A stretch of 64,000 bases of DNA from Cognatundibacterium crateris. GTDB lineage: Bacteria; Pseudomonadota; Gammaproteobacteria; Burkholderiales; Burkholderiaceae_D. Of this stretch, positions 1 through 64,000 are shown one piece after another. The translations under genes were made by a program, and so were the position numbers. Below the pieces are notes generated by a model, which ran no database searches, was not told where the DNA came from, and saw nothing but the letters and a program-made list of their open reading frames with translations. Each line of letters opens with the position of its first letter. The stretch's first letter is position 1. The stretch lies in assembly GCF_010078235.1 (NCBI RefSeq), contig NZ_JAABOS010000003.1:248001-312000 (forward strand), given 5' to 3'.

Positions 1-2250
1 ATCGCTGATGTGGCGCAGCCTGAACTCAAGCTGGCTGGCCTGCGCATCAATCCGCGTACCCGTGCGGCCAGCCATTTTGATTTTGGCACCAGTTTAAGTC
101 TGCTCGATGTCGCTACCGGTAAAAACCGCGAAGTCAGTGGCCTGCCAGCCAAAGTACGTATCGCAGAAACTCTGTGGTCACCGGATGAACAATGGGTGGC
201 TTTCAGCCGCTGGGTCGATGATGGCGTGGAATTGTGGCTGCTGGATGTGCGCAAGGCGCAGGCACGGCGCCTGATGGCGGATAAGCTCAATGCCGTCACC
301 AGTGCCGGTTTTTCCTGGACCGGCTCAGATGAATTGTTTGTGCGACTGGTGCCGCAATATCAAAAACCGCTACCCCCGCTATCTATCGTGCCTGCAGGCC
401 CAAATATGGTGGAAAGCCGCGCCGGTAAAGGGGCACAGAACCGCACCTATCCCGACATGTTGAAAACGCCAGCGGATTCCGACATGCTGGACTGGCAGTT
501 ACAGACCCAGCTCGGCTTTGTCAGCATCAAAGGCGAAGTAAGGCGCATCGGTCCGGTGATGACGCTGACCAAAGCCAATGTCTCGCCCGATGGCAGCCTG
601 ATCCTGACCACCCAATTGCGCCGTCCCTATTCCACCATGCTGCCTATGGACAGATTCGGCCAGCTGATCGAATTGTGGGATGACGAGGGACGTAAAGTGC
701 GTAACGTGGCCGAGCGGCCCATGCGTGAGCGCATCCCTTCCGGTAATGATGCAGTGCAGGCCGGACCACGCGATTTTTCCTGGCGCACCGACAAACCGGC
801 CAGCCTGACCTGGCTGGAAGCGCAAGGCGGTGGCGATCCTGAGTCCCATACCAAGGTACATGATGTCTTCATGCAGCAGGCCGCACCATTCGATCACCCG
901 CCGCAAAAGCTGATGGAACTGGGCTGGCGTTTTTCCAGCGTACAGTGGGGCAATGACAATCTGGCGCTGGTCACAGAAAACTGGAGCAAGACGCGCGATA
1001 CCCGTACCTGGCGCATCCGTCCCGGTGTCCCTGACAGCAAACCTGAGCTGGTGTTCAGCCGCAAGACCGAAGATCAGTATGCCAATCCCGGTAATCCTGT
1101 GATGACAACCAATGAGATGGGGCGTCAGGTATTGCGCATCACGGCCGATGGCCGGTCGATATTCCTGACCGGCACCGGCGCCAGTGCGGAAGGCGACCGT
1201 CCTTTCCTGGACCGGCTGGATCTGGTCAGCCGCCAGACCACGCGTTTATTCCGTTCGCATCCGCCGTTTTACGAAGAAGTGGTCGGGATACTCAATGACA
1301 AAGGCAGTCAGATCATCCTGAGCCGCGAGTCAAATGAAGAACGTCCCAACTATTATGCCGATGATCTGGGTGATCATGCACCGCGCCGCGCGCTGACCAG
1401 CTTTGCCCATCCTTATCCACAACTCAAGGGCGTGAAAAAGCAGCAAATTCGTTATGAGCGCGAAGACGGTGTGGAACTGACGGCTAATCTGTATCTGCCT
1501 GCCGGTTACGAGCCTAAACGCGACGGCCCGCGTCCTACCCTGATCTGGGCCTATCCGCGTGAATTCAAAACGGCAGAAGCAGCGAGTCAGGTCACCGGTT
1601 CGCCGCATCGTTTCAACCGGATTTCCTATAACGGACCGCATGTGATGCTGGCCCGCGGCTATGTGGTGGTTGATGGTCCCGGCATGCCGATTATCGGTGA
1701 GGGAAAAAAAGAGCCGAATGACAGTTATCTGGAACAGCTGAAGATGAATGCCGAAGCGGTCATCGACGAGGTAGTTAAGCTGGGGGTGACTGACCGCAAC
1801 CGCATCGCGATTGGCGGCCACAGTTACGGTGCTTTTATGACTGCCAATCTGCTCGCGCATACCCGCTTGTTCCGCGCCGGGATTGCGCGTTCCGGTGCAT
1901 ACAACCGCACGCTGACACCGTTTGGTTTCCAGTCGGAAGACAGGAATTTCTGGACTGCGAAGAAAACCTATCTGGAGATGTCGCCGTTTAATTTTGCGAA
2001 TCAGGTCAGGGACCCTATCCTGTTCATTCATGGCGAGCAGGATAATAACAGCGGCACCTTCCCTATGCAGAGTGAACGTATGTTCCAGGCCTTACAGGGC
2101 TTAGGTATCGCTTCGCGGCTGGTGATGCTGCCGAATGAAAGTCACAGCTACCGCGCGCGTGAGTCGATATTGCATATGCTGTGGGAGCAGGATCGCTGGC
2201 TGGATATGTATGTGAAAAATGCCAAAGGCGAAGCCGGCGGCAAAGACTGA
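1..2250 (+). CDS. S9-family serine peptidase (prolyl oligopeptidase / glutamyl endopeptidase type), 5' partial
   Basis: The frame is open through base 1, so the N-terminus (and any signal peptide) lies outside the window; a GTG at 10 is only an internal codon. Residues ~1-480 look like a beta-propeller with WSPDEQWVAFSRW-type blades. The C-terminal third is an alpha/beta hydrolase: nucleophile elbow GGHSYGAF (Ser605 counted from the GTG at 10), acid in FIHGEQDNNSG (Asp678) and His712 in NESHSY. These are the usual S9 triad positions. The length and the GHSYGAF/EQDNNSGT wording resemble the bacterial relatives of plant chloroplast glutamyl endopeptidase, probably exported and degrading peptides; substrate preference is inferred. 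It is followed by a clear terminator. Confidence 0.88.
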   Translation: MADVAQPELKLAGLRINPRTRAASHFDFGTSLSLLDVATGKNREVSGLPAKVRIAETLWSPDEQWVAFSRWVDDGVELWLLDVRKAQARRLMADKLNAVTSAGFSWTGSDELFVRLVPQYQKPLPPLSIVPAGPNMVESRAGKGAQNRTYPDMLKTPADSDMLDWQLQTQLGFVSIKGEVRRIGPVMTLTKANVSPDGSLILTTQLRRPYSTMLPMDRFGQLIELWDDEGRKVRNVAERPMRERIPSGNDAVQAGPRDFSWRTDKPASLTWLEAQGGGDPESHTKVHDVFMQQAAPFDHPPQKLMELGWRFSSVQWGNDNLALVTENWSKTRDTRTWRIRPGVPDSKPELVFSRKTEDQYANPGNPVMTTNEMGRQVLRITADGRSIFLTGTGASAEGDRPFLDRLDLVSRQTTRLFRSHPPFYEEVVGILNDKGSQIILSRESNEERPNYYADDLGDHAPRRALTSFAHPYPQLKGVKKQQIRYEREDGVELTANLYLPAGYEPKRDGPRPTLIWAYPREFKTAEAASQVTGSPHRFNRISYNGPHVMLARGYVVVDGPGMPIIGEGKKEPNDSYLEQLKMNAEAVIDEVVKLGVTDRNRIAIGGHSYGAFMTANLLAHTRLFRAGIARSGAYNRTLTPFGFQSEDRNFWTAKKTYLEMSPFNFANQVRDPILFIHGEQDNNSGTFPMQSERMFQALQGLGIASRLVMLPNESHSYRARESILHMLWEQDRWLDMYVKNAKGEAGGKD

Positions 2251-2283
2251 GATACAAAGCGCCGTGCGCGGCTCAGCAAGTAA

Positions 2284-2315
2284 AAGGGGAGGCACAGGCC
2301 TCCCCTTGTTTTTTT
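2284..2315 (+). terminator. Rho-independent terminator after the S9 peptidase
   Basis: A 10-bp stem AAGGGGAGGC / GCCTCCCCTT with a 4-nt loop, followed by a T-rich run, 34 nt after the peptidase stop codon. Confidence 0.9.
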
Positions 2316-2429
2316 GCACCCATGTAAAGTTTTGCATTAAGATGCCTACTGGCTTGCATTACTTTTGCACCACTTAGGTGTGCTGCAGCCGTCTAGTCCT
2401 GACACCGATTTCACCAATAAGGCCACGCT

Positions 2430-2882
2430 ATGCTCAAAGCCGTCATTTTAGATGCCAATGCGGTTGCCCGTAATTTACTGACTTCCGTACTCAATAATGG
2501 CGGGCATGAAGTGGTGGGCGACGCCAATCTGGCACCTGCCAGTCTGGCACGCGTGATCCGTCTGAAACCGCAAATTGTTTGTATTGATATCGGTGAGACC
2601 AATGAAGAAGGGCTGGCGATCATCGATCAGTTACGCCGCGATTTGCCGAAGGCGCTGTTATTTCTGGTCTCGGCCAAAATTGATGCGACTATTCTGCAGG
2701 CCGCACAACAGCGTGGTGTCCATGGCTTCATCGTCAAACCATTTAACTCGGTGGCGGTACTGACTTCGATCCGCAATACCATTTTGCGTATCGCCAAACA
2801 GCAAAGAGCGGCAGCGCAGCCACCCGCCGATACGCAGGACAGCGCAGCATTGGATAATTCCTCTGCACCGGATGCGGTTTAA
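2430..2882 (+). CDS. Single-domain response regulator receiver (CheY-like)
   Basis: 150 aa, essentially one receiver domain (residues ~3-125) plus a short low-complexity tail. The probable phospho-acceptor is Asp53 in IVCIDIG, the conserved Ser/Thr is Ser81 and the conserved Lys is Lys103 in FIVKPF. The N-terminal acidic pair is reduced to Asp8 followed by Ala, so Mg2+ binding may be weaker than in classical CheY. There is no output domain, so it must act by protein interaction or phosphotransfer. It lies on the same strand as, and 114 nt before, a LytS-type kinase, but that kinase has its own LytTR regulator downstream. A link between the two is only suggested by position. Confidence 0.85.
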   Translation: MLKAVILDANAVARNLLTSVLNNGGHEVVGDANLAPASLARVIRLKPQIVCIDIGETNEEGLAIIDQLRRDLPKALLFLVSAKIDATILQAAQQRGVHGFIVKPFNSVAVLTSIRNTILRIAKQQRAAAQPPADTQDSAALDNSSAPDAV

Positions 2883-2996
2883 TCCCTGCAAACCGGAATT
2901 TCATCCCCTTAGCCTGTGTTTCGTCGCAGGCTCACGCAGTGGCAGACTCAGCGCATACACTGAACCCTGTTCTGTTAAGCGGTAGCCGGAGTTCCC

Positions 2997-4328
2997 ATGT
3001 CAAATGCATCCCAAGTCAAACGTCCTGTAGAGGCAGATTCTCCTTTACCCGCAGAAGTCGCGGTCAGAACCGATACCTGGCTTAACCGGGCGCGTAACTA
3101 TCCGGTGTTTTCGCGTACCTGGTTTTATTACCGCAGCCTGGCCTGGTCGGTACCGGTCGGGATTATCGCTCTGTTCAGTTGTGTCATTGCGTATTTGTCC
3201 GGTGCTACTGTGGCGGATATCGTCGCCAAAGCGATCCCGGCCACGCTGACTTTTACGATGCTGCATTTGCTGGGGCCAGGACTGGCTGTGCTGATACGGC
3301 AGCGCCATTTTACTTCGCGCAAAGAGTCGGTCCTGATCGTGCTGGCGCTGCTGACCGGTGCCTTGATCAGCTGGGGTGTTTTGTATGGCAGTAAATACAG
3401 CGTCAAACTGGCCGTGTATGGCGACCCCCATCATGTGACAAAAAAAGCCAGCGAAGATAAAGCCAGAAAAAAAACGGCAACGGCTGCGGTGCACAGCGAG
3501 CCCAAGGCCAGCACGGCCTCCCAGCCTGACAGCGCAGAAGACAGTGTGGGTCCCGAAATCGATACAATCAGTGAGCAGGTTATAGAAGGTCTGGCCAATG
3601 GCTTTGTGGTGATCGGCTTGTTGTATTTGGCCGGTGGCTTTGATCTGTGGCTCTACTTCCGTCAGAAGAAGCGTTTGAAAGAAGTCGAACAGCAGCGTGA
3701 GTTGCAGCGCGCGCAGGAAGCCAGGCGTGAAGCCGAATTGCGACTGTCGGTGCTGGTCGCGCAGGTCGAGCCGCATTTTTTGTTCAATACCCTGGCCGGT
3801 GTGCGTTCCGCCATCAACACCGAACCGGCGCGCGCAGTCAGTATCGTCGATCATCTGGTCGACTATCTGCGCGCCACGATCCCGCAAATGCGTGATGACG
3901 GCGCCTCGGTACAGGGTCGCTTGAAAAAACAGTTCGATGCAGCCCGCGCTTATCTGAGCCTGATGCAGGCCCGCATCCCGCGCCTGAGCTTCAGTGTATA
4001 TTCCGAAGTGGAGGACGCTGCGCTGCCGCCGCTATTGCTGATTTCTTTGGTCGAAAACGCGATCAAACACGGCGTCGAGCCTAAGATCGGCCCGGCCCAT
4101 ATCGCCATCACCGCCGGTCGTATCGAACAGCATGAGCAATCCTTTTTGCAGATACGGGTGGCAGATGATGGGGTTGGTTTCGGAGGCAGCAGTTCCGGCT
4201 CCGGCATTGGTCTGACCAATATCCATCAGCGTCTGCATTCCATGTATGGCGCTGCTGCCAGCCTGGAACTGAAAGCACGTGCAGAGGGCGGCGTACTGGC
4301 AGTGATCACGCTGCCTTATGAGCCATAA
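2997..4328 (+). CDS. LytS/YehU-type sensor histidine kinase
   Basis: 443 aa. The N-terminal half has hydrophobic segments at roughly residues 45-75, 80-100, 110-130 and 200-220, separated by a charged Lys/Ala loop (~140-185). A short coiled coil (KKRLKEVEQQRELQRAQEARR) leads to the His_kinase domain with the phospho-accepting His260 in VEPHFLFNTL. The HATPase part follows, with the N-box VENAIKHG and G-boxes DDGVGFGG and GSGIGLTN. This is the PF06580 architecture, in which the His motif and ATPase are typical of kinases paired with LytTR regulators. The regulator follows 78 nt downstream on the same strand, so the two very likely form one two-component system. The signal sensed is unknown. 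Confidence 0.92.
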   Translation: MSNASQVKRPVEADSPLPAEVAVRTDTWLNRARNYPVFSRTWFYYRSLAWSVPVGIIALFSCVIAYLSGATVADIVAKAIPATLTFTMLHLLGPGLAVLIRQRHFTSRKESVLIVLALLTGALISWGVLYGSKYSVKLAVYGDPHHVTKKASEDKARKKTATAAVHSEPKASTASQPDSAEDSVGPEIDTISEQVIEGLANGFVVIGLLYLAGGFDLWLYFRQKKRLKEVEQQRELQRAQEARREAELRLSVLVAQVEPHFLFNTLAGVRSAINTEPARAVSIVDHLVDYLRATIPQMRDDGASVQGRLKKQFDAARAYLSLMQARIPRLSFSVYSEVEDAALPPLLLISLVENAIKHGVEPKIGPAHIAITAGRIEQHEQSFLQIRVADDGVGFGGSSSGSGIGLTNIHQRLHSMYGAAASLELKARAEGGVLAVITLPYEP

Positions 4329-4406
4329 GCACGACCCGATGGATGTATGTTTTTCTGAATTTTCCTGAATTGATTCTGTATAAAAATACTTAAGACTAGA
4401 GACATC

Positions 4407-5162
4407 ATGATCACAGCTATCATCGCCGACGACGAAGACTTACCCCGTAAAGACCTCAGACGCATGCTGCAGGAGCACTGGCCCGAGCTCAATATTGTCG
4501 CCGAGTGTGAACATGGTGCCGATGCACTGGAAGCGATTCATACCCATCATCCGGATATCGCGTTTCTCGACATTCGCATGCCTGGCATGACCGGGCTGGA
4601 TGTCGCCCATGCGACCAAAGGCAAATGCCACGCGGTGTTCACTACTGCCTATGATCAGTATGCGCTCGATGCGTTTGCAGCCGGTGCGATTGATTATCTG
4701 CTCAAACCTATCGCCGCACAGCGTCTGAACGAGGCCATCGCCCGGCTTAAGGAACGCATGAAAGCGGCCCAGCCAGCAGCGGATCTGACCCAGCTGATGT
4801 CAGAACTGGATAAGCGTATCCGCGGTAACCCGCCTGAACGCATACGCTGGATCAGTGCCAGTGTGGGCGATACCATAAAGATGTTCGCGGTCGATAAAAT
4901 TCTGTTTTTTACCTCCGATGAAAAATACACCCGGGTTGTGAGTCAGCAGGATGAGGCGCATGTACGCAAGCCGCTTAAAGAACTGATGGAAGGCTTAGAT
5001 CCTGACGTGTTCTGGCAAATCCATCGCGGCACAGTGGTCCGCGCTGATGCAATTGCCCGTGCCCACCGGGATGAAATGGGGCGCTATTCCGTGGAATTGC
5101 ATGGCAGTGCGGAGAAGCTGAAGGTGAGTCAGGCATATGCCTGGCGTTTCAAACCCATGTAG
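4407..5162 (+). CDS. LytTR-family response regulator (AlgR/LytR type)
   Basis: 251 aa. The receiver domain covers residues 1-118, with acidic pair Asp8/Asp9, phospho-acceptor Asp55 in IAFLDIRMPG and the conserved Lys in YLLKPI. After a short linker comes a LytTR DNA-binding domain (residues ~145-250), with the characteristic KILFFTSDEKYTRVV and FWQIHRGTVVRADAI segments. It is the expected partner of the upstream PF06580 kinase. LytTR regulators typically bind paired direct repeats upstream of targets; none was identified with confidence here. The gene ends 2 nt before a palindromic repeat element. Confidence 0.93.
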   Translation: MITAIIADDEDLPRKDLRRMLQEHWPELNIVAECEHGADALEAIHTHHPDIAFLDIRMPGMTGLDVAHATKGKCHAVFTTAYDQYALDAFAAGAIDYLLKPIAAQRLNEAIARLKERMKAAQPAADLTQLMSELDKRIRGNPPERIRWISASVGDTIKMFAVDKILFFTSDEKYTRVVSQQDEAHVRKPLKELMEGLDPDVFWQIHRGTVVRADAIARAHRDEMGRYSVELHGSAEKLKVSQAYAWRFKPM

Positions 5163-5164
5163 CA

Positions 5165-5266
5165 CGGACTGACGAAAAACCGCCCCTGCTGCGTTGTTGG
5201 CGTCTTGCCGTACTAAAGTACTGTCTGTGTCGCCACGCCTTGCCGGGACGGCTTTGCGTCAGTCCG
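5165..5266. repeat. Palindromic repeat element, copy A
   Basis: About 102 nt with perfect terminal inverted repeats CGGACTGACG / CGTCAGTCCG. The interior (GCGTnnTGGCnnCTTGCCGTAC ... GTACTGTCTGYGTCGCC, broken here by gaps) is shared with copies at 13933-14036 and 41204-41306. Its ends differ from the other copies in both arms at once, so pairing is preserved. It lies directly after the LytTR gene and could also work as a transcription end signal. Confidence 0.85.
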
Positions 5267-5396
5267 GGGAAAACTGCTCTGGCTGCGTTGTGGTGCGTGG
5301 TCAATATCCTGTCCGGATTTAGCCAGCATAAACTGGCCAGATTTGTTAAGCTGCTACGCTTTGTCAGGCGCCCTGCCTGAATTCTGAGGAGTTTGC

Positions 5397-6260
5397 ATGC
5401 GTAGCAGTGACCTGATTCGTCTTTTAATTCTTGCCGCCATCTGGGGTGCCTCTTTTCTGTTTATGCGTGTGATTGCCCCGGTACTGGGTGCGCTTTGGAC
5501 CGCCGAATTGCGGGTCGCGATCGCAGGGCTGGCGCTGAGTGGCTGGATGCTGCTGACAGGGAAACCGCAGAACTGGCGTCAGAACTGGAAATCGTTTCTG
5601 GTGCTCGGTGCGATCAATTCTGCACTGCCGTTTGCCATGTATGCCTATGCAGCCCAGCATATGCCTGCTGGCTACTCCGCCATTATGAATGCCACCACAC
5701 CCTTATGGGGCGCAGTGATGGGTGCACTATTCCTGAGCGAAGCCTTCACCGTGCGCAAGCTGGCCGGTTTGCTGGTTGGTGTGCTGGGTGTGGCCTTGCT
5801 GGTCAAGCTGGGACCGGTAGTCTGGAGTACAGAGCTGATGCTGGCGCTGCTGGCCTGTTCAGGCGCGACGGTGTGTTATGCACTGGCTGGCGTGTACACC
5901 AAAAAATTATCGGTGAATGTGAATCCCTTGCTGATGGCGACCGCTTCCCAGCTGGGTGCGGCTTTCGTGCTGCTGCCTTTTCTGCCACTGGTACCGGTGC
6001 AGGGTGAGATCACCACGACTGTGATGGCGCTGGCGGTGGCCTTGGCACTGCTGTGCAGTGCGGTTGCCTATCTGCTCTACTTCCGTCTGATACAGGATAT
6101 CGGCCCGACTAAGGCACTCACCGTCACCTTCCTGATTCCCTTGTTTGCACTGTTATGGGGTGCGATTTTCCTGGGCGAACACCTGACCTGGAGCATGGCC
6201 GCCGGTTGCGCTGGCGTGGTGCTGGCGACCTGGCTGGTGGTATCAGGACCGCGTAAGTAG
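5397..6260 (+). CDS. DMT-superfamily (EamA) transporter
   Basis: 287 aa with ten predicted membrane helices arranged as two EamA repeats (residues ~1-140 and ~150-285). The start follows a good GAGGAG ribosome site. It opens with LIRLLILAAIWGASFLFMRV and carries the typical helix-4/5 segment MPAGYSAIMNATTPLWGAVMGA. Members of this family are mostly inner-membrane exporters of metabolites or amino acids; the substrate here is not deducible. Its 3' end overlaps the convergent acetyltransferase gene by 18 nt. Confidence 0.9.
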   Translation: MRSSDLIRLLILAAIWGASFLFMRVIAPVLGALWTAELRVAIAGLALSGWMLLTGKPQNWRQNWKSFLVLGAINSALPFAMYAYAAQHMPAGYSAIMNATTPLWGAVMGALFLSEAFTVRKLAGLLVGVLGVALLVKLGPVVWSTELMLALLACSGATVCYALAGVYTKKLSVNVNPLLMATASQLGAAFVLLPFLPLVPVQGEITTTVMALAVALALLCSAVAYLLYFRLIQDIGPTKALTVTFLIPLFALLWGAIFLGEHLTWSMAAGCAGVVLATWLVVSGPRK

Positions 6261-6737
6261 TTTTTCCCAGTAGCCTACATCATGCCATTGCCCGAATTTC
6301 TGACCGACTTCAGAAAAACGGGCAACCTGGTGCATGCCCATTTTTTCATGCAATGCGATGCTGGCCGGATTGGGTAAAGCGATCCCTGCGATCACACTGT
6401 GTATGCCCAACTGCTGCAACTGGGCGAATAAGGCCTGATATAAGGCCGAGCCCAGACCCTGACCTGCTGACTCGCGTGCCGCATAGACGGATACTTCGAC
6501 TGAATGACGGTAAGCCGGTCTGGTGCGCCAGGGCGTGGCATAGGCATAGGCGCTGAGTTTGCCTTGCTGCTCCCACACCAGCCAGGGCAGTCCCGCATCC
6601 AGCACGGCCTGTATGCGTTGTGCCATTTGTTCATGACCGACTGCAGTTTCTTCAAAGCTGATGCAGCTTTCCAGTACATACGGGTTATAGATTGCACAGA
6701 TTGCGGCCGCATCAGCAGCCAGGGCGGGACGTAGCAT
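6243..6737 (-). CDS. GNAT N-acetyltransferase, phosphinothricin-acetyltransferase-like
   Basis: 164 aa from the ATG at 6737, which has GGAG six bases upstream. An ATG four codons earlier (6749) has no such site. The N-terminus MLRPALAADAAAICAIYN, the YAYATPWRTRPAYRHSVEVSVYA stretch (quoted in part: YRHSVEVSVYA) and the acetyl-CoA loop ARESAGQGLGSALY are those of the PAT/YncA subfamily. Residues ~125-150 (NPASIALHEKMGM) complete the fold. PAT-like enzymes acetylate small amines, often methionine analogues or glutamine-synthetase inhibitors; the specific substrate is inferred only from family resemblance. Convergent with the DMT transporter. Confidence 0.88.
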   Translation of the reverse strand: MLRPALAADAAAICAIYNPYVLESCISFEETAVGHEQMAQRIQAVLDAGLPWLVWEQQGKLSAYAYATPWRTRPAYRHSVEVSVYAARESAGQGLGSALYQALFAQLQQLGIHSVIAGIALPNPASIALHEKMGMHQVARFSEVGQKFGQWHDVGYWEKLLTRS

Positions 6738-6874
6738 TGCATACTCCATTCAGGGGTGACCTGCTCAGGCCTTGCAAGGATCAGGCCAGCTAAGCAGTAC
6801 TGGGCAGAACGGAACCAATTGTCAGTCTGTCCATCCAAGTGGCTCAACCATCAAACAGTCGCTGACTTTCATCC

Positions 6875-8515
6875 ATGTCCAAACTCATCACCACCCTGCA
6901 GGCTGCCAGATACGGCAGCCTGTTTTGTCTGTCAATGCTCAGTCTTGCTACGCAGGCGCAGCAGCTGCCGCAAGTACAGGAAGCGCCTTTGCGCGCCCAT
7001 CTGGCCTTGTTATCTTCTGACCTGTTTGAAGGCCGGGGCACGGGCCAGCGCGGCGGTGATCTGACCGTTGCGTATCTGGAAGCGCAGGCACAGGCGCTGG
7101 GCTTGTTACCTGCGAATGGACCATCTTACCGCCAGCCGGTGCGCATCAGCGGCGTCAAAGCGTTGCCCGCAAAAAGCACAGTCCATCTGGAACTGGCTGG
7201 AAAAAGCCTGCCTATGCAATTTGCCGATGACTGGGTCTGGTGGACGGGTAATGCCCAGACTCAGCAAAGCTTTGATCATGAATTGCTGTTTGTCGGCTAC
7301 GGTATCAGCGCACCCGAAGAGCAATGGGATGATTACAAAGGTGTCGACTGCCGTGGCAAAATTCTGGTGATGCTGGTCAATGAGCCGCGCCCTACGGAGG
7401 CTGAGCCTAAGCGTTTTGGTGGAGCTGCCCTGACCTATTACGGCCGCTGGAATTACAAGTTTGAGGAGGCCAGACGGCATGGCGCGGCAGGTGTGCTTCT
7501 GATCCATACCGATGCCAGTGCCAGTTATGGCTGGTCGGTGGTCAAAAATGGCGGCAGTGCCGAACATTTTCAGTTGCAGGGCGCTGACAGTGGCGTCGGA
7601 CTGCAAGCCTGGATCACCGATGCGCTGGCGCAGCAGGTATTTGCCGGTGCCGGACTGAAGCTCGATAAATTGCGTGAGGCTGCTGAGAAAAATGATTTCC
7701 GGCCTGTGCGTTTGCCATCTGCCAGACTCAAAGGCGAAGCGCGTTCCGCCTTGCGTCAGCTGGAACAATACAATGTCGCCGGTATCGTGCCCGGCACCGA
7801 TCCGCGCCTGAAGCAGGAAGTGGTGATTTACAGTGCGCACTGGGATCACCTCGGTAAGCAAGAGGGGAATGGAGAGGTGATCTATAACGGCGCAATTGAC
7901 AATGGCTCAGGCACCGCGGGTTTGCTGGCAATGGCCAAAGCAGCGGTGGCTCAGCCGGCCCGGCGCAGTCAGATGTTCTTATGGGTCGCTGCGGAAGAAC
8001 AGGGCTTGCTCGGCAGCTCTGCCTATGCGGCACAGCCATTATGGCCTTTGCGTAAAACCGCAGCTGCCTTGAATATCGATGTGATGAATTTTGTCGGTGT
8101 CACACGTGACATGGGTCTGGCTGGCAGTGAACGCAGTGAATTGCAACAGCATGCACTCAAGGTCGCGCGCGATATGCAGTTACAGGCCAGCCCGGAAACG
8201 CCGGATACCGCCGGTGGCTATTTCCGCAGCGATCATTTCAGCTTCGCGAAAGCCGGTGTGCCTGCGTTTTCAGTCAGCCGTGGCCGTGACTTCATTCATC
8301 ATCCGCAAGAGTCTTCTGAGAAGGCTCGCGCCTATGGCAAACGCTATCATCAGAGCACGGATAAATATGATCCTGACTGGGATTTGTCGGGCATGGTGCA
8401 GCAGGCGCAATTCACCCTGCAACTGGGTTATGAAATCGCGAACAGCGCCAAAATGCCAGCCTGGAAAGCCGGTGATCCATTCGCCCAGCCACGTCAAATT
8501 GAGCCTGCTCCCTGA
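6875..8515 (+). CDS. M28-family zinc aminopeptidase with PA domain, exported
   Basis: 546 aa. A Sec signal peptide covers residues ~1-28 (LSMLSLATQAQQ). A protease-associated insert lies at ~110-250. The M28 di-zinc site is visible: His322 in SAHWDHLG, bridging Asp342 in GAIDNGSGT, catalytic/zinc pair Glu374-Glu375 in AAEEQGLLG, an Asp in LNIDVMNF and His in FRSDHFSF. All five ligands are present, so it should be active in the periplasm or outside the cell as an aminopeptidase. It is a single gene between a divergent GNAT gene and the convergent RND operon, which has a terminator placed between them. Confidence 0.92.
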   Translation: MSKLITTLQAARYGSLFCLSMLSLATQAQQLPQVQEAPLRAHLALLSSDLFEGRGTGQRGGDLTVAYLEAQAQALGLLPANGPSYRQPVRISGVKALPAKSTVHLELAGKSLPMQFADDWVWWTGNAQTQQSFDHELLFVGYGISAPEEQWDDYKGVDCRGKILVMLVNEPRPTEAEPKRFGGAALTYYGRWNYKFEEARRHGAAGVLLIHTDASASYGWSVVKNGGSAEHFQLQGADSGVGLQAWITDALAQQVFAGAGLKLDKLREAAEKNDFRPVRLPSARLKGEARSALRQLEQYNVAGIVPGTDPRLKQEVVIYSAHWDHLGKQEGNGEVIYNGAIDNGSGTAGLLAMAKAAVAQPARRSQMFLWVAAEEQGLLGSSAYAAQPLWPLRKTAAALNIDVMNFVGVTRDMGLAGSERSELQQHALKVARDMQLQASPETPDTAGGYFRSDHFSFAKAGVPAFSVSRGRDFIHHPQESSEKARAYGKRYHQSTDKYDPDWDLSGMVQQAQFTLQLGYEIANSAKMPAWKAGDPFAQPRQIEPAP

Positions 8516-8534
8516 AGCGGAATAAGCAAAAAAA

Positions 8535-8561
8535 AAGCTGCGGACTTCTGGTCCGCAGCTT
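8535..8561 (-). terminator. Terminator between the M28 peptidase gene and the RND operon
   Basis: An 11-bp perfect stem AAGCTGCGGAC / GTCCGCAGCTT with a 5-nt loop. The A-run lies on the left, so on the minus strand it gives the T-run expected for ending the RND transcript. It may also slow plus-strand transcription. Confidence 0.85.
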
Positions 8562-8672
8562 ATAAAAATGCTGGAGGATACTTAGGAATAGACCCCAGCA
8601 TGAGGTGAACAGGTACTTACAACAACAGCTTAAACCAGCAGAAGTGATTTACCTTCTGCTGACTATTTCATA

Positions 8673-11600
8673 TCAGGCCGATTTGACCGTCTTGTTTCTA
8701 AAAAGTTGCGTCAATTTTAGCAAACCGCGCCAAATCATGCGCACACCAAACAAAGTGAGCACTGCTTCCAGCATGGTCATGCCGATCGCGATCGCAGAAT
8801 GGAAGCGTTCGCTACGCTGACGGATTTTACGGCTCATGCCATCTTTTGCGATTTCTATACTGTCGTAGAAGGTAGGCACGACTAACAGCGTCAGCAAGGT
8901 GGAAGTGATGGTGCCACCGATAATCGCAATCGCCAGTGGACGGTAGAATTCACCCCCCTCACCCAATCCCAATGCGACCGGTAACATACCTGCAATCAGC
9001 GCAAAGGTAGTCATCAGGATAGGACGCAGACGTACCCGTCCGGCTTGCATCAGGGCTGCTTCCCGTTCCATGCCTTCGGATTCAAATTTGCGTGCGGCAT
9101 CCAGCAAGAGAATCGCATTCTTAGCGACCAGACCCATGAGCATAATCACACCGATCAGACTCATCAGATTGATGGTGCTGCCAGTGATCAGTAAGGCCAG
9201 TACCACGCCGATCAGTGACAACGGCAGCGATAACATCACACCCAAAGGCGCACTGAAAGAGCCGAACTGCATCACCAGGATCAGGTACATCAGGCCTATG
9301 CCGGACAAGACTGCGATACCCATGGCGCCGAACACTTCTTCCTGATCCTGACCGGCACCGCCAACTGACAAGCCATAACCTGTAGGGAAGTTCATGGACT
9401 CGGCCAGTTTCTTGGCGTCTGCAATCACTTCTCCATTCGAGCGACCCTGCGCATTGGCGGAAACGGTGATAGTCCGTTTGCCATTCGCATGTTCTATGCT
9501 GGAAGGTCCCTTACCCATGGTGATGGTGGCGATCTGATCAAGCGGTACCATCTGGCTGCTGCCCGCTACTGCGATAGGCAGACGTTCGATATTTTCTTTG
9601 CTGACGCGGTCATCCGGATGCAAGCGTACCGCAACGTCACGCGTCTCACCGGTAGGATCGACCCAGTCACCGACTTCGATACCGGCAAAGGCGACGCGCA
9701 AGGTCTGGGCTGCATCATTGGACGAGATGCCCATAGAATTGGCCAGGCCACGGTTGAGTTCGATTTTCAGCTCTTTCTTTGGGTCCTGCTCAGACAAACC
9801 GATATCGACCGCACCCGGTACATCGCGCAGTTTTTCCATATACAGACTGGTGATTTCCAACAGCTTGCGTGAATCCGGGCCGGTAAATTCCATTTGCACC
9901 GGCTTTTGCGCGCCATTGTTCAGATCATCCATCACCGTGTATTCAGCACCAACCAGCGTGCGGATTTTCTCGCGCAGTTCAGCGGCGATTTCCTTGGCGC
10001 TGCGTTTGCGTTCGGTACTTTTTCCGATGTCCACGTAAATCCGGCCACCTGCCGGTGTGATGTTGCTGTTGGTGTCTTTGGTCTCAGGCAAGCTGCGTGC
10101 GATGGCTGCGGCTCTTTCCATTTTCAGCTTCGCGTATTCCAGTGAAGACGAAGCTGGCGTGCGTACCGAGATCATCAGATTGCCGGAATCGGTCGCCGGT
10201 AAAAAGCTGGTGCCACCGAATTTAGCCTGCAGTGCCATCGCCGCCACCAGGCTCAATACTGCAATGGCTGCCATAGAACGACGATGATGCAGCGCCCAGG
10301 CAATCACATGACCATAGCGGTCGGACTGATGATCAAACCAGTCATTAAAGCGTGCCAGCAGCTTGCTCAAGCCTTTTTTCGGTGCAGTATGATGATCGGC
10401 CGGATCACCCCAATAAGCTGACAACATCGGGTCCAGCGTAAAGGAAATCCCCAGACTGACCAGCACCGAGCAAGTTACAGTCAGCGCAAACGGGCGGAAC
10501 CATTCGCCAGGCATACCCGGCATGAAGGCGACCGGAATAAACACCGCGATGATAGAGAAGGTCGTCGCCGCCACTGCCAGACCGATTTCCGCCGTACCCT
10601 GTAAGGCGGCGGTTCTGCGATCGGAACCCATTTGCATATGGCGCACGATGTTTTCCCGCACCACAATCGCATCATCAATTAAGACACCAATCGCCAGCGA
10701 CAGACCCAACAGCGTCATGAAGTTCAGCGTGAAACCACACAGCCAGACCGCGATAAATGCAGCAATCACGGAGGTTGGCAGACTCAAGGCTGTGATCAGG
10801 GTAGAGCGCCAGGAATTCAGGAAGGCATACACCACAAAGATAGTCAGCCCTGCACCCAGAACCAGCGATTCGATCACATTATTCAGGCTGCGTTGTGCAT
10901 CTTTGCCGCCGTCACGCGTGATGTCGAGCTTGGTTCCCGGATGCGTGGTTTCATATTCCTTATTGGTTTTTTCCAGAAATTCACGCACCGCTTTCGCTAC
11001 GGAGACAGTACTGGCTTCGCGTGATTTACTGACCTGAATACCGACATTCGGATTACCGCTACGTATGCTCAGGCTGTTCAGATCGGCAAAGTTATCTTCT
11101 ATGGTGGCGACCTGCGCCAGACGGACTACCTGCTCACCATTGCGTTTAATGACAACTTGCTGAAACTCTTCCGGCGTTTCAATACGACCTACCAGACGTA
11201 TGCTTTCTTCATCCAGTTTGCCACGGATTTTACCGACTGGCGCATTGGTGTTTTGCATGCGCAAAGCATTCACGACTTCACCAACCGAGACATTGTATTC
11301 ACGCAGTTTTTCTGCGCGCAGCAAGACTGACAGTTCACGTTTTAAGGAACCATTCACGGTGACGGTCGACACGCCGGGCAAGCCGCGCAGTTTATCTGCC
11401 AGACTGTCTTCCGCCAGGCGTGAAATCTCGGCATGGCTGAGCTTGGTGGACGACAGCGCGATATTCACTATCGGTTGCGCAGAAGGGTCCCAGCGCTGGA
11501 TGATGGGCTCGCGCATTTCGGTCGGCATCTTGAAGCGCACGTTGGAAATCACGTTGCGGACTTCATCGGTGGCTTCGATCATGTTCTTTTTAAATTCAAA

Positions 11601-11882
11601 CATGATGTCAAAACGGGCCATGCCTTCATTTGAGCTGGAATACACTTCCTTGACGCCGGAAATACTCATCATCGACTTTTCCAGACGATTGACGATTTCA
11701 CGCTCTACCGTGTCCGGTGAGGCGCCCGGATAAGGCATCACCACCGACAGACCCGGCACTTCTACGTCGGGATTCTGATTGACGCGCAGCTTGCTCAAGG
11801 CCAGTAAGCCCAGCGCCATCAGCGCGATGATCATCACGATAGTCGCGATGGGGCGTTTAATACTGAAGTCAGATAGAAACAT
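8673..11882 (-). CDS. RND-family multidrug efflux permease (AcrB/MdtB-like)
   Basis: 1069 aa, the normal length for an HAE1 transporter. It starts MFLSDFSIKRPIATIVMII, the typical first helix. Two porter halves each follow a large periplasmic loop, and helix 4 has the proton-relay pair in LAIGVLIDDAIVVREN. Further helices include FIPVAFMPGMPGEWFRPFAL and the second-half counterpart SLIGVIMLMGLVAKNAILLLD. It works in the inner membrane as a trimer, expelling drugs or lipophilic compounds through an adaptor and a TolC channel. The adaptor gene lies 2 nt upstream; no outer-membrane gene is in this operon, so it probably borrows one from elsewhere. The sequence suggests the VexF/MdtBC-like branch, but substrate is unknown. 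Confidence 0.94.
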   Translation of the reverse strand: MFLSDFSIKRPIATIVMIIALMALGLLALSKLRVNQNPDVEVPGLSVVMPYPGASPDTVEREIVNRLEKSMMSISGVKEVYSSSNEGMARFDIMFEFKKNMIEATDEVRNVISNVRFKMPTEMREPIIQRWDPSAQPIVNIALSSTKLSHAEISRLAEDSLADKLRGLPGVSTVTVNGSLKRELSVLLRAEKLREYNVSVGEVVNALRMQNTNAPVGKIRGKLDEESIRLVGRIETPEEFQQVVIKRNGEQVVRLAQVATIEDNFADLNSLSIRSGNPNVGIQVSKSREASTVSVAKAVREFLEKTNKEYETTHPGTKLDITRDGGKDAQRSLNNVIESLVLGAGLTIFVVYAFLNSWRSTLITALSLPTSVIAAFIAVWLCGFTLNFMTLLGLSLAIGVLIDDAIVVRENIVRHMQMGSDRRTAALQGTAEIGLAVAATTFSIIAVFIPVAFMPGMPGEWFRPFALTVTCSVLVSLGISFTLDPMLSAYWGDPADHHTAPKKGLSKLLARFNDWFDHQSDRYGHVIAWALHHRRSMAAIAVLSLVAAMALQAKFGGTSFLPATDSGNLMISVRTPASSSLEYAKLKMERAAAIARSLPETKDTNSNITPAGGRIYVDIGKSTERKRSAKEIAAELREKIRTLVGAEYTVMDDLNNGAQKPVQMEFTGPDSRKLLEITSLYMEKLRDVPGAVDIGLSEQDPKKELKIELNRGLANSMGISSNDAAQTLRVAFAGIEVGDWVDPTGETRDVAVRLHPDDRVSKENIERLPIAVAGSSQMVPLDQIATITMGKGPSSIEHANGKRTITVSANAQGRSNGEVIADAKKLAESMNFPTGYGLSVGGAGQDQEEVFGAMGIAVLSGIGLMYLILVMQFGSFSAPLGVMLSLPLSLIGVVLALLITGSTINLMSLIGVIMLMGLVAKNAILLLDAARKFESEGMEREAALMQAGRVRLRPILMTTFALIAGMLPVALGLGEGGEFYRPLAIAIIGGTITSTLLTLLVVPTFYDSIEIAKDGMSRKIRQRSERFHSAIAIGMTMLEAVLTLFGVRMIWRGLLKLTQLFRNKTVKSA

Positions 11883-11884
11883 GA

Positions 11885-13096
11885 TTAATGGCTCCCGGCT
11901 GCAGTTGTATTCGCAGCGGCTGCAGTATTGCCAGTGTTACCTGCAGGCGTAGCTGCCGCCAGCTCAACTGCCTGTCCGTCTTTGAGCGCTGAGCCAGGGT
12001 TACGCATGACGACATCGCCGACAGCTAAGCCATTGCGGATTTCTATGTTACCGGTACGCTGGTCGCGTTTGCCCATAGCCAGATTCACCTTGCTCAGATT
12101 TTTACCGGAGACGCGCCAGGCATACGCCGTATCACCCGCTCTGACCACAGCGGATTCCGGCAGCGTCAGCGCATTAATGGTAGTGGCTTCGATATTTCCT
12201 TCTGCATACAAGCCAGATACCTTAGGCTGGTTTTTGTCAGCAAATGCGACCAGCACCTCGACCTGACGTGTCACGTCATTGGCGGCGGGATCCAGGCGCG
12301 TGACTTTGCCGCGGAATTCCTGCTGATAGCCATTGATACGGAAGCTGACTGCCTGCCCGGTTTGCACCTGAGCGATTTTATCGGTCGAGACTTTACCGGC
12401 AAAACGCATACTGGTCGGGTCGATGACTTTGACTAATTCCTTACCTGGTGTCGCGGTATCACCGGCAGAGACTTTACGTTCACTGACCACGCCATCAAAC
12501 GGTGCGCGTACCACAGTGCGCTGCAATTGCTGACGTGCGCTGGCTGCTCTGGCCTTGGCGGCGGATAATTCGCTGCGCGCCGCATTCACACGTACTTCTG
12601 CATCATCTAATGCCTGCAATGAGGTCATGCCGGAAGCGCGTAAAGTCTTCAGCCGCTGCAAAGTACGATCCGACTGATCGAGTGCGAGCGAGGCACTGCG
12701 GGCGGAGTCTTCGGCTGAATTCAGATTGTCACGGATAGAGGTTTCATCCAGTTTGACCAGCACATCGCCACGCTTCACGATGTCGCCGTTTTCCTTCAAT
12801 ACCTGCAGCACGATGGCCTGCACCTCGGCGCGCAAATCGGCTTTGCGTTCAGGCTGGATAGAGCCGGTGATGACTGGCCCTGAGGCGAGCGCATTGCTTT
12901 CGACTTTCAATATGTCTTCCGGCGCGATGGTCAGTTTGGGTGCCGGTTTTTCATTCTTAGCGCTGGCGGAGGATGCGGCACTTGCTGCTGTAGTTGCTGC
13001 CGATGCGGAGGCAGAGCCTTTTTCATTTTCTTTTTTACTGTTACAGGCTGCCAGCGCAGAGGCGATGGCAATAACTAGGAGGGTTTGACGTAACAT
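11885..13096 (-). CDS. RND efflux periplasmic adaptor (membrane fusion lipoprotein)
   Basis: 403 aa from the ATG at 13096. An upstream in-frame start at 13210 would add 38 residues before an obvious lipoprotein signal (MLRQTLLVIAIASALAAC, lipobox Cys18), so the shorter start is chosen. An Ala/Ser-rich linker follows. The core has the lipoyl/hairpin/beta-barrel order: VQAIVLQVLKENGDIVKRGDVLVKLD (in part GDIVKRGDVLVKLD), a long coiled-coil hairpin (~105-175) and RAPFDGVVSERKVSAGD. It joins the permease to an outer-membrane channel. It is translationally close to the permease (2-nt gap) and clearly the first gene of a two-gene operon. Confidence 0.93.
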   Translation of the reverse strand: MLRQTLLVIAIASALAACNSKKENEKGSASASAATTAASAASSASAKNEKPAPKLTIAPEDILKVESNALASGPVITGSIQPERKADLRAEVQAIVLQVLKENGDIVKRGDVLVKLDETSIRDNLNSAEDSARSASLALDQSDRTLQRLKTLRASGMTSLQALDDAEVRVNAARSELSAAKARAASARQQLQRTVVRAPFDGVVSERKVSAGDTATPGKELVKVIDPTSMRFAGKVSTDKIAQVQTGQAVSFRINGYQQEFRGKVTRLDPAANDVTRQVEVLVAFADKNQPKVSGLYAEGNIEATTINALTLPESAVVRAGDTAYAWRVSGKNLSKVNLAMGKRDQRTGNIEIRNGLAVGDVVMRNPGSALKDGQAVELAAATPAGNTGNTAAAANTTAAGSH

Positions 13097-13322
13097 GATC
13101 GCTCGCAGGTAGGGGAATCGGGAAAACCGGGATGCTGAAGTATTCCAAAAGGATGCCGCTAAGACAAGACGAAAAGGTTTAAGTTGCAGTTTCAATAGGA
13201 TGAAATGCAAGAAACAAGGAATGAGTTGCAGCGAGGGGCGTTTGAGTTGATGCAGGCAGCTTGCAGGGTTTGTTACCTGGCTACGTGGAGAGTGTTAAAT
13301 CAGAGCGGGAGCTGATGCAGGC

Positions 13323-13817
13323 TCAGGCCGGCTGTTGGGATTTCATGACATAAGCCAGCAGTCCGGCGCAGGCATCGTCAATATAATCGAGTACGGTTTC
13401 AAAACCCTGAGCGCCGCCGTAATAGGGGTCTGGGACTTCCTGGGCTGCAACATGCTCGGCAAATTTCATTAGCAATTCCAGCTTATGCTGGTAACGCGCC
13501 GGGCAAGCGGCTTGCAATAAGGACATATTGTGTTGATCCATTGCCAGTAACAGGTCAAATTTTTCAAAATCTTCCGCTTTGACCTGACGCGCACGTTGCC
13601 GGGATAGATCAAATCCCCGCTTCATCGCGTAATCGCGTGCACGCGGGTCCGGCGCTTCACCTGAATGATAAGCATGGGTGCCAGCGGAATCAATATGCAA
13701 CTGATCCGTCATGCCAGCCTGCTCCGCTTTGGCACGGAATACTGCTTCTGCAGTCGGAGAGCGGCAGATATTTCCCATGCAGATAAACAAGATGGCGCGG
13801 ACAGGTGCTTGATTCAT
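13323..13817 (-). CDS. Low-molecular-weight protein tyrosine phosphatase
   Basis: 164 aa. The P-loop C-x5-R is FICMGNICRSPT, with nucleophile Cys13 and Arg19. The general-acid loop VPDPYYGG is intact near the C-terminus. Both are diagnostic of LMW-PTPs, cytosolic enzymes that remove phosphate from phosphotyrosine (or phosphoarginine in some relatives). No tyrosine kinase or polysaccharide gene is adjacent, so this appears to be the stand-alone housekeeping type rather than a Wzb partner. Confidence 0.93.
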   Translation of the reverse strand: MNQAPVRAILFICMGNICRSPTAEAVFRAKAEQAGMTDQLHIDSAGTHAYHSGEAPDPRARDYAMKRGFDLSRQRARQVKAEDFEKFDLLLAMDQHNMSLLQAACPARYQHKLELLMKFAEHVAAQEVPDPYYGGAQGFETVLDYIDDACAGLLAYVMKSQQPA

Positions 13818-14243
13818 TATTAAATCCAGGCAACTTTCAGAGTGGCAATGTAATGGTGTGGGGTAATTTTACGCTTGAAGCTGGGAAATTCTTTCGATTG
13901 AGACGAGATAAATTGTCAACAATATATAAATGTAGGGCTTACGCAAAATTGTCCCGGCAAGGCATGGCGACGCAGGCAGTACGCTGTGTACGACAAGGAG
14001 CCATAACGCCGCTGGGGCGGTTTTGCGTAAGTCCTAAAATGTAGGGCTTACGCAAAATGACCTGGGAAGTAAGCCGACCAGGTAAGCGGTCTCGAGAGGG
14101 ATAGCTGAATAGCGCACTCAGCCTGCGCTGAGCGAAATTGACCGGACGGCCTGCATTTAGGGATCGCCCTCCGTATAGCTGGGGCTGGTTGAAATGGCTG
14201 CGTGCTGCGTCAGGATAGTGACGCAGCTAAGCAGCAAAAATGC
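13818..14243. other. Intergenic stretch with palindromic repeat and a lone repeat end
   Basis: Holds repeat copy B (13933-14036) and, directly after it, a second occurrence of the repeat's end sequence (TAGGGCTTACGCAAAAT at 14041-14057) with no matching right half. The remainder to 14243 contains no coding region or terminator I can support. Confidence 0.6.
13933..14036. repeat. Palindromic repeat element, copy B (inverted relative to A and C)
   Basis: 104 nt. Ends TAGGGCTTACGCAAAA and TTTTGCGTAAGTCCTA form near-perfect terminal inverted repeats. The reverse complement matches copy C at 41204-41306 through most of its length, including CAGCGGCGTTATGGCTCCTT and GCCTTGCCGGGACAATTTTG. Its centre is GTAC-N5-GTAC. 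Confidence 0.9.
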
Positions 14244-14636
14244 TTAAGACAGCAGTAAGATCGCCACACTGCATGCGCTGGCTGCGAACCAGATCAGGGA
14301 ACGCAAAGTCGCCTGATTAGCGAGATATGCCGCGATATACAGTATGCGGCATAAGATGAAACCGCCTGCCAGCATATCGATCTGTGACTGGTCCGCATGT
14401 GCCTGTTGAGCCAGTACCACGGCGGCGATAAACAGCGGCAGCGCTTCCCAGCCATTTTGTTGGGCTGCATTGGCACGATGCTGCCAGCCTTGCAGGCGTT
14501 CGGTCCAGGCGCGCGGATGGCGGTTGTTGTAACGCAGCTCGCGCTGATCAGCGCGTGCAGACGCTGCTTTCGCTATACCTATTGTGGCTATCGGTAACAG
14601 GCAGGCAGCCAGTACGCACCAGTTCGCAAGTGTCAT
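14244..14636 (-). CDS. MAPEG-family integral membrane protein
   Basis: 130 aa with four predicted membrane helices (residues ~5-25, 58-78, 85-100, 110-128). The central charged segment RELRYNNRHPRAW followed by RANAAQQNGWEALPLF matches the MAPEG pattern, where the N-x-x-E region binds glutathione in characterised members. Bacterial members are mostly uncharacterised, so glutathione transferase or peroxidase activity is only a family expectation. GGAGAAATC precedes the ATG. Confidence 0.85.
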   Translation of the reverse strand: MTLANWCVLAACLLPIATIGIAKAASARADQRELRYNNRHPRAWTERLQGWQHRANAAQQNGWEALPLFIAAVVLAQQAHADQSQIDMLAGGFILCRILYIAAYLANQATLRSLIWFAASACSVAILLLS

Positions 14637-14741
14637 GATTTCTCCTTAATTGAAGCCTCAATCATATAGCGATCACAGCACTTAGCAAACCATGCAGCGT
14701 ACAGACGCAGCCGATCAAAAAAATTGTTGATGCACACGGCT

Positions 14742-14793
14742 GTCAACCATACTTCACTAAGCGCCGTTGTATCAGCACGTAGCGAGGGCTACG
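14742..14793 (+). promoter_or_regulatory. ECF-type promoter and 5' hairpin upstream of exported protein 1
   Basis: TGTCAAC (14742-14748), 16-nt spacer, CGTT (14765-14768), then after 9 nt a hairpin CGTAGC / GCTACG (14778-14793). The same order with near-identical spacing precedes the next two paralogous genes. The hairpin would lie at or very near the transcript's 5' end. AAGGA before the start codon is the ribosome site. Confidence 0.75.
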
Positions 14794-14827
14794 ATACCCA
14801 ACACTGAATTCTGAACAAGGACGCACT

Positions 14828-15145
14828 ATGAATAAGCTCAATAAGTTGACACTCGCTCTGATCGCTACTGCGTTAACTGCCGGTACAGCGTTTGCTCAGA
14901 AACCAGCCGCTGCTGCGGCATCTGCCAAAGCCAGCGCACCGGCAGTGAGCGTCGCAGCCACACCGGCTTCGGTACCAGAAAAATCAGAGAAAGCTGTGAA
15001 GACAGTAAAGCCAGTGAGTGCAGAAAAATCCAGTGCCTCTGCTTCAGCAATCAAGACCAATAAAATTGAAACTGATCCGGTCAAAAAAGTTGATCCGGTA
15101 AAGCCAAAAAAAGCGGAAGAAGTGAAAGAAGAATTAAAAAAATAA
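14828..15145 (+). CDS. Exported Ala/Lys/Ser-rich low-complexity protein 1 (Asr-like)
   Basis: 105 aa. Residues 1-23 are a Sec signal ending TAGTAFA-Q. The mature part is almost only Ala, Lys, Ser, Val, Pro and Glu, with no hydrophobic core or cysteine, so it should be disordered and periplasmic. It ends in a lysine/glutamate-rich tail (KKAEEVKEELKK). It is the first of three tandem paralogues sharing signal peptide, promoter pattern and individual terminators. Composition recalls the enterobacterial acid-shock protein Asr, a disordered periplasmic protein; this is a resemblance in composition, not a demonstrated homology. Function unknown. Confidence 0.8.
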   Translation: MNKLNKLTLALIATALTAGTAFAQKPAAAAASAKASAPAVSVAATPASVPEKSEKAVKTVKPVSAEKSSASASAIKTNKIETDPVKKVDPVKPKKAEEVKEELKK

Positions 15146-15162
15146 GGAATCATTGATACGAG

Positions 15163-15200
15163 AAAAACGGCGTCTGTATGACGCCGTTTTTTATTTTTTT
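15163..15200 (+). terminator. Terminator after exported protein 1
   Basis: Stem AAAAACGGCGT / ACGCCGTTTTT with 7-nt loop, followed by a long T-run. Confidence 0.93.
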
Positions 15201-15270
15201 TTCGTCGAATAAAAAAATTGAGAGCAGGCAGAAAAATTTTTTTACTTTTTACATTCGTACACAAATTTTG

Positions 15271-15322
15271 TGTCAACAGACTGCAAACAGGCTGCGTTAT
15301 TAGCTTACGTAGACAAACTACG
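15271..15322 (+). promoter_or_regulatory. ECF-type promoter and 5' hairpin upstream of exported protein 2
   Basis: TGTCAAC (15271-15277), 17-nt spacer, CGTT (15295-15298), 9 nt, then hairpin CGTAG / CTACG (15308-15322, loop of 5). It shares the block TTAGCTTACGTAG with the copy before protein 3. Confidence 0.78.
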
Positions 15323-15366
15323 CTGACAAACAAATCAACGCTGTATAACACTCATAGGAACAGATC

Positions 15367-15732
15367 ATGAACAAATTTATCGCCGCTATCATCGCTTCCA
15401 GTTTCGCAATGGGTACTGCATTTGCACAGACACCTGCAAAACCAGTAGAGGCAGCTAAAGCAGCAGTCGCCACGACTGCGACGAATGCAGCAAGTGCTGC
15501 GAGCGCTCAGGCAGCAGCTGCCGCCAGTACAGTGAAGGCGGCAGTCACACCGGCACCTGCGCCGGCACCAAAAGCAGAAATGAAAACTGAAGCGAAGCCA
15601 GCAGCGGCCGCTACACCTGCAGCTGAAGCCAAGCCAGCGGTCGAGAAAAAAGCTAAGCATCGCAAGCATGCGAAGAAAGCGAAAACCGAAGCTGCAAGCA
15701 GCGATGCAAAACCAGCTGCGACGATGAAATAA
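15367..15732 (+). CDS. Exported Ala/Lys/Pro-rich low-complexity protein 2 (Asr-like)
   Basis: 121 aa. Signal peptide MNKFIAAIIASSFAMGTAFA-Q, nearly the same as in protein 3. The mature chain is an Ala/Thr/Val stretch, a Pro-Ala segment (APAPAPKAE) and a basic segment KKAKHRKHAKKAKTE near the C-terminus. That order (Pro/Ala then Lys/His-rich) is the closest of the three to E. coli Asr. It is predicted disordered and soluble in the periplasm. It has its own promoter-like block and terminator, so it is not simply co-transcribed with protein 1. Confidence 0.8.
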   Translation: MNKFIAAIIASSFAMGTAFAQTPAKPVEAAKAAVATTATNAASAASAQAAAAASTVKAAVTPAPAPAPKAEMKTEAKPAAAATPAAEAKPAVEKKAKHRKHAKKAKTEAASSDAKPAATMK

Positions 15733-15780
15733 ACACTTTCCATGCGTAAGGCGACATCTGAGTATCAGATCCGCAGTGAA

Positions 15781-15820
15781 AAAAAGCACAGACATTTCTC
15801 TGTGCTTTTTTCTTTTTTTT
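15781..15820 (+). terminator. Terminator after exported protein 2
   Basis: Stem AAAAAGCACAGA / TCTGTGCTTTTT with 6-nt loop, followed by TCTTTTTTTT. Confidence 0.93.
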
Positions 15821-15943
15821 AAATCGTTTTTAAAAAAATTTAGTCTTTTTTGTTTTATGAATACTGGAAACTAAGTTTCCTAGTAATGCATTATCAGATT
15901 AAATTCAAAGAAAATTAAAAATAAAAAATATTTTCGAAAATTG

Positions 15944-15995
15944 TGTCAACGCATCATTCACTGACTACGTTTTTAGCTTACGTAGCAACACTACG
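15944..15995 (+). promoter_or_regulatory. ECF-type promoter and 5' hairpin upstream of exported protein 3
   Basis: TGTCAAC (15944-15950), 17-nt spacer, CGTT (15968-15971), 9 nt, then hairpin CGTAG / CTACG (15981-15995, loop of 5). The region just upstream is very AT-rich. Confidence 0.78.
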
Positions 15996-16037
15996 CAAAA
16001 CAAATTAACCTGAAAACTTTTTGAACAAGGACTCATC

Positions 16038-16421
16038 ATGACTAAGTTAATCGCCGCTCTGATCGCTACAACTTTCGCAATGGGTACAGCGTTCGCCCAG
16101 ACACCGGCAGCGCCTGCTTCCGCCTCCGCGAAAGCCAGTGCACCAGCTTCTGCTGCAGCTTCGGTAGCCGCACCTGCGAGTAAAGTAAAAGCACCTGTAG
16201 CTGATATCAAAGCCAGTGCTTCCGTTGCGGCAGAAACCAAGCCAGCGACTGAAGCAGCACCTAAAGCTGAACATGCAAAAACCGAGCATGCCAAGACTGA
16301 ACATATGAAAAAAGAGCACGTTAAAAAAGAACATGCGAAGACGGATGCAAAAGCAGACGTAAAAACTGAAGTCAAACCTGAAGTGAAAGCAGAAGCCGCG
16401 AAGGCTGCCTCTGCTAAATAA
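16038..16421 (+). CDS. Exported Ala/Lys/Glu/His-rich low-complexity protein 3 (Asr-like)
   Basis: 127 aa. Signal peptide MTKLIAALIATTFAMGTAFA-Q. The mature chain begins with an Ala/Ser/Pro/Val region. It then has five near-tandem five-residue repeats of the form E-H-x-K-[KT] (about residues 79-103), and a Lys/Glu/Val tail. The periodic histidines could bind metal or buffer protons; this is inference from composition. Shares signal peptide and promoter layout with the two preceding genes. Confidence 0.8.
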   Translation: MTKLIAALIATTFAMGTAFAQTPAAPASASAKASAPASAAASVAAPASKVKAPVADIKASASVAAETKPATEAAPKAEHAKTEHAKTEHMKKEHVKKEHAKTDAKADVKTEVKPEVKAEAAKAASAK

Positions 16422-16439
16422 GCAGGTTTAGTAATCAAG

Positions 16440-16467
16440 AACGGCGCCCAGTGCGCCGTTTTTTTAT
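16440..16467 (+). terminator. Terminator after exported protein 3
   Basis: Stem ACGGCGC / GCGCCGT with loop CCAGT, followed by seven or more T. Confidence 0.92.
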
Positions 16468-16547
16468 GGGCAGACCGAAATTAGCAGAGCAAGTTGTGGT
16501 TAAATGTGACACTTCTGGTGTAACCATCCTTGAAGTCAATCTGATCT

Positions 16548-17300
16548 ATGAAAAGAGTCCTGCTCAGCTTAGTTGGCCTGATTTTTTCTATGTCCTCCCA
16601 TGCCTTAGATCTGCGCGTCGCCGTTTGGGATGGCGCTGCGCCTTTTATGACGAAGACTGAGCAGGGATGGCGCGGGATTTGTGTGGATATCTATAAGGCG
16701 ATCGAGACACTGGATCCACAATTACGTTTTGTGATCGATGAAGAAACCATGCCTTTGCGCCGGATTGAATATGAATTACACGCTGGCCGCCGCGATCTGA
16801 TTTGCGGCGCACGCAAGACCCCGGCACGTGAAGCGGCCGGTATGCAGTTTCTGAAAAGCGGTTTTTATACCAGTGGCTATCGGCTGGCCGTGCGCAGCGA
16901 TGACGATGTACAGGTCAGTAGCTGGGATGATGTGAAAAAGCTAGGTAATCAAGGCGTGGTGTTGATCATGCAGGGACATGGCGAAATCGAACGCCTGCAG
17001 CAGTTAGGCATACAGCTCGATAGTGGCACACCGTCTGCCGAACAGAATCTGATTAAGCTGGAGGCCGGGCGGGCGCGTTTTTTCTACCATCGGGATATAT
17101 TTTTTAAATCCAGCAGTTTTAACCCCAAAGACCATCCAAAAATCCGTTTGCTACCGACAGTGTTTGACCCCAGTCCTGCCTATATAGCCGCAGGTAAAAT
17201 GCTCAGCAAAGATGTACTCGCCCAAATCGAAACAGCCTTCAACCGCCTGATGCGTTCCGGCGAAATTGCACGCATCGTCAAGCAGAACGGCATGGAATAA
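16548..17300 (+). CDS. Periplasmic substrate-binding-protein-like (SBP_bac_3) protein
   Basis: 250 aa. Signal peptide residues ~1-19 (LVGLIFSMSSHA-L). The mature protein begins DLRVAVWDGAAPFMTKTEQG and has WRGICVDIYKAI and ICGARKTPAREAAG, the normal pattern of family-3 amino-acid-binding folds; the C-terminal ERIVKQNG-like end (GEIARIVKQNGM) is also typical. No transport permease or ATPase gene is adjacent, so it may be an orphan binding protein or a sensory accessory. Ligand unknown. Converges on the small gene at 17320. Confidence 0.82.
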   Translation: MKRVLLSLVGLIFSMSSHALDLRVAVWDGAAPFMTKTEQGWRGICVDIYKAIETLDPQLRFVIDEETMPLRRIEYELHAGRRDLICGARKTPAREAAGMQFLKSGFYTSGYRLAVRSDDDVQVSSWDDVKKLGNQGVVLIMQGHGEIERLQQLGIQLDSGTPSAEQNLIKLEAGRARFFYHRDIFFKSSSFNPKDHPKIRLLPTVFDPSPAYIAAGKMLSKDVLAQIETAFNRLMRSGEIARIVKQNGME

Positions 17301-17319
17301 ACCAGCGCTAACCAGCGCT

Positions 17320-17553
17320 TTACGCACGCTTAGCAATACTCCACAGTTCGCTGGTACCGATTTTTCTGCGCTGTAGCTGTCCCTCGCTTTCCAGCAAGCT
17401 CAGTGCATGCTGGGTTAAGACTAAGCTTTCCGGCAGTCCAGGCCACTTTATCCACCAGTTGTGTATGCCTTCCGCCGTATCACAGGCTTGCGGGTGTGCT
17501 TTCAGGTAATCCAGTATGGCTAAGCAAACATCACTGACCAGATTCGTATCCAT
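17320..17553 (-). CDS. Small conserved-type hypothetical protein, possibly winged-helix
   Basis: 77 aa, start preceded by AAGGAAAATGA. The sequence (VCLAILDYLKAHPQACDTAEGI ... ALSLLESEGQLQRRKIG) has the helix-helix-helix-wing rhythm of small winged-helix proteins. No cysteine or catalytic motif is visible. It lies 10 nt after the 221-aa gene on the same strand and is probably part of a three-gene minus-strand unit with it and the DUF481 gene. Function unknown. Confidence 0.65.
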   Translation of the reverse strand: MDTNLVSDVCLAILDYLKAHPQACDTAEGIHNWWIKWPGLPESLVLTQHALSLLESEGQLQRRKIGTSELWSIAKRA

Positions 17554-17563
17554 TCATTTTCCT

Positions 17564-18229
17564 TCAACGTTCATGCATGTAGATTACACGCGGACAGGGA
17601 TTATTGGCAGATGGCTTCGGGCACCAGTAAGAGACCGTCACCGACCAGCGCTGGCACGATAGCTCAATCAGCTCCGGCCGGTCGCCCATCCCCATATTGC
17701 AGACAGATTGCAGGGCCTTATCCACCGACATACCTTGAAAATACCCATAGCCTGCCACTTTACGCAGCGTATCCACCGCCTTTTGTGGATCAACGCTGCC
17801 CGGACGTATCACCACATCGCGTTTGGCCAGGCGCACCACGGTTTCCAGCTCAGCCGGACTGCACTGCCAGCGTTGGCCATCCCGTGCACACTGGGCCACA
17901 TAATACAGCGGCTGGCCGCCAAGCTGCGTATGCGGACGACAGCGTACTTCCGCGAATTGGACCGGGCTGCGCGCATCAAAGGCGCGTCCATCCGCATCCG
18001 CCAATGCCAGACCGTATTGTGCGCCACAAGCGAGCTGTTCTATCTGCAGCCTGTCCTGACGACTTAGCGCCACGCTGATGGTGCTATCCTGCGCTGCAGT
18101 GGCCGGTAGCACACAACTCAACAACATCGCAGCGCCGCAGCGTCTGATCTGCTGCGCATATCGTATCAGTCCGGGTAAGGAAAATCCGCAATCACGCATG
18201 CTGCTCTCCAGTTGTGAACGGTCGCTCAT
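17564..18229 (-). CDS. Hypothetical exported cysteine-containing protein
   Basis: 221 aa. The N-terminus is polar, then IRRCGAAMLLSCVLPATAAQ looks like a signal peptide ending near residue 46, so the true start may be an internal one (for example the Met at residue 11). The mature part has about eight cysteines, including CGAQYG, EVRCRPH, VAQCARDGQRWQCS, VCNMG and SYWCPKPSANNPC. These suggest disulfide bonds in the periplasm. I do not recognise the family. It starts 6 nt after the DUF481 gene ends, suggesting co-expression. Confidence 0.6.
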   Translation of the reverse strand: MSDRSQLESSMRDCGFSLPGLIRYAQQIRRCGAAMLLSCVLPATAAQDSTISVALSRQDRLQIEQLACGAQYGLALADADGRAFDARSPVQFAEVRCRPHTQLGGQPLYYVAQCARDGQRWQCSPAELETVVRLAKRDVVIRPGSVDPQKAVDTLRKVAGYGYFQGMSVDKALQSVCNMGMGDRPELIELSCQRWSVTVSYWCPKPSANNPCPRVIYMHER

Positions 18230-18235
18230 CGTACT

Positions 18236-19297
18236 TTACCAATTTGCCCCTATGCTGAGTCTGAGCTGATGGCTCTTCATCCACAAGGATGCAGCACGGT
18301 TTGCCTTGATCCCGTACTTCGTCGATAAATACATGCGGCGATTGAGCTGATAACGCAAGCCCAGCTCAGAGTCTGACAGCAAATCAACCGGAAAACCGAT
18401 AGGTAAAATATTTTCGGTTTTCGCAAAAATCTCTAGATTCCGGATTGGGAGTTTTCGTTTAAATTTGACCGTCCACAACCAGGCATTCACATGAAATTCC
18501 GACGCGCTGGTCGAGAAATTCAGACGGTTGAAACTCAGCAGGCTCTCCAGATTGCTGACTTCAGATTCCCAGATATGGCGTCCAAAGCCGACACCGTAAT
18601 AGTAATAGCTGCTGTTATTCGCGACTTTATCGTTCTGGTAGTAAGCATTGTTACGTACATACCATTTCGGTGTCAGATAATAATCCAGCGCATAACTGCC
18701 CTTGCTGTCATTTTCTTTTTCCTGACGATCGGTCCAATAGCGGTTCAGCTCTACATGATATTCATGCCGCCATGGGCGGGTATTCCAGACGCCCTCGGTT
18801 TCCAGCTCCAGTCTTTGCGTGCGGCTGGAATTGCGCGCCAGCTCCAGCGAAGTCTCGATATTCCCTTCAAAGCTGGATACCGCTTTTTCCAGTGCTTCCT
18901 GATCAAAGGACACCTCGCGTAGCGGCACCAGTTGCTGCGCCACTTCCACCATGCCGCTCTGCGAGCGCGGTGCGATGGTCGTGCGCAGGGTATCGCCATG
19001 TGGCAGCGTCAGCGGCAGGCTTTCTTTGCTCGACATCGTCATCACCGCCTCGGCATCGATTTCAATCTCGCCCGCATAATCCGTTTTCAATATCAGCTTA
19101 TCGACCCCGATTTTCAACAAGCGGCCAGTCAGCTTATCGCCATTTTTGAGCCAGATTTCGGTGCGTGGCTGGCTGGCATCTGCAGCAGTTTGCGCCAGAC
19201 CAGGCGTGGCATAGCTTAGCAGCATGCTGCACAGACCCAATGGTGCCAGCAGCTTAGGCAAAGGCAGTAATCGAAAAAAACGGGTGGTAGTGTGCAT
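18236..19297 (-). CDS. DUF481 outer-membrane beta-barrel protein
   Basis: 353 aa. Signal peptide ~1-36 (ATPGLAQ). Next comes a small Sm-like segment LKNGDKLTGRLLKIGVDKLILK, common at the front of DUF481 proteins. From ~130 on there are alternating amphipathic strands rich in Tyr/Trp/Asn (KWYVRNNAYYQNDKVANNSSYYYYG in part: VRNNAYYQNDKV), ending in ...LRLSIGANW with a C-terminal aromatic residue as barrel proteins have. DUF481 proteins include salt-induced outer-membrane proteins (YdiY); the role is unknown. Confidence 0.85.
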   Translation of the reverse strand: MHTTTRFFRLLPLPKLLAPLGLCSMLLSYATPGLAQTAADASQPRTEIWLKNGDKLTGRLLKIGVDKLILKTDYAGEIEIDAEAVMTMSSKESLPLTLPHGDTLRTTIAPRSQSGMVEVAQQLVPLREVSFDQEALEKAVSSFEGNIETSLELARNSSRTQRLELETEGVWNTRPWRHEYHVELNRYWTDRQEKENDSKGSYALDYYLTPKWYVRNNAYYQNDKVANNSSYYYYGVGFGRHIWESEVSNLESLLSFNRLNFSTSASEFHVNAWLWTVKFKRKLPIRNLEIFAKTENILPIGFPVDLLSDSELGLRYQLNRRMYLSTKYGIKANRAASLWMKSHQLRLSIGANW

Positions 19298-19391
19298 CGG
19301 TGCAGCAAAAGAAGTTTGAGCAAGCAGTATTGTGGCTGGAAGTGATGAAAATGACTATGGCTTCTACAGATTTTACGTGGCGCACAAAAAG

Positions 19392-19418
19392 CACAACGGG
19401 CGACCAGCGCCCGTTGTG
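19392..19418 (-). terminator. Terminator of the DUF3297 gene
   Basis: 11-bp stem CACAACGGGCG / CGCCCGTTGTG, loop of 5. On the minus strand it is followed by a T-run (the plus-strand A-run at 19386-19390). Confidence 0.85.
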
Positions 19419-19449
19419 ATGCTAAAAATTCCGTGTTGCGGTGTTGGGA

Positions 19450-19698
19450 TTAGCGGTAAAACGCTTCAACCACACCCTTCACTTTGATCAGCATAGGATT
19501 GCCTTTGCGGTCGCGGGTTTTGCCAGCCTGTACGCTGATCCAGCCTTCGCTGATGCAATACTCTTCGACGTCGTTGCGTTCTTTGCCGTTGATTTTGATC
19601 CCTATGTCGTGCTGAAACACGTCAGCATTGTAAAAGGGGCTGCGCGGATTGATGGATAAACGATCCGGTAATGGGGGGAGTTGTGTAGTCGTAGTCAT
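19450..19698 (-). CDS. DUF3297 family protein
   Basis: 82 aa. The wording PDRLSINPRSPFYNADVFQHDIGI and EYCISEGWISVQAGKTRDRKGNPM is that of the short, highly conserved DUF3297 family of glutathione-S-transferase-associated or stand-alone small cytosolic proteins. No catalytic residues are known. Single gene with its own terminator. Confidence 0.85.
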   Translation of the reverse strand: MTTTTQLPPLPDRLSINPRSPFYNADVFQHDIGIKINGKERNDVEEYCISEGWISVQAGKTRDRKGNPMLIKVKGVVEAFYR

Positions 19699-19742
19699 AG
19701 GGCAGAATTATCTATCAGATGCGCGCTGCGTTCAATGCCTGA

Positions 19743-20561
19743 TTATTCGTTAAGTAAGTTGTTGCTGGCAGCAGCCTCGGCCCTTAAGCTGCGCAGGCGC
19801 TGGTGTGGTTCGTCGTCCAGGTCCAGTTTCCACTGCTGTTTGGCGCACAGATAATGTTCGGTAAACACATCCAGATAGGCTTCCAGGGTTTGTGCCGCCA
19901 GGGTTTCACCGGCCAGTGCCAGACACAGCGCAGCGACTTCTGAAGTACACAGATGATCTTCGCGGCGCGAGCGGCGCAGCTGGTAGCGCGATACCTGTTC
20001 CGGTTCCAGACTCAGCACCGGGAAAGGCAGCAGATACGGACTTTTCTTAAAGATCTTGCGCGCTTCTGACCAGGTCGCATCGAGCAGGATGAACAGCGGG
20101 CGTTTGGTGGCAGCGTCAGTCGCACTCACATTGTCAGCCACAGCCTGCTCAGCTGGCAGCAATTGCGTGATGACGCGTTCGGGTGCGACAAATTCGCCCG
20201 GAAACACCACATACGGCTGCCATTGCGGATCGGCCAGCAAGGCCAGTAAGGCTGGATCGACTTCGGTGCGCGCCCAGCCAAAGGCCAGGGTATCGGGCAC
20301 CAGATCAGCGATCAGCCAGCCGGTATTACTGGGCTTTAAAGTCTCGTGCTCTGCCATCAGCAAGCAAAATCCGGCACGGGTAGGCAGCACCGTGCGCCAC
20401 GCACACAGACAATGGCTGAGGATCAGGCGACAGCCGCCACAGCGCTCGCCATGCGGCCCGCCGCGCGCCAGAAACGGCCGCGTGCTGCGTGCCAGCCGGG
20501 CAGTGCGTAAGCGGGAAACAGCATGAGGTGGCAGTGCAGGATTCGTCATTATGGTCGTCAC
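19743..20561 (-). CDS. DTW-domain tRNA-uridine aminocarboxypropyltransferase
   Basis: 272 aa; two ATGs (20561 and 20549) are possible starts. Zinc-type cysteines Cys41, Cys44, Cys51 and Cys53 occur in RCGGCRLILSHCLCAW. The family signature D-x-T-W is LLDATWSEARKIFKKSPYL. The C-terminal SRYQLRRSRREDHLCTSEVAA part completes the SPOUT-related fold. Characterised members (TapT/TuaA) place the acp3 group on a uridine of tRNA using S-adenosylmethionine. Longer than the E. coli enzyme because of N-terminal and central insertions. Confidence 0.87.
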   Translation of the reverse strand: MTTIMTNPALPPHAVSRLRTARLARSTRPFLARGGPHGERCGGCRLILSHCLCAWRTVLPTRAGFCLLMAEHETLKPSNTGWLIADLVPDTLAFGWARTEVDPALLALLADPQWQPYVVFPGEFVAPERVITQLLPAEQAVADNVSATDAATKRPLFILLDATWSEARKIFKKSPYLLPFPVLSLEPEQVSRYQLRRSRREDHLCTSEVAALCLALAGETLAAQTLEAYLDVFTEHYLCAKQQWKLDLDDEPHQRLRSLRAEAAASNNLLNE

Positions 20562-20844
20562 TCAAGGCAGCCAGAGCCGCCGGAAACAGTCTACAGGGCG
20601 CGTATCTTGGCATTGTCTGCGCCAGTTTGCAAACCGCTGCGGCGCGCTGCCTGCCACCGCCGGGCGCAGCTAGTGCGCCTTGGTCGCTTTTGGCCTATTC
20701 CGGTCAGCCATCACGGTCTGTCGCACGTTAGGCACAGACACTGACCGCAATATCCGGCTGGCATGGAACTAAGTCAGCAAAAGGCAGCCAAAGTCAGTCT
20801 ACCGCGTGTAATATCAAAACTTTAATCCAACCGAGAGTGAGACC

Positions 20845-21045
20845 ATGAAAAAAATTCTGCACATCCTGAGCCTGGCTGCCATCGCTGCCAGCTTAAGCGC
20901 CTGTATCTCCGTCAGCGAACAAAACGTCGAAGCCAGCAAGCAAATCTCCGTCATGGCAGCGCAAGCGACCGCCACCTGCGGTCAGGGCAATGTCGATAAA
21001 GTCAGCACCAGCAGCTTCACCTGCAAACAAAACACCGGCCGCTAA
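20845..21045 (+). CDS. Small lipoprotein, unknown function
   Basis: 66 aa. Lipoprotein signal MKKILHILSLAAIAASLSAC with lipobox LSAC and lipidated Cys20, followed by Ile-Ser (no Asp at +2, so probably sent to the outer membrane). The mature part is a short helix-like ISVSEQNVEASKQISVMAA followed by two cysteines (TATCGQ and FTCKQN) that could form one disulfide. Has its own strong terminator. Family not recognised. Confidence 0.75.
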   Translation: MKKILHILSLAAIAASLSACISVSEQNVEASKQISVMAAQATATCGQGNVDKVSTSSFTCKQNTGR

Positions 21046-21062
21046 GCACAGCGCAGACTCCC

Positions 21063-21098
21063 AAAAAAACAGCCGGTCATGACACCGGCTGTTTTTTT
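21063..21098 (+). terminator. Terminator of the small lipoprotein gene
   Basis: Stem ACAGCCGGT / ACCGGCTGT with 6-nt loop, flanked by an A-run and a T-run; may work in both directions. Confidence 0.93.
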
Positions 21099-21121
21099 GC
21101 ACTGACTTCAAACGCAGAAAG

Positions 21122-21160
21122 CAAAGTCCGAAACCAAAGTCCGAAAACAAAGTCTGAATC
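21122..21160. repeat. Three tandem 13-nt repeats
   Basis: Units CAAAGTCCGAAAC, CAAAGTCCGAAAA and CAAAGTCTGAATC lie head to tail between the lipoprotein terminator and the GST gene. Confidence 0.8.
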
Positions 21161-21290
21161 CCTGTGCGGCTGCTGGCAGCATTTCAGCCTGCAGGCCGCA
21201 TCAACACTCAGTCTGGCTGATTCAACTCATCGATTCAATACGCTGCTTGAACGCGCCAATGTCGGTACTTTTTCGTCCATCACATCCGTT

Positions 21291-21911
21291 TTATTTCGCA
21301 AACTTCGCGTAATACGCCTGCACCGCAGGCAAGGCTGCGATGCGCTGATGATGTGCATTCAGCGCCGGTGCGACTTGCGCCACCAGATCGGTCGGCACAT
21401 GATCCAGACGACCGGAATTCAAACCACGGATATCCACAAACACCTTCAGATCCGCCACCGTCAGGCGGCCATCGGCAAAGTAGTCGCCGCCTTGCGCCAG
21501 CAAACGCTGCTCCAGCCAGCGCAGATAAACCGGGATAGAACCATTCACCAAGGCCAGACGCGCCGCCTTTTGTTCTTCACCCGTCATGCGGAAAGTCGGG
21601 CCCATCTTGATGCCAGCTTCTTCCACCACAAAGCTCACCTCGTCGCAGTACAAAGCCTGCAAGGCATCTTGTGGATACAGGCCAGCCAGCTTGCCTGCAT
21701 AACGTAGCATCGCATCACATTGTGTGAGCTGCACACCATCCACCTCCAGCACTGGCACCTGCCCAAAAGGTGTCGCTTTGCGCACATCGGCAAATTCCGG
21801 ATAGCTGAAGCGGTGATCTTCAAACGCTACTCCGCCCAGCGCCAATGCCAGTCGCACTGGCTCGCCACGGCCACCATGAAAATCGAAATAGGTCAGTTTA
21901 AGTTGAGGCAT
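21291..21911 (-). CDS. Glutathione S-transferase (sigma-like)
   Basis: 206 aa from the ATG at 21911, which has AGGAGA five bases upstream; an earlier in-frame start adds nine residues without such a site. The N-terminal thioredoxin-like domain (1-80) has LTYFDFHGGRGEPVRL, with candidate catalytic Tyr8, and VPVLEVDGVQLTQCDAMLRY for glutathione binding. The helical domain fills residues ~85-206. The Y-F-x-x-x-G-R-x-E-x-x-R pattern is that of sigma/prostaglandin-synthase-like GSTs. Cytosolic; electrophile detoxification is the family role. Confidence 0.9.
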   Translation of the reverse strand: MPQLKLTYFDFHGGRGEPVRLALALGGVAFEDHRFSYPEFADVRKATPFGQVPVLEVDGVQLTQCDAMLRYAGKLAGLYPQDALQALYCDEVSFVVEEAGIKMGPTFRMTGEEQKAARLALVNGSIPVYLRWLEQRLLAQGGDYFADGRLTVADLKVFVDIRGLNSGRLDHVPTDLVAQVAPALNAHHQRIAALPAVQAYYAKFAK

Positions 21912-22345
21912 GTTGTCTCCTGAATGATTGCTAAACATCGATGGTCAGTATCGACCAGTAGGGTCTGAAAAATGTGTCATGCGACTAAACGCGCGGCCAT
22001 CATAGCACGCGCAAAAAACACGGGTTCAACCCGCCTCCCATGGAAAACACACAGCTCCCGGCCAGCGAAGCGCAATCCAGCGCACCAAGAAAATTCCTGA
22101 AGTTAACTTGTAATATTGATTATTTTAAACAACAATATATTGCAAATTATCAATTTTTGACCGAACGCCGACCCTCCTTGCACCGAATGGCGTCCTGGTG
22201 TGCCTCCCTTCCCGTCTATATACCGACGGGGCGCTGCGTCACTTTGTAAAAGCAGCTTTGACAAACCGTTGTGCGCTTGTGCTGTCGTATTCCCAAACAC
22301 GAAGTTTCTGAAATCGATTCTCTTTCCCAGCCTGAGGAGTAGTCA
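21912..22345. other. Intergenic stretch without a supported gene
   Basis: Between the divergent GST and flavin-oxidase genes. An AT-rich patch (about 22108-22165) probably holds promoter elements. No convincing coding frame, terminator or repeat seen; a 69-codon frame starting at 22040 has no family resemblance or ribosome site. Confidence 0.5.
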
Positions 22346-23851
22346 ATGAATGCATCATTCCCGCAATCGCGCCGCCGTTTTCTGCAAACATCCACCGCGC
22401 TGGCGACCGCCAGTGCGCTGGGGCTGTCCGGCGAAGTCAGCGCCGCGCCTGCCATACACAGCAAGCACAACCTCAAAGCCCTGGCCGCCAGCATGAGCGG
22501 GCGTCTGATCCTGCCCGGTGAGCTCGGCTATGCCATGGCCGCTGCGCCCAATAACCAACGCTATGCCGATATTTTGCCTATCGCGGTCGCCATGTGCGCC
22601 AACGATAAGGATGTGCAGCTATGCCTGCGCTGGGCGATTGATCATCGTCAGCCCTTTGCAGTGCGCTCCGGCGGCCACAACTATGCGGGCTTCTCCACCA
22701 CCAAAGGCTTGCTGATCGATGTGAAGGCGATGAATGGCATCAGCTTCAATGCAAAAGAAAATACCTGCACGATCTCTGCCGGGGTCAGCAATCAGGATAT
22801 GGCCAACTTCTTTAGCGGCGGCTTCCTGGCGGTGCCATCCGGACGCTGCCCGACCGTTGGCGCGGCGGGATTGGTGTTGGGCGGTGGCTGGGGCTTTTCT
22901 GCCACCCATGCCGGGCTGACCTGCGACAGCCTGAAATCCTCCAGCATCGTGCTGCCGAATCAGCATCTGGTCGTCGCCGAAGACAAAGGCGAGTATCAGG
23001 ATTTGTTCTGGGGCCTGCGCGGTGGCGGCGGCGGTAATTTCGGCATCAATACCTCGTTCACCTTCAACCTGGTCGATGTCTCGCACAACGTCACCATCTT
23101 CAACATCCTGTGGCCAGCACAACAGCAAATCGAATTATTCAGCGCCCTGCAAGAGCTGCAAAAAAATCACGCCACCCAAATTTCAACCCGCAGCAAAATC
23201 GTGCCCAGCCGCGCCGGCACCAACTACACCATGGCCGATTTGCAGGTGACCACCTTAGGCCAGTTCTTCGGCGATAAAGAGGCCGCGCTGAAAGCCTTGG
23301 AACCTGTCTTAAAAATGGTCAAACCGATTAAGCAGGACATACGCGAAATGCAGTACTGGCAAGCGCGTGATTATCTGATCACCGACGACCCGAATGGCAT
23401 GTACGACTTGCGCTCTTCCTACATCGGCGAAGCCATGTCGCCCGCAGGCATAGAAACCATGCTGCGCTGGATGATGAAATGGCCGGGCGGCTCACTGCTG
23501 CCAGAAAACATGGGCATCCTGTTTGCGATAGGCGGAAAGGTCCGCGACGTGCCGGTTGAAGCCACCGCCTACCCGCATCGCAACGCCAATTACATCTTCG
23601 AAATGGAAGCCGCCTGGGCACCGATAGACAAGCCCGAAGTAGTGCAGAAACAGCAGCGCTGGCTACACGATTATTTCGCCGCCATGAGCCCTTACGTGCT
23701 GCAGCAATCCTATATCAACTTCCCCAACCGCGAACAACCCAACTGGCAACACGCCTACTATGGACAAAATCTGGACCGCCTGAAACGCCTCAAGCGCAAA
23801 TACGATCCGGCCAACCATTTCAAATTCGAGCAAAGCATCCCGCTGGCCTGA
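22346..23851 (+). CDS. Tat-exported FAD-linked oxidase, berberine-bridge-enzyme-like
   Basis: 501 aa. A Tat signal is present: SRRRFLQTSTALATASALG with consecutive arginines, cleaved near residue 34. The FAD_binding_4 domain (~70-240) has RSGGHNYAGF, with His111, and SGRCPTVGAAG, with Cys168. These are the two residues that carry FAD through two covalent bonds in BBE-like oxidases, so bicovalent flavin attachment is expected. The C-terminal BBE motif is NFPNREQPNWQHAYYGQNLDRL and KRKYDPANHFKFEQSI. It probably oxidises a sugar or other alcohol outside the cytoplasm. A GAGGAG site lies before the ATG. No partner gene is adjacent. Confidence 0.9.
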   Translation: MNASFPQSRRRFLQTSTALATASALGLSGEVSAAPAIHSKHNLKALAASMSGRLILPGELGYAMAAAPNNQRYADILPIAVAMCANDKDVQLCLRWAIDHRQPFAVRSGGHNYAGFSTTKGLLIDVKAMNGISFNAKENTCTISAGVSNQDMANFFSGGFLAVPSGRCPTVGAAGLVLGGGWGFSATHAGLTCDSLKSSSIVLPNQHLVVAEDKGEYQDLFWGLRGGGGGNFGINTSFTFNLVDVSHNVTIFNILWPAQQQIELFSALQELQKNHATQISTRSKIVPSRAGTNYTMADLQVTTLGQFFGDKEAALKALEPVLKMVKPIKQDIREMQYWQARDYLITDDPNGMYDLRSSYIGEAMSPAGIETMLRWMMKWPGGSLLPENMGILFAIGGKVRDVPVEATAYPHRNANYIFEMEAAWAPIDKPEVVQKQQRWLHDYFAAMSPYVLQQSYINFPNREQPNWQHAYYGQNLDRLKRLKRKYDPANHFKFEQSIPLA

Positions 23852-24043
23852 GGCATCAGCGGGTAGCGGGTAAACAGCCAGCCGACGGCTCAGCACCGTG
23901 GCTTGCTGTGACCTGTTCAACCTGCGTTCTGTTCTGCTGTGTGGACAGCCACGCTGTGTATGATGTTTTCGCTTGCGCAGCCAGGACGATGATTGGTGCG
24001 GGCGGCTAAAAGACTGGCGAATGAGGCGCTTCAGTCAGTCGGT

Positions 24044-25531
24044 TCAGGGTGCAGCGCCCAGGCTGCCGCTGGCAAAGGCGAGCGAGGCTGAGGCTGATAA
24101 AGCCGCGCTGTAGCTGTCACTCTGGCTGGTTTTCGCCGCCAGTAACTGGCTCTCGCTTAAACGCAAATCGGTCAGGGTGCCGACCCCGCTGCGATAAGCT
24201 TCATAGGCTGCATCGTAAGTGGTTTGTGCCGCATCCACCAGGACTTGTGCCGCCAGACAGGCATGAATACTTTTGATCAGGCTATTCCTGGTCTGGAGAA
24301 TCTGGCGCACCGCCTCATCACGCAGTTGTTGCGCGCGCAGGCCAGCGTTTTCTGCATCCAGACGTGCTTTGCCCAGTGAGAGCTGGCGCGTGCCACCGTC
24401 ATACAAAGGCAGGCTGATTCCCAGCATCAAACCAGCGCTGCGGCGCGCGCCTGAGAGTTCCAATGATGGGCTATAGTAACCAGCAGGTGAAATCGCCGTG
24501 CTACTGATGCCACCACTGCCTTGTGCCAGCGTGACTGCCGCGACTATCTTAGGTTTGAATTCCGCTTCAGCCAGCCGGATCGCGGCCTGGCTGGCTAACT
24601 GAGCCGCGTAACTGCTGGCGATATCGGGGCGCTTCGCCAAGGCTTGTTCTATGTATTGATCCAGTGAGGGGATGAGGTCCAGACTTAATGGGTGTTGCTG
24701 CAGCGGTGCCAGCTTGAGCCGCCCGGATGGCGTCACACCGAGTGCGGTGATCAGCGCCTGATAGGCATCTTCCTCAGCAGCCTGCGCCTGCACACAGACC
24801 AAATTTGCCTGTGCCTGCCCTTGCCTGGCCTGAGCGACTTCGATCACCGTCCCTATGCCTTTCTTGTAGCGTTGTTCGGCAGCGTCGACGATCAGTTTGG
24901 CATTCTCCCGCGAGGTCGCTGCGTTCTGTTGGCGCGCCATAGCCGCAGCATGTGCATAATAGGCCAGCGCGATGCTCAGTATCAGTTGCTGGTGCGCGCT
25001 GCTATAGGCCAGTTTGGCCATCGTACTGGCTTGCTGGCTGGCGTCTTGTAAGGCAGCACGGCTGCCAAAATCGTAGAGCAACCAGTCCGCTGTGAGCGCC
25101 ACGACGCCGCCCTGGCTGGTGTGCTGACTGCCAGCTTGTAATTGGCTGATGCTCAGGTCGCTACGGGTTTGCTGGGCGATGATACCGGCTCTCGCGCTCA
25201 GTTTGGGTTGGTAACTGGTTTCAACCAGCGCACTCTGTAGCTCTGCTTTTTTAGCTTCGTTCCAGGCGATGCGTGTCGCCGGATGATGTTCGCGCGCCAG
25301 TTCGATTAATTGCGGCAGTGTATAGGCTTGCTGGCTGAGTTCGATGCTGGCTACTGGTTTTAATAAGTCCGGGTTCACTGGCAAACTAAACCCATTGTTG
25401 GCCGCTTGGGCATGCGCTGGCCAGGGTAAATCCGGACGTGCCGGGAGTTTTTCATCGGCCAGTATCGCGCAATGTGCTCCTAACAGGCTGATCAATAGCA
25501 AAGGCTTAAGCTGGGTACTGAAGAGTTTCAT
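24044..25531 (-). CDS. TolC-family outer-membrane efflux protein
   Basis: 495 aa from the ATG at 25531, giving the signal peptide MKLFSTQLKPLLLISLLGAHCAILA; an upstream frame would place 25 residues before it. Two OEP repeats (~70-260 and ~275-480) share the long helices and the family phrases LIELAREHHPATRIAWNEAKKAEL and YRSGVGTLTDLRLSESQLLAAK (in part GVGTLTDLRLSESQLLAAK). It is the last gene of the operon YtcA / HlyD-type adaptor / FUSC / TolC. It overlaps the FUSC gene by 26 nt. It gives the system its outer-membrane channel. Confidence 0.92.
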   Translation of the reverse strand: MKLFSTQLKPLLLISLLGAHCAILADEKLPARPDLPWPAHAQAANNGFSLPVNPDLLKPVASIELSQQAYTLPQLIELAREHHPATRIAWNEAKKAELQSALVETSYQPKLSARAGIIAQQTRSDLSISQLQAGSQHTSQGGVVALTADWLLYDFGSRAALQDASQQASTMAKLAYSSAHQQLILSIALAYYAHAAAMARQQNAATSRENAKLIVDAAEQRYKKGIGTVIEVAQARQGQAQANLVCVQAQAAEEDAYQALITALGVTPSGRLKLAPLQQHPLSLDLIPSLDQYIEQALAKRPDIASSYAAQLASQAAIRLAEAEFKPKIVAAVTLAQGSGGISSTAISPAGYYSPSLELSGARRSAGLMLGISLPLYDGGTRQLSLGKARLDAENAGLRAQQLRDEAVRQILQTRNSLIKSIHACLAAQVLVDAAQTTYDAAYEAYRSGVGTLTDLRLSESQLLAAKTSQSDSYSAALSASASLAFASGSLGAAP

Positions 25532-27461
25532 GGCTGAGACAATCTGGGTTGGCGTGCCGCTGAGTAAATTGATGTAATTGCAGATTGACCGTGTTAAGCG
25601 TTTCACTGCACAGTGTGGCTGAACTGACTGGCAATAACTCCGCCAGCTGCAACAGCACTTGGCGCAATTGCCGCAAGTGCTGCAATTGATACATAGAGGT
25701 GTCGGAGCAGTCCGACGTCATCAGCAGTTGCTGGCACAACAGCTGCAAGCTGTGCAGTAAATGTTGGCGTTGTTGCAGCCATTCCTGTGTGGGACGCACA
25801 GTAACCGGCTCCAGTGTGATTAAAGCGTATGCGCGCTGCACCAGATTTAATTGCATGGCGATCTGATTCAGCAAGCCATAACGCTGGTGCTGAGTGAGCT
25901 TATTTTGATCAGACTGACATAGCCGGGCGAACAGCGCTTGCGCCTGAAGTATGCCGCTATCGATCTGACGCGCCAGGCTGACCGGCCAGATATGTACAAA
26001 GATCAGATACACCACCAATAATCCAAGCACGATACCGATCACCCTGTCGCGTGGAATCACCAGATCAAACGCCGGACCATGCCCTTGCAGCACGCATAAG
26101 TAGTAAGCGAAAGCGATTTGTAAACCGGCATAGGCAATCCGTGAACTGCCTGCCGCGACCCAGGCAGCAGCCAGGCTGGACAGAGCGATCAAAACCAGTA
26201 AAAACGCCAGCGAATTAATCTGCGGCATGATCAGTAAAATGGTGGCGATGCCGGCCACACTGCCGATCAGGCAACCGATCAGGCGTAAGCGCAGCTTTTG
26301 CAGGGTTTCGGCGGTACTCGCCAGCGCCACGATGTAGCAGGTGATCAGGCTGGTGTGTATGCCCGGCCAATCGAGCAAGCTATAAATCAGATAGCAGGAC
26401 ATTGCCGCTGCCGTCGTTTTCAGCGCCAGGCGCGGATAGTCGGGATTACTGAATGCATCGGCCAGCCAAAAGCCTGTCACTGGCTGTGCCGTGACTACGC
26501 TAAGCTCTGCTACGTCATCGGCTGACGTGTTTGTGCTGATAAAACGAAATAGCCTGGCCAGTTCACACAGCGTGCGGTTGCGGGCGTCAGCAGCACTGAG
26601 TTGAGGAAAATCAGGCAGTGTCTGCCGTGCTTCCAGCGCATTGCCGCAATCGGTGAGAAATTGCGCCAGCTGTGATGTGCTCAAACCGCCGGGTAAGGGT
26701 GACCAGGTCCTGCCCAATTGCTCAATCAGAATGAATAGTGGCCCCAGCGTTGCGCAGTAGCATTGCAATTGGGGCAGATCGCTGGCATCGCGCTCTTTGG
26801 CACTCAGCTTTAGCCATTGTTGAATTTGGCTTTGATCATCCTGCAAGGCCTCGCGCCAGGCTTCAGACGCATGATCGGCTTGCTGCAGTCGGGCCGCAGC
26901 CAGCCGGAAATCATAGGCCAGCGTCTGACGCAGCAACTGACCTGCGCCCGGTGCACAAAGTAAGCTGAGCGACAGGCAAACCCCGGCAGGAATAATCGCC
27001 GCCAGCCAGCCGTACAACAAGGCGCGCGTCGCCAGTTCGCCGATAAAAGCCTGACACACCAGATCCAGCGTGTACGCAAAAATTAAGGCCAGGATGCTGG
27101 CGACAGGCCGTAATTTACTCGCCAGCGCAGCAAACATAAAAAACAGCGAGAGTGCCGCCATACTGGCCAGACGCAAAACGGGTTCATCGATCACCTGTTG
27201 GATAATCAGCAGCAGCAAGCCGACGATGAAGCCCATCAGCAGCACCGCAGCGATACTCTGTACGATGCTGCTGAGGCGATCCGGTTTGACCAGAAAAAAT
27301 ACGATATACACCGATAGTGCAGCCTCGGGAGTTTGATAATACTGCACCAGCAAACAACTCAGTATGCAACAAGCGGTAATGCGCAAGGCATGACTGGCGC
27401 GCCCCGGACGACTGCTGACCAGTTCGTGCCACAGGCTGGGTTGCGCGGGTTCAGACTTCAT
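25506..27461 (-). CDS. FUSC-family inner-membrane exporter (AaeB-like)
   Basis: 651 aa from the ATG at 27461, which overlaps the adaptor's stop as ATGA; a TTG two codons earlier is also open. Two sets of about five to six membrane helices (residues ~25-170 and ~340-480), each followed by a soluble helical part, are the usual fusaric-acid-resistance/AaeB layout. The second set contains LLDWPGIHTSLITCYIVALAST. In E. coli AaeB exports aromatic carboxylic acids with AaeA; the same chemistry is inferred here. Translational coupling with adaptor and TolC genes supports a tripartite pump. Confidence 0.9.
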   Translation of the reverse strand: MKSEPAQPSLWHELVSSRPGRASHALRITACCILSCLLVQYYQTPEAALSVYIVFFLVKPDRLSSIVQSIAAVLLMGFIVGLLLLIIQQVIDEPVLRLASMAALSLFFMFAALASKLRPVASILALIFAYTLDLVCQAFIGELATRALLYGWLAAIIPAGVCLSLSLLCAPGAGQLLRQTLAYDFRLAAARLQQADHASEAWREALQDDQSQIQQWLKLSAKERDASDLPQLQCYCATLGPLFILIEQLGRTWSPLPGGLSTSQLAQFLTDCGNALEARQTLPDFPQLSAADARNRTLCELARLFRFISTNTSADDVAELSVVTAQPVTGFWLADAFSNPDYPRLALKTTAAAMSCYLIYSLLDWPGIHTSLITCYIVALASTAETLQKLRLRLIGCLIGSVAGIATILLIMPQINSLAFLLVLIALSSLAAAWVAAGSSRIAYAGLQIAFAYYLCVLQGHGPAFDLVIPRDRVIGIVLGLLVVYLIFVHIWPVSLARQIDSGILQAQALFARLCQSDQNKLTQHQRYGLLNQIAMQLNLVQRAYALITLEPVTVRPTQEWLQQRQHLLHSLQLLCQQLLMTSDCSDTSMYQLQHLRQLRQVLLQLAELLPVSSATLCSETLNTVNLQLHQFTQRHANPDCLSHETLQYPA

Positions 27462-28504
27462 TGGCAAGCCGCACCGCGATTTAATTCAACCAGAGCGCTG
27501 GCACCCATTCGTGCCAGATGTTCAGGCGGATGATGCAAATGAATGCGCACCGGAAAACGCTGCGCTACCTTGACCCAGTTCAATGACCGTTCGACGTAGG
27601 GTACCGAACGTGGCAAGGCAATGTTTGCGGTATCTTTGACACCCCAGCCTATGCTCTCGACCTGACCTTTAATCGGTATTTTTTTATCGATCATTGAGTA
27701 CACCGTGACACAATCACCGGCCTTGATATGGCTTAATTCACTCTCTTTGAAATTTGCCATGGCAAACCATTCCTCGGTATTCACCAGCGTGAATAAGCTT
27801 TGAAACGGTGCCAGCGTCTCGCCGGGAGCGACCGTTAAACCGACCACCCGGCCAGCAGTCACTGCCTTCACCGTACTGTCTTCCAATGCCCGCAAAGCCA
27901 TGTTTAAGGCAGCCTGACGCGCACTGACCGCTGCAAGCGAACTATCCACCGTATCTATCGCTTGCCGCGCGGCGGCTTCTTGTTCACGTGCCTGCTGCAT
28001 ACTGATTTCCGCATCGCGTTCCATCGCGATGGCCTGATCCAGCTGCTGTTGCGGCACAAAGCCCTTGGCTGCTAAAGGCCGCAAACGTTCGACTGTGCTG
28101 CTGGCTAAGTTCAGATTCGTGCTGCTGCGCTTAATTTGCTTGCTGGCGATGTTGGCATTGCTTTGCTGTACCGCCAATGCACGCTGTTTGGTCGCCAGCG
28201 TTGCTTCGGCCAGCGCCAGATCGGCACGTGCCTGTTCCACTGCCAGTTGAAACGGTACCGGGTCGAGCTGAAACAAGATATCACCGGCTTTGACGAGTTG
28301 ATTTTCGCGCACCGCAATCTTCACGATACGGCCACCAACTGCAGCGGCAACATGCGTGACCTCGGCATCAATACTGGCTTCTTCGCTGACAGGAAAGTGC
28401 TCTTTATGGCGCCAGATGTACGCTGCAAAAATGACAGCGCCCAGGATGATGCTCAATGAGATGAGTTTGCCGATCAGGGCTTTTTTTTGAGTAGGTAAAT
28501 TCAT
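27458..28504 (-). CDS. HlyD-family periplasmic adaptor (AaeA/EmrA-like)
   Basis: 348 aa. One N-terminal membrane anchor (residues ~10-28, LISLSIILGAVIFAAYIW). Next comes a split biotinyl-lipoyl domain (DAEVTHVAAAVGGRIVKIAVRENQLVKAGDILFQLDPVPF in parts, e.g. GGRIVKIAVRENQLVKAGD), a long coiled-coil hairpin (~85-200) and a beta-barrel domain (MANFKESELSHIKAGD). It links the FUSC pump to the TolC protein. Overlaps both neighbours by ATGA, so the operon is tightly coupled. Confidence 0.92.
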   Translation of the reverse strand: MNLPTQKKALIGKLISLSIILGAVIFAAYIWRHKEHFPVSEEASIDAEVTHVAAAVGGRIVKIAVRENQLVKAGDILFQLDPVPFQLAVEQARADLALAEATLATKQRALAVQQSNANIASKQIKRSSTNLNLASSTVERLRPLAAKGFVPQQQLDQAIAMERDAEISMQQAREQEAAARQAIDTVDSSLAAVSARQAALNMALRALEDSTVKAVTAGRVVGLTVAPGETLAPFQSLFTLVNTEEWFAMANFKESELSHIKAGDCVTVYSMIDKKIPIKGQVESIGWGVKDTANIALPRSVPYVERSLNWVKVAQRFPVRIHLHHPPEHLARMGASALVELNRGAACQ

Positions 28505-28773
28505 TGTCCAAACCAGATCAGCCAGATCAGCATGGCAGCCAGCACACCAACTGAAAGACAGAGAAAAAGAGGATAGGGGAGTAAATCAGCGAGCTTCAAT
28601 TTCAGCAGCGCTATTCGAAACACGATGGCGACGATCACGCCCAGCGCCGCACATAACAGCCAGGCCGGAAAATAAGCACCAGCGATGATCAACGATGGCG
28701 CCTGCGGCGAAACGCAGGCAGTCAGGGTCAGCAGAAAAAATGTAAGGCTAAAAAACCTGGGCAATCGTGTCAT
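28501..28773 (-). CDS. YtcA-family small lipoprotein with two membrane helices
   Basis: 90 aa from the ATG at 28773 (a TTG six codons upstream is open too). Signal and lipobox FFLLTLTAC at residues ~9-17, then two hydrophobic helices (SLIIAGAYFPAWLLCAALGVIVAIVF in part, and LFLCLSVGVLAAMLIWLIWF). Such short proteins often precede AaeA/AaeB-type genes and have no known mechanism. Its stop overlaps the adaptor's ATG (ATGA), so it is the operon's first gene. Confidence 0.8.
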   Translation of the reverse strand: MTRLPRFFSLTFFLLTLTACVSPQAPSLIIAGAYFPAWLLCAALGVIVAIVFRIALLKLKLADLLPYPLFLCLSVGVLAAMLIWLIWFGQ

Positions 28774-29324
28774 CGTCTTCTGGGCTATCAATAGCGTAAA
28801 ACCGGGTAAAACCGCTTAAGGCCGCATAAGGCCGCATAAGGCCGCTTAAGTCGGCATAGCGCCCTGGGGTGTCGATTTGAGTGAGTGTGAAGTTTATAAT
28901 TTTATATGTCTTAGTGTCAAAGTTATGCCAGGTGTTTAGCGGTCGCTTTGGAGAATTCACTAAACATAACAAGTGAATATGACACGGTATTGACCCTCAT
29001 GACCTGACCCGATCACCAGGAGAAAAAATACTCAATCAGCGGGGCGATTTACCCACACCTACCCGCATGAAATGGACTTCTCCAGCCCATTTTGGCCTGC
29101 AGGCCAATATCTATGCGGATGTTGGTTTGGAGATGGGGAGTGTAAAGATAGATATTGAGAAACATTTCCTGTTCATGTTGTTCCTCCGATATGTTAAATC
29201 TGCAAATGTGACTCATAGTCGATAGCGGTTGCTCACACTTAGTGCTACTGGCTGCGCAAAGCCGCCTTAGCGCTCTAGGCATAGCAAGCTTTTTGGGCGC
29301 CTTGCGTCAAGGCCAACGACGAGT
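28774..29324. other. Intergenic region: efflux-operon promoter, tandem repeat, then unassigned sequence
   Basis: Near the operon lies the four-unit 10-nt repeat at 28811-28850 and an AT-rich promoter-like stretch around 28885-28925. From about 28980 to 29324 nothing coding can be supported. A short minus-strand frame beginning near 29177 has a good GGAGG site but only 21 codons and could be a remnant of a mobile gene. Confidence 0.5.
28811..28850. repeat. Four tandem 10-nt repeats in the efflux-operon leader
   Basis: Units ACCGCTTAAG, GCCGCATAAG, GCCGCATAAG and GCCGCTTAAG, followed by a worn fifth. A 10-nt period matches one helical turn. They lie 38-77 nt upstream of the first gene's ATG at 28773. 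Confidence 0.85.
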
Positions 29325-30608
29325 TCAGCCGTTTGGTTCATCCTCTTCGTAAAAGGGCGTGCCCTTCACACCCTGCATGTCAAGGTAGTAGTAGACGAAT
29401 AGGCACTTGGTCAGATGGTTCAGCCGGTGCGTCTCCCGGAACATGCCAAGGATCTTGCGACTGAAGTCCAGAAACTGAAGCTGGAACGATGTTGCTTGTT
29501 CGAGCCCTTCCTTCTTTGGATAGTACGTAATTACCTGAGTTACCTTGTCTGATTCGGCCTTGTAGTGAGCAATCGAGTTGCGCAGGCGATGGTCAATGTC
29601 GCTCGCGTCAATGTGATACCAGCAGTTGTCCAACTGGGCCAGCTTCAGGCCCAACGGCCAATCAGCAAACTCCTTAAGGCTCGATGGTGCATTTTTGGCG
29701 GGGGAGAACTTGTTATGATCGCCACGCCGATTCAGGTTGTTGAGCCCCGCAACAAGGACGACGGCACGGGACATAATTTCAGCGATGTCCTTGAACAGAT
29801 CTTTGACTTCGTCGAACTCGTGCGCAGACACGCGGTAGTAAGTGTTGCCGCCGTATGTTTCGTCAAAGTCCAAGAACAACGCCGGACGGAACATCAACTC
29901 GAGGTCAATGATCTTTGGATAAATCTCAAGGCAATCAAGCTGAAGATTCCTGAGAAATCCTGTATCGACAATCTCGTCCACAAATGCATTAAGCGCAGCC
30001 TTGTCACGCTTAGCAAGTCGCATTTGCAGCTTGGTGATGGTGGTCACAGCGTCAACATTCCTTTTCGGCTCGGCGAAAGGAAAGAACGCCTTCTCGATGG
30101 CCATATACAGCGCACGATTGATGTCAAGTTGGGTGTCGCAAGGGATCTTGCCGTCGAGGAACTCCCACACCTTCTCCTTGAACAGTTCGTGCTTTCCCTT
30201 CACGTACAGGGTGAACAGCGCCTTGATTTGAGGCGCCATTTCCTGCACATTGTTGAGCCAGTTCAGCCGCATGGCATGAATTTGCATATTCTGATCACCA
30301 ATGCGCTTCATCGCCATCATGAATGGCGTGTGCCCCATCATGTATTTGCCAAATGAAACGGGGAAGTCGAGATGCAGGTCAACGAAATGATCACCACCCT
30401 CGAAGGCGTTGCCGTCCACCATCTCAGCACCACCAACATCGATGTCACTCGTGACTTGCTTATGATCGAGTGTCACTGTGATGTCAATGGGAGCGCCGCA
30501 CCCTTGGCAGCGAAAGCGTATCGGCTGATGGGTACGATTTGACAATCCAACTCGGCAATGTGTCTTCGCGCTGCAGACGTCACATTTGACGTAGATGTTG
30601 TGATTCAT
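29325..30608 (-). CDS. Zinc-ribbon protein with HEPN-like C-terminal region, unknown function
   Basis: 427 aa, AGGAGG three bases before the ATG. The N-terminus is a zinc ribbon: Cys9-x2-Cys12 in VKCDVC and Cys34-x2-Cys37 in FRCQGC. The middle is all-helical, with no recognised motif. Near the C-terminus RLRNSIAHYK (Arg343 to His348) fits the HEPN R-x4-6-H motif with an Asn right after the Arg, inside helices of HEPN-like spacing. HEPN proteins are often RNases in toxin and anti-phage systems. The remainder of the protein does not resemble a family I know. First gene of the accessory island; stand-alone, divergent from nothing obvious. Confidence 0.6.
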   Translation of the reverse strand: MNHNIYVKCDVCSAKTHCRVGLSNRTHQPIRFRCQGCGAPIDITVTLDHKQVTSDIDVGGAEMVDGNAFEGGDHFVDLHLDFPVSFGKYMMGHTPFMMAMKRIGDQNMQIHAMRLNWLNNVQEMAPQIKALFTLYVKGKHELFKEKVWEFLDGKIPCDTQLDINRALYMAIEKAFFPFAEPKRNVDAVTTITKLQMRLAKRDKAALNAFVDEIVDTGFLRNLQLDCLEIYPKIIDLELMFRPALFLDFDETYGGNTYYRVSAHEFDEVKDLFKDIAEIMSRAVVLVAGLNNLNRRGDHNKFSPAKNAPSSLKEFADWPLGLKLAQLDNCWYHIDASDIDHRLRNSIAHYKAESDKVTQVITYYPKKEGLEQATSFQLQFLDFSRKILGMFRETHRLNHLTKCLFVYYYLDMQGVKGTPFYEEDEPNG

Positions 30609-31139
30609 ATGCCTCCTAATTAACTCTGTAATTTATATGGTGGCGTCACGAGAGAGTCGCCGAGTCGATGTTAAAATTCATAATGGCGACTCGTCCGACG
30701 CCTGCTTCCAGCGCAAAGCATAGATTTAGCTTTCAGGACTTCACCATCCTTTAGCCGATTCAAATTCTTGCCATCCATCAGACAAAATGCCCGGTAGAAC
30801 CGGGCATTTGCATGTTCAGAATCCGTCGGATCCTTTCACTATCTGTTGAAGCAGCTTTCCACTTACTTGGCACAAATTTCACTTCTTGTGGCACGCGACA
30901 TCTGTACGATCTCAATAAAGATGAAAAGCACGCCCCTTGATTTTTCAGGCTTTTTTCAATTCAGTGAGGCATTCGTAGCCCAATTCTGTCTCACTAAAAA
31001 CGAAATATTTCTATATTCTCTCAAAGAAACTGAAAATCATCAAAGCTGATTATTTTACTTAGTGGCATTGCATTTTGGTAATTTAATTTTGAGAAATATT
31101 TCCCTATGCGCACTGGATTTTTTGGGTCGTGGAATACGA
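30609..31139. other. Intergenic stretch in the accessory island
   Basis: AT-rich in its second half. Holds a hairpin AAATGCCCGG / CCGGGCATTT (30785-30809) whose minus-strand side runs into TTTT; it is 330 nt beyond the HNH gene's end and could terminate its transcript. No coding region supported. Confidence 0.55.
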
Positions 31140-31901
31140 TTACTGCTGTGGGTGACCGGGCGAGCGTCCTGCAACTACTTCGTAGACCTGCCATTCGGGA
31201 GCAAAGTCACGAAGATTCGTAGCTGCGTCAATCTGTTGCTCAAGTGGAACGAACAAACTCATTTCAAGTAGTTTTAGGTGAAATACATTTCCCTCGCCAA
31301 CATCCTCAATTGACAGTGATATTCCACTTTCCCATTCCGAGGGCGAGACGCCATTTTTAAAACGTAGAAAAAGACTTACGAAATCACAGGCGATCAGAAA
31401 CCACCAGCGACTATTCGGATGAGGGCTTCGAGCAAATTTCCGCGCAGCGTCATATCGTGGCAGGTGAGCTTCGTCAGAATTGTAAGCAAGCAGTTCAAGG
31501 CCCATCTTCAGTAGAAGCCGACAAACTGCCAGTGGCTCAACGGGCTCGGCAATGATCCGAACTTGAGTAATCTTATTGTTGAAAATGCCCTGCTCGACGC
31601 TGTCCGAGAGTGGATCTAACCCCAGGTACCCAGGTAAGTGACTAGACCTTAATGTACCAATAGCCGCCTTCATGAAAGGCGCCTTCTTGTGCTTAGTTGG
31701 GATTCCAAGCAGCAGTCGAAACGGAAGAAAGGGGTAACTGCTTAAAGCTTTGGATTCCACTTTGGAGCCAAAATATTGATTGCATGTGGCACAGACTAGA
31801 CCATTGGACATGCAAGCCCAATCGCTGCCACCCAACGATTCAGGGAGGATATGCTCAATACGAGACTCTTCAACAAGCTGCTTGCAAAAAACACACGTCA
31901 T
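31140..31901 (-). CDS. HNH endonuclease
   Basis: 253 aa from the ATG at 31901; the frame stays open for a further 50 codons upstream but that part has no family features. The N-terminus carries the nuclease: zinc pair Cys3-x2-Cys6 (TCVFCKQ), the HNH core RIEHILPESLGG with His17, and the second pair Cys37-x2-Cys40 (LVCATCNQ) followed by Asn41. About 200 further residues with no known domain might bind DNA or a partner. Such stand-alone nucleases are common in defence islands but also domesticated. AT-rich compared with the flanking core genes. Confidence 0.8.
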   Translation of the reverse strand: MTCVFCKQLVEESRIEHILPESLGGSDWACMSNGLVCATCNQYFGSKVESKALSSYPFLPFRLLLGIPTKHKKAPFMKAAIGTLRSSHLPGYLGLDPLSDSVEQGIFNNKITQVRIIAEPVEPLAVCRLLLKMGLELLAYNSDEAHLPRYDAARKFARSPHPNSRWWFLIACDFVSLFLRFKNGVSPSEWESGISLSIEDVGEGNVFHLKLLEMSLFVPLEQQIDAATNLRDFAPEWQVYEVVAGRSPGHPQQ

Positions 31902-32175
31902 TTGGAATACCCCGTCTCTCAATTTTTCTACGGATTTTGAGTTTATGGCGAAATCAATGTGATTGGTATGTGTTGGATTCCTCGCTGAACACCTAGCCGT
32001 CCAGCGGAAGCTGGAGACCAGCCTCATTAACATTGAGAGCTTCACGAACAAGTGTTTAAATATTTCTTAGAACAAATTCCTATGGCTAAAGCTATGTTGT
32101 CAAAGTCACGATGTGACGAGTTGTATTGCCTATGTTTAGTTTTCCAATTCTCGAGATTAGTTTCCGGTTGTTACG

Positions 32176-32673
32176 CTAATACGCACCGTGTACATGCTCA
32201 AAAAGCCGAGTAGTAAGATCGTACTTTTTGCGAAAGCGCTGGGTCGAATCAGTAAATGTATCGAATAAAGGATGTTCTTCTTTTAGGCGAATAAAGAATT
32301 GGGGTGGGTTGAACCCTTCTGCAATGTCGCGAAGTGAATCTAGAGAAAACGGGCGGCTTAAAATTTTCGCATCGTCAAGTTCCAGTACTACCCCCTCTTC
32401 TAAGCCGTCAAGGTATTTCAGAAATTCGCCCCGAACTAAGCCAGAGACTGAACCAAATTGTCGCCAGAGTGCATTCGGCGAGGCTTTGTGAATAGCTTTG
32501 ATTTTCGCACGGCCAATGATTGATCCTACAGGTAATGTTACGTATATCCATACGATAGTTCCTGGCGCAACATTCATAGATCGCCGTCGAAGTTCGATTT
32601 TTTTTCGTCCTGCAAAAATATTTTCTGCATGCCGTGGTGCCAGTGATATCAAAATGTGTTCTTGGTTATTCAC
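32176..32673 (-). CDS. ASCH-domain protein
   Basis: 165 aa. Residues ~5-110 are an ASCH (PUA-like) domain: ILISLAPRHAENIFAGRKKIELRR is the typical strand-helix-strand entry with the invariant basic Lys-Lys-x-E-x-R, then GTIVWIYVTLPVGSIIGRAKI, the second beta strand pair. ASCH domains bind RNA or nucleosides; E. coli YqfB is an amidohydrolase of N4-acetylcytidine. Its start codon overlaps the stop codon of the gene before it as ATGA, so the two are translated together. It is the small, downstream member of the pair. Confidence 0.85.
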   Translation of the reverse strand: MNNQEHILISLAPRHAENIFAGRKKIELRRRSMNVAPGTIVWIYVTLPVGSIIGRAKIKAIHKASPNALWRQFGSVSGLVRGEFLKYLDGLEEGVVLELDDAKILSRPFSLDSLRDIAEGFNPPQFFIRLKEEHPLFDTFTDSTQRFRKKYDLTTRLFEHVHGAY

Positions 32674-34904
32674 GTATCAAAACCTTCTGCCAAAATTTTT
32701 TGTAATTGCTCGTCTGTAAGCGGGCGTGTCGTGATTAATTGATTGGGTTCTCCACAGCCCATACGCCGTAGAGCCTCTAAAGGAACAGGATTCTTTAGAT
32801 AAAAAATATTATCAAATACGGTTACAGTTTTCATTTTTGACTTACCAATACTAACTAAATTCTCTGGCGTGAACACGGAATGTTCGAGATCGCTCGCATC
32901 GGCATCAATAGGTCTAAGGTATGCTTCTCTGACTCGTGCAATCGCAATTACTGCAGCACGTCCATGATTTCTTGTTGACTCGTAAAAAAGTATCAATGTC
33001 CCTTTTTTAAAGTGACGCAATGTCTTTGGGTCACTCAGGTAGTGTCGATCATGGTACAGCGATGCAGTCGAGCGTGGAAGCAAAGAGCCTTGTGGAGAAT
33101 TTCCCAGTAATTCAGCAGCGAAATTGCTTAAAATTGGTGTTAAGACTGATGGTCTTCCAGGCAAACAAAAAAGCGCAGGTGACAGGAGTGTTTCAAGATC
33201 ATCCAGCGTTACATGCCTTTGATTTCCATTGGACGTAAATATCTGTATTTGTTGATCAGCACTTCTAAATGTCGGTATCGATACCGGCAATTTTACGCTT
33301 CCTATTGCCTCTAAATTAGTTTGGCCTGCCTTCCAGTTTTTTTCTGTTAAAACATCTCCAAGGGCGAGTTTCATTAAACAATGCTGATCTGATGTTCCGG
33401 AAAATCCAAAGGCAGCGGATAATTCTCTTACATGCGATTGGTTTGGTGGAAGCTCGAGTTTGATATTCTGTGATCCTTGGTCGGCATTATTTTCTAAAAA
33501 ATACATTAGAAGAATTCTCGTGGCGCTGAGTGCTTGAGAGTTCGTCTCGTCAATCGCAATTCTGACTGTCATTGCACCAACTCCACCCTTTGCTGCCCAA
33601 GTAGCATATCCAATGAGGGTTGTACTATTCCAAACAGCACAGCATTTCGCTATACGGCCATGGGGGTCAATTGGCAGCCAGCCACCTGCAATAGATGAGC
33701 CAGAAAGTCCTATTTTTCTAAGAAATGCTCGAATGGTCGATTCATCCTCATTCGTCACTTCAAGTAAATTTAACGTACCATTCTCCCTTGCATCAAACGT
33801 AGTATTTACAGCAGTATCTGAATCTTCAAGTTTGAAAGCTGAGGGGGAAACAATCTCTATTCCATATTTGATCTTGATAACCGACGCTGCTGCAAGAATC
33901 GCTTTATCGTTGGTAATGAGGCCTGCAAGGTTGTGCTGAATTGCGGTAGCCACGTGACGCAGATCGGAAAAGTCGTTTGCACTCAATAGTCCGCTTACCT
34001 TTCTAGTTGGGAAAATGAGTGTGGCTAAATGTTCGAGAATATGTTGAGTTTCATTTCCTTCGTGCAATGGAAATGACGGGTAGATACTGATGTACGCTTC
34101 CATCGGATCAGTACGTCCAGGTTGTGCGTTTCTCTGAAGCTCTTCACGAATCTCTGTGCTTATAGCCAGCCGGCAAAAATTGGAACGCTCGGCCTGAAAT
34201 AAGCTGGCAGCATCTGCATGTCTCAATCTTCGAGGACCAATATCGAATAACACATTTAAATCTAATAGAAATAGTGGCGAAATATTTGACGGGGAATTTA
34301 CAAGATCAAGAGGGTTTTGAGCATCGAATCCACTTGTTGGGAAAAGCTGTGGGGATGCCAACTCGTGGCAGCGAACGAGAATTTTTCTGTTTCGTGTCGC
34401 TCCTCCTTGAGCAACACGCTGAACGTAAAATTCTTGCTTATGCCAAAATTCGTTTGATGTGCTTAAGTCCTCAGCTACACGTGCATAGATTGAAATAAAT
34501 CCGTGATGAGTTAATAGTGTTTTGAAATGTTCGACTAATTTAGCAGCTAGTCCTTGACGTCGAAATTCCGGAAGTATCAGCATTTGCATTACATGTGCGC
34601 GAGGGAATTGTGGGCGAAAAAGTAGATGCCCCACATAATGCATGCCAGAATCAGATTTTGTAATAATGATAAAAAGACGATCGCGTTGCGCAAAATCTTC
34701 AAATACACTCGCCGGGAAAAAACCGAGGGCATTTCGATGCTTATCTGCAGCCTGGACGACTTGCGACAAAAAAGGCGATACGTCGCGGTATCTTTCCAGT
34801 ATTTCAAATGGTGGATCCGACACGTTTCCCAAGCTGGACGCAGAGTGGGAGTCAATGGAAGGCAAATTTGGCGCATTAAACTGATCGGTTGCTTCAATTT
34901 TCAT
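32670..34904 (-). CDS. GNAT-PIN-GNAT-PUA-like multidomain fusion protein
   Basis: 744 aa from the ATG at 34904; an in-frame TTG five codons earlier is the alternative. Residues ~25-180 form a GNAT domain with the acetyl-CoA loop LPEFRRQGLAAKL (RRQGLA at 115-120). Residues ~208-357 form a PIN nuclease: Asp215 in LLDLNVLFD, Glu251 in STEIREEL, Asp314 in DLRHVATA and Asp333 in LITNDKAIL, i.e. the full acidic set. Residues ~370-535 look like a second GNAT whose CoA loop is worn. Residues ~560-744 include FKKGTLILFYEST and AVIAIARVREAYL, resembling a PUA/EVE/ASCH fold. The downstream ASCH gene overlaps by ATGA. AT-rich, next to gyrB. Domain order is seen; activity is inferred. Confidence 0.78.
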   Translation of the reverse strand: MKIEATDQFNAPNLPSIDSHSASSLGNVSDPPFEILERYRDVSPFLSQVVQAADKHRNALGFFPASVFEDFAQRDRLFIIITKSDSGMHYVGHLLFRPQFPRAHVMQMLILPEFRRQGLAAKLVEHFKTLLTHHGFISIYARVAEDLSTSNEFWHKQEFYVQRVAQGGATRNRKILVRCHELASPQLFPTSGFDAQNPLDLVNSPSNISPLFLLDLNVLFDIGPRRLRHADAASLFQAERSNFCRLAISTEIREELQRNAQPGRTDPMEAYISIYPSFPLHEGNETQHILEHLATLIFPTRKVSGLLSANDFSDLRHVATAIQHNLAGLITNDKAILAAASVIKIKYGIEIVSPSAFKLEDSDTAVNTTFDARENGTLNLLEVTNEDESTIRAFLRKIGLSGSSIAGGWLPIDPHGRIAKCCAVWNSTTLIGYATWAAKGGVGAMTVRIAIDETNSQALSATRILLMYFLENNADQGSQNIKLELPPNQSHVRELSAAFGFSGTSDQHCLMKLALGDVLTEKNWKAGQTNLEAIGSVKLPVSIPTFRSADQQIQIFTSNGNQRHVTLDDLETLLSPALFCLPGRPSVLTPILSNFAAELLGNSPQGSLLPRSTASLYHDRHYLSDPKTLRHFKKGTLILFYESTRNHGRAAVIAIARVREAYLRPIDADASDLEHSVFTPENLVSIGKSKMKTVTVFDNIFYLKNPVPLEALRRMGCGEPNQLITTRPLTDEQLQKILAEGFDT

Positions 34905-35584
34905 AGCAATTTTTATCAAAATTTTCAGTTAAACAATAAAGTGCATCAATTGTATTGGGATTGCATACACTAAATAATAGTTTTATTTGAAATATTTGAA
35001 ATAAACCTAGCATGTCGCACTAAATTTATGCGATGAAATTTTGGTCAATTTAACGGATGGCCATTTTGTATTCGCTTATCTGCCACGGGTCGCTTGTAGC
35101 ATTCAATTGCAATGGTGATGAAATTAGGTTTAACTGATTAAATGTACAGTATTTTTGTGTGCAGAGGGGATTTACTCAATATCAGGCAATTTGAGTCGTT
35201 TGTGTAAATTTTTTAACATGTGTCCTATAGAAAAATTTCTCATAATTAAAAATCAAAAATTTTATGACTGTCATGGCAATCATTAACTTAGATGATTTTT
35301 CGTAATCGCCAATGGCACCGAATTGTGGAGCACACACGTTAAGGATCCGCTGACATTGCTACTTGCTGGCGTAAGCACAAATTGAGGGATAATTGGTACA
35401 AATTCCTTAGAAACAACAGTATTTCAAAATACTGCACACATAAATAAAAAAGCCAGTCTTTCGACTGGCTTTTTTATCAGCAATTTCACTTGTATGACAT
35501 TAGGAAATTTTTATCAACAGTGACACTAAATTGTCACTTGGATGAGACTTTTTGCGCTTTCTATGAGACCCTACAACATCAGCA
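34905..35584. other. AT-rich intergenic region between the island and gyrB
   Basis: Contains the presumed promoter of the fusion gene near its left end and the terminator of gyrB at 35446-35475 near its right end. The ~500 nt between are AT-rich, with no supported gene. Base composition fits the island, so its border is probably close to the gyrB terminator. Confidence 0.6.
35446..35475. terminator. Bidirectional terminator downstream of gyrB
   Basis: 13-bp stem AAAAAAGCCAGTC / GACTGGCTTTTTT with loop TTTC. A-run and T-run on both sides allow it to end gyrB (minus) as well as any plus-strand transcript. Confidence 0.92.
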
Positions 35585-38391
<2,807 letters not shown>

Positions 38392-39498
38392 TTAAATTCG
38401 CATAGGCATGACGACGTACTTGAAGTCCGTGTTGTCTGGAATGGTGATCAGTGCGGACGAATTGGAATCGCCCAGCGAGATGCTGACCTGGTCGCATTTC
38501 AGGTTGTTCAATACGTCCAGCAGATAGCTGACATTGAAGCCGATATCGACGTTATCACCGCCGTAATCGATTTCGATTTCTTCCGCTGCTTCTTCCTGAT
38601 CCGCATTGGTGGACAGGATTTGCATGCTGCCCGGTGTGATCACACAGCGTACACCTTTGAACTTGTCCGAGGTCATGATCGCAGCGCGTTGCAGCGAGCG
38701 CAGCAACTGTTCGCGACCCAGCGTAAAGCTGTTTTTATAGCCCTTAGGGATCACGCGGTTGAAGTCAGGGAATTTGCCTTCGACCAGCTTGGAGATCAGT
38801 TCGATGTCAGCAAAAGTCAGCTTAACCTGGTTGTTAGCGATGTCCAGCTGTACCGGATCATCTTTGTCTTCCAGCAGGCGCTGCAGTTCGATGATGGTTT
38901 TGCGTGGGATGATCACTTCGTGGCGTGGGAATTCCTGTTCCACTTCCACCTGGCAGAAGGCCAGACGGTGACCGTCAGTCGCTACTGCAATCACGTTTTT
39001 ACCATCGACCACCAGCAGCAAGCCGTTCAGGTAGTAACGGATATCCTGTTGCGCCATGGAGAAATGCACCATGTTGAACAGGTGTTTCAGGGTCTTTTGC
39101 GGCAGGCTCACGCTGGCATTGAAATGCTCGGCTTGCGCGACGGTAGGGAATTCTTCTGCCGCCAGGGTTTGCAGCGAAAAGCGCGATTTGCCGGACTGTA
39201 CGCTCATGCGTTTGTTGTCGAGCTTGAGCACGACATCATTATCGTCTGGCAGTGCGCGCAGAATATCCAGCAATTTACGTGCAGCCACGGTGGTGGCGAT
39301 GCTGTCGCCACCGGAGCCGATTTCGGCCTTGGTCGTGATCTGCACTTCAATATCGGTCGAGAGGAACGACACTTGCTCACCATCTTTGCGTATGAGGATA
39401 TTGGCCAAAATCGGCAATGTGTGCCGACGCTCGACAATACCACTCACAATTTGCAAAGGCCGGAGCAGTGTGTCCCGGTGGGTTTTTACCAATTGCAT
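38392..39498 (-). CDS. dnaN: DNA polymerase III sliding clamp (beta subunit)
   Basis: 368 aa, with the family's three-part fold. It starts MQLVKTHRDTLLRPLQIVSGIVERR and has the central FNASVSLPQKTLKHLFNMVHFSMAQQDIRYYLNG (in part LFNMVHFSMAQQD). It ends VVMPMRI, the C-terminal M-P-M-R motif that forms part of the partner-binding pocket. Functions as a ring dimer on DNA for the replicative polymerase. It sits between gyrB and dnaA in the usual order. Possibly transcribed from the dnaA promoter and its own. Confidence 0.98.
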   Translation of the reverse strand: MQLVKTHRDTLLRPLQIVSGIVERRHTLPILANILIRKDGEQVSFLSTDIEVQITTKAEIGSGGDSIATTVAARKLLDILRALPDDNDVVLKLDNKRMSVQSGKSRFSLQTLAAEEFPTVAQAEHFNASVSLPQKTLKHLFNMVHFSMAQQDIRYYLNGLLLVVDGKNVIAVATDGHRLAFCQVEVEQEFPRHEVIIPRKTIIELQRLLEDKDDPVQLDIANNQVKLTFADIELISKLVEGKFPDFNRVIPKGYKNSFTLGREQLLRSLQRAAIMTSDKFKGVRCVITPGSMQILSTNADQEEAAEEIEIDYGGDNVDIGFNVSYLLDVLNNLKCDQVSISLGDSNSSALITIPDNTDFKYVVMPMRI

Positions 39499-39627
39499 TT
39501 GAAATCCTCGCTAATTGTGGTTGTTAGGGTTGAAATAACTGACATCCCTGCTATACATAATTGTCACGTATATCGTCGGTTCTGTCAGATGTTTTGCCAT
39601 CTGTTGTGCATTTTTGCTTGCTGCCTG

Positions 39628-39644
39628 CAACAATTTTATTGTTG
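39628..39644. repeat. Perfect 7-bp palindrome between dnaA and dnaN
   Basis: CAACAAT-TTT-ATTGTTG in the 293-nt gap upstream of dnaN; could be an operator or a weak RNA hairpin. Confidence 0.5.
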
Positions 39645-39756
39645 TAAATCTCGCAAAATTTATACCCGGCAAGATTAGCGGCCTTAGCAGCTTAAACCCT
39701 GCTTGTTGCCCCCTGATGACGCGCCGCTGTGTAGCTTTGTCCGGCAGGGCGGCATC

Positions 39757-39786
39757 GCTGGCTAGCTGGCTAGCTGGCTAGCTGGC
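39757..39786. repeat. Short 8-nt tandem repeat next to dnaA's end
   Basis: GCTGGCTA repeated almost four times, 6 nt from the dnaA stop codon; probably a slippage product. Confidence 0.75.
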
Positions 39787-39791
39787 GTGCA

Positions 39792-41186
39792 TCAGCCTTT
39801 CAGGGTTTGCTCCAGCACGTGTAATTCGTGATTGCATTCCGGATTCTTGGCACGGTCAGCGGTGATTTTACGTACCGCATGCAAGACCGTGGTGTGGTCG
39901 CGTCCGCCGAACAGTTCGCCGATTTCCGGCAAGCTCTTCTGAGTGAGTTCTTTCGCGAGGTACATCGCAATCTGACGTGGCCGCGCAATATTGGCCGGAC
40001 GTTTTTTCGAATACATGTCGGCGACTTTGATATTGAAAAAGTCAGCCACGGTTTTCTGGATGTTTTCCACAGAAATCTGGCGGTTCTGCACCGACAGCAA
40101 ATCTTTGAGCGCTTCTTTGACCACGTCTATCGTGATGTCTTTGCCGTGGAAGCGTGAGTAGGCCAGAATCTTGCGCAATGCGCCTTCGAGCTCGCGCACA
40201 TTTGAGCGCAGATGTTTCGCCACAAAGAACGCTACGTCGTCAGAGAAATTGACGCCTTCCGAATGCGCTTTTTTCAGCAAAATCGCGACCCGCATTTCCA
40301 GTTCAGGCGGCTCAATCGCTACCGTGAGGCCGGAATCAAAGCGCGAGATCAGGCGGTCATCCATGCCGGTGATCTCTTTTGGATAAGTATCACTGGTGAT
40401 GATGATTTGTTTTTTCGCGGCGATCAGCGCCTCGAACGCATAGAAAAACTCTTCCTGGGTACGGCTTTTACCGCCAAAGAATTGAATATCATCGATCAGC
40501 AACAGATCGAGCGAATGGTAATAGCGTTTAAATTCGTCAAAGCCTTTGCGCTGGTAAGCGGTCACCACATCACGTACATATTGTTCAGCGTGGATGTAGC
40601 GTATCTTGGCATTCGGGTTATCGACCAGAATCTGGTTACCAATCGCATGGATCAAATGCGTTTTACCCAGGCCAACACCGCCATATAAGAACAGCGGGTT
40701 ATACGAGACGCCGGGATTATTCGCGACCTGAATAGCCGCGGCACGTGCCAGCTGGTTGGCCTTACCGGTCACGAAGCTGTCAAAGGTCAGATCAGAATTG
40801 ATGCGGCTTTGCTCGCGGCGGGGCGAGGTTTCTGGCGCAGTAGCCGGTTCCTGGATAATTTCGACACTCAGCGCGCCCTTGTCCTGATCGCTGCCAGCGC
40901 GCGCAGGCGCAGGCGCGGACGATGCCGCGACCGGCTTCTTGCCACCGCGTGGATCAAGCACGAACTGGACTTCGACCGCGTCATCCCAGTACTGATTCGC
41001 AAGCTCAGAGATACGATTTGCGAACTGGGCTTTGACCCAGTCCAGCTTGAAACGGTTAGGCGCAGCAATGCGCAGCTTACCGTCCTCGAAATCGAGCGGT
41101 ACCAGCGGTTTGATCCAGGCACTGTACTGTTGCGGAGGAAGCTCTTGCTCAAGTTGGGAAGAACAGGCTTGCCAGAAATTTTCCAT
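39792..41186 (-). CDS. dnaA: Chromosomal replication initiator protein
   Basis: 464 aa. Domain I is at the N-terminus ([17 protein letters not shown]), then a Pro/Ala-rich linker to ~130. The AAA+ domain has Walker A GGVGLGKT (169-176), Walker B LLLIDD (228-233) and sensor motifs further on ([11 protein letters not shown]). Domain IV has [15 protein letters not shown] and [15 protein letters not shown], which bind DnaA boxes. It starts replication at the origin in the adjacent intergenic region. A palindromic repeat element lies 17 nt upstream of its start codon, inside its leader or promoter. Confidence 0.98.
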
Positions 41187-41203
41187 GAATAACTTTACTG
41201 TGT

Positions 41204-41306
41204 TAGGACTTGCGCAAAACTGCCCCAGCGGCGTTATGGCTCCTTGCCGTACAAATGGTCTGTCTGCGTCGCCAAGCCTTGCCGGGACAATTTTGCGTAA
41301 GTCCTA
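41204..41306. repeat. Palindromic repeat element, copy C, in the dnaA leader
   Basis: 103 nt, ends TAGGACTTGCGCAAAA and TTTTGCGTAAGTCCTA. It aligns with copy B's reverse complement almost throughout, sharing CAGCGGCGTTATGGCTCCTT and GCCTTGCCGGGACAATTTTG. It starts 17 nt upstream of the dnaA start codon. Confidence 0.9.
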
Positions 41307-41529
41307 GGTATTAAATGCAAATGCGCGGATGCCGCTTTATCGGAGGAATGTGTGGAATGTCAGCCAGTCATACCTGATTGCTGTGCAATCCACGGTGTAT
41401 AACTCGCCAGTCTTCCACAGCTGACTCAGGGACTTTTACCAGTGAAATCAAGGATATCCGGGTAAAAGTTGTCTTACAGACATAAATCGGTGCCGCGCTA
41501 ATCCTCTATTTTACCCCCGACTGCGGTAG

Positions 41530-41538
41530 TTATCCACA
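41530..41538. promoter_or_regulatory. Consensus DnaA box
   Basis: TTATCCACA, exact match to the high-affinity DnaA site. Confidence 0.9.
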
Positions 41539-41614
41539 GCCTGATGATTAAATTTATTCTTTGCACTGCACCACTGGGGGTAAACCCGTTTTGATTAATT
41601 TTTGTGCTAAGTGA

Positions 41615-41644
41615 TTGACACGTAAGCCAAAAATGGTGTCTAAT
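41615..41644 (+). promoter_or_regulatory. Probable sigma-70 promoter for rpmH
   Basis: TTGACA (41615-41620) and TCTAAT (41639-41644) with an 18-nt spacer; leaves a leader of about 180 nt before rpmH. Confidence 0.65.
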
Positions 41645-41829
41645 TCAGGGTTCCCTACCCTCTTTTATTGGATGGTGCATTGTTTGTACTAATATGCAGC
41701 AAGCCATGAGCAGCGGTTTTGGGGCAGTAAAGGCGAAAGGCCTGACGTTATGCGCGAGCCGAAGTCGTATGCACGACAGCCTTTATCCGTAATTCCGATT
41801 TTTTTTATTGCTCAAATAGCGAGACCAAC

Positions 41830-41964
41830 ATGAAACGTACTTACCAACCTTCCGTCGTTCGCCGCAAGCGCACCCACGGTTTCCGCGCACGTATGGCAAC
41901 CCGCGGTGGCCGCGCTGTTCTGAACGCGCGCCGCGCTAAAGGCCGTAAACGCCTGGCAGCCTGA
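41830..41964 (+). CDS. rpmH: 50S ribosomal protein L34
   Basis: 44 aa, the standard L34 length; starts [20 protein letters not shown] and ends KGRKRLAA, very basic throughout. The phrase RTHGFRARM is diagnostic. First gene of the plus-strand operon rpmH-rnpA-yidD-yidC. Confidence 0.97.
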
Positions 41965-42019
41965 GATCTGGCAGCTTGATTGTAAATAATTGGTCTGCGC
42001 CAGCTCCGGCTGATATCGC

Positions 42020-42430
42020 ATGATCAATCATTTAGCTGACCCGGTTCTGGCAAATGCAGGCAATGCAGATTTTGCCCGCGTACGCCGCATCGTTAAAACG
42101 GATGAGTTTTCATCCGTTTTTCGTTTGCGGCCCGTGTATAAAACTGCGCACTTTGTGCTTTATGCCAGAACCAATGAACTGACACATGCCCGTTTGGGGG
42201 TGGTGGCTGCCAAGCGCTTTGCGCCGCGCGCCGTTACCCGCAACACGATCAAACGCGTCACGCGTGAGATTTTCAGATGCTCTGCTTTGCAATCTGTGGA
42301 TTGCATCGTGCGTCTGTCGCGGCCTGTGAACGGCAAAGATGGTCCTGCTACCACTGCCCAGCTTAAACGTGAGCTGCGGGCGGAATTGCTACGTCTGTTC
42401 GCTGCACCGGCTTGCAAACTGACGGGCTGA
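42020..42430 (+). CDS. rnpA: Ribonuclease P protein component
   Basis: 136 aa. The conserved RNR-type motif is RNTIKR (residues 74-79) in [19 protein letters not shown]. It binds RNase P RNA and helps cleave tRNA 5' leaders. A possible start codon 55 nt after rpmH is used; the first ~25 residues are not conserved in the family, so a later start is possible. The next gene begins 1 nt after the stop codon. Confidence 0.93.
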
Positions 42431-42431
42431 C

Positions 42432-42740
42432 ATGAAAACGCTGCTGCTCCTGTTGCTACGCTTTTATAAGTACGCAATCAGTCCTATGCTGGGGCAGAAC
42501 TGTCGCTTTTATCCCAGCTGCTCTGAATACGCAGCCGAAGCCATTCAGCTGCATGGCGCTGCCAAAGGAAGCTGGCTGGCGGGCAAACGCCTGTGCAAAT
42601 GCCATCCCTGGCATCCGGGCGGTGTCGATCACGTGCCGGCCGCAGGTGAAAAAAAAGCAAACGCCCCCATATCCGTCCAATGCTGTCCTGCCCACGCTGA
42701 GCAGACTGACAGCAAGGGTCATTCTTCTCACCTTTCCTGA
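42432..42740 (+). CDS. yidD: Membrane protein insertion efficiency factor YidD
   Basis: 102 aa. The N-terminal amphipathic helix is [34 protein letters not shown]; in particular C-R-F-x-P-S-C-S-x-Y and the later [13 protein letters not shown] are the family signature. The C-terminal ~35 residues are Ala/Lys-rich and poorly conserved. Peripheral inner-membrane factor aiding YidC-dependent insertion. Between rnpA (1 nt) and yidC (8 nt), its normal position. Confidence 0.93.
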
Positions 42741-42748
42741 CATACAAA

Positions 42749-44467
42749 ATGGATATCAAACGTACCGTCCTGTGGATTATCTTCTCCATGTCACTGTTGC
42801 TGCTTTGGGATAACTGGGCCCGCCATACTGGCAAGGCTTCGATGTTCTTCCCTGGCGCCAATCAACAGACACAACAGAATACGAAAGCCAGTGCCTCTGC
42901 CAATGCAGGGACTTTACCGGCTGCGAACGTTGCGGCTGCCGCGGCTTCCAATGCGGTGCCAGGCGCGCCTGAAATCAAGCGTGAAGTGATCACCATCACG
43001 ACCGACGTATTCAAAGCAGATATCGATACCCAGGGTGGTGAGCTGAAGCGTCTGGAACTGTTGCAGTTCAAGGCAGCCGTGCATCACGATCACTGGTATG
43101 AGCCTTTCCTGGAACTGTTCAGCAGCAAAAAAGCAGCGCAGCCCAGCCAGAATATTGTGCTGTTTGATCAAAGTGCAAAACGTACTTATCTGGCGCAATC
43201 CGGTCTGATCGGTGGCAATTTCCCTAACCATAAATCTGCCTTTGTGGCTAAGCCAGGTGTGCGCACACTCACGGACGGCGCCAAGCAGGTACAACTGGAG
43301 CTGGAATCGGAAGTCGGTGGTGTGAAGCTGACCAAGACCCTGACTTTCAAACGTGGTGACTACATCATCGACGTACGTCATGAAATCACCAATAACACGA
43401 CAGCGGCGATCACGCCTTCGGTCTACATGCAGTTGCTGCATGACGGCACCAAGCCTGAATCCGGCGGCATGTTCTCCGCGACGGGTGAATTCTATGCACC
43501 GGCTGTGTACAGTGAAGCAGAAAAATTCCAGAAACTGGAATTCGAAAAAATCGAGAAAAATACTGCCAGCCATGCGATGAAAGCCGACAGTGGCTGGGTC
43601 GCGATGCTGCAGCACTTCTTTGTGTCTGCCGTGATCCCTGCTGACAAAACGCAGCGTGATATCTTCACCAAGAAAATCGATACCAATCTGTATGCAGTCG
43701 GTAATATCCTGCCAGTCGGCAGCGTAGCACCGGGCGCGACTGTGGCTAACGACCTGCGTCTGTATTCCGGTCCACAATCGACCGCCAGCCTGGAAAAAAT
43801 CGCACCTGGCCTGGATCTGGTCAAAGACTACGGCATGCTGGCTTTCATCGCCAAGCCGCTGTTCTGGCTGATGGAACTGATCCACAACGTGATCGGTAAC
43901 TGGGGCTGGACTATCGTAGTCTTCACCATCGCGATCAAACTGGCGCTGTTCCCTTTGTCTGCTGCCGGTTACCGCAGTATGGCGAAAATGAAAGTCGTCA
44001 CACCGAAGATGCAGGCCGTGCGTGAGCGTTATAAAAACGATCCGCAAAAAATGAATCAGGCCATGATGGAGCTGTACAAAACAGAGAAAATCAATCCTCT
44101 GGGCGGCTGCTTCCCTATCCTGGTTCAGATGCCGATTTTCCTGGCGCTGTACTGGGTATTGCAAGCGAGTGTGGAAATGCGCGGCGCGCCGTGGATGGGT
44201 TGGATCACCGATCTGACCGCGCCAGATCCGCTGTTCATTCTGCCTGTGATTTACGCGATTTCCATGTTTATCACGACCAAACTCAATCCTGCACCGGCTG
44301 ATCCGGTACAGGCGAAGATGATGATGTTCATGCCTTTGATTTTCTCGGTCATGTTCTTCTTCTTCCCGTCGGGTCTGGTGTTGTACTGGGTAGTCAATAA
44401 CATCCTGTCTATCGGTCAGCAGTGGGTGATCAATAACAAGATGATCCCGCCAGAGCACAAGGCCTAA
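42749..44467 (+). CDS. yidC: Membrane protein insertase YidC
   Basis: 572 aa. N-terminal anchor MDIKRTVLWIIFSMSLLLLW, then a large periplasmic domain (~60-360). The conserved five-helix core (~365-565) holds GNWGWTIVVFTIAIKLALFP, the cytosolic hairpin SMAKMKVVTPKMQAVRERYK and GGCFPILVQMPIFLALYWVL. It inserts inner-membrane proteins alone or with SecYEG. Followed by a strong terminator. Confidence 0.97.
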   Translation: MDIKRTVLWIIFSMSLLLLWDNWARHTGKASMFFPGANQQTQQNTKASASANAGTLPAANVAAAAASNAVPGAPEIKREVITITTDVFKADIDTQGGELKRLELLQFKAAVHHDHWYEPFLELFSSKKAAQPSQNIVLFDQSAKRTYLAQSGLIGGNFPNHKSAFVAKPGVRTLTDGAKQVQLELESEVGGVKLTKTLTFKRGDYIIDVRHEITNNTTAAITPSVYMQLLHDGTKPESGGMFSATGEFYAPAVYSEAEKFQKLEFEKIEKNTASHAMKADSGWVAMLQHFFVSAVIPADKTQRDIFTKKIDTNLYAVGNILPVGSVAPGATVANDLRLYSGPQSTASLEKIAPGLDLVKDYGMLAFIAKPLFWLMELIHNVIGNWGWTIVVFTIAIKLALFPLSAAGYRSMAKMKVVTPKMQAVRERYKNDPQKMNQAMMELYKTEKINPLGGCFPILVQMPIFLALYWVLQASVEMRGAPWMGWITDLTAPDPLFILPVIYAISMFITTKLNPAPADPVQAKMMMFMPLIFSVMFFFFPSGLVLYWVVNNILSIGQQWVINNKMIPPEHKA

Positions 44468-44474
44468 TGCACAC

Positions 44475-44504
44475 AACAAGCCCGCAGATGCGGGCTTGTT
44501 TTTT
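44475..44504 (+). terminator. Terminator of the rpmH-yidC operon
   Basis: 11-bp stem AACAAGCCCGC / GCGGGCTTGTT with loop AGAT, followed by TTTT. Starts 7 nt after the yidC stop codon. Confidence 0.93.
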
Positions 44505-44566
44505 GGTTGGGTTTGTTTGCTTTGTTGTTGGGCCAGGCTTTGTGGGGGCTTTGCCTAAGCTTTGCC

Positions 44567-45058
44567 TAAGCGTTGCCGGGTGTGGCCCGGCGGCCACTTA
44601 CTTTTTCTTGCTTCGCCAAGAAAAAGTAAGCAAAAAGAAGGCGACCGCAATGTCACTGCCCCTGCGGGGTTCCCTTTGCTGCGAGCCAAAAAATGGGAAA
44701 GCTTCGAAACTCGCTGCGCTCAGACAACGAAGCTTTCTTATTCCATTTTTTAACTCGCATCAAAGGCAGTGCCTGAGCGGATAGTGCCGCACTCCCGCGC
44801 GCAACGATCGCCCTTAGGCGGAAGGTGATCCGCTTGAGACGATGCAATTGATGTGGTCTGGAAAATGGATCAGAAATGACCGCTGTCTGAGCGTAGCGAG
44901 TTGCGGTCATTTCCCATTTTACTGAGCACATCAATTGTGCTGTAGCGTAGCGTAAGCACCCGAAGGGCGAGTCTTGCGGTCGTCTTTCTTTTGCTTCCTT
45001 TTCTTTGACGAAGCAAAGAAAAGGGAGTGGCCGCCGGGCCACCCCCGGCAACGCTTAG
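44567..45058. repeat. Composite ~490-nt inverted-repeat element between yidC and mnmE
   Basis: Outer arms 44567-44649 and 44974-45058 are inverted copies (shared parts: TAAGCGTTGCCGGG, TGGCCCGGCGGCCACT and GCTTCG flanked by A/T-rich tracts). Inside are two long imperfect hairpins: 44688-44751 (AAAAAATGG ... CCATTTTTT and AAAGCTTCG ... CGAAGCTTT) and 44845-44936 (CAATTGATGTG ... CACATCAATTG, AATGACCGC ... GCGGTCATT). Their loops, ACTCGCTGCGCTCAGACA and TGTCTGAGCGTAGCGAGT, complement each other at 17 of 18 bases. A 132-codon minus-strand frame here is a by-product of the repeat. No transposase seen. Confidence 0.85.
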
Positions 45059-45179
45059 TCAAAGCATCCATGAAGCCAAATAACCAAGCCCACAAACTTT
45101 GTCGCATTTCCGTCACACAATACACATCGAAAACACAAGCTTACTGGGTGCTAACTCAGAGCACAGATAGAATTTACTT

Positions 45180-46586
45180 ATGATTTATGAACCTATCCCT
45201 ATCGCCGCTATTGCAACCGCGCCTGGACGCGGTGGTATCGGCGTTGTCCGTATTTCGGGCAAAGACCTGGGCCCGGTGATACGGGCTTTGTTTAACGACA
45301 CCCAGTTCAAACCGCGCCATGCAACGTATTTGCCGTTCACGCAAGCCGATGGCAGTGTGATCGATCAGGGTATCGCGATTTATTTCAAAGCACCCCATTC
45401 CTACACTGGTGAAGACGTGCTGGAGCTGCAAGGCCATGGTGGCCCGGTGGTGATGCAGATGTTACTGAGCCGTTGTCTGGAAGCGGGCCAGGCCGCCGGT
45501 TTGCGCCTGGCTGAGCCGGGCGAGTTTACGCAGCGTGCCTTCCTCAACGACAAGCTCGATCTGGCGCAGGCGGAAGCGGTGTCCGATCTGATCGAGGCCT
45601 CGACCGAGGCCGCTGCTAAGTCGGCTTCGCAATCCTTATCCGGCGCTTTTTCGCGCGTGATCCATGAACTGGTCGATAAGGTGGTGAATTTACGCATGCT
45701 GGTGGAAGCGACGCTGGATTTTCCTGAAGAAGAAATCGATTTCCTGGAAAAATCCAATGCACGCGGTCAGCTCAGCACCATACAGGCAGCTTTGCAAAAA
45801 GTATTTGAACAGGCTGCACAGGGCGCTTTGTTGCGCCAGGGTCTGAACGTGGTGCTGGCCGGGCAGCCGAATGTGGGCAAGTCTTCTTTGCTCAATGCGC
45901 TGGCCGGGGATGATGTCGCCATCGTCACACCTATCGCCGGAACCACGCGCGATAAAGTCACAGAAACTATTCACATCGAAGGCATCCCGCTCAATATCAT
46001 CGACACCGCCGGTATCCGGCATGAGCATGATGATGCCGAGCCGGGCGGCATCGTGAATGCGATTGATGCGGTCGAACGCATAGGCATAGAACGCACCTGG
46101 GCCGAAGTGGAAAAAGCGGATGTGATCCTGCATTTGCTGGATGCCAGCCGTGGCCCTACCCGCGCCGATGAAGCCATCGTGGCACGCTTTCCGGATGGCG
46201 TGCCTGTCATCCGTGTGTGGAACAAAATCGACTTGTCCGGCCATCATGCCAGTGTCGATCCTATGGAAGATGCAACTCACATCTATCTGTCGGCGCAGGA
46301 CCATGTAGGGATAGATTTATTGCGCCAGGAATTGCTGCGTATTGCAGGCTGGGAGCAAACCGGTGAATCCCTGTATCTGGCACGTGAACGTCATCTGATT
46401 GCCCTCAAACACGCACATGAACATCTGCAGCAAGCCGCTGAGTATGCGGCGCAAAACGATCAGTTACTCGATTTATTCGCCGAAGAATTACGCCTGACGC
46501 AGGACAGACTCAACAGCATCACCGGTGAATTCACCAGTGATGATTTGCTGGGTGTGATTTTCTCGCGTTTTTGTATCGGTAAATAA
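45180..46586 (+). CDS. mnmE: tRNA uridine-5-carboxymethylaminomethyl(34) synthesis GTPase
   Basis: 468 aa. The N-terminal folate-binding domain is 1-120 ([36 protein letters not shown] in part). The Ras-like G domain has P-loop GQPNVGKS (228-235), TTRDKV and DTAGIRHE, inserted into a helical domain. The C-terminal FCIGK carries the conserved Cys. With MnmG it modifies the wobble uridine of several tRNAs. Separated from yidC by the composite repeat, so it needs its own promoter. Confidence 0.97.
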
Positions 46587-46640
46587 GCGTCAGTCCTGAG
46601 CATGCATGGCCAGCGGATGCTGGCCGCAGATGCATGACAC

Positions 46641-47360
46641 TCAGTCAGCATGTGCCATTTGTCTGAGCCGCTCTGTTACCTGGGGTTTCAGTGCATCCAC
46701 CAGGTGGTAGCGGCTGCTCAGTGGATAGTCCAGCGGTGAAAATGGCATCGTCACCTGCTCATAACGCTCCATCGTCGCCAGCAGCGTGCTTAGCTGCTGA
46801 TGCGTCAGCTGATCCCACGCAGTGTCCCGGATCAGGGAATTCATTTTTTCCTGCAGCACTTCTTTCAGCGCTAACTGCGCAATCGAATCAGGACAGGCAA
46901 CGCAAATACCGAAAGTGCCGTTTTGAAACGCATTCCAGATCTGGCTGCAACGCTGCTGCATGCCACTTTCTATGCGCTGGTCCTGCACATCAAAGCAATC
47001 GCTGAGCCGCCACAGCGTCTGATGTAAGCGCTGTAATTCTGCGCTCAGTTGTTGGCAGAATGCGGCTTTGATTTGCGCCTGCCGCAGATGGCTGGTCTGG
47101 CCTGCGCCAGTATCCAACACAAACTTCACCCAGCCCTGGTATTCGGGGCGGAAAAATTCACCGGCCTTGCTGCCTGCAGCCTCCATGCTGCCAAAAACTT
47201 TGCTGTGTACGCGGCCTGTGCTATCGACGATATACGAAGGCGCAGGGATCAGGCCTTCCGCTAACAGCGTGCGCAACATGCTTTGATCGATGCCGCAATG
47301 GGCGGCGTAGGCGGGTGCGGGCAGAAAATAGTGCTGCAGATAGTCGTCAAGCTGAGTCAT
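46641..47360 (-). CDS. DUF6058-like natural-product-biosynthesis-associated protein
   Basis: 239 aa. N-terminal LDDYLQHYFLPAPAYAAHCGID and LIPAPSYIVDSTG are typical of DUF6058 proteins, often found beside biosynthetic or P450 genes. The middle and C-terminal parts are helical with FRPEYQGWVKFVLDTG and no catalytic motif that I recognise. Its start overlaps the stop of the monooxygenase gene by one base (TGATG), so it is translated with it. Role unknown; family match is from memory of sequence style. Confidence 0.6.
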   Translation of the reverse strand: MTQLDDYLQHYFLPAPAYAAHCGIDQSMLRTLLAEGLIPAPSYIVDSTGRVHSKVFGSMEAAGSKAGEFFRPEYQGWVKFVLDTGAGQTSHLRQAQIKAAFCQQLSAELQRLHQTLWRLSDCFDVQDQRIESGMQQRCSQIWNAFQNGTFGICVACPDSIAQLALKEVLQEKMNSLIRDTAWDQLTHQQLSTLLATMERYEQVTMPFSPLDYPLSSRYHLVDALKPQVTERLRQMAHAD

Positions 47361-47764
47361 CAGACTTCCTTGAAATGGGTGAAGTTGCTCTTGTCGGCGG
47401 CACTTTGATTCCCGCCGTGTAAGTTCTTGCTGTCTGCCGGTGCCTGATCCCGCTCCGTCATCCCGTAATCCCGGATGACCGCGGCGATTCTTAAACGGTA
47501 GCCGCTAAACAGATGGCTCCGGCCTGCGATCTGGGCGGCGCGGTGCGCATCCAGATCACGCCAGGCGCGCACCGCATCTTCATCGCGCCAGAATGACAAA
47601 GATAAAATCTTGCCTGGCTCACGCAGACTCTGAAAGCGTTCTATCGAGATGAAGCCATCCATATTCTGCAAAGTCTCGCCGAGTTCGGCTGCCAGTTGCT
47701 GGTAGCCCTTCAGAGCATCCGGACCTTCCGGCTTGATGCTGACTTCAAAGATAACCGCGATCAT
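47360..47764 (-). CDS. Antibiotic-biosynthesis-monooxygenase (ABM) domain protein
   Basis: 134 aa. Residues ~1-95 fit the ABM ferredoxin-like fold: MIAVIFEVSIKPEG, a helix LKGYQQLAAELGETLQNMDGF, then the strand FISIERFQSLREPGKILSLSFWRDEDAVRAWRD (in part KILSLSFWRDEDAVRAW). The last ~35 residues are polar and not conserved. ABM proteins are small cofactor-free oxygenases or heme-degrading relatives. Overlaps the P450 gene by ATGA and the DUF6058 gene by TGATG: middle of a three-gene operon. Confidence 0.85.
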   Translation of the reverse strand: MIAVIFEVSIKPEGPDALKGYQQLAAELGETLQNMDGFISIERFQSLREPGKILSLSFWRDEDAVRAWRDLDAHRAAQIAGRSHLFSGYRLRIAAVIRDYGMTERDQAPADSKNLHGGNQSAADKSNFTHFKEV

Positions 47765-48996
47765 GCTGTTTCCTTAGTATGAGTCCAAACCGGCAGCCGC
47801 CCGTTGGCGGAGTTTTCATAGCTGACCTGCCACTGATCCAGCGCCAGTGACCATGTGCCTGCCAAGCGTGTGGCCGTGGCGGTGATCTGGCAGGCCAATT
47901 GCTGGCCAGGGCAGGCATGGCGTCCATAGCCAAAGCTGTACAGTGTGCGCTGAGGCCGCTGCAAACGAAATTCGCAGGCTTGTTCATGGATAGCCGTATC
48001 GATATTGGCTGCCGCCAGTAGTAACAATACGACCGCATCTTGCGGCAGATACGTGTTACCGATATGGGTGGCGGTTGTGACATAGCGGCGGGTATTCTGT
48101 ACCGGCGAGTGCAGGCGGCATACTTCTGCGACCCAGTCATTGATCAGGTCTGGCTGTTGCAGCACTTGCAAAAAGACGGCGGGGTAGTGCGTGCTATACA
48201 TCAGACTGGCCTGCAACAAGCCACGGCTGGCTTCATACGTCTGTGACAGCAGGCCTATGCAATTAGCGATGATGGCTTCAGCTGGCATTCCGCCTGACTT
48301 TCTGGCTTTAAGATGAATTTGTGCCAGCAAACTGTCTGCTGCTAATTCGCTCTCAGCCAACTGCGTGAAGGTGTGCAGCAGAGCTTGCGCCGCCTGATTG
48401 GCTGCGGCGATAGCCACGGCATCACCGGGCTTGGACAGCGCATGCACAAAAGCGGCAATGTGGCTTCTGATCTCCGGTATCAGGTATTCAGGGCAGCCAG
48501 ATAATTCAGCCACCACATACAAAGGCAGATCGCGTACCAGCTGATTCATGGCCGTCGCACTGAGCTTGTATTGCGCCGGATGCGACGCTGGCGGCGTCTG
48601 TGTTTCCGCTAAGGCTGCCGCCAGTCTGTGTGCGACCTGTTCAGTCGTTTGCTGCACGCGCTGCCCATCCAGCTGTTGCAGACAGTCTTGCAGGATGCGC
48701 TTGCCAGTGGCATGGGTCTGCCCCTCATTCATGCGTATCAGCTGCTGGAAAATCTGCGCTGTGCTGCCGCTACCCAGCGCAGCCGGTACCATTTCAGCGG
48801 GCGGACGTACCGCGCAAGCCGGGGAGTTGAATATCTCCATGATGTCGCTTGCATGGGCCGCGATCCACATCCTGAGTTCAGGACAGTAGTGTATGCCCGG
48901 CTGCTCCAGCAATTGTCGGTAATAGCCGGGCGCCGCAGGATGCGAGGCAGCGGCGATTGCATGGGGAATCGGTGGATTGAGGAAGTCTGTTTGCAT
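47761..48996 (-). CDS. Cytochrome P450
   Basis: 411 aa. The heme loop FGYGRHACPGQQ carries ligand Cys362. The ExxR of helix K is EVCR. In helix I the usual acid-Thr pair appears as Gln252-Thr253 in LLSQTYEAS, so the acid is missing; this QTYEA wording is known in one bacterial P450 subgroup. Soluble, no membrane anchor. It needs outside electron donors; no ferredoxin or reductase gene is adjacent. First gene of the operon with ABM and DUF6058 genes; the ArsR gene lies 74 nt away in the opposite direction. Confidence 0.93.
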   Translation of the reverse strand: MQTDFLNPPIPHAIAAASHPAAPGYYRQLLEQPGIHYCPELRMWIAAHASDIMEIFNSPACAVRPPAEMVPAALGSGSTAQIFQQLIRMNEGQTHATGKRILQDCLQQLDGQRVQQTTEQVAHRLAAALAETQTPPASHPAQYKLSATAMNQLVRDLPLYVVAELSGCPEYLIPEIRSHIAAFVHALSKPGDAVAIAAANQAAQALLHTFTQLAESELAADSLLAQIHLKARKSGGMPAEAIIANCIGLLSQTYEASRGLLQASLMYSTHYPAVFLQVLQQPDLINDWVAEVCRLHSPVQNTRRYVTTATHIGNTYLPQDAVVLLLLAAANIDTAIHEQACEFRLQRPQRTLYSFGYGRHACPGQQLACQITATATRLAGTWSLALDQWQVSYENSANGRLPVWTHTKETA

Positions 48997-49070
48997 ATCT
49001 GTGTCTTTCCTGATGAATTTGCCGCAGAATACGCGTGGATTGATGAATACACTTCGTTGGGGGTCAAACT

Positions 49071-49784
49071 ATGGATGTCGTTACGCCAGATCAGCAGTTA
49101 GCCAGAATCGCCGCATTGATTGCAGACCCGGCGCGTGCCCGTATGCTTTGCTGTCTGCTGGATGGTCGTGCGCGTACCGCGACCGAGCTGGCTGCAATCG
49201 CCGACATCAGCGCCTCCACCACCAGTGTGCATTTAGCGAAATTCACTGAGCAGGGCTGGCTCAGGATGCTGCCACAGGGCAGGCACCGGTATTTTCAATT
49301 GGACAGGCCCGACGTCGCACAGGCGCTGGAGTCCTTATTGCGACTGGCAGCGCAAGATCTGCCGCCATTTCAGGCTTCGACACCGCAGCGACTGCGGCTT
49401 GCGCGGCGCTGCTATGACCATCTGGCCGGAGAAATTGCCGTTGCTGTTCATGATGCCTGCTTTGCGCAGCATCACTTGATTCGGCAGGAGGACGGACAGG
49501 AAGACTATCAGCTCACACCAGGCGGAGAGCAACTGTTCGCGCGCATGGGAATCGAGACTGCGAGTCTGCGTAGCAAAAGGCGGCGTTTCGCATGTGCCTG
49601 TATGGATTGGAGTGAGCGCCGCTCCCATCTGGCAGGCGCATTGGGGGCGGCTTTGTTGAGCCATGCAATGCAACAGCGCTGGCTGGAAGCGGATTTAGAT
49701 AGCAGGGCTTTACAGCTTACCTCTGTGGGCAAGCGCCAGTTTCAGGCATTTTTTGGTATCACCATTGGGCTGCCTTGTTCCTGA
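49071..49784 (+). CDS. ArsR-type winged-helix transcriptional regulator
   Basis: 237 aa. The winged-helix domain (residues ~8-95) has ADPARARMLCCLLDGRARTATELA, the recognition helix SASTTSVHLAKFTEQG and wing PQGRHRYFQL. The long C-terminal part (~100-237) has HDACFAQHHL and RRRFACACMDW with several Cys/His but no clear metal site of the classical ArsR type. Divergent from the P450 operon across 74 nt, so the P450 genes are its natural target. Its last 43 nt overlap the convergent membrane protein gene. Confidence 0.87.
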   Translation: MDVVTPDQQLARIAALIADPARARMLCCLLDGRARTATELAAIADISASTTSVHLAKFTEQGWLRMLPQGRHRYFQLDRPDVAQALESLLRLAAQDLPPFQASTPQRLRLARRCYDHLAGEIAVAVHDACFAQHHLIRQEDGQEDYQLTPGGEQLFARMGIETASLRSKRRRFACACMDWSERRSHLAGALGAALLSHAMQQRWLEADLDSRALQLTSVGKRQFQAFFGITIGLPCS

Positions 49785-50086
49785 TCCAGCAGAGACAGCA
49801 CTGCAGGGCGCAGAGTACGCAGGTAGAGATGATCGGCCAGTAATTGCAGCAAGAAGCTCAGCGTTAACATAGGCAGCGCTCCAAACAGCTCGGAGTCGTA
49901 CATAAATGCTGCAAAGGCCAGGATGTTGATGACACCGCTGGCAACTGCCCACCAGTGACGGCGCTGGCTGTTGAAAGCTGATTGCTGAGCCGTCTCCAGC
50001 AATGCCGGATAGCGTACTGGCGCGACTTCAGCCAGCTCTGGGATTGCTTTGAGTATCGAGTCCTGAAAATAGACCAGGTAAAACAT
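49742..50086 (-). CDS. Small membrane protein, unknown function
   Basis: 114 aa from the ATG at 50086 with GAGGG upstream; a longer frame (to 50143) lacks that site. Soluble N-terminus (~1-43), then two hydrophobic helices WWAVASGVINILAFAAFMY and LPMLTLSFLLQLLADHLYL. The C-terminus is polar and overlaps the ArsR gene's end. Family not recognised. Confidence 0.65.
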   Translation of the reverse strand: MFYLVYFQDSILKAIPELAEVAPVRYPALLETAQQSAFNSQRRHWWAVASGVINILAFAAFMYDSELFGALPMLTLSFLLQLLADHLYLRTLRPAVLSLLDQEQGSPMVIPKNA

Positions 50087-50236
50087 GTCGCCCTCATTTG
50101 CGGTGCTTAAATCATTGCCAATATAGCACAGCGAACTCAGCACTTAGCAAGGATTTACGTGTTCTGCGCAGCCCAGAGCGCAATAGCCAGCCGGCTTATG
50201 TTAAGGTAGATCGTGTGAACATTTAAACTCTGCATC

Positions 50237-51019
50237 ATGTGTCAATTACTAGGAATGAATTGCAATACCCCGACCGATATCGTCTTCAGCTTTACCGGTT
50301 TTGCGACGCGCGGCGGTCTGACCGATGAGCATAAAGATGGCTGGGGCATCGCTTTTTTTGAAGGCAATGGCGTGCGCCTGTTTGTCGATCATCAGCCCGC
50401 GATGAGCTCGCCGGTGGCAGAGCTCATCAAACGCTATCCGATCAAATCCGAAAATGTGATTGCACATATCCGCAAAGCGACGCAGGGCGAAGTGATGCTG
50501 GAAAACTGCCATCCGTTTGTGCGCGAATGCTGGGGCAAATACTGGGTATTTGCTCATAATGGCGATCTGAAAAATTTTGCGCCCCAGCTCGATGGCAGCT
50601 TTCTGCCGGTCGGCAGCACCGACAGCGAAACTGCATTCTGCTATCTGTTACAGCGCATGCGTGAACGCTTTGGTGAGCAAAGCCCGGACTTGCCCGCACT
50701 GAGCCGCTTCATGCAAGATATTTGCCGTGAAATCGCGGCCTATGGCACCTTTAATCTGATGCTGTCTAACGGAGAGGCCTTGTTCACCCATTGTTCGACC
50801 AAGTTGCACTACATCGTGCGTCAGTATCCTTTCCCTACTGCCAGCCTGTCGGATGAACAAATGAGTGTGGATTTTTCTGAAGTGACCACACCACGCGACA
50901 AGGTGGCAGTGATCGTGACCGAACCACTCACTCATAATGAAAGCTGGACCCAGTACCAGCCCGGTGAGCTGAAAGTCTTCGTCGATGGTGATGTCTGGCT
51001 GGCAGGAGAGGCCGCATGA
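50237..51019 (+). CDS. Class II glutamine amidotransferase (YafJ-like)
   Basis: 260 aa. After Met removal the nucleophile is Cys2 (MCQLLGMNC). Typical class II parts are TRGGLTDEHKDGWGIAFFEG, HIRKATQG and FAHNGDLKNF. There is no synthase domain, so it is a stand-alone glutaminase of the YafJ group, possibly a gamma-glutamyl hydrolase. Its stop codon overlaps the LysR start (ATGA), which ties it to that regulator. Confidence 0.92.
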   Translation: MCQLLGMNCNTPTDIVFSFTGFATRGGLTDEHKDGWGIAFFEGNGVRLFVDHQPAMSSPVAELIKRYPIKSENVIAHIRKATQGEVMLENCHPFVRECWGKYWVFAHNGDLKNFAPQLDGSFLPVGSTDSETAFCYLLQRMRERFGEQSPDLPALSRFMQDICREIAAYGTFNLMLSNGEALFTHCSTKLHYIVRQYPFPTASLSDEQMSVDFSEVTTPRDKVAVIVTEPLTHNESWTQYQPGELKVFVDGDVWLAGEAA

Positions 51020-51942
51020 ACCCGCGTCTGGTCGATCAGCTCGATACCAACTTACTGCGCGTGCTGCATACCTTGCTGACTGAGCGCAGTGTGACCCGCA
51101 CCGCGATGAAGCTGGGACAGTCACAGCCAGCGATCAGTAATATGCTCAAACGGCTGCGCGATATCACTGGCGATGCGATTCTGGTGCGCGGTAAAAACGG
51201 CATGACACCGACTGAGCGTGGTCAGGAATTACTGCAACTGGCGCAGCAGGGGCTGAAGGTGATGGAGAGTATCGCCAGTCCCGCGCCCGCCTTTGTCGCC
51301 GCGACTACCCAACGCGTATTTCATCTGGGGGCGCCGGATTATCTGAGCGTGCTGTTGCTGCCGCTGGTGATGGAAAAAGTGCGTGAACTGGCACCAAATG
51401 CAGGCCTGGTGATCCATGCGCTGAATGCCGGCTTTGATTATGCGACTGCACTGGAAAACGGCGAACTCGATTGCGTGATCGGCAACTGGCCGGATCTGCC
51501 GCCGCAACTACATATCGCTCAATTGTTTGAAGATGAGCTGGTCTGCATGGTGAACCGCAAGCATCCTGTGGTCAGCAAAGGACTGTCGCTGCGCTACTAT
51601 CTGGATATGCCACATCTGGCACCGACGCCCTATATGGCAGGACACCGCAGCATCATCGACACGGCCCTGGCTGAATTGGGGCATAAGCGCAAAATCCAGA
51701 TGACGCTGCCTTATTTCGGCATGGTGCCGTATGTCTTGTCACGCACAGATTTGCTCTTCACCACCAGCCGCAGCTTTGCGGTGCAATGTGCGAAAGACTG
51801 GCCGATAGAAGTGCTGCCGGTACCGGTTCCTATGCCTAAGATGAAATTCTTTATGCTCTGGCATGAGCGTGTGCATGCGGCAGCGGAAGTGCAGTGGTTA
51901 CGAAAAATCATTGCCGAATCAGCGCAACAGGTGTGCGCCTAG
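51016..51942 (+). CDS. LysR-family transcriptional regulator
   Basis: 308 aa. N-terminal helix-turn-helix (residues ~8-68): LDTNLLRVLHTLLTERSVTRTAMKLGQSQPAIS. The C-terminal inducer-binding domain (~92-300) has APDYLSVLLLPLVMEKV. It resembles the NodD/SyrM-like subgroup (LxxLDTNLL...). ATGA overlap with the amidotransferase makes it the second gene of that operon; LysR genes are more often divergent from their targets. Terminator follows. Confidence 0.92.
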   Translation: MNPRLVDQLDTNLLRVLHTLLTERSVTRTAMKLGQSQPAISNMLKRLRDITGDAILVRGKNGMTPTERGQELLQLAQQGLKVMESIASPAPAFVAATTQRVFHLGAPDYLSVLLLPLVMEKVRELAPNAGLVIHALNAGFDYATALENGELDCVIGNWPDLPPQLHIAQLFEDELVCMVNRKHPVVSKGLSLRYYLDMPHLAPTPYMAGHRSIIDTALAELGHKRKIQMTLPYFGMVPYVLSRTDLLFTTSRSFAVQCAKDWPIEVLPVPVPMPKMKFFMLWHERVHAAAEVQWLRKIIAESAQQVCA

Positions 51943-51948
51943 CCATAA

Positions 51949-51983
51949 AAAAACGCGACTCACTGGTGAGCCGCGTTTTTATT
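51949..51983 (+). terminator. Terminator after the LysR gene
   Basis: Stem AAAACGCG-A-CTCA / TGAG-C-CGCGTTTT with one mismatch, T-run to the right and A-run to the left; may also serve the convergent transporter operon. Confidence 0.88.
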
Positions 51984-52028
51984 TAGGTCAGTGTAATTAA
52001 GCTGAGCTCAGCTTAGATCAACCTGGTA

Positions 52029-53171
52029 TTAGCCCGGAACCTTACCGTCCACGCCTTCCACATAGAACTTCACTTCATGCAGGAATTTGTCGTCTGCCAC
52101 GGCATCTTTGCCCAGCACTTCTTTACCGGTATTGTCTTTGATCGGACCTTTCCAGATGGGTGCTGTGCCATCGATCACACCCTGACGACGTTCTGCGATG
52201 AGTTTTTTGACTTCATCAGACAGCGTGGCATTGAAAGACTTGAGGTCTATCATGTTTTCTTTCAGACCCCACCAGGTAGTGTCTGATTTCCATTTGCCTT
52301 CCAATACTTCGCCTACGCGTTTGTTGTAGTACACGCTCCAGTCTATGGTAGAGGCGGCTACGTGGGCTTTCGGACCGAACTTAGTCATGTCGCTGTCCCA
52401 GCCAAATGCGAGCACGCCTTTTTCTTCTGCAGTCTGCACCACTGCTGCGGAATCGGTATTTTGCATCAGCACGTCCACGCCCTGACCGATCAGGGTAGTC
52501 GCTGCTTCGCGTTCTTTGCCCGGATCAAACCATTTATTGACCCACACGACTTTGGTGGTGGCATTCGGATTTACAGAGCGTGCGCCCAGTGTGAAGGAGT
52601 TAATATTGCGCAGCACTTCAGGAATCGGTACCGAAGCGACCACACCCAGCTTGCCGGATTTGCTCAGCTTACCGGCAGCCACACCGGCCAGATACGCGCC
52701 TTCATAAGTACGCACATCGTATTGCGCCAGATTGGCTGCGGTTTTGAAGCCGGTCGCATGTTCGAATTTCACATCCGGGAAATCCTTGGCGACTTTGACC
52801 ATCGCTTCCATATAGCCGAAGGTGGTGCCGAAGATCAGCTTATTACCCTGGCTGGCCAGATCGCGGATCACGCGTTCTGCATCGGCTGCGCTTTCCGGAA
52901 CGTTTTCGACGAAAGTGGTTTTTACTTTTTCGCCATACTGTGCCTCGACTTGCTTACGGGCCGCATCATGCGCGTAAGTCCAGCCTGCATCGCCGACCGG
53001 GCCCACGTAAATGAAGGCGACTTTCAGTGCTTCTGCGCTGTTGGCAGCGGCGGCACCGGATGCTGCGGAAGCAGCTGGCTGCGCTTCGTCTTTCTTGCCG
53101 CAGGCGGCCAGTCCGAGTACGGCAAACGAGATCGCAGCGACCAGGGTTTTTCTACGGGAGATTGTCATCAT
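52029..53171 (-). CDS. BMP-family (PnrA-like) nucleoside-binding lipoprotein of an ABC transporter
   Basis: 380 aa. Lipobox LAAC at residues 21-24 (Cys24), followed by GKKDE and an Ala-rich linker. The BMP domain (~50-370) has KVAFIYVGPVGDAGWTYAHD, the family opening, and FGTTFGYMEAMVKVA and VLMQNTDSAAVVQTAEEKGVLAFGWDSDM (in part VLMQNTDSAAVVQTAEE). It captures purine nucleosides or related compounds in the periplasm. Last gene of the operon ATPase-permease-permease-BMP, with 56 nt before it. An AAGGAAG site precedes two adjacent ATGs. Confidence 0.93.
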   Translation of the reverse strand: MMTISRRKTLVAAISFAVLGLAACGKKDEAQPAASAASGAAAANSAEALKVAFIYVGPVGDAGWTYAHDAARKQVEAQYGEKVKTTFVENVPESAADAERVIRDLASQGNKLIFGTTFGYMEAMVKVAKDFPDVKFEHATGFKTAANLAQYDVRTYEGAYLAGVAAGKLSKSGKLGVVASVPIPEVLRNINSFTLGARSVNPNATTKVVWVNKWFDPGKEREAATTLIGQGVDVLMQNTDSAAVVQTAEEKGVLAFGWDSDMTKFGPKAHVAASTIDWSVYYNKRVGEVLEGKWKSDTTWWGLKENMIDLKSFNATLSDEVKKLIAERRQGVIDGTAPIWKGPIKDNTGKEVLGKDAVADDKFLHEVKFYVEGVDGKVPG

Positions 53172-53227
53172 GGACTTCCTTCAGTGAACAAAACAATAAA
53201 TGCATTTGAAAATCAACAGCATCGTCA

Positions 53228-54139
53228 TTAAGGACGGAATGGCTTACCCAGCGAGGCTGGCATATTCAGGCGTATCCAGTCAGGATTACGCGAGATCAGG
53301 ACCAGCACCACGATGGTGGCAACATAAGGCAGCATAGACAGGATTTGCGATGGAATCGCTATCCCTATCGCCTGAAAATGAAATTGCAGGATAGTCACGC
53401 TGCCGAACAGTAAAGCACCGAGCAAGACCCGTGCCGGACGCCAGGTGGCGAAGGTAGTCAGCGCCAGAGCGATCCAGCCGCGACCCGCGACTAAACCTTC
53501 CACCCACATCGGGGTATAGATAATCGACAGATAAGCACCGGCGATACCGCAGCAGGCGCCGCTGAACAGCAAGGCCAGAAAGCGGATACGCAATACCGGA
53601 TAACCGAGCGCATGGGCCGATTCCGGCGCTTCGCCAACCGCACGCAACACCAGTCCGGCGCGGCTGCGGTACAAAAACCAGATCAATCCGGCGCACAGCA
53701 GCAGGCTGAAATACACCGCCAGATGCTGATCAAATAAGGCTTTACCGACAAAGGGCAATTGATTCAGCACTGGAATGCCGTGGCTGCCTGCAGGCAGTGA
53801 CTGGCCGACAAAAGACTGACCAATGAAAGCCGATAAGCCGGTGCCGAAAATAGACAAGGCCAGCCCGGTCGCGACCTGATTGGTTGCCAGCGACAAGGCC
53901 AGCCACGCAAACAGCGTCGCCATCAGCATGCCTGCGACTGCGCCTGCGGCAAAGCCCAGCCAGGGATTGTGGGTCTGGTGCGCAACTGCGAAACCGACGA
54001 TGGCCGCGACCAGCATCATGCCTTCTGCACCCAGATTCAGCACACCTGCACGTTCATTGATCAGCAGGCCGAGTGCGGCGATCAGCAAAGGGGTGCCGGA
54101 ATTGATGGAGGCAGCAATTAAAGAAGCAAAATTTTCCAT
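53228..54139 (-). CDS. ABC transporter permease (NupQ/YufQ-like, nucleoside type)
   Basis: 303 aa with about eight to nine helices. Branched-chain permease family (BPD_transp_2) features are GTPLLIAALGLLINERAGVLNLGAEGMML, with the characteristic NLGAEG, and YRSRAGLVLRAVGEAPESAHALGY. Starts 3 nt after the previous permease gene. Forms the membrane channel as a heterodimer with it. Confidence 0.92.
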   Translation of the reverse strand: MENFASLIAASINSGTPLLIAALGLLINERAGVLNLGAEGMMLVAAIVGFAVAHQTHNPWLGFAAGAVAGMLMATLFAWLALSLATNQVATGLALSIFGTGLSAFIGQSFVGQSLPAGSHGIPVLNQLPFVGKALFDQHLAVYFSLLLCAGLIWFLYRSRAGLVLRAVGEAPESAHALGYPVLRIRFLALLFSGACCGIAGAYLSIIYTPMWVEGLVAGRGWIALALTTFATWRPARVLLGALLFGSVTILQFHFQAIGIAIPSQILSMLPYVATIVVLVLISRNPDWIRLNMPASLGKPFRP

Positions 54140-54142
54140 GAC

Positions 54143-55207
54143 TTATTTTTTCCAGCGCAGACGGTAGTGGATGAGCGTGTCACAGGCCAGCAGCATGAAC
54201 AGCAGCATGCCCTGGAACAAGCCGGTGATGGCCGATGGCAGACCCAGACGCGATTGCGCCATTTCACCGCCCAGATAAAACAGCGATAACACCAGACCGC
54301 CAAAGATGGTACCGATAGGATTGAGGCGGCCGATAAACGCCACGATAATCGCGGCAAAACCATATCCCGGCGAGATCGACGGCAGTACCTGACCGATAGG
54401 GCCAGTCACCTCAAACGCACCGGCCAGTCCGGCGAAACCACCGGAAATCAGCAGTGAAGTCCAGAGTGCATTGCGGCTGGAAAAACCGGCATAACGGGCC
54501 GCCAGCGGTGCCAGTCCACCCACTGTGAGGCGGTAACCGGCAAAGCTGCGATATACGAATACCGCCATCGCGGCCGTTGCTGCCAGCATCACGATAAAAC
54601 CGATATGCAGACGGCTGCCGGAAAACAGATGTGGCAGCAGATATTCGCTGGAAAAGACTTTGGATTGCGGGAAGTTCATGCCATTCGGATCTTTCAGCGG
54701 GCCATTCACCGCATACATCAGGAATAACTGTGCGATGTAAGTCAGCATCAGTGACACCAGAATTTCATTCGCATGAAAGCGGTCGCGTAACAGCGCTGTG
54801 ATACTGGCCCAGCAGGCACCACCGGCGACGCCAGCCAGTGAAGCGGTAAGTAACACCAGCCAGGGGCTGGCACCACTGCCCTGATCGAAAAACAGCACGG
54901 TGGCACCGGCGGCCAGGCCGCCAGCGATCAATTGTCCTTCCGCGCCGATATTCCACACATTGGCGCGGTAACAGACCGATAAACCGAGTGCACACAGCAC
55001 CAGCGGTGTGGTTTTCAGCAGCAGTTCCGAGATTGCCGACAGATTACGCAGTGGTTCCAGCAAAAACACTTGCAGACCGGTGACAGGATTTTTTCCTAAA
55101 GCGATGAATAGCAAGGCGCCGCATAAGATGGTCAGCACCACCGCCAGCAGCGGTGAGCAATACGCCATCAGGCGCGATGAAGCAGGTCGTAATTCCAGTT
55201 TAAACAC
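54143..55207 (-). CDS. ABC transporter permease (NupP/YufP-like, nucleoside type)
   Basis: 354 aa from a GTG at 55207, which overlaps the ATPase's TAA as GTGTTTAA; a longer frame upstream lies inside the ATPase gene. About nine helices with the family NIGAEGQLIAGGLAAG and FGGLVLSLFYLGGEMAQSRLGLPSAI (in part LFYLGGEMAQSRLG). The LTVGGLAPLAARYAGFS part is the coupling-helix loop. Partner of the second permease. Confidence 0.9.
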   Translation of the reverse strand: MFKLELRPASSRLMAYCSPLLAVVLTILCGALLFIALGKNPVTGLQVFLLEPLRNLSAISELLLKTTPLVLCALGLSVCYRANVWNIGAEGQLIAGGLAAGATVLFFDQGSGASPWLVLLTASLAGVAGGACWASITALLRDRFHANEILVSLMLTYIAQLFLMYAVNGPLKDPNGMNFPQSKVFSSEYLLPHLFSGSRLHIGFIVMLAATAAMAVFVYRSFAGYRLTVGGLAPLAARYAGFSSRNALWTSLLISGGFAGLAGAFEVTGPIGQVLPSISPGYGFAAIIVAFIGRLNPIGTIFGGLVLSLFYLGGEMAQSRLGLPSAITGLFQGMLLFMLLACDTLIHYRLRWKK

Positions 55208-56780
55208 GTTCAGCCTCCTGTGCCGGCTGCACCGCATTCACGCTATTCCCACCATCTTCACTATTCCATAAACCACTCATCCATAATCCTATCTGTTCGC
55301 GGCTGGCTGCTGCGCTGTCAATTGAGGGAGACAGCCGGCCTTTGGCGATCACATGCATGCGATCGCATAAGCTGAATAACTCATCCAGTTCTTCCGAAAT
55401 CACCAGCACCGCACAACCGGCGGCGCGCAGCTTGCGGATTTCACTGTGTATCTGAGCCGCGGCACCGATGTCCACACCCCAGGTCGGTTGCGCCACGATG
55501 AACACTTCCGGTTCACGCGTGATTTCGCGCCCGACGATAAATTTCTGCAGATTGCCACCCGATAAACTGCGAGCCAGCGCGGCCGGCCCGGAAGCTTTGA
55601 CGCGGAAACGCGCAATGATCGCAGCGGCTGCATCGATGGTGTGGGCAAACTGGATCATGCCGTGCCGCACGAACGGTGCGCGCTGATGCGACAGCAGCAT
55701 ATTGTCGGTCAGGCTCAGTTCAGGTACCGCGCCACGTCCCAGTCTTTCTTCCGGCACCAGGCTTTGCTTTAAGGCGCGCCGCGCCGCCGGTCCGCGATTG
55801 CCTACCGCTTTATCCTGCAGCCGTATCATGTCGGCTTTGGCACGCCGGTCTTCGCCCGATAAGGCGGCCAGTAATTCCTGCTGTCCATTGCCGGACACCC
55901 CGGCAATACCGACGATTTCACCGGCATGGACAGCAAAGGAAATGTCGTCCAGTGCAGTGGCAAACGCATGGGATTTGGGCAGACTCAGCCCCTGTACCAC
56001 CAGCTTGGCCGCACCGGTGGTTTGCGGGCCGTGATCGGTATGGCTGACTTCAGTATCACCTATCATCAGGCGCGACAGACTGGCTGCGGTTTCCTGACGC
56101 GGATCGCAATGGCCAGTGACTTTACCCATACGCATTACGGTTGCGGAATGGCAGAGTTCGCGGATTTCATCGAGTTTATGACTGATGTACAGAATACTGC
56201 AGCCTTCAGATGCGATCTTGCGTAAGGTCACAAACAGCTTCTGTACTGCCTGCGGGGTCAGCACGGAAGTGGGTTCATCCAGGATCAGCAATTGCGGTTT
56301 GGTCAGCAAGGCGCGTACGATTTCCACCCTTTGCCGTTCGCCCACGCTCAGGGTATGCACATGACGGTGCGGTTCCAGCTCCAGACCATAATTCTGACCA
56401 GTCTGGCGTATTTGCTCCGCCAATTGCGCCATATCGATGCCGGGTTCCAGTCCGAGTGCGATGTTTTCGGTCACGGTCAGCGTATCAAATAGCGAGAAAT
56501 GCTGAAACACCATGGATACACCGAGTTTGCGTGCGGCCTGCGGCGAACTGATTTGCACGGTTTGTCCATTCCAGCGCATCTGACCGGAATCAGGTTTGAC
56601 TGCGCCGAAGATGATTTTCATCAGGGTAGATTTGCCCGCACCGTTTTCGCCCAGCACGGCATGAATTTCGCCCGGCGCCACGCGCAGGCAAATGTGGTCA
56701 TTGGCGACCACGGAGGGATAGCTTTTGCAGATGTCAACGAGTTCCAGCCGGGAACCGGTGATTGCAGCGGTTGAGGTCAC
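55200..56780 (-). CDS. ABC transporter ATP-binding protein with two nucleotide-binding domains (NupO/YufO-like)
   Basis: 526 aa from the GTG at 56780, which has AAAGGA five bases upstream; the longer frame to 56819 lacks such a site. The first domain has Walker A GENGAGKST, signature LSVGERQRV and Walker B LLILDEPT. The second domain has GVSGNGQQE in place of a standard Walker A, SGGNLQKF and VFIVAQPTWGVD, i.e. worn Walker B. Such a defective second domain is normal in sugar- and nucleoside-type ATPases of this class. Powers the transporter encoded downstream. Confidence 0.93.
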   Translation of the reverse strand: MTSTAAITGSRLELVDICKSYPSVVANDHICLRVAPGEIHAVLGENGAGKSTLMKIIFGAVKPDSGQMRWNGQTVQISSPQAARKLGVSMVFQHFSLFDTLTVTENIALGLEPGIDMAQLAEQIRQTGQNYGLELEPHRHVHTLSVGERQRVEIVRALLTKPQLLILDEPTSVLTPQAVQKLFVTLRKIASEGCSILYISHKLDEIRELCHSATVMRMGKVTGHCDPRQETAASLSRLMIGDTEVSHTDHGPQTTGAAKLVVQGLSLPKSHAFATALDDISFAVHAGEIVGIAGVSGNGQQELLAALSGEDRRAKADMIRLQDKAVGNRGPAARRALKQSLVPEERLGRGAVPELSLTDNMLLSHQRAPFVRHGMIQFAHTIDAAAAIIARFRVKASGPAALARSLSGGNLQKFIVGREITREPEVFIVAQPTWGVDIGAAAQIHSEIRKLRAAGCAVLVISEELDELFSLCDRMHVIAKGRLSPSIDSAAASREQIGLWMSGLWNSEDGGNSVNAVQPAQEAERV

Positions 56781-57007
56781 ATTATCCTTTCCAACCAGGA
56801 AAACTGGTACTGGCCACATGCCTGAACCGGCCAGGACATGGGTCCGGCCAGCAGGGTGTCAGCAGAAAATTCAGCAGAAAGCCGGAAAACCGGCATGAAA
56901 TTCAACAACAACAGCGTTTTCAGGGTAGGGATGTGGCATGCGCTACAACATCATGAAAACTGCATATTGTGTATTCGGGCAGCATTATAAATGCCAGCGG
57001 CCTGCTT

Positions 57008-58276
57008 TCACACAATCAATATCGCCCTGAAATCATTGACATTGGTACGGGTCGGGCCAGTAATGATCAAATCATTAACAGCTTCAAAAAAATGATAGGC
57101 ATCGTTGTTTTCCAACATCGCCCGGCCAGCAAGATCCAGTTCCTGCGCCCGTTGCAGCGTATCAGGGCCGTAATACGCACCCGCATTGTCTTCGGTACCA
57201 TCGATGCCATCGGTATCGCAGGCCAGTGCATGGATGCGCGGATGGCCCGCACAGGCCAGTGCAAAACTCAGCAAAAACTGGGCATTGCGGCCACCACGGC
57301 CCTGGCCGCGTACTGTGACACTGGTTTCCCCGCCCGATAACAGCACACAGGGCGCCTGAAAGGGCTGACCATGCTGTGCGACCTGGCGTGCCAGCGCCGC
57401 ATGCATCAGACCGATATCAGCCGCCTCGCCTTCGATTTCATCGGACAGGATATAGGCCGCGATGCCAGCTTCACGGGCTTTGGCTGCAGCCGCCTGCAGC
57501 GATTGTTGTGCCGTGCTGATGATGTGATGCGTATGCCCGTGGAAGCGTGGATCGCCGGGCTTGGGGGTTTCAGCCGCGCCGCTGTGCCAGTCTGCTAATA
57601 CGCTGTCAGGCAGCGCGATCTGATATTTTTGTATGATGGCCAGTGCCTGAGCACAGGTGCCGGGATCGGGCAGGGTGGGGCCACTGGCAATCACGTGCGC
57701 CTCATCACCGGGCACGTCGGAAATCAGCAAGGTCACGACACGCGCCGCTCCACACGCCAGCGCCAGGCGACCGCCTTTGATGGCGGACAGGTGTTTGCGC
57801 ACGCAATTCATTTCACTGATGCTGGCACCGCTGCGCAACAGCGCTTTATTGATCGCCTGTTTTTCTTGCAGCGTGATGCCGGGTGCCGGTAAGGCCAGCA
57901 AGGCTGAACCGCCACCGGAAATCAGGCACAGCACCAGATCTTCCGCAGTCAGGCCCTGCACCTGTTGCAAGATGCGTTGTGCGGCTTGCTGTCCGGCCGC
58001 ATCGGGTACCGGATGGGCGGCTTCGATGACTTCGATCTGCTGACATGGCGCACCATGCCCATAACGTGTCACCACCAGCCCGGACAGCGGTCCCTGCCAG
58101 TGCTGCTCTACCGCCAGCGCCATGGCTGCGGCCGCTTTACCGGCACCGATCACGACGGTGCGGCCGTGCGCAGGCGGACTGGGCAAGAATGCAGGCAGAC
58201 GCTGGCTGGCGCTGGCAGCAGCCACCGCGCAGTTGAACAGGGAATGCAGAAATTGGCGTGGGGACGAAATAGTCAT
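57008..58276 (-). CDS. Glycerate 2-kinase (MOFRL family)
   Basis: 422 aa. DUF4147 N-terminal domain with VVIGAGKAAAAMALAVE and LISGGGSALLALPAPG, then the MOFRL domain with VLLSGGETSVTVRGQGRGGRNAQFLLS and ALACDTDGIDGTEDNAGA (in part ACDTDGIDGTEDNAGAY). It phosphorylates D-glycerate to 2-phosphoglycerate, for example in the tartrate/glyoxylate or serine route. Same strand as and 228 nt upstream of the transporter operon, divergent from the serine hydrolase. Whether it serves the transporter's substrate is unknown. Confidence 0.93.
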   Translation of the reverse strand: MTISSPRQFLHSLFNCAVAAASASQRLPAFLPSPPAHGRTVVIGAGKAAAAMALAVEQHWQGPLSGLVVTRYGHGAPCQQIEVIEAAHPVPDAAGQQAAQRILQQVQGLTAEDLVLCLISGGGSALLALPAPGITLQEKQAINKALLRSGASISEMNCVRKHLSAIKGGRLALACGAARVVTLLISDVPGDEAHVIASGPTLPDPGTCAQALAIIQKYQIALPDSVLADWHSGAAETPKPGDPRFHGHTHHIISTAQQSLQAAAAKAREAGIAAYILSDEIEGEAADIGLMHAALARQVAQHGQPFQAPCVLLSGGETSVTVRGQGRGGRNAQFLLSFALACAGHPRIHALACDTDGIDGTEDNAGAYYGPDTLQRAQELDLAGRAMLENNDAYHFFEAVNDLIITGPTRTNVNDFRAILIV

Positions 58277-58317
58277 GGCGTAGAGGAGTAAGATGACGGT
58301 TTTGCGCAGATCAGCGC

Positions 58318-59514
58318 ATGACTCATCTTAAACCTATGTCTTACGATTTTGCTCAAGTAAATGCAACGATGCAAAAGTATGTGGACCGCCAGATACTGGC
58401 GGGTGTCTCCACTGCGGTGCTGAAAGGTCAGGATCTGGTGCATCTGCATTGTGCCGGGTGGGCCGACAAGGAACACGACATCCCGCTACGCGAAGATCAT
58501 TTGTTCCGGATTTTTTCTAATACCAAGCTGATCACCTCGATGGCGATCCTGCTGCTGGTGGAAGATGGCAAACTGGGACTGGATGATCCGGTCGACCCCT
58601 ATATTCCGCAGTTAGCTAAGCGCCGCGTCTTGCGGCCGGATGCACGCAGTCTGGACGATACCGAAGCGGCGCACTCAGCGATCACGATACGCCAGTTGCT
58701 GAACCATACTTCCGGCCTCGGCTATGGCTTGCTCGATCATGGCAGCCTGCTCTACAAAGCCTATAACGAAAGACGGGTGCTGAACGCATTTCAGACCCTG
58801 GCGGAGATGATCACTTTATTGGAAGACTTGCCGCTGAACTTTCATCCCGGCAGTGCCTGGCAATACTCGATCGCAACCGATGTCTTATCGCGCGTAGTCG
58901 AAGTGGTCAGTGGCAGGGATTTCGATCAGTTCCTGCGTTTGCGCATCTTTAATCCGCTCGGTATGGACGATACCGGCTTCTATGTGCCGCAAGCTCAGCT
59001 CGGCCGTCTGACTGCGTATTACAGCGGCGCCGATCCGCAAAATATCCTGCAGCGTGGTTTGCGCAGGCTGGATAAATCGCCGTATCCGGGTGCCTTCACC
59101 CAGCCAGTCGCGCGCTTGTCGGGTGGTGGTGGCCTGGTCTCCAGCATGCACGACATGCTGGCGCTGATGCGCACTTTCCTGCCGGGTGGCGATGCGATCC
59201 TGAAGCCGGAAAGCATGGCCTTAATGATGCAGAATCAGTTGCCAGCCGGGACCGGCATCAGCTTTCCGGGCATTGGCAATGTACCGAACAAGGGCTTCGG
59301 TCTGGGCGGCGCGGTTACCCTGCAGCCGGATGTGAATGATCCGCCTTCTTCAGCGGGTGAATTTGAATGGGGTGGTATCGCGGGTACGCATTGGTGGATC
59401 TCGCCGCGGCATCAGATCGCCGGTGTGCTCATGACGCAGAAACTGATGAGCTTCTGGCATCCGTTTTCATTTGATTTTAAACGGCTGGCTTATCAGGCCG
59501 TCGGCGCTAAATAA
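58318..59514 (+). CDS. Serine hydrolase of the class C beta-lactamase fold (esterase-like)
   Basis: 398 aa. The catalytic S-x-x-K is Ser67-Asn-Thr-Lys70 in FRIFSNTKLITSM, and the Tyr of the second motif is in AWQYSIATDVLSRVVEVV. No signal peptide: the N-terminus MTHLKPMSYDFAQVNATMQ is polar, so a cytoplasmic enzyme like family VIII esterases (EstB) rather than a secreted beta-lactamase. A second ATG at residue 7 is a possible start. A KTG-like third motif is replaced by WGGIAGTHW. Four bases before the next gene's frame, so likely co-transcribed with the phosphoesterase. Confidence 0.9.
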   Translation: MTHLKPMSYDFAQVNATMQKYVDRQILAGVSTAVLKGQDLVHLHCAGWADKEHDIPLREDHLFRIFSNTKLITSMAILLLVEDGKLGLDDPVDPYIPQLAKRRVLRPDARSLDDTEAAHSAITIRQLLNHTSGLGYGLLDHGSLLYKAYNERRVLNAFQTLAEMITLLEDLPLNFHPGSAWQYSIATDVLSRVVEVVSGRDFDQFLRLRIFNPLGMDDTGFYVPQAQLGRLTAYYSGADPQNILQRGLRRLDKSPYPGAFTQPVARLSGGGGLVSSMHDMLALMRTFLPGGDAILKPESMALMMQNQLPAGTGISFPGIGNVPNKGFGLGGAVTLQPDVNDPPSSAGEFEWGGIAGTHWWISPRHQIAGVLMTQKLMSFWHPFSFDFKRLAYQAVGAK

Positions 59515-59523
59515 GGATTGCAT

Positions 59524-60993
59524 ATGCAAAAACTGAGTCAGCAAAAACTGAGTAAGCAAAAAAACAGAATGCGCGTGCTGCTGCCAGCACTGACGCCCGC
59601 GCTGATGTTGATCTTGAGCGCATGCAGCAGCTTGCAGCAAGCACCTCAGGTAGACAACACGCAAGCCGCTGCCGCTGTGCAAAGTAGCTGGGTAGTGTTG
59701 GGTGAACAGGGCCAGCCAATTGCGCGTGCCGTGACCAGCGCGGCCAGTTGTCCCGACATCGTGCAGGATGGTCAGACGAGCGCCATGCAATTACGTGCTG
59801 GCGCTGAAACCATCGCGCAGCGTAAAACCGCGAGCAAGCCGGAAGATTCCAAGCCCTCCGCGTTTCCGGTACTGACTTGCGAAGCGCTGCTGAAGCCTGG
59901 CGTGCAAAGCGCCAGCATCGCAGGCCAGGCGCTGCCTTTGCCTAAGCCAGTGGCGCAGAAAATTTTAGTGATTGGCGATACCGGTTGTCGTTTGAAAACT
60001 GCGGACAATTATTTTCAGTCCTGTAATGACAGCGATAAATGGGCATTCCGTCAGATGGTGACAGCTGCGGCCCGCCTGCAACCGGATCTGGTGGTACATG
60101 TGGGGGATTACCATTACCGCGAAAACGCCTGCCCGGAAGGCAATCCTGAATGCGCGGGTAGTCCCTGGGGCTATGGCTGGGATACCTGGCAGGCTGATTT
60201 CTTTGCACCGGCTCAGGCTTTGCTGAAAACGGCACCCTGGGTCATGGTGCGTGGCAATCATGAGACTTGCGTACGCGCCGGACAAGGCTGGTGGCGCTTA
60301 CTCGATCCACGCCCTTTGCAGGCTGGGCGCGATTGCAATCTGGCTGTGAATGACAGTCAGGGCGATTACAGCCCGCCGTATGCGGTGCCGCTGGGTCGTC
60401 TGGATGGTCAGCAGGCGCAGCTGATCGTATTCGACTCGTCTAAAGTGCCGTACAAAGTGTTGGCCAAAGACGATCCTGTGTATGCCACCTACATGCAGCA
60501 ATTCAAGCAAGTGGATCAACTGGCTGAGCAGGCCGACTTTAACTTCTTCATCAACCACCATCCCATCCTGGCGTTTGCGGTGGAGCGCGGCAAGAGCGGG
60601 GATTTGAAAATCTGGCCCGGTGCGCTGGCTTTGCAGGATGTGATGCAGCAGACCCATCCGGTACGTCTGTTCCCGGAAAAAGTACAGGCCACGCTGGCGG
60701 GCCATGTACATTTATTCGAAGCCTTAACTTTCAGCACCGGGCAGCCGACCCAGTTTGTGTCCGGTAATGGCGGTTCTTCACTGGATTTTCCTTTGCCCAT
60801 GCCTTTGCAGCCGGGAGCCACGCCGCTGGCCGGCGCCAGTGTGGACTTCTTCACGAATTCCAATGATGTCGGTTACATGCTGATGGAACGCAAGGGACAA
60901 CGCTGGATTATTCAGGCCTGGAATCTGGCTGGCCGTTTGCTGGCGGAGTGCGACATGCACAATCAGCAGACACAATGCCGTGTCCCATCCTGA
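59524..60993 (+). CDS. Metallophosphoesterase lipoprotein
   Basis: 489 aa from the ATG at 59524. A Gln/Lys-rich start (repeat of QKLS) precedes the signal LLPALTPALMLILSAC with lipidated Cys34; the Met at residue 16 would give a more usual signal. The metallophosphoesterase fold (~150-460) has all five blocks: IGDTGCR, VHVGDYHYR, MVRGNHETC, NHHPILAF and GHVHLFEAL. So a two-metal phosphatase or phosphodiesterase, anchored to the membrane facing the periplasm. Substrate unknown. A 13-bp hairpin lies 21 nt after the stop. Confidence 0.92.
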   Translation: MQKLSQQKLSKQKNRMRVLLPALTPALMLILSACSSLQQAPQVDNTQAAAAVQSSWVVLGEQGQPIARAVTSAASCPDIVQDGQTSAMQLRAGAETIAQRKTASKPEDSKPSAFPVLTCEALLKPGVQSASIAGQALPLPKPVAQKILVIGDTGCRLKTADNYFQSCNDSDKWAFRQMVTAAARLQPDLVVHVGDYHYRENACPEGNPECAGSPWGYGWDTWQADFFAPAQALLKTAPWVMVRGNHETCVRAGQGWWRLLDPRPLQAGRDCNLAVNDSQGDYSPPYAVPLGRLDGQQAQLIVFDSSKVPYKVLAKDDPVYATYMQQFKQVDQLAEQADFNFFINHHPILAFAVERGKSGDLKIWPGALALQDVMQQTHPVRLFPEKVQATLAGHVHLFEALTFSTGQPTQFVSGNGGSSLDFPLPMPLQPGATPLAGASVDFFTNSNDVGYMLMERKGQRWIIQAWNLAGRLLAECDMHNQQTQCRVPS

Positions 60994-61435
60994 GTTAATT
61001 TCTGACTGATCCTGAGTGCATGACGCAGCGATTTCGCGTCATGCACTCAACTTCCAACTTTCTACGCTCACTTCCCCACCCCGGCTGTTCTGCTTCCTGG
61101 CCCACATGCTTTGGCTGCATGCGTGAGTCAGTGCATGGACTGCGCCAAATGTGGGAAGTCACGCTTTTTTTTAGTGCGCTTCTGTCGGCATTTCGCCACG
61201 AAAGTGTCAGAAATGGTGAAATGTTCTGGTGAACTTGCGTGCTATCCATTAACTTGAAATCAAGAAATCTTTTGTTGTATCAATGTAATTTCCATAGAGA
61301 AATTTTGGAAGATAAGCGGCTTTTCATTATTGCTTCATATTTCAGTCTTACTATTAAGAAACAATATTTTAGAGTTTCAGTTCTATTGGGAAATATTTTC
61401 AGAAGATAAAATGAAATCACTTTCAAGGAGATAGT
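60994..61435. other. Intergenic region upstream of the porin
   Basis: First a perfect hairpin at 61014-61048 (arms GAGTGCATGACGC / GCGTCATGCACTC), then a ~170-nt AT-rich stretch (61250-61425) that should hold the porin promoter and its leader. AAGGAGATAG before the porin start is a strong ribosome site. No gene supported. Confidence 0.6.
61014..61048. terminator. Long perfect hairpin after the phosphoesterase gene
   Basis: 13-bp arms with a 9-nt loop; not followed by a T-run, so termination is uncertain. Confidence 0.55.
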
Positions 61436-62632
61436 ATGAAGTTGAAACCTGTTGTCGCTATGTTAGCGATGTCTGTAGTGGCCTCTGGCGCCTGGGCAGA
61501 CGAAAATTCGAATTTCACCCTGAGTGGTTTCGGCACCGCCGCATTGACCCGTAGTAACACTGACGATGCTGAATTTGCACGTCTTGGTCAACTGGCCGGG
61601 GTTAAATCCTCTGCAAAAACCGGCGTGGACTCCAACTTTGGTTTGCAGGCGACGTACAAAGCCAATGACTGGATATCTTTGACTGGTCAAGGTCTGGTCA
61701 GCAAGCATATCACCGACGAATACGGTGCAGAACTGACCTGGGCATTTGCCAAATTTAAGGCTTCTGACAAGCTGAATATCCGCGTTGGTCGTATGGGCCT
61801 GCCGGTCTACATGATTTCTGACTACCTGAATGTCGGTTACTCCAATACCTTCCTGCGTCCGCCGGTTGAAATGTACAGCCAGGTCAATCTGCAAACAGTA
61901 GATGGCGTGGATGCGATTTACCAGACAGATTTTGGCGATACCACCCTGACCAGCCAGTTCGCTTTGGGTAAATCTGAATCAAAAGGCACTGGCAATAGCT
62001 ACACTGCGAAATTCAGTCAGGTAGCGGGTATCAATCTGGTACTGGAAAACGGCCCATTTACTGTGCGTTTCGGCCATATCACGACTAAGTTCAGTGTGGA
62101 CGATTCTGCTTCACTGAATGCAGTGCTGGGTGGTCTGGAAAAATTCGGTTTCACTTCTGCTGCGAACGATCTGCGCCTGAAAGATAACAAGGCCTCGTTC
62201 ACTTCGCTGGGTCTGGGTGTGAACTGGAAAAACATCATCGTCCAGTCTGAGTACGGCGTCCGTAAATCGGAAAGCCGCAGTCTGCCGGATACCACATCCT
62301 GGTACACCCTGCTGGGCTATCGCTATGGTGCGTTCACGCCTTACTTTGTCCATTCTGAAGTGAAGCAGGATACCCCTCGCACGATGGCAGGTCTGCCAAC
62401 GACAGGTCCTCTGGCGGGATTGACAGCGGGTGCAAATAACTTTGCTTCCCTGACAGCGGTGCAATCCAGTAACAGCATCGGTCTGCGCTGGGATTTCCAT
62501 AAGGCTGCGGCTTTGAAAGTGCAGTACGACCGTCTGACTCCTAAAGATGGCGCCGGTACCTTTGTTAATCCTACACCAGGCTTTAAGGGGCCGGTGAATG
62601 TGATTGCAGCAGGCATCGACTTCGTATTCTGA
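61436..62632 (+). CDS. Outer-membrane porin
   Basis: 398 aa. Signal peptide MKLKPVVAMLAMSVVASGAWA-D. The mature protein is alternating strands with many Asn, Ser and Gly, starting NSNFTLSGFGTAALT, typical of gram-negative porins. It ends VNVIAAGIDFVF with the C-terminal Phe needed for barrel assembly. Strong ribosome site. The PstS-like gene follows 10 nt after the stop with a good GAGGAGG site, so the two are co-transcribed. Substrate unknown, though the partner suggests phosphate. Confidence 0.9.
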   Translation: MKLKPVVAMLAMSVVASGAWADENSNFTLSGFGTAALTRSNTDDAEFARLGQLAGVKSSAKTGVDSNFGLQATYKANDWISLTGQGLVSKHITDEYGAELTWAFAKFKASDKLNIRVGRMGLPVYMISDYLNVGYSNTFLRPPVEMYSQVNLQTVDGVDAIYQTDFGDTTLTSQFALGKSESKGTGNSYTAKFSQVAGINLVLENGPFTVRFGHITTKFSVDDSASLNAVLGGLEKFGFTSAANDLRLKDNKASFTSLGLGVNWKNIIVQSEYGVRKSESRSLPDTTSWYTLLGYRYGAFTPYFVHSEVKQDTPRTMAGLPTTGPLAGLTAGANNFASLTAVQSSNSIGLRWDFHKAAALKVQYDRLTPKDGAGTFVNPTPGFKGPVNVIAAGIDFVF

Positions 62633-62642
62633 GGAGGCAATG

Positions 62643-63056
62643 ATGAAATTTATCTTGAATAAAGCGACTGCTGCTTTAGCTCTGATGGTAGCTGCAGGTC
62701 TGGTACAGGCTGGCGAAATCGTGGTGATTGTGAATCCTGCGAATCCAGCGACCTCGATGACAGCGACCCAGGCATCCCAGTTTTTCCTGGGTAAATCGGC
62801 CATGTTCACACCGGTTGATCAATCCGAAAGTTCAGCTATCCGCGCCGAATTTTATAAAAAAGTCTGCGATAAAGATCTGGCTGAAGTGAAGGGTATCTGG
62901 TCCAAGCTGGTGTTTACAGGTAAAGCCGCCGCACCGAAAGAGTACAGCTCGAACGCTGAGGTGAAAAAAGCAGTTGCAGCGAATCCGACTGGCATCGGTT
63001 ACATTGATAAGTCTGCTGTCGATTCCACTGTCAAAGTTATTACTACCTTGCAGTAA
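62643..63056 (+). CDS. Phosphate-binding-like (PstS-like) short periplasmic protein
   Basis: 137 aa from the second of two adjacent ATGs (62643, five bases after AGGAGG). Signal peptide ~1-22 (LALMVAAGLVQA-G). The mature part has VVIVNPANPATSMTATQASQFFLGK, and later GIWSKLVFTGKAAAPKEYSS and NPTGIGYIDKSAVD, the phrases of small PBP-like phosphate-binding proteins. Much shorter than PstS itself, which suggests a one-lobe or accessory binder. Directly behind the porin gene. Confidence 0.85.
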   Translation: MKFILNKATAALALMVAAGLVQAGEIVVIVNPANPATSMTATQASQFFLGKSAMFTPVDQSESSAIRAEFYKKVCDKDLAEVKGIWSKLVFTGKAAAPKEYSSNAEVKKAVAANPTGIGYIDKSAVDSTVKVITTLQ

Positions 63057-63069
63057 TAGTTGAGTCCTG

Positions 63070-63148
63070 ATCCGGCTGCACTTGGTCTGTGCAGCCGGAT
63101 GATAAGTACAAGGAAAGTCAAACCAGCTTTGCTTTCCTTTTTGTATTT
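63070..63148 (+). terminator. Hairpin and terminator after the PstS-like gene
   Basis: A 12-bp hairpin ATCCGGCTGCAC / GTGCAGCCGGAT (63070-63100) followed by a second stem AAGGAAAG / CTTTCCTT (63110-63139) with T-run; the second looks like the actual terminator. Confidence 0.8.
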
Positions 63149-63294
63149 TCACTTTGCAGCATCTAAGCTAAAGGAGATTGCGGCCTGTTAGGTGTTATGT
63201 GTTATATGTTTGGGCATGTCATCGCTCAGTCTGAAAAATTCCTGATTTATCCGTTTTAAGCAATCTTGATGGCCTTACTTTTTTGGGGAACACC

Positions 63295-64000
63295 ATGAAG
63301 TTGTTTTACGATTTGCGCATTGCGTCCAAGCTGTATATCGGTTTTTTTTCTCTATTGCTGCTGACAGGTGTGCTCGGCGTTTTTTCAATTTATCAGCTGT
63401 CTGCAGTGAATCAGACTACGGTTGATCTGGGTGGTAACTGGATGCCCAGCGTGAACGCGGCAATGGGCATAAAGGAACGTATGTCGCGCCTGAGAACTCA
63501 GGAAATGCAGATCGTGTTATCGAGTGGTGATAACAAATCCATAGAAAAGTATAAGAAGCGGTTTGATGATTATGTGGCTGAGTTGCATCAGTATGAAGCA
63601 GCATATGAAAAACTGATTACCGTCGATGCCGACCGGAAGCTGCTTCAGGAGTTTAAGCAAAAGTGGAGCCTCTACCTGGTAGAAAACGGCAAGATCATCG
63701 ACCTGTCCCGGCAAAACGACAAAGACAGTGCGCTCGCTGAGTTAAGGGGCACCTCGTCGACTCTGAATGCAGACATCCTCGCCTTGGCTGATAAGATGGT
63801 CAAACTGAATGTAGAAGGAGGGCGGGCTTCTTACGATGACAGTGCGCGTATCTACCAATCATCACGTAACTGGATCTTGGCGGTACTGGCGCTGAACGTG
63901 GCGATAGGCATGACGCTGGCTTACTGGATAGCCAGGATAGTCTCTACACCTTTACAACATGCGGTAAAGCTCGCGAAAACTGTCGCTTCGGGTGATCTGA
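63295..64000 (+). CDS. Methyl-accepting chemotaxis protein, 3' partial
   Basis: Starts at the ATG at 63295 and runs off the window after 235 codons. First membrane helix ~13-33 (LYIGFFSLLLLTGVLGVFSI), then a four-helix-bundle sensor (~35-190), a second helix ~192-212 (WILAVLALNVAIGMTLAYWI) and the start of a HAMP domain (STPLQHAVKLAKTVASGDL). The signalling domain lies outside the window. Ligand-binding region is of the 4HB_MCP type. Confidence 0.88.
   Translation, partial: MKLFYDLRIASKLYIGFFSLLLLTGVLGVFSIYQLSAVNQTTVDLGGNWMPSVNAAMGIKERMSRLRTQEMQIVLSSGDNKSIEKYKKRFDDYVAELHQYEAAYEKLITVDADRKLLQEFKQKWSLYLVENGKIIDLSRQNDKDSALAELRGTSSTLNADILALADKMVKLNVEGGRASYDDSARIYQSSRNWILAVLALNVAIGMTLAYWIARIVSTPLQHAVKLAKTVASGDL

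Follow-up and report, generated by a model that had tools for sequence, protein, structure and literature searches.

The pair of genes described here, a GNAT-PIN-GNAT-EVE fusion (gene A) followed by an ASCH gene, belongs, judged from its sequence, to the predicted (PIN)-GNAT-EVE + ASCH operons, of which it is a long form. It is located in the window, the 64,000-nt stretch of Cognatundibacterium crateris contig NZ_JAABOS010000003.1 analysed here. It can be read, at a probability of about 0.5, as a mobile, horizontally acquired conflict module of this kind in a long four-domain form, probably acting against phages or other elements.

Layout of the locus

Gene A (34904-32670, minus strand) is a single ORF from ATG encoding 744 aa, or 749 aa if counted from an upstream TTG. 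The real start may be GTG at 34823, because most relatives start near residue 29–33. The second gene (32673-32176, minus strand) starts with GTG, encodes an ASCH protein of 165 aa, and shares 4 bases with the stop of gene A. These bases read GTGA, with TGA as the stop and GTG as the start, rather than the ATGA of the initial annotation. The whole two-gene locus is about 2.7 kb. The matched stretch is free of internal stops in all 29 frames compared, and a chance ORF is thus very unlikely. Promoter and terminator scans at the locus gave no excess over shuffled sequence.

Domains of the fusion protein

All four domains are encoded on the minus strand; family-wide Pfam counts refer to 28 rows of gene A at E <= 0.01. 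The first, GNAT1 (about aa 40–185; 34350..34787), was found by Pfam and profile matches. Acetyltransf_1 is matched at aa 68–159 with E 7e-9, above the Pfam cut-off, and in 28/28 rows. Among the best 60 of 128 PDB profile matches, the top one is an ARD1-type N-terminal acetyltransferase, and RimI is within the first six. The acetyl-CoA pyrophosphate loop [QR]xxGx[GA] is present as RRQGLA in the window protein. Of 28 rows, 16 have the strict motif in register; column 115 is R in 28 and K in one of 29 rows, column 120 is A, G, or S in all 29, and the fourth loop position is Gly in only 17 of 29. The residue at the putative general-acid position of the GNAT motif is Trp (23/29) or Tyr (6/29), and acetyl transfer by GNAT1 is therefore unproved.

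The PIN domain (about aa 210–345; 33870..34277) is indicated by Pfam and by conserved acids. PIN_3 is matched at aa 213–335 with E 7.5e-5, under the Pfam cut-off, and in 19/28 rows. Asp215, Asn217, Glu251, Glu255, Asp311, and Asp314 are invariant in 29 rows, and residue 333 is Asp in 19 of them and Glu in 10. Gene A thus carries the three to four conserved acidic residues of a PIN RNase, a complete active site.

GNAT2 (about aa 375–512; 33369..33782) is degenerate and was found by profile match only. At E values of up to 5, a profile of this region (27 rows) matched ten PDB sequences, the best at E 0.04. By name, six are acetyltransferases, one is an S18-modifying enzyme (presumably RimI), one is a transcriptional regulator, and the other two are both hypothetical protein TTHA1254. 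The inner domain is likely a second GNAT, but weakly supported, because it has no Pfam match of its own and its PDB profile matches are weak. Comparison of the GNAT1 and GNAT2 profiles gave only 5% probability. Neither [QR]xxGx[GA] nor the classical loop GxK[LIMV][GAS] is seen in GNAT2 in any of 28 rows. The long form has lost the acetyl-CoA loop of the inner GNAT, while in the N-terminal GNAT1 the loop positions are retained.

The C-terminal EVE/PUA-like domain (about aa 585–744; 32673..33152) matches Pfam EVE at aa 627–738 with E 0.0013, under the cut-off, and 11/28 rows do so. Its Tyr641 is invariant (28/28). Based on profile comparison, this domain is related to the ASCH partner.

The initial annotation had proposed a two-gene unit of GNAT-PIN-GNAT-EVE fusion and ASCH, and ORF, Pfam, and profiles agree with it, weakly for the inner GNAT. 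The intact CoA loop in the first GNAT, the C-terminal PUA/EVE-like part, and the acidic set Asp215, Glu251, Asp314, and Asp333 of PIN were also recovered, with Asp or Glu at 333 in all rows.

The ASCH partner and its relatives

The ASCH partner matches Pfam ASCH at E 2.8e-4, just over the cut-off, and PADLOC PDC-M11B at E 4e-27. In its 165 aa, no further Pfam match is found up to E 1, and no HTH or other DNA-binding domain. Over the domain, it is homologous to the RNase ZmASCH of Zymomonas mobilis (E 9e-33), which has solved structures (PDB 5guq, 5gus, 5y6b, and 5y6c). According to the passages of Kim et al. 2017 (PMC5615036) used here, ZmASCH cuts RNA, its proposed role is control of RNA amount, and the mutated residues Tyr47, Lys53, and Ser128 matter in binding and cleavage. 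The RNA-cleft residues Arg32, Tyr47, Tyr90, and Gln127 are identical in all 28 rows of the ASCH partner, and Lys117 is replaced by Arg in all 28. Among the mutated residues, Tyr47 is kept (28/28), while Lys53 corresponds to Gly or Ala and Ser128 to Phe (both kept in 0/28).

An analogy with YqfB had also been drawn. In the part of PMC6972931 used here, YqfB-type ASCH amidohydrolases are described as ac4C hydrolases with a Lys-Thr-Glu triad, in which Thr24 is the nucleophile. The two proteins share the ASCH domain and have the motif Lys and Arg at equal spacing. The position of Thr24, placed by motif spacing, is occupied by Glu27 in the ASCH partner, invariant in 30 rows. Comparison with the YqfB-type structure 1te7 is not significant (E 0.79). 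YqfB-like ac4C hydrolysis by the ASCH partner was rejected because of this replacement, and the analogy does not hold.

Relation to described systems

In the passages of Bell, Wolf, and Koonin 2020 (PMC7641849) used here, (PIN)-GNAT-EVE proteins that have ASCH as their partner are described and credited to Iyer et al. 2013. The classical form is treated there as a predicted toxin–antitoxin system, and none of these modules was characterised at that time. In PADLOC, the system is present as the candidate PDC-M11 only, a name absent from the literature searched. Gene A matches PDC-M11A at E 3e-10; the models matched are 357–501 positions long. The statement in the initial annotation that no system with this order was known to be described is not supported, given both sources. 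As the long form of these predicted operons, the pair is not an undescribed system.

The domains of the classical proteins are in the same order as aa 212–744 of gene A and colinear with them end to end (hhalign, E 1.8e-21; a 28-row long-form profile against a 7-row classical profile). Both forms have an adjoining ASCH gene, a sporadic spread, and some defence neighbours. GNAT1 falls outside the alignment; this extra N-terminal GNAT of about 190 aa is seen in the long form only. No description of it was found in the literature searched (main-text passages), nor any experimental test of such a fusion. Between PIN and EVE, the acetyl-CoA loop GxK[LIM]G is present in 7/7 classical proteins, in three of them (L037, L038, and L039) without the leading Arg, whereas it is present in 0/28 long-form inner GNATs. 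This loop criterion is our own observation on seven proteins and lies outside the definition in the published passages. ASCH follows gene A in 29 long-form pairs, whereas it precedes the fusion gene and carries an HTH in some classical loci. The HTH was seen by eye or annotation on ASCH of some classical loci and is absent from the window ASCH. Unlike in PDC-M11, no AAA_17 kinase is among the window neighbours scanned.

Two other PADLOC candidates, PDC-M63AB and PDC-S04, showed no defence in the tests reported in the passages of PMC12409345 used here. The pair resembles the GNAT toxin/DUF1778 antitoxin pairs, as described in part of PMC9177977, in having a GNAT in a two-gene unit. It differs in its ASCH partner and in GNAT1, which is nearest to the ARD1 type with RimI in the top six (best 60 of 128).

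Gene A and ASCH as a conserved unit

Gene A and ASCH are a genuine two-gene unit. Gene A lies directly upstream of ASCH in 26 of 29 ASCH-seeded loci, and ASCH is present in all seven fusion-seeded loci; the two genes thus occur together in other genomes. The genes overlap, with ASCH second, in all 29 pairs examined, and the pair is found across three phyla. ASCH is present without gene A in three of the 29 ASCH-seeded loci, within the DNA available there. In one classical relative, L035, PIN, GNAT, EVE, and ASCH are in one 638-aa frame, which argues that ASCH works with the fusion rather than merely silencing it.

The distance matrices of gene A and ASCH are correlated (r = 0.93, 26 pairs; a value reached by 0 of 2000 permutations). 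Such matching distances would also arise by shared descent alone.

The pair might be an ordinary type II toxin–antitoxin system, with the fusion (PIN and/or GNAT) as toxin and ASCH as a binding, silencing antitoxin. PIN and GNAT are among common toxin folds. Two overlapping genes that diverge in step and are sporadic and mobile would suit such a system, which is also the published prediction for the classical form (Bell 2020, passages of PMC7641849). The ASCH gene carries an HTH in some classical systems (L036, by eye), but the window ASCH has none; an autoregulatory DNA-binding domain is common in antitoxins, not obligatory. The natural fusion of both halves in L035, ASCH without gene A at 3/29 loci, and the RNase activity of the ASCH relative ZmASCH (passages of PMC5615036) are further points against it. 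The earlier idea of a toxin with its control partner is weakened, though no more than that, by these same facts. An ordinary toxin–antitoxin pair is possible but rather doubtful, and the best reading is a conflict module that acts as a single RNA-targeting complex.

Distribution and neighbours

The pair is sporadic, found in 2 of 60 relatives, 2 of 399 genomes of the order, and 3 of 398 of the phylum, with its own genome counted each time. In the window, it is inside a low-GC island adjoining gyrB (44.1% G+C vs 54.1%). The roughly 12 kb that follow gyrB in each of 18 relatives contain nothing of the window at 21.9–35.5 kb. Elsewhere, the pair is inserted between jetC and jetD in a Wadjet operon, or lies beside IetA/IetS, type IIG R-M, RmrA, PDC-S26/S28, and PDC-M72A. 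Defence matches could be placed near the pair at no fewer than 6 of 26 loci, a raw count without matched control. A good number of the neighbours resemble everyday chromosomal genes, and across 26 loci the three closest downstream frames include no fixed further neighbour.

Enzymes linked to translation commonly carry PUA-like and RimI-like domains. Together with the RNA-amount control proposed for ZmASCH, this would suit a cellular RNA-modification or RNA-turnover enzyme without a conflict role. Such an enzyme is very improbable, given the sparse occurrence even near the genus (2/60 relatives), the variable location, the low G+C island, and the mobile neighbours.

Some loci are on mobile elements. 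Six of 17 IMG/VR ASCH loci are long-type. On viral contigs, phage tail genes are less than 5 kb from the pair in L125 and L128, and head genes (portal and terminase) are present in L127. In L005, Tni-type transposition genes are downstream (one TniB match, its place, TniQ, and the recombinase being read by eye). These locations would fit a counter-defence or competition gene, with which prophages or transposons protect the element, for example via modified or acetylated tRNA, and not the host. An element-protecting role was proposed for GNAT-EVE without PIN in the passages of Bell 2020 (PMC7641849). Location cannot separate this from defence because prophages carry ordinary defence genes too. 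Many long-type loci have no evident prophage gene nearby, and the window protein P0001, as direct query, matched nothing in the phage collection, nor among the genome contigs. The counter-defence reading is unlikely.

A search of viral contigs with profile A1 gave no match, and no DNA-level match is found in E. coli genomes. The PDC-M11A model, searched against 398 genomes, missed the own genome and gave mostly short weak matches; the same model matches the gene A protein directly at E 1.6e-8.

An HNH_5 protein of 253 aa from ATG (31140..31901, minus strand) is an occasional third neighbour outside the conserved core. As a fixed third component it was rejected, being beside the pair in only 6 of 32 long-type non-viral loci (the window, L025 at a contig edge, L032 truncated, L033, L044, and L115) and in none of six long-type viral contigs. 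With a model built from five of those six loci, both matches among 299 genomes are beside such systems, and both are seeds. The same holds for three of seven plasmid records (one seed, two classical) and 0/7 viral loci. Because of this patchy co-occurrence, HNH_5 is a recurrent neighbour and no core part.

Proposed function and significance

An RNA-directed role of the pair is reasonable. Gene A and ASCH may assemble into a single complex whose two PUA-like domains, EVE and ASCH, would recognise nucleic acid, most likely RNA and possibly modified. GNAT1 would bind acetyl-CoA and either acetylate a target or sense acetyl-CoA. PIN would be the effector that cuts RNA, and GNAT2 could now be a scaffold. 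On infection, this might lead to RNA being degraded locally or to an arrest of growth. The four-domain RNA-acting unit of the initial annotation survives in its domains, the inner GNAT weakly, and its fixed pair, though not in its novelty of order or its likeness to YqfB.

It can be speculated that the pair is a self-contained surveillance enzyme, a tentative reading. The two related readers EVE and ASCH, the latter maybe cutting RNA, would bring the acetyltransferase and the PIN RNase to one modified RNA of an invader. In this lineage, acetyl transfer would have shifted from the decayed inner GNAT to the added N-terminal one; a single chain would therefore couple marking with cutting, and an antitoxin would be unnecessary.

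As a class, the (PIN)-GNAT-EVE/ASCH systems are predicted, and the literature searched yielded no experimental test of them. The long form offers concrete, cheap starting points: it indicates which GNAT could be active, its partner has an RNase homologue of solved structure, invariant residues are available in PIN, in the EVE-like domain, and in ASCH, and the locus is small enough, at about 2.7 kb, to be cloned whole. The one-chain fusion in a classical relative changes how this class should be tested.

Domain Architecture of Gene A

Gene A (window positions 34904–32670, minus strand) is a single open frame of 744 aa, encoding a fusion of GNAT1, PIN, probable inner GNAT and EVE-like domains. 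The 165-aa ASCH partner (32673–32176, minus strand) follows directly. GNAT1 is a clear GNAT (Pfam, E = 7e-9). Among the matches listed for its 28-row family profile against solved structures, the best is an ARD1-type N-terminal acetyltransferase (E = 1.9e-6), and RimI proteins are in the top six. The strict motif [QR]xxGx[GA] is in register in 16 of the 28 rows, and Gly occupies the fourth loop place in 17. Arg/Lys at position 115 and Ala/Gly/Ser at position 120 are seen in 29/29.

PIN and EVE are weak as single-sequence matches and firmer across the family: PIN_3 matches 19 and EVE 11 of the 28 rows, and one of the PADLOC PDC-M11A models matches 24. Asp215, Asn217, Glu251, Glu255, Asp311 and Asp314 of the PIN domain are invariant (29/29); at position 333, every one of the 29 has Asp or Glu. 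The inner GNAT of gene A has no Pfam match. A PDB search with the inner-domain profile returned ten sequences at E = 5 or better, the strongest at E = 0.04. Six of them bear the name acetyltransferase, two are hypothetical TTHA1254, one is named transcriptional regulator, and one is an S18-modifying enzyme, which we take to be RimI, named after its S18 substrate.

Relationship to the Classical Form

The (PIN)-GNAT-EVE class and its ASCH partner were described by Bell et al. 2020, who noted associations of the class with type I R-M systems and with CRISPR, located GNAT-EVE in prophages, and stated that none of these modules was characterised at that time (PMC7641849). In the searched passages of open-licence papers, we found neither a later experimental test of the class nor a mention of the four-domain form.

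The classical profile was built from seven proteins (L034–L040), four PIN-GNAT-EVE and three GNAT-EVE. The long-form profile aligns with it from residue 212 to the C-terminus (E = 1.8e-21), whereas GNAT1 lies outside this alignment; the second-best alignment, of GNAT1 to the classical GNAT, reaches 8% probability. The classical GNAT contains the loop GxK[LIM]G in 7/7 proteins, whereas the inner GNATs of the long form contain neither this loop nor the strict [QR]xxGx[GA] (0/28), and their columns opposite the classical loop are without such glycines. The simplest reading of these sequences is that catalysis or acetyl-CoA binding may have passed from the inner GNAT to the added GNAT1.

One classical locus, L035, encodes PIN-GNAT-EVE and ASCH in one 638-aa frame (1234–3150, plus strand). 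Because both are fused in one chain, this locus speaks for the two halves acting jointly. By eye, ASCH is joined to a P-loop kinase-like domain in L034. An HTH-ASCH gene precedes in L036 (by eye) and also, as judged from annotation and a profile, on plasmids of Rhizobium and Azospirillum.

Conservation and Distribution of the Pair

The initial annotation had proposed that the two genes form a unit to be sought in other genomes, and the same pair does recur there. An ASCH-seeded genome scan yielded 29 loci, and full-length gene A is directly upstream of ASCH in 26 of them, being absent upstream in L006, L029 and L030. In the gene A-seeded search, ASCH adjoins in 7/7 distinct places (own genome, G032, G418, G697, G491, a Caulobacter plasmid and a Prevotella record). 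Of the 29 frames of gene A compared, 28 are complete at both ends and one (L044) is cut at the start; none contains a stop codon inside the matched stretch. The gene A stop and the ASCH start overlap by 1 to 35 bases in 29/29 pairs, counted from the start nearest the gene A stop, a choice that favours overlap. Pairwise distances among the gene A proteins correlate with those among the ASCH proteins (r = 0.93, 26 pairs; 0/2000 permutations as high), a match that shared descent alone would also yield.

Record titles place the hosts in the Beta-, Alpha- and Gammaproteobacteria, the Acidobacteriota and the Bacteroidota. The pair is rare: 2/60 relatives, 2/399 genomes of the order and 3/398 of the phylum, own genome counted each time. 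A PDC-M11A model matches 54 of the 398 phylum genomes at E = 0.001, mostly over short stretches and with only seven matches below 1e-30, and does not flag the own genome.

ASCH Partner

The ASCH profile matches the Zymomonas mobilis protein ZmASCH (E = 9e-33), for which nucleic acid binding and cleavage of single-stranded RNA with Mg have been shown (PMC5615036). Arg32, Tyr47, Tyr90 and Gln127 of ZmASCH are identical in 28/28 ASCH rows, and Lys117 is Arg in 28/28. Three ZmASCH residues were mutated in that study, and two of these, Lys53 and Ser128, are not conserved. On this basis, RNA binding by the partner is likely, and it may also cut RNA. The comparison with the amidohydrolase YqfB, made in the initial annotation, fails at the nucleophile position.

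The EVE-like domain of gene A is related to the ASCH partner (profile comparison, probability 95%, E = 7e-8). A 2026 preprint compares the barrel of the anti-phage glycosylase BapA with ZmASCH (PMC13160076), a comparison that favours a place for ASCH-like folds in defence.

Genomic Place

The pair is on the minus strand, with gyrB (35585–38083) directly upstream; genes beyond gyrB are read by eye as dnaN and dnaA. The G+C content is 44.1% in 29.3–35.6 kb versus 54.1% in the rest of the window, and 43.1% in gene A. The pair is also carried by another genome of the genus (G032). We compared about 12 kb downstream of gyrB from 18 relatives (threshold E = 1e-10). The gyrB end aligned in 17/18, the one without a match, L108, including little gyrB, and window 20.0–21.9 kb aligned again in some. 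Window 21.9–35.5 kb aligned in none of the 18 stretches at this threshold, including that of G001, the GyrB of which is identical, to the rounding, with the window GyrB. Because this part is unmatched downstream of gyrB in relatives and 29.3–35.6 kb is low in G+C, the stretch holding the pair is variable and acquired. The region downstream of gyrB, variable in content among Undibacterium genomes (window 21.9–35.5 kb, L094–L111), is possibly an integration hotspot.

A HlyD/FUSC/TolC-like efflux set is seen by eye within 21.9–35.5 kb. A 427-aa protein (29325–30608, minus strand) lies at the margin of this low-GC island; it has an N-terminal zinc-ribbon-like stretch (Cys_rich_CPXG, below the cut-off) and matches none of the PADLOC models at E = 1 or better. 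An HNH_5 endonuclease-like protein (31140–31901, minus strand) adjoins ASCH. Its family neighbours the pair in 6/32 long-type loci and, on one plasmid each of Rhizobium and Azospirillum, also adjoins classical loci.

Neighbours and Viral Contigs

PADLOC was run on 242 frames neighbouring 26 loci, and matches were placed for some. At least 6/26 loci have a defence match within 7 kb, an uncontrolled count, and many of the remaining neighbours resemble ordinary genes. The matches are IetA and IetS (L005), type IIG R-M (L022), PDC-M72A (L025), PDC-S26 and PDC-S28 (L026), RmrA (L033), and Jet proteins in L008 (5–9488). In L008, JetA, JetB and JetC precede the pair and JetD comes after it, so the pair lies within a Wadjet operon. 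Further matches listed, not assigned to a locus, include a CBASS-type cyclase together with an effector. By eye, a RhuM-like gene comes after in L008, with a zeta-toxin-like kinase further on. In L005, Tni-type transposition genes are directly downstream of the pair (7664–12229, minus strand; one TniB match, the placing and the others by eye), and a tyrosine-recombinase-like gene is upstream (by eye).

Among 17 ASCH loci in viral contigs, six are of the long form, seven classical and four neither. The classical L131–L133 resemble near copies, and L136 is split in two frames. Phage tail genes, presumably P2-like, are within 5 kb of the pair in L125 and L128, and L127 contains portal, terminase and major head genes. 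In the viral contig of L128, a second, divergent ASCH gene (4812–5186, minus strand) faces the pair.

The pair is a real, conserved, mobile two-gene unit. Within a predicted kind of conflict system, it forms a new, longer variant. Judging from anatomy and homology, two readers, one acetyltransferase and one PIN RNase would act in one complex.
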